From: a virus
Direction: 5' to 3' (one strand)
IMG/VR virus record: IMGVR_UViG_3300047378_000474
Coordinates: 1 to 20,213 of that record
Length of the DNA: 20,213 nt
Shown piece by piece: positions 1 to 20,213 of this stretch. A program made the translations under genes and the position numbers. The notes beneath the pieces are model-generated. The model was given only the letters and a program-made list of their open reading frames with translations, had not been told where the DNA came from and did not search any database. Each line of letters opens with the position of its first letter. Within the stretch, counting starts at the first letter, position 1.

Positions 1-2316
1 GGACAAATTGTTACAGTACAATATATGAGTCCATTTGCTGGAGTAACACCAATTGACGGAACTACCAGTCAAGACGACTTTCAAGGAACACAGAAAAGTT
101 ACGGATTTTGGGCGGTACCTCCTAGTATAGGAACAAAGGTACTTGTTATGTTTGCAGAAGGTAACATAGCAAGAGGCTATTGGATAGGATGTGTTCCGGA
201 CGTATATCAAAATCATATGACACCAGATCCGTGGGCCGGCACTGAATACAATAATACTGACAGTTCTAAAAAACTTCCTACAGGGGAGTACAATAAAAGA
301 CTGTCATCTGGCGTCGGAAACAATCCTTCAAAATATATTAAACCTGTTAATAATGATTTTTACACTATACTTGGAAGACAAGGTCTAGTAGATGACGATA
401 TTAGAGGCCCTGCTAATAGTACTAGCAGACGAAACTTACCTAGTAGTGTATTTGGTATTAGTACTCCGGGTCCTCGAGACAAAAGAAACGGAGCTCCTAA
501 AAGTTCAGTTGGCCCAAAGGAGTATAGTACACAAACATTTACAAGTATACTAGGTGGTTCTAGTATTGTTATGGATGACGGCGACGAACAATTTTTAAGA
601 AATAGTTTCGCTGGACAAGACGCAATGTTATATACTGATGTAGTTGCTGACCCTCAAGCAACTACCGGCATTAAGACACTACCTAAAGGTGAATCTTTTA
701 GGATTAGAACACGCACCGGTCATCAAATTCTTCTACATAATTCAGAAGACTTAATTTATATTGGCAATGCAACAGGCAGTTCTTGGATAGAAATGACTGC
801 CAATGGCAAAATTGATATCTATGCACAAGACAGTATTAGTATTAGGACTCAAAATGATCTTAATATAAGTGCTGACAGAGATATTAATATGACAGCGGCA
901 CGTGATATTAACTATAATGCAGGTAGAGATTATAAACTTACTGTTGGTAATAACAGTGACTATAAAGTTGGCGGCAAACACAATATGGAGATTGGCGCTG
1001 ATGAAAATCATTATGTTGGTGCATCACAGAAAATATTTGTTGGCGCTACTGGAGATTTAATTGTAACTGGTGCTCATACTATTACAAATAACGCAACACT
1101 AGACATTAATACTAAAGGTAACAGAAAAGATACACAGGCAAATTTAGACTTAAACACTGGAGGATATAATTATTTCACAGCAGGCGGAAATACAGATATT
1201 CTGAGTGGCGGCAATCATAACGAAACAGCCACTGAAATTCATATGAATGGTCCAGCAGCGACTGAAGCAGCAACGGCAGGAAGTGCAGCTCAAGCACAAG
1301 TTGCAGCCCCTGCTCTGTGGCCTGTGCGTGTTCCAGTACACGAGCCGTGGCTAGGCCACGAGCATTTAGACCCTGGAACATTTACTCCAGGATTTACACA
1401 AGCAAGCGGTTCTCCGAGTCCAGCATTAAGAGAATCTACACCGTTACTAAGTAGCGATAGTGACTTAACTACAAGTGCTGGCGCTGCAAGCGGAGCAACT
1501 GTTAGTGCAGCAAATTTAAATGGTCCTCAAACAGTTATACCTGGACAAGTAGGACCTACAGGAGATCAACCTGCCAAACCGGTTGAAGTTACATTATTGC
1601 AACAATTTTTCTTAAATGAATTAATTAAGAAAATTGGATTAGATCCAGCAAATGCACTTAAATCAGCAGATCCTAATAGACTTGCCGAAGGAGAAACTCC
1701 AGGTAATGCAGAAGCACTTGGTATGGCAATGGCACAGATACAAGCAGAATGTGGATTCAAACCAAGAAGTGAAAACTTAAATTATAGAGCAAGTACATTA
1801 CGTAGAGTATTCCCAACGCGAGTTAAAACAGATGCGTTTGCACAAGAACTTGCAGCAGCAGGTCCTGCTGCTATTGGTAACACTATTTACGGAAATCGAT
1901 ACGGCAACGCACAAAACGAAGGCTACAAGTACCGTGGTAGAGGACTAATACAGTTAACGTTTAAAGGTAACTACGAAACATATGGCCCTAAAGCAGGACA
2001 CCCTGAAATTGTTCAAAATCCAGATTTAGTTAATGATCCTGAAATTGCTGTAAGAATTGCTTGTGCATACATTCAATCTAAAACGGTAACTTGGAGCAGT
2101 TATGACTTCGGTGCTTTAGGACAACAATTCCGTAGAGCAGTTGGTTATGCTGATCAAGGCGGTAAAGAGACTGCTAATCGTATTGGACTTGGTAGAGGTT
2201 TTGCAAGCAAAATTATAACTGGCGACTTAACTCCTGTAGCAAGTATTACAACAGAACCTGCAGGAACAAACATTGAAGCAGGTAATCGTGTAGATCCTGC
2301 GGCAGGTCCACAATAG
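1..2316 (+). CDS. gp5: gp5-like baseplate hub/tail spike with C-terminal GH19-type muramidase domain (5' end missing)
   Basis: Central spike of the baseplate that punctures the cell envelope and digests peptidoglycan. The frame is open from base 1 and the first eight codons continue the same fold, so the ATG at 25 is probably internal and the true start lies upstream. Counting from base 1 (771 residues): residues 1-70 look like the gp5/VgrG OB-fold (YGFWAVPPSIGTKVLV, then YWIGC). Residues 262-405 are a run of octapeptides typical of the trimeric gp5 beta-helix. HEPWLGHEHLDP follows at 447, then an Ala/Ser/Thr/Pro-rich linker. Residues about 526-740 resemble GH19 chitinase/endolysin domains: AQIQAECGF with the likely catalytic Glu583, ENLNY (Glu591), IYGNRYGN and YRGRGLIQLT at 644-653. 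T4 gp5 instead has a GH24 lysozyme between OB-fold and beta-helix. The gp25-like gene follows after 14 bases. The hub assignment is strong; enzymatic activity is inferred. Confidence 0.87.
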   Translation, partial: GQIVTVQYMSPFAGVTPIDGTTSQDDFQGTQKSYGFWAVPPSIGTKVLVMFAEGNIARGYWIGCVPDVYQNHMTPDPWAGTEYNNTDSSKKLPTGEYNKRLSSGVGNNPSKYIKPVNNDFYTILGRQGLVDDDIRGPANSTSRRNLPSSVFGISTPGPRDKRNGAPKSSVGPKEYSTQTFTSILGGSSIVMDDGDEQFLRNSFAGQDAMLYTDVVADPQATTGIKTLPKGESFRIRTRTGHQILLHNSEDLIYIGNATGSSWIEMTANGKIDIYAQDSISIRTQNDLNISADRDINMTAARDINYNAGRDYKLTVGNNSDYKVGGKHNMEIGADENHYVGASQKIFVGATGDLIVTGAHTITNNATLDINTKGNRKDTQANLDLNTGGYNYFTAGGNTDILSGGNHNETATEIHMNGPAATEAATAGSAAQAQVAAPALWPVRVPVHEPWLGHEHLDPGTFTPGFTQASGSPSPALRESTPLLSSDSDLTTSAGAASGATVSAANLNGPQTVIPGQVGPTGDQPAKPVEVTLLQQFFLNELIKKIGLDPANALKSADPNRLAEGETPGNAEALGMAMAQIQAECGFKPRSENLNYRASTLRRVFPTRVKTDAFAQELAAAGPAAIGNTIYGNRYGNAQNEGYKYRGRGLIQLTFKGNYETYGPKAGHPEIVQNPDLVNDPEIAVRIACAYIQSKTVTWSSYDFGALGQQFRRAVGYADQGGKETANRIGLGRGFASKIITGDLTPVASITTEPAGTNIEAGNRVDPAAGPQ
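784..1215 (+). repeat. 18 octapeptide repeats of the gp5 beta-helix needle
   Basis: From codon 784 the protein can be read in an unbroken 8-residue register for 18 units, for example WIEMTANG, KIDIYAQD, DINMTAAR, DINYNAGR, SQKIFVGA, TGDLIVTG, TDILSGGN. Aliphatic residues alternate with polar ones and Gly, Ala or Asn recurs at the end of units. This matches the degenerate octads that form the triple-stranded beta-helix of T4 gp5 and VgrG. The repeat is at protein level; the DNA copies have diverged. Confidence 0.8.
1576..2220 (+). other. GH19/chitinase-like peptidoglycan hydrolase domain of the spike protein
   Basis: The order of motifs matches the GH19 endolysin/predicted-chitinase family: AQIQAECGF, ENLNY, RRVFPTR, IYGNRYGN, YRGRGLIQLT, then NPDLVNDPEIA. 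The usual HESGGF motif appears as AECGF. The Glu is kept, the His is replaced by Ala and one Gly is lost. Whether it still cleaves peptidoglycan cannot be told from sequence alone. Confidence 0.75.
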
Positions 2317-2320
2317 AGGG
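2315..2320 (+). promoter_or_regulatory. Ribosome binding site for the gp25-like gene
   Basis: AGAGGG lies 10 bases before the ATG at 2331 and overlaps the TAG stop of the upstream spike gene. This supports the chosen start and suggests coupled translation on one message. Confidence 0.65.
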
Positions 2321-2330
2321 TAAATACGTT

Positions 2331-2777
2331 ATGAGCACACAAGAAAAAAAATTATACAAAGAAGTAACAGTAAAAGGAAATAAACGTCCTTCCGCCCCAG
2401 TCGAAAGTCGTGCTTACAGAGGCATTTCAACAACAAATCCAGAAAATACTAGTTTTAATCTTTATGACATTGCTCTTATAAAGCAAGATATTATTAATCA
2501 CTTTCATATTCGTGTAGGTGAAAAACTTGAGAATCCTGAATTTGGAACTATTATTTGGGACGTTATTTTTGAACCAATGACCGAACTTTTAAGAGAAGCA
2601 ATAGCAAATAACGTTACAGAAATTATTAATTATGATCCACGTGTTCAAGTAGAACAAGTTACTGTAGATACATACGAAAGCGGCATTATGATAGAGTGTA
2701 CATTACTGTATTTGCCGTATAATATCTCAGAAAGTATGCGTATGAGATTTGACGAAGATAACTCAATTTTAACTTAA
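2331..2777 (+). CDS. gp25: gp25-like baseplate wedge/sheath initiator protein
   Basis: Small wedge subunit of contractile injection machines (family gp25/TssE). In T4 it links the inner wedge to the hub and serves as the platform on which the first sheath ring polymerises. The 148-residue product matches the usual size (T4 gp25 is 132 residues). After a charged N-terminal extension of about 40 residues come the family features: helix DIALIKQDIINHF at 46-58, the segment NPEFGTIIWDVIFEP at 68-82 with the conserved FG and FEP, a helix REAIANNVTEII, and a C-terminal beta hairpin around VEQVTVDTYESG. The start is supported by AGAGGG 10 bases upstream. It lies 14 bases after the spike gene and 61 bases before the gp6-like gene, a fitting cluster of interacting baseplate parts. 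No Cys is lost or gained that would matter; nothing looks truncated. Confidence 0.93.
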   Translation: MSTQEKKLYKEVTVKGNKRPSAPVESRAYRGISTTNPENTSFNLYDIALIKQDIINHFHIRVGEKLENPEFGTIIWDVIFEPMTELLREAIANNVTEIINYDPRVQVEQVTVDTYESGIMIECTLLYLPYNISESMRMRFDEDNSILT

Positions 2778-2838
2778 AGAATTATATACGCACTTATCTA
2801 ATCTTAATAAATACTGTTACACATAAAGGAAAGCAAGT
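2778..2838 (+). promoter_or_regulatory. Intergenic leader before gp6-like gene with T4-late-type promoter and RBS
   Basis: This is the only real gap in the window. It contains AATAAATA at 2806-2813, which fits the NATAAATA/TATAAATA word of T4-like late promoters recognised by the phage sigma factor gp55. Transcription would start a few bases downstream, leaving a leader of roughly 20 bases. AAAGGAAA at 2825-2832 is the ribosome binding site, with AGGA 8 bases before the ATG at 2839. No terminator hairpin is visible. In such AT-rich DNA the promoter word could occur by chance, but its position just before a gene makes it credible. Confidence 0.55.
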
Positions 2839-5800
2839 ATGTCAACAACCGACAGACAAAACAGACTATTATTAGCAGAAGATTGGAAGCGTGTTTACCA
2901 GTCATTCCGCAATGCGGATTTTCAAAGCTATGACTTTGACAATCTTCGCAGAACAATGATCTCATATTTACGAGAAAACTATCCAGAAGATTTTAATGAC
3001 TATGTAGAGTCAAGTGAATACTTGGCATTAATTGATCTTATTGCTTTCTTAGGTCAAAATATTAGTTTTCGAATTGATTTAAATGCCCGTGAAAACTTTT
3101 TAGAATTAGCAGAACGCCGTGAAAGCGTATTACGTTTAGCAAGATTGCTTTCCTATAATCCTAAACGTAATCAAGCATCCAACGGATTATTAAAGTTTGA
3201 AACAATTAGTACAACTGAAGATTTATTTGATTCTAACGGAACTAATTTATCAGGACAGACTATTGTATGGAACGATATTTCAAATCAAGACTGGTACGAG
3301 CAGTTTGTTAAAGTATTAAATTCAGCACTACCAGCAAATGGAGTTTTTGGAAGACCAAACAAAACTGATACAGTTAATGGTATAAGTGCAGAACAGTATA
3401 GAGTAAATGGCACAAACACTGATATTCCAGTATTTGGCTTTAGTAAAAGTGTAGACGGTAAGTCTACACAGTTTGAAATAGTTAGTACTGATATCGGTTC
3501 TGGAAACATTATTGAAGAAGCTCCTCTACCAGGAAGTAATTTTGCGTTTTTGTATAGAGATGACGGTCAGGGTGCTGGATCAAATAACACAGGATTTTTT
3601 GCACACTTTAGACAAGGAAGATTAGATCAAGGCGATTTTAATATTTCTAAACCAAGTGCTAATCAAGTTGTTGCTATTGATGCAATTAATGTTAACAATT
3701 CAGATACTTGGTTATATAAATTAGATAACCTTGGCAACGAATCAGAATTATGGACAAAGGTTGATGCTGTAGAAGGCAACAATATTGTGTATAATAGTTT
3801 AAGTAAAAATATTAGAAACATTTATAGTGTATTAACTCGTGTTGAAGATAGAGTTAGTTTAGTTTTTAGTGACGGAACTTTTGGATCTTTACCAAAAGGA
3901 AACTTTAAAATATATTATAGAACTAGTGATAATAGAAATTACGTCATTACTCCAGACGAATTAATTAATATTACAATTAGCATTCCTTATCAAAGTAAAA
4001 CAGGAACAAGCGAAAAACTTACAATTGGCTTAGCGTTAAAATACACTGTTGACAATGGTACTACTTCCGAGTCAAATAATGAAATAAAAGCAAATGCACC
4101 TGCAACATACTATACACAAAATAGAATGGTTACAGGCGAAGATTATCAGATAGCACCACTAGCAGTTAGTCAAGAAATTATAAAAGTAAAAAGTGTAAAC
4201 AGAACGTCAAGCGGAATATCACGATATTACGATTTGCTAGATGCAACTGGAAAATACAGTAAAACTAACTTATACGGTAAAGATGGAATACTTTATACAC
4301 AAACGCTAACAAATAAAGAGACATTTACATTTAATACAAAGACAGATATTGAAGGTATTATTAAAACTCAAATTGAAAGAATTTTAAAAGACTACAAAGT
4401 TAAAAACTTTTACTATGCACAGTTTGCAAAAATATTAGTTAGCGATATTGGAGCAAGATGGAATCAAGTTACCCGAGCGCAAAATATAACTACAGGTTAT
4501 CTAACAGATGCAGATTTTTCTAAATTAAAAACAGGAACATTTACAGCATCAACGTTGCAGTACTTGGAACCCGGAGCAATGCTTAAATTTGAAGCTCCGT
4601 CCGGATATCATTTTATGCCTGATGGAACTATAATGGCAGGTTCTGCAGATCATCCTGGTGCAACAACTTATAAATGGACTAAAGTTGTAAGCGTTAGTGG
4701 TTCTGGAGTTAACAATACAAATGACGGACAAGGTGCTATTGTTCTAAACGATATTATTCCAGGTCCTATTAATAATGATATAACAACAGCTCCTCAGTTA
4801 ACAGAAATTAAACCGTTGTTTACTACAGAAGTAGAAACACAAATTAAAACACAAATAATTGACCAAATATTTACTTATAAAACATTTGGACTTCGATATG
4901 ACTTTCAAACAAATACTTGGCGTGTTATATTAGAAGCTGATCTTGATATACGTTCAAACTTTAGTACTGGTAAAACTGGAGATTTATCTAATCAAAACTT
5001 AGATGCAAGTTGGGTACTATTATTTCAAACCAACGGCGAAACATATACAATAACCTATAGAGGTCAGCGTTATGTATTTGAAAGTGATAAAGAAATAAGA
5101 TTCTATTATGATAGTTCAGATAAAGTATACGATCCTTTAACTAATCAAATTATAAAAGACAAAATATCGTTAATGTCTATTAATACTCAACCAGACGCCA
5201 GCGGATATGCCTTAACACCGTTTACAGTTCCGTTCAATTGGGAAATTGTTAAAGAATATAGAGACGGCGAAGGTTATGTTGATTCTAAGAAGATAGAAGT
5301 AGGGTTTTTTGATAGCGACGATGACGGCGTAGTTGACGATCCAGAAATATTTGACAAATTTATTACTACTAATGCAAGTAAGAAATATATATTCTTAAAG
5401 AAATATATTACAACTGACAATGTTGACGATTTTAGATATGTTGATCAAACAACTGAAAACATACAAGTAGTAGATAACGAAGCAGAAATAACTGATAATG
5501 GTATAGGTAGCTATCCTGATAATTCTGTTTTCTATCAGATAGATAAAAACATATTCAAAGTTTATAATGTAACAACAGAAAAATTAGAATTGTCAGTTGA
5601 CTATAGAGCATATTCAGGAAGAGATAAAATTATTTTCCAATACGAACACGCTGCTGACGAAAGTAGTAGAATTGATCCTAGTAGTTCTAATATTATTGAT
5701 GTATATATGCTTACAAAGCAATACGATACATTATATCGACAGTATTTGCAAGGAGCAATAGATACTAGACCACTAGCACCTAGTTCAGATACTTTATATG

Positions 5801-6351
5801 TTAATTTTGGAGAAGAAATTAATAAAATTAAGTCGATATCAGATGAAGTAATTTATCATCCGGTTAAGTACAAAGTACTATTTGGTACTGAAGCATCGGA
5901 TGATTTAAAAGCAATGTTTAAAATAGTTAAAAACCCGGATAGAGTTGTAAACGAAAACGAATTAAAAGCTAATGTAATTGCAGCAATAAATGAATTTTTT
6001 GCAATTGAAAATTGGGAGTTTGGAGATACATTTTACTTTTCAGAACTTAGTAATTATGTAATGACACAACTTGCTCCTGATCTTGCAGCATTTGTAATTG
6101 TACCAATACAAGAATCACTATCTTTTGGTAGTATGTTTGAAGTAAGAAGTGAAGCCGACGAAGTGTTTATTAGCTCTGCAACTGTAGAAAATATAGAAGT
6201 AGTATCGTCATTAACAGCGTCAAAATTAAAAGCAACTGGAGCAATATATGCTGATGCAACACAAGCATCAGGAGTAGTTAGTGCTTCAGGAAGCAATGTC
6301 TCGAGCAATATCTCAAGCAGTAGCTCATCAAGTGGAGGACTAAGTTACTAA
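2839..6351 (+). CDS. gp6: gp6-like baseplate wedge protein, enlarged
   Basis: Core wedge subunit; in T4, gp6 dimers interlock around the hub to form the inner ring of the baseplate and drive its rearrangement on contraction. The product has 1,170 residues, nearly twice T4 gp6 (660). Residues 1-120 carry the helical N-terminal signature of marine T4-like gp6, including ENFLELAERRESVLRLARLL and SYNPKRNQAS. A beta-rich region follows. VTGEDYQIAPLAVSQEIIKV near residue 435 is typical of gp6/baseplate-J proteins. Residues about 1039-1125 are the conserved C-terminal region (INEFFAIENWEFGDTFYFSE, then FVIVPIQESLSFGSMFEV). An EF-hand-type loop is at 825-836, and the last 30 residues are Ser-rich. 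The start has AGGA 8 bases upstream. The stop TAA overlaps the ATG of the next gene. Only one Cys-free, membrane-free soluble chain is seen. Family assignment is firm; the role of the extra beta region is unknown. Confidence 0.9.
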   Translation: MSTTDRQNRLLLAEDWKRVYQSFRNADFQSYDFDNLRRTMISYLRENYPEDFNDYVESSEYLALIDLIAFLGQNISFRIDLNARENFLELAERRESVLRLARLLSYNPKRNQASNGLLKFETISTTEDLFDSNGTNLSGQTIVWNDISNQDWYEQFVKVLNSALPANGVFGRPNKTDTVNGISAEQYRVNGTNTDIPVFGFSKSVDGKSTQFEIVSTDIGSGNIIEEAPLPGSNFAFLYRDDGQGAGSNNTGFFAHFRQGRLDQGDFNISKPSANQVVAIDAINVNNSDTWLYKLDNLGNESELWTKVDAVEGNNIVYNSLSKNIRNIYSVLTRVEDRVSLVFSDGTFGSLPKGNFKIYYRTSDNRNYVITPDELINITISIPYQSKTGTSEKLTIGLALKYTVDNGTTSESNNEIKANAPATYYTQNRMVTGEDYQIAPLAVSQEIIKVKSVNRTSSGISRYYDLLDATGKYSKTNLYGKDGILYTQTLTNKETFTFNTKTDIEGIIKTQIERILKDYKVKNFYYAQFAKILVSDIGARWNQVTRAQNITTGYLTDADFSKLKTGTFTASTLQYLEPGAMLKFEAPSGYHFMPDGTIMAGSADHPGATTYKWTKVVSVSGSGVNNTNDGQGAIVLNDIIPGPINNDITTAPQLTEIKPLFTTEVETQIKTQIIDQIFTYKTFGLRYDFQTNTWRVILEADLDIRSNFSTGKTGDLSNQNLDASWVLLFQTNGETYTITYRGQRYVFESDKEIRFYYDSSDKVYDPLTNQIIKDKISLMSINTQPDASGYALTPFTVPFNWEIVKEYRDGEGYVDSKKIEVGFFDSDDDGVVDDPEIFDKFITTNASKKYIFLKKYITTDNVDDFRYVDQTTENIQVVDNEAEITDNGIGSYPDNSVFYQIDKNIFKVYNVTTEKLELSVDYRAYSGRDKIIFQYEHAADESSRIDPSSSNIIDVYMLTKQYDTLYRQYLQGAIDTRPLAPSSDTLYVNFGEEINKIKSISDEVIYHPVKYKVLFGTEASDDLKAMFKIVKNPDRVVNENELKANVIAAINEFFAIENWEFGDTFYFSELSNYVMTQLAPDLAAFVIVPIQESLSFGSMFEVRSEADEVFISSATVENIEVVSSLTASKLKATGAIYADATQASGVVSASGSNVSSNISSSSSSSGGLSY
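5311..5346 (+). other. EF-hand-type calcium loop in gp6-like protein
   Basis: The 12 residues DSDDDGVVDDPE (825-836) fit the canonical loop: Asp at 1, 3, 5 and 9, Gly at 6, a branched aliphatic at 8 and Glu at 12. The flanks GFF and IFDKF are short, so it may be a lone Ca2+ loop, not a full helix-loop-helix pair. Confidence 0.6.
6262..6348 (+). other. Ser/Gly-rich C-terminal tail of gp6-like protein
   Basis: The last 29 residues are dominated by Ser, Gly, Ala and Asn and end in SSSSSSSGGLSY. The segment looks disordered. The GGAGGA that serves the next gene is embedded in its final Gly-Gly-Leu codons. Confidence 0.7.
6334..6339 (+). promoter_or_regulatory. Strong Shine-Dalgarno for the giant gene, inside the gp6 coding end
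   Basis: GGAGGA lies 11 bases before the ATG at 6351 and within the last codons of the gp6-like gene. With the TAATG stop/start overlap it points to translational coupling, and it fixes the start of the giant gene. Confidence 0.75.
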
Positions 6352-9300
6352 TGTCATACGACAACGATCAGAATGAATATCCGTTGCCAGCAGAAGGTAA
6401 TAATAACAGAAAAAGTGAATCTTTACTACCTCGATTTTTTAGAACAGAAACGAATAAAAAGTTTTTACAAGCAACATTAGATCAGCTTACTCAACCAGGA
6501 GTTGCTGAAAAGCTAAATGGTTATTACGGCAGACAAATTTCAAAAGCATATAATGCCGACGACAACTACGTTGGCGATGTGTCAACGAACAGAGAAAACT
6601 ATCAGTTTGAACCAGCAACAATAATTAAAGACAATTTAGACAATGTAACTTTTTATAAAGATTACAATGACTACTTAAATCAAATTAGTAGTTTTGGCGG
6701 TAACGTTCAAAATCAAGATATATTAAATTCACAAGAATTTTATGCGTGGAATCCTCATATTGACTGGGATAAGTTTAGTAACTTTCGTGAGTATTATTGG
6801 TTACCATATGGTCCGCAAACTGTAAGAATTGCAGGACAAGAACGCGGTGTTGAAAGTACTATTGCTGTTAAACTTATTAATAATGTAGACAATGTTACAT
6901 ATAGTTTTAGTACAGATGAATTAGTCAATAATCCAACACTAATTTTGTATAGAGGTCAAACATATACATTTGATGTAGATACAACCGGTACTCCGATTAC
7001 TATTAAAACAAAAAGAACGCTAGAAGAAAGTTTTAACTATGATGATGGGGTGAGTGCGCAAGGCGTAGAAAAAGGAAAAATAACATTTACAGTTGGTAAT
7101 TCTACTCCTGAAGTATTATACTATGTTGCTGAAAATGATATTAATAATACTGGTCTAATACAAATTAAAGATATTGAAGAAAATACAGAAATTGATGTCG
7201 AAAAAGAAGTATTAGGTAAAACAACATATAAGTCGTCTCAAGGCACAGTACTTTCAAATGGTATGAAAATATCTTTTGCAGGATTTGTAACTCCTGCAGA
7301 GTACGCAGAAGGTGATTGGTATGTAGAAGGCGTTGGCAGTTCTATTAAATTAATAAAAGAGTCTAGTTTAGAAATTCCTGGATCGTATGCAGACAATAAA
7401 GACGTTCCGTTTGATACAAATGCATTTGATAGATTACCATTTGCAAATGCTAACGGATACCCAACTGCAAAAGATTATATCGTAATTAATCGCGGAAGTC
7501 TTGATAAAAATATGTGGACTAGATATAATAGATGGTTCCATAAAGATGTAATTGAAGCATCTGCAATAGCAAATGGACAAACTGTAAGTGCTGACCAAAG
7601 TGCTAGAGCTACTAGACCAATTGTTGAATTTGAAGCAGGATTAAAATTATTTAATTTTGGAACAAGCAACAAAAAGAACGTGGACGTTATTGATACATTT
7701 ACTAAAGATATATTTTCTATAATTGAAGGATCTTTAGGATATAATGTTGACGGAATAGATCTTGTAAATGGAATGCGTGTATTGTTTACTGCTGACGAAG
7801 ATATTCGCGAAGCAGGTAAAATTTATAAAATTAAATTTGTCACACATAAAGGTCGTAGGCAAATAAGTTTAGTTGAAGAGTCTGATTCTATTCCTTTAGA
7901 AAACGAAACAGTTTTAGCATTACAAGGTGAAGCATACCAAGGAAAAATGTTTTACTACAACGGAACTTCCTGGAATTTAACGCAAGAAAAAACACAAGTT
8001 AATCAGCCGCCACTATTTGATCTATTTGATGATGTAGGTGATAGCTACTCAGATTCAACAATGTATCCTAATTCAACATTTAGCGGAACTAAATTGTTTT
8101 CTTATAAAGCGGGTACTGGAATTGCTGACAGTGAATTAGGATTTCCGTTATCGTATAAAAGTATACAAAATATTGGAGATCTAGTTTTTAACTTTGATTT
8201 ATTGTTAGACACGTTTACATATACAGATACATCCTTAGCAACAGTAACACAAGGCACTGATGTATGTGTGCTACATAACTATTCGTCTAGAAATAATTAC
8301 AATAGTGTTAACGGATGGATCAAAGCAAATACTGAAAGCACTCAGCGTGTGTTACGTCAGTATGTTGCTAATACAAATCAAACAGATTTTGCAGTAGATG
8401 TATACAACAATAGTAGTACACTTGAAGATTTAAATATTCGAATTACAGTAAATAACGATCTTAAATTTGTTAACACAGACTATGAAATTGTAAACATAGG
8501 AACAACCGCAACAGTAAGATTTAATAATCCATTAAATGAAAATGATATTGTAGTACTAAGAACACGTTCTGCTACAACTAAAAATGAAAATGGTATATAT
8601 GAAATTGCTGGAAACTTAGAACGCAATCCATTAAACAACGATGTAACAACATTTACATTAGGTGAAGTTAACGAACACGTTTCTACTATAGTACAAGAAA
8701 CAGATGAGTTTTTTGGAACTTATCCTGGACCAGGAAACTTACGTGATATTAGTAACGCTTCACAGTATGGTAGAAGATTCTTGCAACATAGTGGACCTAC
8801 TAATTTATCACTTTATCATATTACAGATAAAAGTGCAAATATTATTAAATCTATGGATTTTGCCAGAAGAGAATATGCAAAATTTAAAAGATTATTTTTA
8901 CAAACATCATTAGGATTAGGATTTGACGGTACACCTAAAGCACACGTTGATTTAATTTTTAAAGAGTTAAACAAAAACAAAACAAGTAACTTACCATTTT
9001 ACTTTAGTGATATGGTTCCAACTGGCGCAGCAAGAAGACTTGACTATGATGCTATACCAGGTAATGTATATTATGCACTTACACAAGCATTTGACATCAC
9101 TGTTCCTAGCATATTAGCTGTTAACGTTTACTTAAATGATATACAATTAACTTACGATAAGGATTATACATTTAATGCAGATGGTTTTTGTGAAATTACT
9201 GCTACACTAGAATCTACTGATAAAATTACTATATTTGAATTCGAAACAACTGACGGTTCTTATGTTCCACCAACTCCAACAAAGTTAGGTTTATATCCAA

Positions 9301-12300
9301 AATTTGAACCAAAAATGTTTGTTGACAGTTCTTATGCAACACCCCAGACAGTTATTCAAGGTCACGATGGGTCGATTACTGCTGCGTTTAATGACTACAG
9401 AGATGACTTAATACTAGAACTTGAAAAAAGAATTTATAACAATTTAAAAGTACAGTATAACAGCAATTTAATTGATATACATAGTTTTATTCCAGGAGCA
9501 GCTAGAACAACCGGAATATCCTTTGATTCTATAAACAACACAATGTTAAAAGATTTTGCATCTTGGCTAAACACTGTTGGCAATGTTGATTATACTGATT
9601 CGAGTTTTTATAATAGAGAAGACAGATTTACTTATAACTATAGCTCAATGACGTCTCCAACTGGAACAATATTACCAGGCTACTGGCGAGCAATATATAA
9701 TCAGGCTTATGATACTGATAGGCCGCATACTCATCCTTGGGAAATGTTAGGTTTTAATATTAAACCAAGTTGGTGGGAAACACAATATGGGCCTGCTCCT
9801 TATACTAGTAATAATGATGTTATGTGGTCTGATTTAGAAAAAGGTATAATTAATGAGCCTAACAAAGTAAAAGTAATATTAAAAAAATATATTAGACCAA
9901 ACTTAACTTTGAATTTACCAGTTAATGGACAAGGAGAGCTATTAAGTCCTTTAGATAGCGGCTATGCTCGTGATTATGTAAATGCTTTAACTCGTCAACC
10001 ATTTAAGTTTGGTGACGAAGCTCCTGTTGAAACTGCTTGGAGGAAAAGTTCAGATTATCCTTTCTCGTTATTTAAATCTTGGATTTTAAATCAACCTTCA
10101 AAAATTATAGGTTTAGGTTTTGATAGATTGCGCACAATTAGAAATAGTGCTGGACAGTTAGTTTATTCTCAAACTAACAAAAGACTGCGTCTTCAAGACT
10201 TAGTATTTCCTAATAACTCAGCGCAAGAAACTACTAATCGTGTATATAGTTCTGGATTTATAAACTTTATTTCAAATTACCTTGCAAGTAATATTTTAGT
10301 TAACTATCAAAATTATCAAAATAATATAAAAAGTATTACAAATCAAATGGCATTTAAAATAGGCGGATTCACTGATAAGTCTAAATTTAATTTAATACTT
10401 GATTCTAGAACACCTTTAAATGAAGGCAACGTTTTTATTCCAGAAGAAAATTATAATGTAACGTTACAAACAAGTAGTCCTATTGAAATTGTTACTTATA
10501 GCGGTGTTGTTGTAGAAAAAATATCATCAGGATATGTTATTAGAGGATATGATGTAACTAACCCTGCTTTTAAATATTATAAGTTTGATAAAAACGAAAA
10601 AGACCCAATAGTCAGTGTTGGCGGCATTAGTGCTTCGTATATTCAATGGGCTGAAAGAAAACGGTATACTGAAAGTTCAATAGTTGAGTATAATAATGCT
10701 TATTATAGAACTAAAGAAACACATACTAGTACTGGAAACTTTGATACATCTAAATTCGCTAGATTGCCTAGCTTGCCAGTTACTGGCGGAAGATCTGCAA
10801 TATTTAGATCAAAGTTTGATAAAACTTTTGTACAACAATTACCATACGGATCTGTACTACCTGATAGTCAAGCTGTTGTAGACTTTTTGTTAGGATACGG
10901 CGAGCATCTATCAGATCAAGGTTTTGTTTTTAACAATTTTAATAGTAATTTAGAACAAATTGAAAATTGGAAATTAAGTTCAAAAGAATTTTTATTCTGG
11001 ACTTTACAAAACTGGGATACCGGATCCTTACTTACAGTAAGCCCGTCAGCTCAGCGAATTGAGTTTAAACGTAGTGATGCAGTTGTTGATGACGTATTTG
11101 ATACATTTTATGATTACGGACTTGTAAAGGCAGACGGAACTAAACTAAAATCAGAATTTTGTAATATTTTAAGAACTAACGACAATGAGTTTTTATTCAC
11201 TGTTAAAAATACTGCTGACGGAATTTACGCAATAAAACTTCCATTAGTCCAGAAAGAACACGTAGTAATTTTAGATAATGAAACAGCGTTTAAGGACACT
11301 ATTTACGATCTAGAACCTGGTTATAGACAAGAAAGAATTCGTGTATTAGGATACAGAACTGCTGATTGGTCTGGTGGATTAAACATTCCAGGATTTATAT
11401 ACGATCAGGCAGTAGTAACAGAATGGACACCTTGGAAAGATTATGCAATTGGTGACGTAGTTAAATACAAAGAATACTATTACACTGCAACTAAAAAAAT
11501 AACTGGTAGCGAAGTATTTGTTTCTAAGAACTGGTATAGATTGGATGAAAAACCAACTCCAGGACTATTAACTAATTTAGAATACAAAACTAATCAGTTT
11601 GCAGACTTCTACGATTTAGACACCGATAACTTTGATGTTAGTCAGCAAGAAGTTGCACAGCATTTAATTGGTTATCAAAAGCGTGATTATCTAGCAAATA
11701 TTATTAATGACGATGTTAGTCAGTATAAATTTTATCAAGGTTTTATTGCTGATAAAGGTACTAAAAACGCATTGACTAAACTGTTTGATGCACTCGGCGC
11801 AGTAGATAAAGAAAGTTTAAACTTTTATGAAGAGTGGGCTGTTAGAACAGGACAGTACGGTGCAGCTGACGGATATGAAGAACTTGAATTTTTATTAGAC
11901 GAAGAACAATTTAGATTAAGTCCTCAGCCAATATTATTAACAAGTATAATACCTGATGATGTTTCAGATTTAATATACCGTCAATTACCGTCTAGTGTAT
12001 ATGTTGCTCCTAAAGATTATAACGGAAATCCATTTCCAACAGCATATGTTGAAGAAACTCCAATTAAAACTGCTGGATATGTAAGAGAAGATGATGTTGA
12101 TTTTATTGTAACTAATAAAGATGAAATTTTAAATTTAGATATAACAGATTTTGACAGTAATGAATATGTTTGGGTAACATTTGAAAATCAAGAATGGAAT
12201 GTATATAAACATATTGATACAAACTATACTATAATAGATGCAATACCTGATGGAAATGTTTGCACATTAGTTCTTAATAAAATAAGCAACTTTAAAGAAG

Positions 12301-15300
12301 GTGACTTTATTGGAATACAAAATATTACTGATCTTAACGGATTTTATAAAGTATTAAGTAGTTCTGTAAATAGAATTGATATAGATTTAGTTGATGTAGC
12401 TTTTACAGGTGTAGAAGAATCAGACGGCAGTATAGAAGGAATTTTAACAACATTTGTTTCTAATCGTGTTTCTAAATTAGAAGATGCAAATGAGTACGCA
12501 CAAAGAGATATTGCAACTAAGGAAAAGATTTGGATTGATAGTGCTGACGACAACGGTAGATGGAATGTAATACAATCATCTCCTGCATACGATTTAGATG
12601 AAGATGTTACAAATCCAACACAATCAAATACAAGTTTTGGTAAATCAATTGCTGCTGATACTACAAACACTTTTGTTGCTATTGGCTCTCCAGAAAATAG
12701 TGAAGGCAAAGTTCACGTATACAAGCGACAGCAAGATGGTAGCACAGTTTACGGAACACTGCAACCACATCAAACACTAGAACCAATTACAAACTTTGAC
12801 AACGGCACAAGTAAGTTTGGATCTAGTGTTGCAATGAGTCCAGATGGAGAATATATTGTTGTTGGTGCTCCAGAGGCAACATATGTTAAAAGTGCATTTA
12901 AAGACAACTTTACATTTACAAGTGATTATAAATTAGGTGCTATTGTACAATATGAAGGTGGACTATATAAATCAAGAAGAAGCGTAAAAGGTAATACTGA
13001 TAATATAGTATTTGGTTCTTTTGACAGCGCAAGTCGCTGGCGCTCAGAACTATACAAAGTTCATAATTCTTATGCAGATTTCCCTACACTTGCAATAGGC
13101 GATTTACCATTAGCAGTGTCAACTGATCATATTTTAGTAAGAGCTCCAATTGATTCTTATGAAGGAAGTAATGTTGGAGACAAGTTGTATTTAGATTGGA
13201 ATGATTTATCAAATGCTTATGATAATAATTCTGGTGTTAATATTACTGGAATTGATATGACATCGCCGATGAAACTAATTACACAAACAGATCACGGTTT
13301 GTCTGATGCTGATACGATAATAATTACCGACGTACCAAATGATAACATTGTGTTACCAGATACTGGACAATTTGATAATAGTGATGTTAATGTTCCGTAT
13401 GATACTATTCAACAGCAAGGTGTTAAAGGCTTAGAAAACAGAACATATTTTGTTAAAGTTATTTCAGCACAGCAAATTGAGTTATACGAAGATTCTGCAT
13501 TATTACAAAGAGTAAATGCAAATATAGGATTTTCAGGACAGCCAATTGGAGCTGCTGCCGGAAACTTAAATTTAGGTGACGGCACTATACAGGGAACAAT
13601 AAGACAAATTGAAACTCCGTTTAGCAATATTACAGAACCTGGCGTTCCTTGGAAAACATTTTTAACGTCTGATGTTCATACTATTAGACGTAAGATTACT
13701 GATGTATTTTATGTTTTAGATCCTGTAAACATTCCTGATATTCCTGTAGAATTAACACTAGCAGGAAATCTTCCTAATGCTATAAATGTTGGTGATACTA
13801 TAAGGCAAGAAAACAATACTGTTGTAGGAACAGTAAAACAAATTAATAATAACGTAATACAAGTTATAGATGTTTCGGGTATATTTAAGACTGGTGCCGA
13901 CGGTGGCGGAAATATTACTTATACTAGCGGAGAAACGACAGTAGTAGCAAGCAATACTATACCTTCAGCAGTTACATCAATTGTTGATGAAGGCGTAAGA
14001 GTAACTACTTCTACTGGTAACGCTACAGTTGTATATTCACGTAACGAACTAGGTAAACTTGTAATTTATGCTAACGATAAAAATGGTGTATTTGATGCAA
14101 CAGGCGAATTGTTTATTAACGATCAATTTAAAATTGGTAATTATGAACGTCCATTGCACGACGAAATTGATAGAAGTAGTGTACTAGGCGGCTTCTGGGA
14201 AATAGCACTTCCGCAGTCAGTAACTACTACTAATAGTCATACAGATAATGCTTACGGATTAGTTATTAGAGATGTAAAAAATAATTATAATCCTAGCAAC
14301 TATTCATCGCCGGACGCTACCTGGACTGAAAGTGCAGCACTATTACCGTACAAAAGTAGCTTACAAAATGCATTAGATAATCCTGTTCAAATACTTGTTG
14401 GTGTTGACCAACCATTCCAAAAAGAAGTTGACTTAATTAGAGTGTTAAGTCATAAAAGTCAAGGTGTTGCAGGAGTAGTTACTGAGACTGATGTGTTAGA
14501 TTCACGCTATGTTGTTAGAATACCTAAAGCAGTATCTGATAAAGCAACATCAGCATTTGCTAATGCGTCTACTCCTAATCCATATGTTGGTGTGTTCTTA
14601 AACGATCTTCCATCATCTGATGGAAACACTCCAGACTTGACAAACAAAGGATTTGGTACAGATGTTTTCAATATTATAAATCAAACAAAAGTTCCAGTAG
14701 ATTTATGGGACGGATATATTGATTATGATGTGTTTGATCTAACTTTGGATTTAGAAGTTGGAGATATTATTAGAGAAGGCGAAACAGGCGCAACAGCAGA
14801 AGTAGTTTACTATCAACGTGACGGTGATCAAGTTAGAATTTATGTTAAAAATGTTGCAGGTACATTTACATTTGGTACTCGATATATAACAGGTGTAGCT
14901 CCAGCTTCTATGTTTATATACAAGCAAGTTGGTGCTGTTCTAACAAGAATTGGTACTACTGAATCAAGACAACTAGCCGACGACGACATAGGTAAATTAG
15001 CAGTATTCCAACATACAGAAAACTTAACAATTCCGCCTACATTAACTTATGCAATTAATAGTGAGACTGATGAAATTGCAGACTACGAAGTAGAATTTAT
15101 AACAGGTGTTGAATATCAAACTTGGATTGAAGAATTTAAACCAGGCACTTCGAGAGTTTCTCTAGTACCTAGTACAGAAAACAATGACTGGGCAGAAGTA
15201 AATAATATTCCAATAAACGTTGGCAGAGATGCAAGTACAGTTGTTAGAGAAGGAGCATTCTTTGTATATAAACACAATAATGAAACTGATCAATATGATT

Positions 15301-18300
15301 TAGTTAATGGTTATATTTTACCGAACAGAGAAACTAATAGACAATTAGGTAAACAAGTAAAATTAATTAATAACGAAAATTTTTATAAGTTAGCAATTAA
15401 CAGTAATGAGTCACACGCAAATGACGAAAAGCAAGAAGTAAGTTCTGCAGGTAAAGGAAGAATTTATTTTGTTATTAACGGTCAAGACGAGTTTGGCACA
15501 TATGATTGGGAACAAGGCCGTAACAAAAACTTTAAAGGAATTTATAGAAATACTTCGGCTTATTATGTTGACCAAATTGTAATTTATCAAGATTCTTTTT
15601 ACAAAGCATTAACTAATTTAAACAATGAAGAATTTGATAGTTCTAAATGGCAACTAGTTAGTGATCACGCTGATTTTGTTGGATATGTTCCGAATACATC
15701 TGGGTTTGTATTCCCTGGAGACGACTCAAGTATAGTTAATTTAAACACTAGTGACTTTGGTACTGTATTTGATATAAGCGAATCAGGAAGTATTTTTGCA
15801 ACTATTGCAAAATACAGCGACGGAACTAGTAAATTAGTAATTTATCGCCTAAAAGACTCGCATTTTGAATATGTAACAGAATTTACTGCCCCAGCGACCA
15901 GTACTGGATTTGGAAATGCTATTGCAGTATCTGATAATGGTAACTTAATTGCAGTTGGAGCATCTTCTACAAATACTGAGCAGTTAAAACAAGGACAAAT
16001 TTTTGTATATAAAAATGTTAACGGAACATTTACTTTATCTCAAACATTAAACAGTCCTAATAAAGAACTTGCTGAAGGTTTTGGTTCTAGATTAGGATTT
16101 GACGGTAATCAGTTAGTAGTCACTGGCACTACTAGTGATATAGTTTTAGATACTACTTTTGATAGGTATCAAAATAAGAAACCTGGATCAACGTATGTTA
16201 ATGATCCAAGAAGTGCATTGCAGGTTGGAGAAACAGTATTTGACGGTGGCTTTACAACTTATGCAAGAAGAATTGAAGATAGTGGTCTTGTTTTCATATA
16301 CGAAAATATAAATGACTCATTAATATTTGGTCAACGACTAACATATAATAATTTTGATGTTAAAGATTTTGGTGATAATATTCTTGTTAAAAATGACACT
16401 ATTATGATAGGATTACCAAACCTTAGTGTTGACGATACACTTTCTGGTAAAGTTGCTGTATATATTAAAGATGCAGATAGTAGTACTTGGAGTGTACTAA
16501 GAAGTCCAGTTGATCCTATAACAATGCAGAAATTTAGAGGATCGTTCCTTTATAATACTGTTGAAAACAAAATGTTAACAAGACTTGACATAATTGATCC
16601 TTTACAAGGAAAGATTTCAGGAATTGCAGAACAAGAATTGTCTTATAAGACATATTACGATCCTGCAAGTTATAATGTAGGTTTTGCAAATACTAAAGAG
16701 AAGTTCATTGCCTGGAATGATCAAAACGTAGGAAAGTTATGGTGGGATTTAAGCACGGTAAAATTCCTAGACTACAGACAAGGTAAAATTACATTTGCAC
16801 AAAATATCTGGAATACATTAGCAAAAGGTGCTAGTGTAGATGTTTACGAATGGGTTGAATCAAAAATACTTCCAAGTGCTTGGGATAATCAAGCCGATAC
16901 TAATGAAGGCACTTCTAGAGGATATAGTGGACAGACAAAATACGGTGATAGTAAGTATGTTGAAAAAGACATATATGATAAAATTTCACAAACGTTTAGC
17001 AAGCGTTATTATTTCTGGGTTAAAAACAAAAAGATTGTTCCAAGTGTAGAAGGAAGAATACGCAGCGGTTTTGATATTGCAAATATTATTGCAGATCCTT
17101 CAGGACAAAAATTAAAATTTGTTAATATACTTGGTAGCGATAGATTTATCCTTTATAACTGTAACAACTTAATTGAAAATAAAGAAATAGCAATCAATTT
17201 CCGTTATTGGACTATTGACAATCAAGATAATAATATTCATACAGAATATCAAATTATTACTGATGGGTTAGAAACAAGTCGACCTAAGAGCATAATTGAA
17301 CAAAAATGGTTTGATAGTTTAGTTGGACAAGATTTATATCATAGACCAGTTCCTGATCCAGCACTAAGTGTTAAGCAAAAATACGGTAATTTAAATAGAC
17401 CTAGACAAAGTTGGTTTGTTAATAGAGTTGAAGCACTAAAAGAAGTTATTGAAAGAGTTAACAGAGTATTAGAATCTCAGCTTGCTATTGATAATCTTAA
17501 TCTTACAAAATTATCTGAAAAAGATCCAATCCCAACATTATTGTCAGGACAATATGATGAAGCAATCGATACTGAGGCTGAATTAAGACTAGTTGGTACG
17601 GTGCGAGCAACGCAAGCACAACTTGAAGCAGTAGTTGTAGACGGTACTGTAACTAAAATTAATATAGTTAATGCAGGTAGAGGATATCGTAATCCTCCTA
17701 ATATTATAGTTACCGGTACAGGCGAAGATTTAGAGTTACAAGTTGTTTTAAACAACATCGGAGCTATATCTAGCGTTAATATAATTGACGGCGGCACTAA
17801 CTACCAAGACAACATTACCCTTGCTGTACGACCCTTAACGGCGCTTGTACGTGCTGATTCTACGCTAGGGGGCATATGGTCATTATATGCGTGGGATAGT
17901 GTTAATAGAAATTGGACAGTATCTAAACAACAGTATTATGATGTATCTCAATATTGGGAATACAAAGATTGGTATGCTACAGGATACAGCGAGTTAACAT
18001 CATTTGATTATTTAATAGACGATTATTATGAATTGAATGTTATTAATGACGGTATTGGCGATATTGTAAAAATATCTAATGTTGGTACCGGTGGTTGGAT
18101 TCTATTAGAAAAAATTATTAATATTGATACTCCAGATTATACAACAGGGTATAAGACAATTGGTAGACAAAGCGGAACTATTAAATTCTTAGAGAAAACT
18201 TATACTACTGAAGAAGGAAAAACGGAATTACGAAAAATATTAGAAACTATTAGAGATGACTTGTTTGTTGACGAACTAGCAAATGAATACAACCAGTTGT

Positions 18301-20213
18301 TCTTTTCAAGTTTGCGATATGTATTATCAGAGCAAAATTATGCAGATTGGTTGTTCAAAACTAGTTTTGTTAAGGCAAAACATAATGTTGGCCAATTAAT
18401 TGAAAAAACAACATATCAAAATGATAACTTACCTAGTTTTGAAGAATACACAAACGAAGTTAAACCATATAAAACTAAAATTAGAGAATACTTGTCTGCA
18501 TATGAAAAAACAGATAATACACAGAGTGTTGTAACAGATTTTGAATTATCACCGTTCTTTAGTGTACAGTTAGGAAAAATAGTATCACCACAAGTACAAA
18601 TAACCGACGGCGTATTATCGGGCATAAATTTTGACGAAACTGAATATCCGCAAAAGCATTGGATTGATAATTTTACATATGGCATAGATAAAATTATTGT
18701 AAAAGATGGCGGAACAGGATACACTGAAGCACCGTCGATAATTATCGCTGGCGGCGGCGGCACTGGCGCTAAAGCTAGAGCATTTATTGGTAGCGGAAGT
18801 GTTACGTCGGTTGTTGTTACTGACCCAGGTAGTGGATATACAAGTACTCCAACAGTTACTATTATAGGAACACAAGCAGAAAATAGTAAACTTCCTACTG
18901 TTTCGGTAATACTTAAAAATCAAAAAGTTAGAACGTTTAATGTAAAACAAAAATTCGATAGAATTACACCAAATTTTGAATTATTTAATTTACCAGAGTC
19001 TGAAACATTTACAAGCACTGGTACTGAATTAAAATTAGGTTTAAAATATCCAATGGATTTAACTAGATCTAATATTAGAGTATTTTTTAATAATGTTGAA
19101 GCACTCAGTAGCGAATTTACTTATAATAATGAAGAAGTACTAGTTAGTGATAAATCTTATACAAAAGAAGTTGGATATATTTTATTAAACAGCAGTAAGA
19201 TTGCAGGAACACTTATTAAAGTAGAATATAATAAAGGTTATGAACTTTTAAATGCTGCAGACAGAATTAGTTTGTTATACAATCCTGAAACAGGGCAGTA
19301 TGGTAAAGACCTAGGACAGTTAATGGACGGAGTCGACTATGGCGGAGTAGAAGTACGTTCGTTTGAATTTGGGCAAGATGCAGGATTTGATTCACAACCT
19401 TGGTATACGTCTGCTTGGGACACTTACGATGAAAACTTTGATGATGAAAGTTTTGTTACTGAAGGATTAACAACTTCATTTACATTAAGTAAACCGTTAG
19501 AAGAAGAGGCATTATATAATGTCTACGTAAACACTACACGAGTTGATGATCCAAATTATGATGGTAGTACAAAAACATATCTATCAGATGATGGGTCCAC
19601 AATACTTGCATTAGGAAATCCTAATGCAATGATGAAAACGCTTACTACTGAAAGCGACGAATATGAAGTAACTACTGATGCAAGCGGATTACCTGTTTAT
19701 AAAGTTAATATACAAAATGTTGATGACTGGGAAGAATTTTTTGCTTCTGAAGGCACTCCAGCAGTACCGGCAGTACCGGCAGTAGTTGCAGATCCGGAAT
19801 ACAACAATGGTGCAATTATTGATGTTACAGGCGATGGTAGTGATTTCTTCAAACGTGAAGTTACAACCAACGGTGTAAGAATTATGGGTGCCGGCACAGT
19901 AGGTGGACAAACAGCGGTTCCAGATGCGTGGTTAGAAAAAGTAGCACGTATGTTTGAATTATTCTTAGATCCAAATGGCGCAAGCATTAACGAAACGTAT
20001 CAAAGAGCAATGATCCAAACACTAAGTGGTGATACAGGAACTTGGCACGAAGGGTTACCAACATTACAAAGAGTAGCTAGAGGTGCAGGAGCAGATTATA
20101 CTCCAAACTTCTTAACTGACGCAGGCGTTATTAGTTGGAACCTAACAAACTTGTTTGATACTCACGTTGCTAACGATATGGTTTGGTACTTGAACTCAAC
20201 TGGCGATGGCTAC
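6351..20213 (+). CDS. Giant modular structural/baseplate-associated protein (3' end beyond window)
   Basis: One frame stays open for 4,621 codons with no stop before the window ends. I read most lines and found no break. The start is fixed by GGAGGA and a TAATG overlap with gp6. No signal peptide or membrane segment is seen, and I count only five Cys. Residues 1-170 and several blocks (QPPLFDLFDDVG near 552, RPHTHPWEMLGF near 1124, YGEHLSDQGFVF near 1507) match what I remember of large uncharacterised structural proteins in marine T4-like phages. Modules in order: cupredoxin-like 193-272; CBM5/12-like at about 1433, 1692, 2190 and 3065; FG-GAP blades 2093-2178 and 3133-3374; FCCH-like 2306-2381; Gly-Asp-Ile beta modules near 2478 and 2801; GGxGY repeats near 3764 and 4114; helical C-terminal segment from about 4504. 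Its position after gp6 matches T4 gene 7 and the outer wedge genes, so a peripheral baseplate or receptor-facing role is inferred. Its exact function is unknown. Confidence 0.82.
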   Translation, partial: MSYDNDQNEYPLPAEGNNNRKSESLLPRFFRTETNKKFLQATLDQLTQPGVAEKLNGYYGRQISKAYNADDNYVGDVSTNRENYQFEPATIIKDNLDNVTFYKDYNDYLNQISSFGGNVQNQDILNSQEFYAWNPHIDWDKFSNFREYYWLPYGPQTVRIAGQERGVESTIAVKLINNVDNVTYSFSTDELVNNPTLILYRGQTYTFDVDTTGTPITIKTKRTLEESFNYDDGVSAQGVEKGKITFTVGNSTPEVLYYVAENDINNTGLIQIKDIEENTEIDVEKEVLGKTTYKSSQGTVLSNGMKISFAGFVTPAEYAEGDWYVEGVGSSIKLIKESSLEIPGSYADNKDVPFDTNAFDRLPFANANGYPTAKDYIVINRGSLDKNMWTRYNRWFHKDVIEASAIANGQTVSADQSARATRPIVEFEAGLKLFNFGTSNKKNVDVIDTFTKDIFSIIEGSLGYNVDGIDLVNGMRVLFTADEDIREAGKIYKIKFVTHKGRRQISLVEESDSIPLENETVLALQGEAYQGKMFYYNGTSWNLTQEKTQVNQPPLFDLFDDVGDSYSDSTMYPNSTFSGTKLFSYKAGTGIADSELGFPLSYKSIQNIGDLVFNFDLLLDTFTYTDTSLATVTQGTDVCVLHNYSSRNNYNSVNGWIKANTESTQRVLRQYVANTNQTDFAVDVYNNSSTLEDLNIRITVNNDLKFVNTDYEIVNIGTTATVRFNNPLNENDIVVLRTRSATTKNENGIYEIAGNLERNPLNNDVTTFTLGEVNEHVSTIVQETDEFFGTYPGPGNLRDISNASQYGRRFLQHSGPTNLSLYHITDKSANIIKSMDFARREYAKFKRLFLQTSLGLGFDGTPKAHVDLIFKELNKNKTSNLPFYFSDMVPTGAARRLDYDAIPGNVYYALTQAFDITVPSILAVNVYLNDIQLTYDKDYTFNADGFCEITATLESTDKITIFEFETTDGSYVPPTPTKLGLYPKFEPKMFVDSSYATPQTVIQGHDGSITAAFNDYRDDLILELEKRIYNNLKVQYNSNLIDIHSFIPGAARTTGISFDSINNTMLKDFASWLNTVGNVDYTDSSFYNREDRFTYNYSSMTSPTGTILPGYWRAIYNQAYDTDRPHTHPWEMLGFNIKPSWWETQYGPAPYTSNNDVMWSDLEKGIINEPNKVKVILKKYIRPNLTLNLPVNGQGELLSPLDSGYARDYVNALTRQPFKFGDEAPVETAWRKSSDYPFSLFKSWILNQPSKIIGLGFDRLRTIRNSAGQLVYSQTNKRLRLQDLVFPNNSAQETTNRVYSSGFINFISNYLASNILVNYQNYQNNIKSITNQMAFKIGGFTDKSKFNLILDSRTPLNEGNVFIPEENYNVTLQTSSPIEIVTYSGVVVEKISSGYVIRGYDVTNPAFKYYKFDKNEKDPIVSVGGISASYIQWAERKRYTESSIVEYNNAYYRTKETHTSTGNFDTSKFARLPSLPVTGGRSAIFRSKFDKTFVQQLPYGSVLPDSQAVVDFLLGYGEHLSDQGFVFNNFNSNLEQIENWKLSSKEFLFWTLQNWDTGSLLTVSPSAQRIEFKRSDAVVDDVFDTFYDYGLVKADGTKLKSEFCNILRTNDNEFLFTVKNTADGIYAIKLPLVQKEHVVILDNETAFKDTIYDLEPGYRQERIRVLGYRTADWSGGLNIPGFIYDQAVVTEWTPWKDYAIGDVVKYKEYYYTATKKITGSEVFVSKNWYRLDEKPTPGLLTNLEYKTNQFADFYDLDTDNFDVSQQEVAQHLIGYQKRDYLANIINDDVSQYKFYQGFIADKGTKNALTKLFDALGAVDKESLNFYEEWAVRTGQYGAADGYEELEFLLDEEQFRLSPQPILLTSIIPDDVSDLIYRQLPSSVYVAPKDYNGNPFPTAYVEETPIKTAGYVREDDVDFIVTNKDEILNLDITDFDSNEYVWVTFENQEWNVYKHIDTNYTIIDAIPDGNVCTLVLNKISNFKEGDFIGIQNITDLNGFYKVLSSSVNRIDIDLVDVAFTGVEESDGSIEGILTTFVSNRVSKLEDANEYAQRDIATKEKIWIDSADDNGRWNVIQSSPAYDLDEDVTNPTQSNTSFGKSIAADTTNTFVAIGSPENSEGKVHVYKRQQDGSTVYGTLQPHQTLEPITNFDNGTSKFGSSVAMSPDGEYIVVGAPEATYVKSAFKDNFTFTSDYKLGAIVQYEGGLYKSRRSVKGNTDNIVFGSFDSASRWRSELYKVHNSYADFPTLAIGDLPLAVSTDHILVRAPIDSYEGSNVGDKLYLDWNDLSNAYDNNSGVNITGIDMTSPMKLITQTDHGLSDADTIIITDVPNDNIVLPDTGQFDNSDVNVPYDTIQQQGVKGLENRTYFVKVISAQQIELYEDSALLQRVNANIGFSGQPIGAAAGNLNLGDGTIQGTIRQIETPFSNITEPGVPWKTFLTSDVHTIRRKITDVFYVLDPVNIPDIPVELTLAGNLPNAINVGDTIRQENNTVVGTVKQINNNVIQVIDVSGIFKTGADGGGNITYTSGETTVVASNTIPSAVTSIVDEGVRVTTSTGNATVVYSRNELGKLVIYANDKNGVFDATGELFINDQFKIGNYERPLHDEIDRSSVLGGFWEIALPQSVTTTNSHTDNAYGLVIRDVKNNYNPSNYSSPDATWTESAALLPYKSSLQNALDNPVQILVGVDQPFQKEVDLIRVLSHKSQGVAGVVTETDVLDSRYVVRIPKAVSDKATSAFANASTPNPYVGVFLNDLPSSDGNTPDLTNKGFGTDVFNIINQTKVPVDLWDGYIDYDVFDLTLDLEVGDIIREGETGATAEVVYYQRDGDQVRIYVKNVAGTFTFGTRYITGVAPASMFIYKQVGAVLTRIGTTESRQLADDDIGKLAVFQHTENLTIPPTLTYAINSETDEIADYEVEFITGVEYQTWIEEFKPGTSRVSLVPSTENNDWAEVNNIPINVGRDASTVVREGAFFVYKHNNETDQYDLVNGYILPNRETNRQLGKQVKLINNENFYKLAINSNESHANDEKQEVSSAGKGRIYFVINGQDEFGTYDWEQGRNKNFKGIYRNTSAYYVDQIVIYQDSFYKALTNLNNEEFDSSKWQLVSDHADFVGYVPNTSGFVFPGDDSSIVNLNTSDFGTVFDISESGSIFATIAKYSDGTSKLVIYRLKDSHFEYVTEFTAPATSTGFGNAIAVSDNGNLIAVGASSTNTEQLKQGQIFVYKNVNGTFTLSQTLNSPNKELAEGFGSRLGFDGNQLVVTGTTSDIVLDTTFDRYQNKKPGSTYVNDPRSALQVGETVFDGGFTTYARRIEDSGLVFIYENINDSLIFGQRLTYNNFDVKDFGDNILVKNDTIMIGLPNLSVDDTLSGKVAVYIKDADSSTWSVLRSPVDPITMQKFRGSFLYNTVENKMLTRLDIIDPLQGKISGIAEQELSYKTYYDPASYNVGFANTKEKFIAWNDQNVGKLWWDLSTVKFLDYRQGKITFAQNIWNTLAKGASVDVYEWVESKILPSAWDNQADTNEGTSRGYSGQTKYGDSKYVEKDIYDKISQTFSKRYYFWVKNKKIVPSVEGRIRSGFDIANIIADPSGQKLKFVNILGSDRFILYNCNNLIENKEIAINFRYWTIDNQDNNIHTEYQIITDGLETSRPKSIIEQKWFDSLVGQDLYHRPVPDPALSVKQKYGNLNRPRQSWFVNRVEALKEVIERVNRVLESQLAIDNLNLTKLSEKDPIPTLLSGQYDEAIDTEAELRLVGTVRATQAQLEAVVVDGTVTKINIVNAGRGYRNPPNIIVTGTGEDLELQVVLNNIGAISSVNIIDGGTNYQDNITLAVRPLTALVRADSTLGGIWSLYAWDSVNRNWTVSKQQYYDVSQYWEYKDWYATGYSELTSFDYLIDDYYELNVINDGIGDIVKISNVGTGGWILLEKIINIDTPDYTTGYKTIGRQSGTIKFLEKTYTTEEGKTELRKILETIRDDLFVDELANEYNQLFFSSLRYVLSEQNYADWLFKTSFVKAKHNVGQLIEKTTYQNDNLPSFEEYTNEVKPYKTKIREYLSAYEKTDNTQSVVTDFELSPFFSVQLGKIVSPQVQITDGVLSGINFDETEYPQKHWIDNFTYGIDKIIVKDGGTGYTEAPSIIIAGGGGTGAKARAFIGSGSVTSVVVTDPGSGYTSTPTVTIIGTQAENSKLPTVSVILKNQKVRTFNVKQKFDRITPNFELFNLPESETFTSTGTELKLGLKYPMDLTRSNIRVFFNNVEALSSEFTYNNEEVLVSDKSYTKEVGYILLNSSKIAGTLIKVEYNKGYELLNAADRISLLYNPETGQYGKDLGQLMDGVDYGGVEVRSFEFGQDAGFDSQPWYTSAWDTYDENFDDESFVTEGLTTSFTLSKPLEEEALYNVYVNTTRVDDPNYDGSTKTYLSDDGSTILALGNPNAMMKTLTTESDEYEVTTDASGLPVYKVNIQNVDDWEEFFASEGTPAVPAVPAVVADPEYNNGAIIDVTGDGSDFFKREVTTNGVRIMGAGTVGGQTAVPDAWLEKVARMFELFLDPNGASINETYQRAMIQTLSGDTGTWHEGLPTLQRVARGAGADYTPNFLTDAGVISWNLTNLFDTHVANDMVWYLNSTGDGY
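6927..7166 (+). other. Cupredoxin-like beta module in the giant protein, metal ligands absent
   Basis: NPTLILYRGQTYTFDVD, then PITIKT, then ITFTVGN and PEVLYYVAENDINNTGLIQI follow the strand order of small cupredoxin-like modules that recur in marine phage structural proteins. The usual pattern has His in the P-x-IKT segment and Cys/His near the LYY segment. Here these are Thr, Ala and Asn, so a bound copper is unlikely and a structural role fits better. Confidence 0.5.
10647..10766 (+). other. CBM5/12-like carbohydrate-binding module 1
   Basis: W-x6-Y-x4-VEYNNAYYRTKE, then FDTSKFARL, follows the chitin-binding type 3 pattern: Trp, then Tyr, Val-x-Tyr, Tyr-Tyr and a closing aromatic. It is the most diverged of the four copies; Phe replaces the last Trp. 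Confidence 0.4.
11424..11543 (+). other. CBM5/12-like carbohydrate-binding module 2
   Basis: WTPWKDYAIGDVVKYKEYYY, then TATKK and SKNWYRL, is a close fit to the chitin-binding type 3 consensus (W-x-Y-x-x-GD-x-V-x-Y-x-x-x-x-Y-x-A-x(n)-W). It is the clearest copy in the protein. Confidence 0.6.
12628..12882 (+). repeat. FG-GAP beta-propeller blades, first group (two)
   Basis: Blade 1 reads SFGKSIAADTTNTFVAIGSP, then EGKVHVYKR; blade 2 reads KFGSSVAMSPDGEYIVVGAP. These match the FG...GAP pattern of integrin-alpha-type propellers: FG, small residues, a turn, a hydrophobic strand, G-x-P, then G-x-V-x-VY. The DxDxDG calcium loop of integrins is not present. Confidence 0.7.
12918..13052 (+). other. 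CBM5/12-like carbohydrate-binding module 3
   Basis: SDYKLGAIVQYEGGLYKSRR, then FGSFDSASRW, keeps the Tyr-x-x-Gly, Val-x-Tyr, Tyr-Lys and closing Trp positions. It follows directly after the first two FG-GAP blades. Confidence 0.5.
13266..13493 (+). other. FCCH-like beta module in the giant protein
   Basis: PMKLITQTDHGLSDADTIII, then GLENRTYFVKVISAQQIELY and ED, follows the pattern DHGL-x-x-G/AD-x-V/I, N-x-x-Y-x-V and x-EL-x-D. This pattern recurs in phage modules related in sequence to the FCCH domain of ubiquitin-activating enzyme E1. It implies a small beta barrel, not an enzyme. About 30 extra residues sit in the middle. Confidence 0.45.
13782..13895 (+). repeat. Gly-Asp-Ile beta module, copy 1
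   Basis: INVGDTIRQENNTVVGTVKQ, then VIQVIDVSGIFKTG, has the same order as the later copy at 14751: VGD-x-I-R, a small-residue turn, x-V-x-x-x, then I-x-V-x-x-V-x-G-x-F. It probably forms a small beta barrel. Confidence 0.4.
14751..14894 (+). repeat. Gly-Asp-Ile beta module, copy 2
   Basis: LEVGDIIREGETGATAEVVY, then VRIYVKNVAGTFTFGTRY, parallels the copy at 13782. The TGATAEV turn is the form usually seen in phage tail beta modules of this kind. Confidence 0.45.
15543..15660 (+). other. CBM5/12-like carbohydrate-binding module 4
   Basis: AYYVDQIVIYQDSFYKALTN, then EEFDSSKWQLV, keeps Tyr, Val-x-Tyr, Phe-Tyr-Lys-Ala and the closing Trp. It sits just before the FG-GAP blades resume. Confidence 0.5.
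15747..16470 (+). repeat. FG-GAP beta-propeller blades, second group (four)
   Basis: Four more units start at FGTVFDISESG, FGNAIAVSDNGNLIAVGAS, FGSRLGFDGNQLVVTGT and FGDNILVKNDTIMIGLP. Each is closed by strands such as GQIFVYKN, SGLVFIYEN and SGKVAVYIKD. The third has an insertion of about 45 residues before its closing strand. With the earlier two this gives six visible blades of an expected six or seven. Confidence 0.7.
17629..17832 (+). repeat. GGxGY-type beta repeats, first pair (degenerate)
   Basis: VTKINIVNAGRGYRNPPNII and SSVNIIDGGTNYQDNITLAV are two units of the motif 'strand, N/D-G-G-x-G-Y, P-x-hydrophobic' common in phage tail proteins. The Gly-Gly and Gly-Tyr positions are partly lost. 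Confidence 0.6.
18690..18875 (+). repeat. GGxGY-type beta repeats, second pair (well kept)
   Basis: KIIVKDGGTGYTEAPSIIIA, a Gly run GGGGTGAKARA, then SVVVTDPGSGYTSTPTVTII. These are two clean units, each about 40 residues, related to the pair near 17629. Confidence 0.75.
19761..19784 (+). repeat. 9-base tandem repeat encoding Ala-Val-Pro
   Basis: GCAGTACCG occurs twice in perfect tandem and continues for GCAGTA, 24 bases in all. It encodes AVPAVPAV in frame and probably forms a short linker before the C-terminal segment. Perfect identity suggests recent slippage. Confidence 0.85.
19860..20213 (+). other. C-terminal helical segment of the giant protein (cut by window end)
   Basis: After the beta modules the composition changes. 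TNGVRIMGAG is followed by AWLEKVARMFELFLDPNGAS, INETYQRAMIQTLSGDTGTW, HEGLPTLQRVARGAGADYTP and VANDMVWYLNS. It reads as a compact, mainly helical domain that continues past the window. I recall similar segments in marine phage proteins but cannot name a family. Confidence 0.5.

What the first reader, a model, noticed from the sequence alone, without database searches (positions are those of the whole stretch)
6351..20213. Giant single gene of more than 4,600 codons next to gp6
The frame is open for 13.86 kb with no stop in the window. This is far longer than typical tape-measure or tail-fibre genes. It occupies the place of T4 gene 7 and the outer wedge genes, suggesting that several small baseplate proteins have been replaced by one mosaic polypeptide.
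Basis: partly seen in the sequence, partly recalled or inferred. Interest (0 to 1): 0.75.

Follow-up and report, generated by a model that had tools for sequence, protein, structure and literature searches.

The report
Giant phage baseplate protein with swappable modules
The huge gene is real: it encodes a known but unstudied family of giant virus-tail baseplate proteins from large phages, and in this lineage one of its variable slots holds a highly conserved protein module that has moved between many unrelated marine phage proteins and also occurs on marine bacteria.

Summary
One frame is open from 6351 to the contig end (4,621 codons). A 99.5%-identical relative shows the complete gene: 5,624 codons. 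It is not an assembly artefact, since several independent metagenomes carry it intact. It is not unique either: the same giant sits directly after gp6 in RaK2-, PBECO4-, PA5oct- and Atu_ph07-type jumbo phages (3,326-4,555 aa, PHROG 10938) and in hundreds of aquatic IMG/VR contigs. Proteomics of CBB and phAPEC6 found it in virions. 'Replacement of T4 gene 7' is plausible by position, but no T4 gp7 or gp8 similarity was found, and PA5oct keeps a separate gp10-like gene.

New is the architecture: three conserved blocks and two slots of very variable length. Slot 2, where the window ends, holds a ~315-aa module 86% identical to part of gp10 of Synechococcus phage S-RIM12, although the surrounding proteins are unrelated. 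The module occurs in more than 200 viral contigs, in many unrelated proteins, and in lipoproteins of marine Actinomarinales. It matches no family library. Its predicted fold resembles zincin metallopeptidases, with a variant EHxxH motif. I read the giant as a baseplate wedge scaffold carrying exchangeable surface-acting domains.

The parts
25..2316 (+). gp5-like baseplate hub/tail lysozyme, 5' end cut by the contig; C-terminal GH19-like domain (context)
   Evidence: phrog_13211, phrog_181; PF22178, PF00182
2331..2777 (+). gp25-like baseplate wedge protein (context)
   Evidence: PF04965; phrog_261/43
2839..6351 (+). gp6-like baseplate wedge protein (context)
   Evidence: phrog_10646 E 3.8e-291; distant profile match to T4 gp6
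6334..6338 (+). GGAGG ribosome-binding-like site; start codon overlaps gp6 stop by 1 base (TAATG)
   Evidence: sequence printed
6351..20213 (+). giant virion protein, 4,621 codons, runs off the contig (complete length 5,624 aa in the 99.5% relative)
   Evidence: (phrog_10938)
6351..12350 (+). conserved block 1 (residues 1-2000)
   Evidence: model of 1-1190 pLDDT 82.5
6840..7184 (+). cupredoxin-like beta-sandwich (residues 164-278) without His or Cys, so without copper ligands
   Evidence: Z 11.0, rmsd 2.3 over 99 residues; sequence
10644..10739 (+). CBM5/12-like carbohydrate-binding motif; weaker copies at about 11421, 12918 and 15543
   Evidence: 26.9 bits, cut-off 26.2; for the weaker copies (below cut-off)
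11751..11822 (+). DKGT..A...LF..L motif resembling the KGIEASYKFLFKVLY stretch of T4 gp7 (not significant)
   Evidence: hhalign probability 0.4%
12678..16505 (+). variable slot 1 (residues about 2110-3385): FG-GAP/propeller-like repeats around a long insertion
   Evidence: about 100 aa in RaK2, ~500 in L163, ~1,400 here; PF14312 at 12813-12878; at about 15897-16010
16518..19610 (+). conserved block 2 (residues 3390-4420)
17628..17807 (+). GxGYxxPPxIxI-type repeat, also in S-RIM12 giant and gp10; second copy at 18684-18857
19611..20213 (+). variable slot 2 (begins at residue ~4421; 390 aa here, about 20-50 aa in most relatives)
19778..20213 (+). first ~145 aa of the ~315-aa mobile zincin-like module (complete in L086:12776-13720)

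Best explanation
The gene encodes a giant baseplate wedge protein of an uncultivated aquatic jumbo myophage, a member of the RaK2-type family that directly follows gp6. Inferred: it stands in for T4 gp7 (and perhaps gp8) as the outer part of each wedge, linking the gp6/gp25 inner ring to peripheral adhesins. Shown: three conserved blocks form a shared scaffold, interrupted by two slots of very different length between lineages. Slot 1 carries propeller-like repeats. In this lineage slot 2 carries a mobile ~315-aa module. Inferred: slot domains face the host and bind or process its surface, so they are exchanged by recombination while the scaffold is constrained by baseplate geometry. The module's predicted fold resembles zincins but has EHxxH instead of HExxH, so it is either an unusual surface metallopeptidase or a binding domain derived from one.
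For: Homology over the conserved blocks in eight named jumbo phages, with the gene order gp6-giant in seven of them. Virion peptides for the homologues CBB_236 (21 peptides, PMC5259590) and phAPEC6 gp245 (381.9 kDa, 17 peptides, next to the gp244 wedge; PMC7247149); PA5oct gp355 is annotated ESI-MS/MS. A large protein also follows gp6 in Synechococcus phages: 6,376 aa in S-RIM12; 1,937 aa with 91 peptides, called 'baseplate wedge, intermediate', in S-CREM2 (PMC10665884). Blocks and slots. Module 77-87% identical while the flanking scaffold is 29-72% identical in most giants that carry it; GC3 0.28 against 0.17-0.19 in the flanks; dN/dS about 0.15. Fold: the listed rows are zincins.
Against: No sequence or profile match to T4 gp7, and the fold comparison of residues 1-1190 did not list it; the T4 gp6 control itself was weak (60% probability), so the test has little power. 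No proteomics exist for this phage, and peptide coverage in relatives is under 8%. The zincin match is Z 6.9 at most, below the level at which one fold can be trusted, and Foldseek alone found nothing significant.
Confidence: 0.72

Rival explanations
1. It is a peripheral adhesin or whisker/fibre protein that is merely encoded in the wedge operon; the real gp7 equivalent is another, unrecognised gene.
For: No gp7 similarity; beta-rich, modular, with CBM-like and propeller-like parts typical of adhesins; giant proteins also occur in cyanophage tail-fibre loci.
Against: Directly after gp6 in nearly every relative, with a 1-base overlap here and in Atu_ph07; block 1 is among the most conserved parts, unlike adhesins.
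Confidence: 0.2
2. The giant chain is a precursor cut by a phage protease into several baseplate proteins.
For: Very large; low peptide coverage in relatives cannot exclude it.
Against: phAPEC6 lists the product as one 381.9-kDa entry, but that is the predicted mass; no cleavage site was tested.
Confidence: 0.05
3. Assembly or sequencing error joined separate genes.
For: Contig ends inside the frame.
Against: Gap-free 97.5-99.5% agreement with independently assembled contigs, and open frames at 50-90% identity; isolate jumbo phages carry the same giant.
Confidence: 0.01
4. Tape-measure protein.
For: Length only.
Against: Located in the wedge operon after gp6; residues 1-1190 are mostly beta in the model, whereas tape measures are largely helical (established knowledge).
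Confidence: 0.01

Closest known systems
RaK2-type giant virion structural protein after gp6 (PHROG 10938; RaK2 gp465, PBECO4 gp538, GAP32_230, CBB_236, phAPEC6 gp245)
   Same: Same gene order, homologous over the conserved blocks, virion component in CBB and phAPEC6
   Different: 3,326-3,341 aa in the members read here (RaK2, PBECO4, GAP32); slot 1 about 90-110 aa, slot 2 about 20 aa; here 5,624 aa with both slots filled
Atu_ph07 gp180 / Phosso 294 / PA5oct gp355 / SCTP-2 gp140
   Same: Homologous, directly after gp6 (in SCTP-2 gp6 lies elsewhere in the genome), 3,807-4,555 aa
   Different: Slot contents differ; no mobile module
Cyanophage S-RIM12 gp148 (6,376 aa, PHROG 701)
   Same: Same position after gp6; shares GxGY-type repeats
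   Different: Scaffold not detectably homologous; has a short T4 gp7 match and a separate full-length gp8
T4 gp7
   Same: Gene position after gp6
   Different: 1,032 aa; no significant sequence or profile similarity
Zincin metallopeptidases (Pro-Pro endopeptidases PPEP-1/2/3, M30 lugdulysin, anthrax lethal factor), for the slot-2 module
   Same: Predicted fold: the leading structure rows are zincins (Z up to 6.9)
   Different: EHxxH in place of HExxH; no sequence similarity; activity unknown

Membership tests
RaK2-type giant (PHROG 10938) | Homology over the long conserved blocks | tested here: met
   E 0, 1093 bits, 4 stretches
RaK2-type giant (PHROG 10938) | Gene directly downstream of gp6 | tested here: met
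   (SCTP-2 is the exception)
RaK2-type giant (PHROG 10938) | Present in virions | not testable with these tools
   Reported for homologues only
T4 gp7 (PHROG 964) | Sequence/profile similarity to gp7 | tested here: not met
   low power, see gp6 control
T4 gp7 (PHROG 964) | Gene position immediately after gp6 | tested here: met
T4 gp7 (PHROG 964) | gp7 core fold (helical core bundle) | tested here: inconclusive
   Only residues 1-1190 modelled; one cupredoxin-like domain filled the hit list
T4 gp8 | Profile match beyond the repeat stretch | tested here: not met
   in the giants only the repeat part (about profile 185-315) matches; S-RIM12 has a separate full-length gp8
T4 gp10 | Profile similarity to gp10 outside the mobile module | tested here: not met
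   T4 gp10; S-RIM12 gp10: only the module and short repeats
Zincin metallopeptidase (module) | Zincin fold | tested here: inconclusive
   best Z 6.9, rmsd 4.3 over 153 residues, listed rows zincins; Foldseek not significant
Zincin metallopeptidase (module) | HExxH zinc motif | tested here: not met
   invariant E155, E158, H159, H162 (EVxEHxxH) in 59 sequences; kept in a distant lipoprotein
Zincin metallopeptidase (module) | Peptidase activity | not testable with these tools
   needs purified protein

The most novel reading that the evidence does not exclude
The slot-2 module is a previously undescribed, highly mobile metal-dependent surface enzyme (a variant zincin with an EHxxH motif) that marine phages plug into whatever baseplate or fibre protein they have, and that marine Actinomarinales display as lipoproteins; it gives phages of unrelated lineages the same access to a common cell-surface target.
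Probability: 0.3. Interest if true: 0.75.

Novelty: new variant of a known kind. Interest (0 to 1): 0.5.

Why it matters
Baseplates were long studied through T4, where many small proteins build each wedge. A widespread family of jumbo phages appears to use one chain of 3,300-5,600 residues at the gene-7 position, with slots that accept whole foreign domains. If right, wedge evolution by domain plug-in becomes testable with cryo-EM of available phages (121Q/PBECO4 type). The module is a ready marker of recent exchange between jumbo and T4-like cyanophages and of a shared surface target in the ocean.

Tried and rejected
Fusion of T4 gp7, gp8, gp9, gp10, gp11, gp12 or gp53: block-wise and whole-length hhalign gave nothing noteworthy. 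The gp8-profile hits inside the S-RIM12, Atu_ph07 and Phosso giants are a shared repeat, not gp8; the phrog_460 'head closure' hit is probably the same repeat type. A gp7-like KGT motif at residue ~1801 is suggestive by eye but not significant. Solved-structure sequence searches of the giant, gp6 and the module found no relative. Structure search of residues 1-1190 returned mostly cupredoxins; gp7 was not listed, which is no proof of absence. The module matched nothing in Pfam, PHROGs, NCBIfam or plasmids, and Foldseek against viral models gave nothing significant. Cyanobacterial host: among isolates the module occurs only in Synechococcus/Prochlorococcus phages, but no psbA-type gene was found in 32 related or module-bearing records, and Actinomarinales carry the module, so the host is left open. 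Tape measure and assembly error rejected as above.

Full report
The window is a 20,213-base IMG/VR fragment. It holds, on one strand, a gp5-like hub/lysozyme gene cut at the contig start, gp25, gp6 and the giant frame. The frame is real: 4,621 codons from an ATG that overlaps the gp6 stop by one base, steady codon-position composition up to the last ~400 bases, and no stop to the contig end; shuffled sequence gave at most 179 codons. Near-identical contigs from other metagenomes align without a gap at 99.5% and 97.5%, and one of them gives the stop: 5,624 codons in all.

It belongs to a known family. Searches of isolate phages found the same protein directly after gp6 in Atu_ph07 (4,449 aa), Phosso (4,555), PA5oct (3,857), RaK2 (3,326), PBECO4 (3,333), GAP32 (3,341) and Vibrio phage 2.275 (3,771), and in SCTP-2 (3,807), where gp6 lies elsewhere. 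PHROG 10938 covers it. About 300 IMG/VR stretches encode relatives of its first part and more than 500 of its last part (the latter includes module matches). Virion proteomics detected the homologues: CBB_236 with 21 unique peptides (PMC5259590) and phAPEC6 gp245, 381.9 kDa, 17 peptides, beside the gp244 wedge protein (PMC7247149); PA5oct gp355 carries an ESI-MS/MS note. That CBB_236 and gp245 are this protein rests on their place next to gp6 and, for gp245, its size; CBB also has the sequence hit. Large proteins after gp6 also occur in cyanophages: S-RIM12 6,376 aa, S-CREM2 1,937 aa with 91 peptides (PMC10665884).

Is it T4 gp7? By position yes, by sequence not shown. Block-wise profile comparison with seven gp7 proteins, and with T4-type gp6, gp8, gp9, gp10, gp11, gp12 and gp53, found nothing. 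The control pair, gp6 of these phages against T4 gp6, reached only 60% probability, so such distances are near the limit of the method. PHROG 964 (gp7) matches T4 and, over 28 residues, the S-RIM12 giant, but none of eight isolate jumbo phages or a 278-kb relative. PHROG 438 (gp8) matches the giants only in a repeat stretch, and no separate gp8 was found in the jumbo phages. PA5oct keeps a gp10-like protein as a separate gene, and the gene after the giant in the window's relatives is PHROG 11259, as in PA5oct.

Architecture. An alignment of 31 complete giants shows conserved blocks at residues 1-2000, 3390-4420 and 4800-5624 and two slots. Slot 1 is about 100 aa in RaK2, about 500 in L163 and 1,400 here; it carries FG-GAP/propeller-like repeats. 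Slot 2 is about 20-50 aa in most relatives and 390 here. Scattered CBM5/12-like motifs, one above the Pfam cut-off, lie in block 1 and slot 1. A model of residues 1-1190 (pLDDT 82.5) contains a cupredoxin-like sandwich at 164-278 (Z 11) that has no His or Cys and so no copper site (sequence).

The mobile module. The window's last 435 bases are 84.6% identical to gp10 of S-RIM12; in the complete relative the shared stretch is 946 alignment columns, 316 aa at 86%, and fills most of slot 2. It is found in 85 isolate phage records, all Synechococcus or Prochlorococcus phages, all at 80-90%, and in about 200 or more IMG/VR contigs, inside proteins of about 480 to over 5,000 residues, at N-terminal, internal or C-terminal places, most without similarity to each other's reference proteins outside the module. 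In giants that carry it, module identity is 77-87% while scaffold identity is mostly 29-72%. GC and GC3 differ from the flanks and dN/dS is about 0.15, which fits recent transfer under purifying selection. Four Actinomarinales/Acidimicrobiia genomes hold it at 62-66% as the C-terminal domain of small proteins with an N-terminal signal and lipobox-like Cys, between chromosomal genes (the neighbours look like a ketoacyl-ACP synthase, an enoyl-ACP reductase and a pyruvate phosphate dikinase by eye); a more distant lipoprotein keeps the motif. Pfam, PHROGs, NCBIfam and PDB sequences give no match. The model (pLDDT 82.5, pTM 0.85) gives no significant Foldseek match, but the VIA-align list consists of zincins: PPEP-2 at Z 6.9, then lethal factor, PPEP-1 and PPEP-3, lugdulysin, zinc aminopeptidases and collagenases. 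Z below 8 can be a common arrangement, so the fold is a lead. The helix that would carry HExxH reads EVIEHVFHTLH, with E155, E158, H159, H162, H165 and E226 invariant in 59 sequences. Enzyme or derived binding domain cannot be told apart here.

Mechanism proposed. Shown: gene order, homology, blocks and slots, module exchange; virion presence in relatives is reported in papers. Inferred: the blocks form the outer wedge on gp6/gp25, and slot domains project towards the cell and bind or process its surface. Domain shuffling in baseplate and receptor-binding proteins is a known theme (PMC10684548); the extent seen here in a gene-7-position giant, and this module, I did not find described in the papers searched, which is a limited library.

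Limits. The window's phage is a fragment with unknown host; no psbA-type gene was seen in 32 related or module-bearing records, themselves mostly fragments. Only two pieces could be folded. Blocks 2 and 3, and residues 1191-2110, remain untested for gp7/TssG-like folds.

Noticed in passing
window 25-2316: gp5-like protein with order OB domain, beta-helix, then a C-terminal GH19-like domain, unlike T4 gp5 where the lysozyme lies between OB and beta-helix; an imperfect 24-base repeat lies at 992-1047.
   Followed up: partly
window 6840-7184: Cupredoxin-like domain without copper ligands inside a baseplate protein; related stretches occur in P-SSM2 and other cyanophage tail-fibre-like proteins.
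   Followed up: partly
L180:1688-6894, L181:1885-6933: Marine actinobacterial lipoprotein genes: a ~1,300-aa lipoprotein-like gene followed by the module lipoprotein.
   Followed up: partly
L270:766-1653: Distant 295-aa lipoprotein homologue of the module with the motif GEVIEHLLH retained.
   Followed up: partly
L081 (record of 278,126 bases, 178633-178857 -): A second large frame of 3,225 residues with the same repeat type in a related jumbo phage.
   Followed up: no
L002:13844-19015 (S-RIM12 gp10): 1,723-residue gp10 of a cyanophage carries the mobile module at residues 724-1039 plus GxGY repeats.
   Followed up: yes
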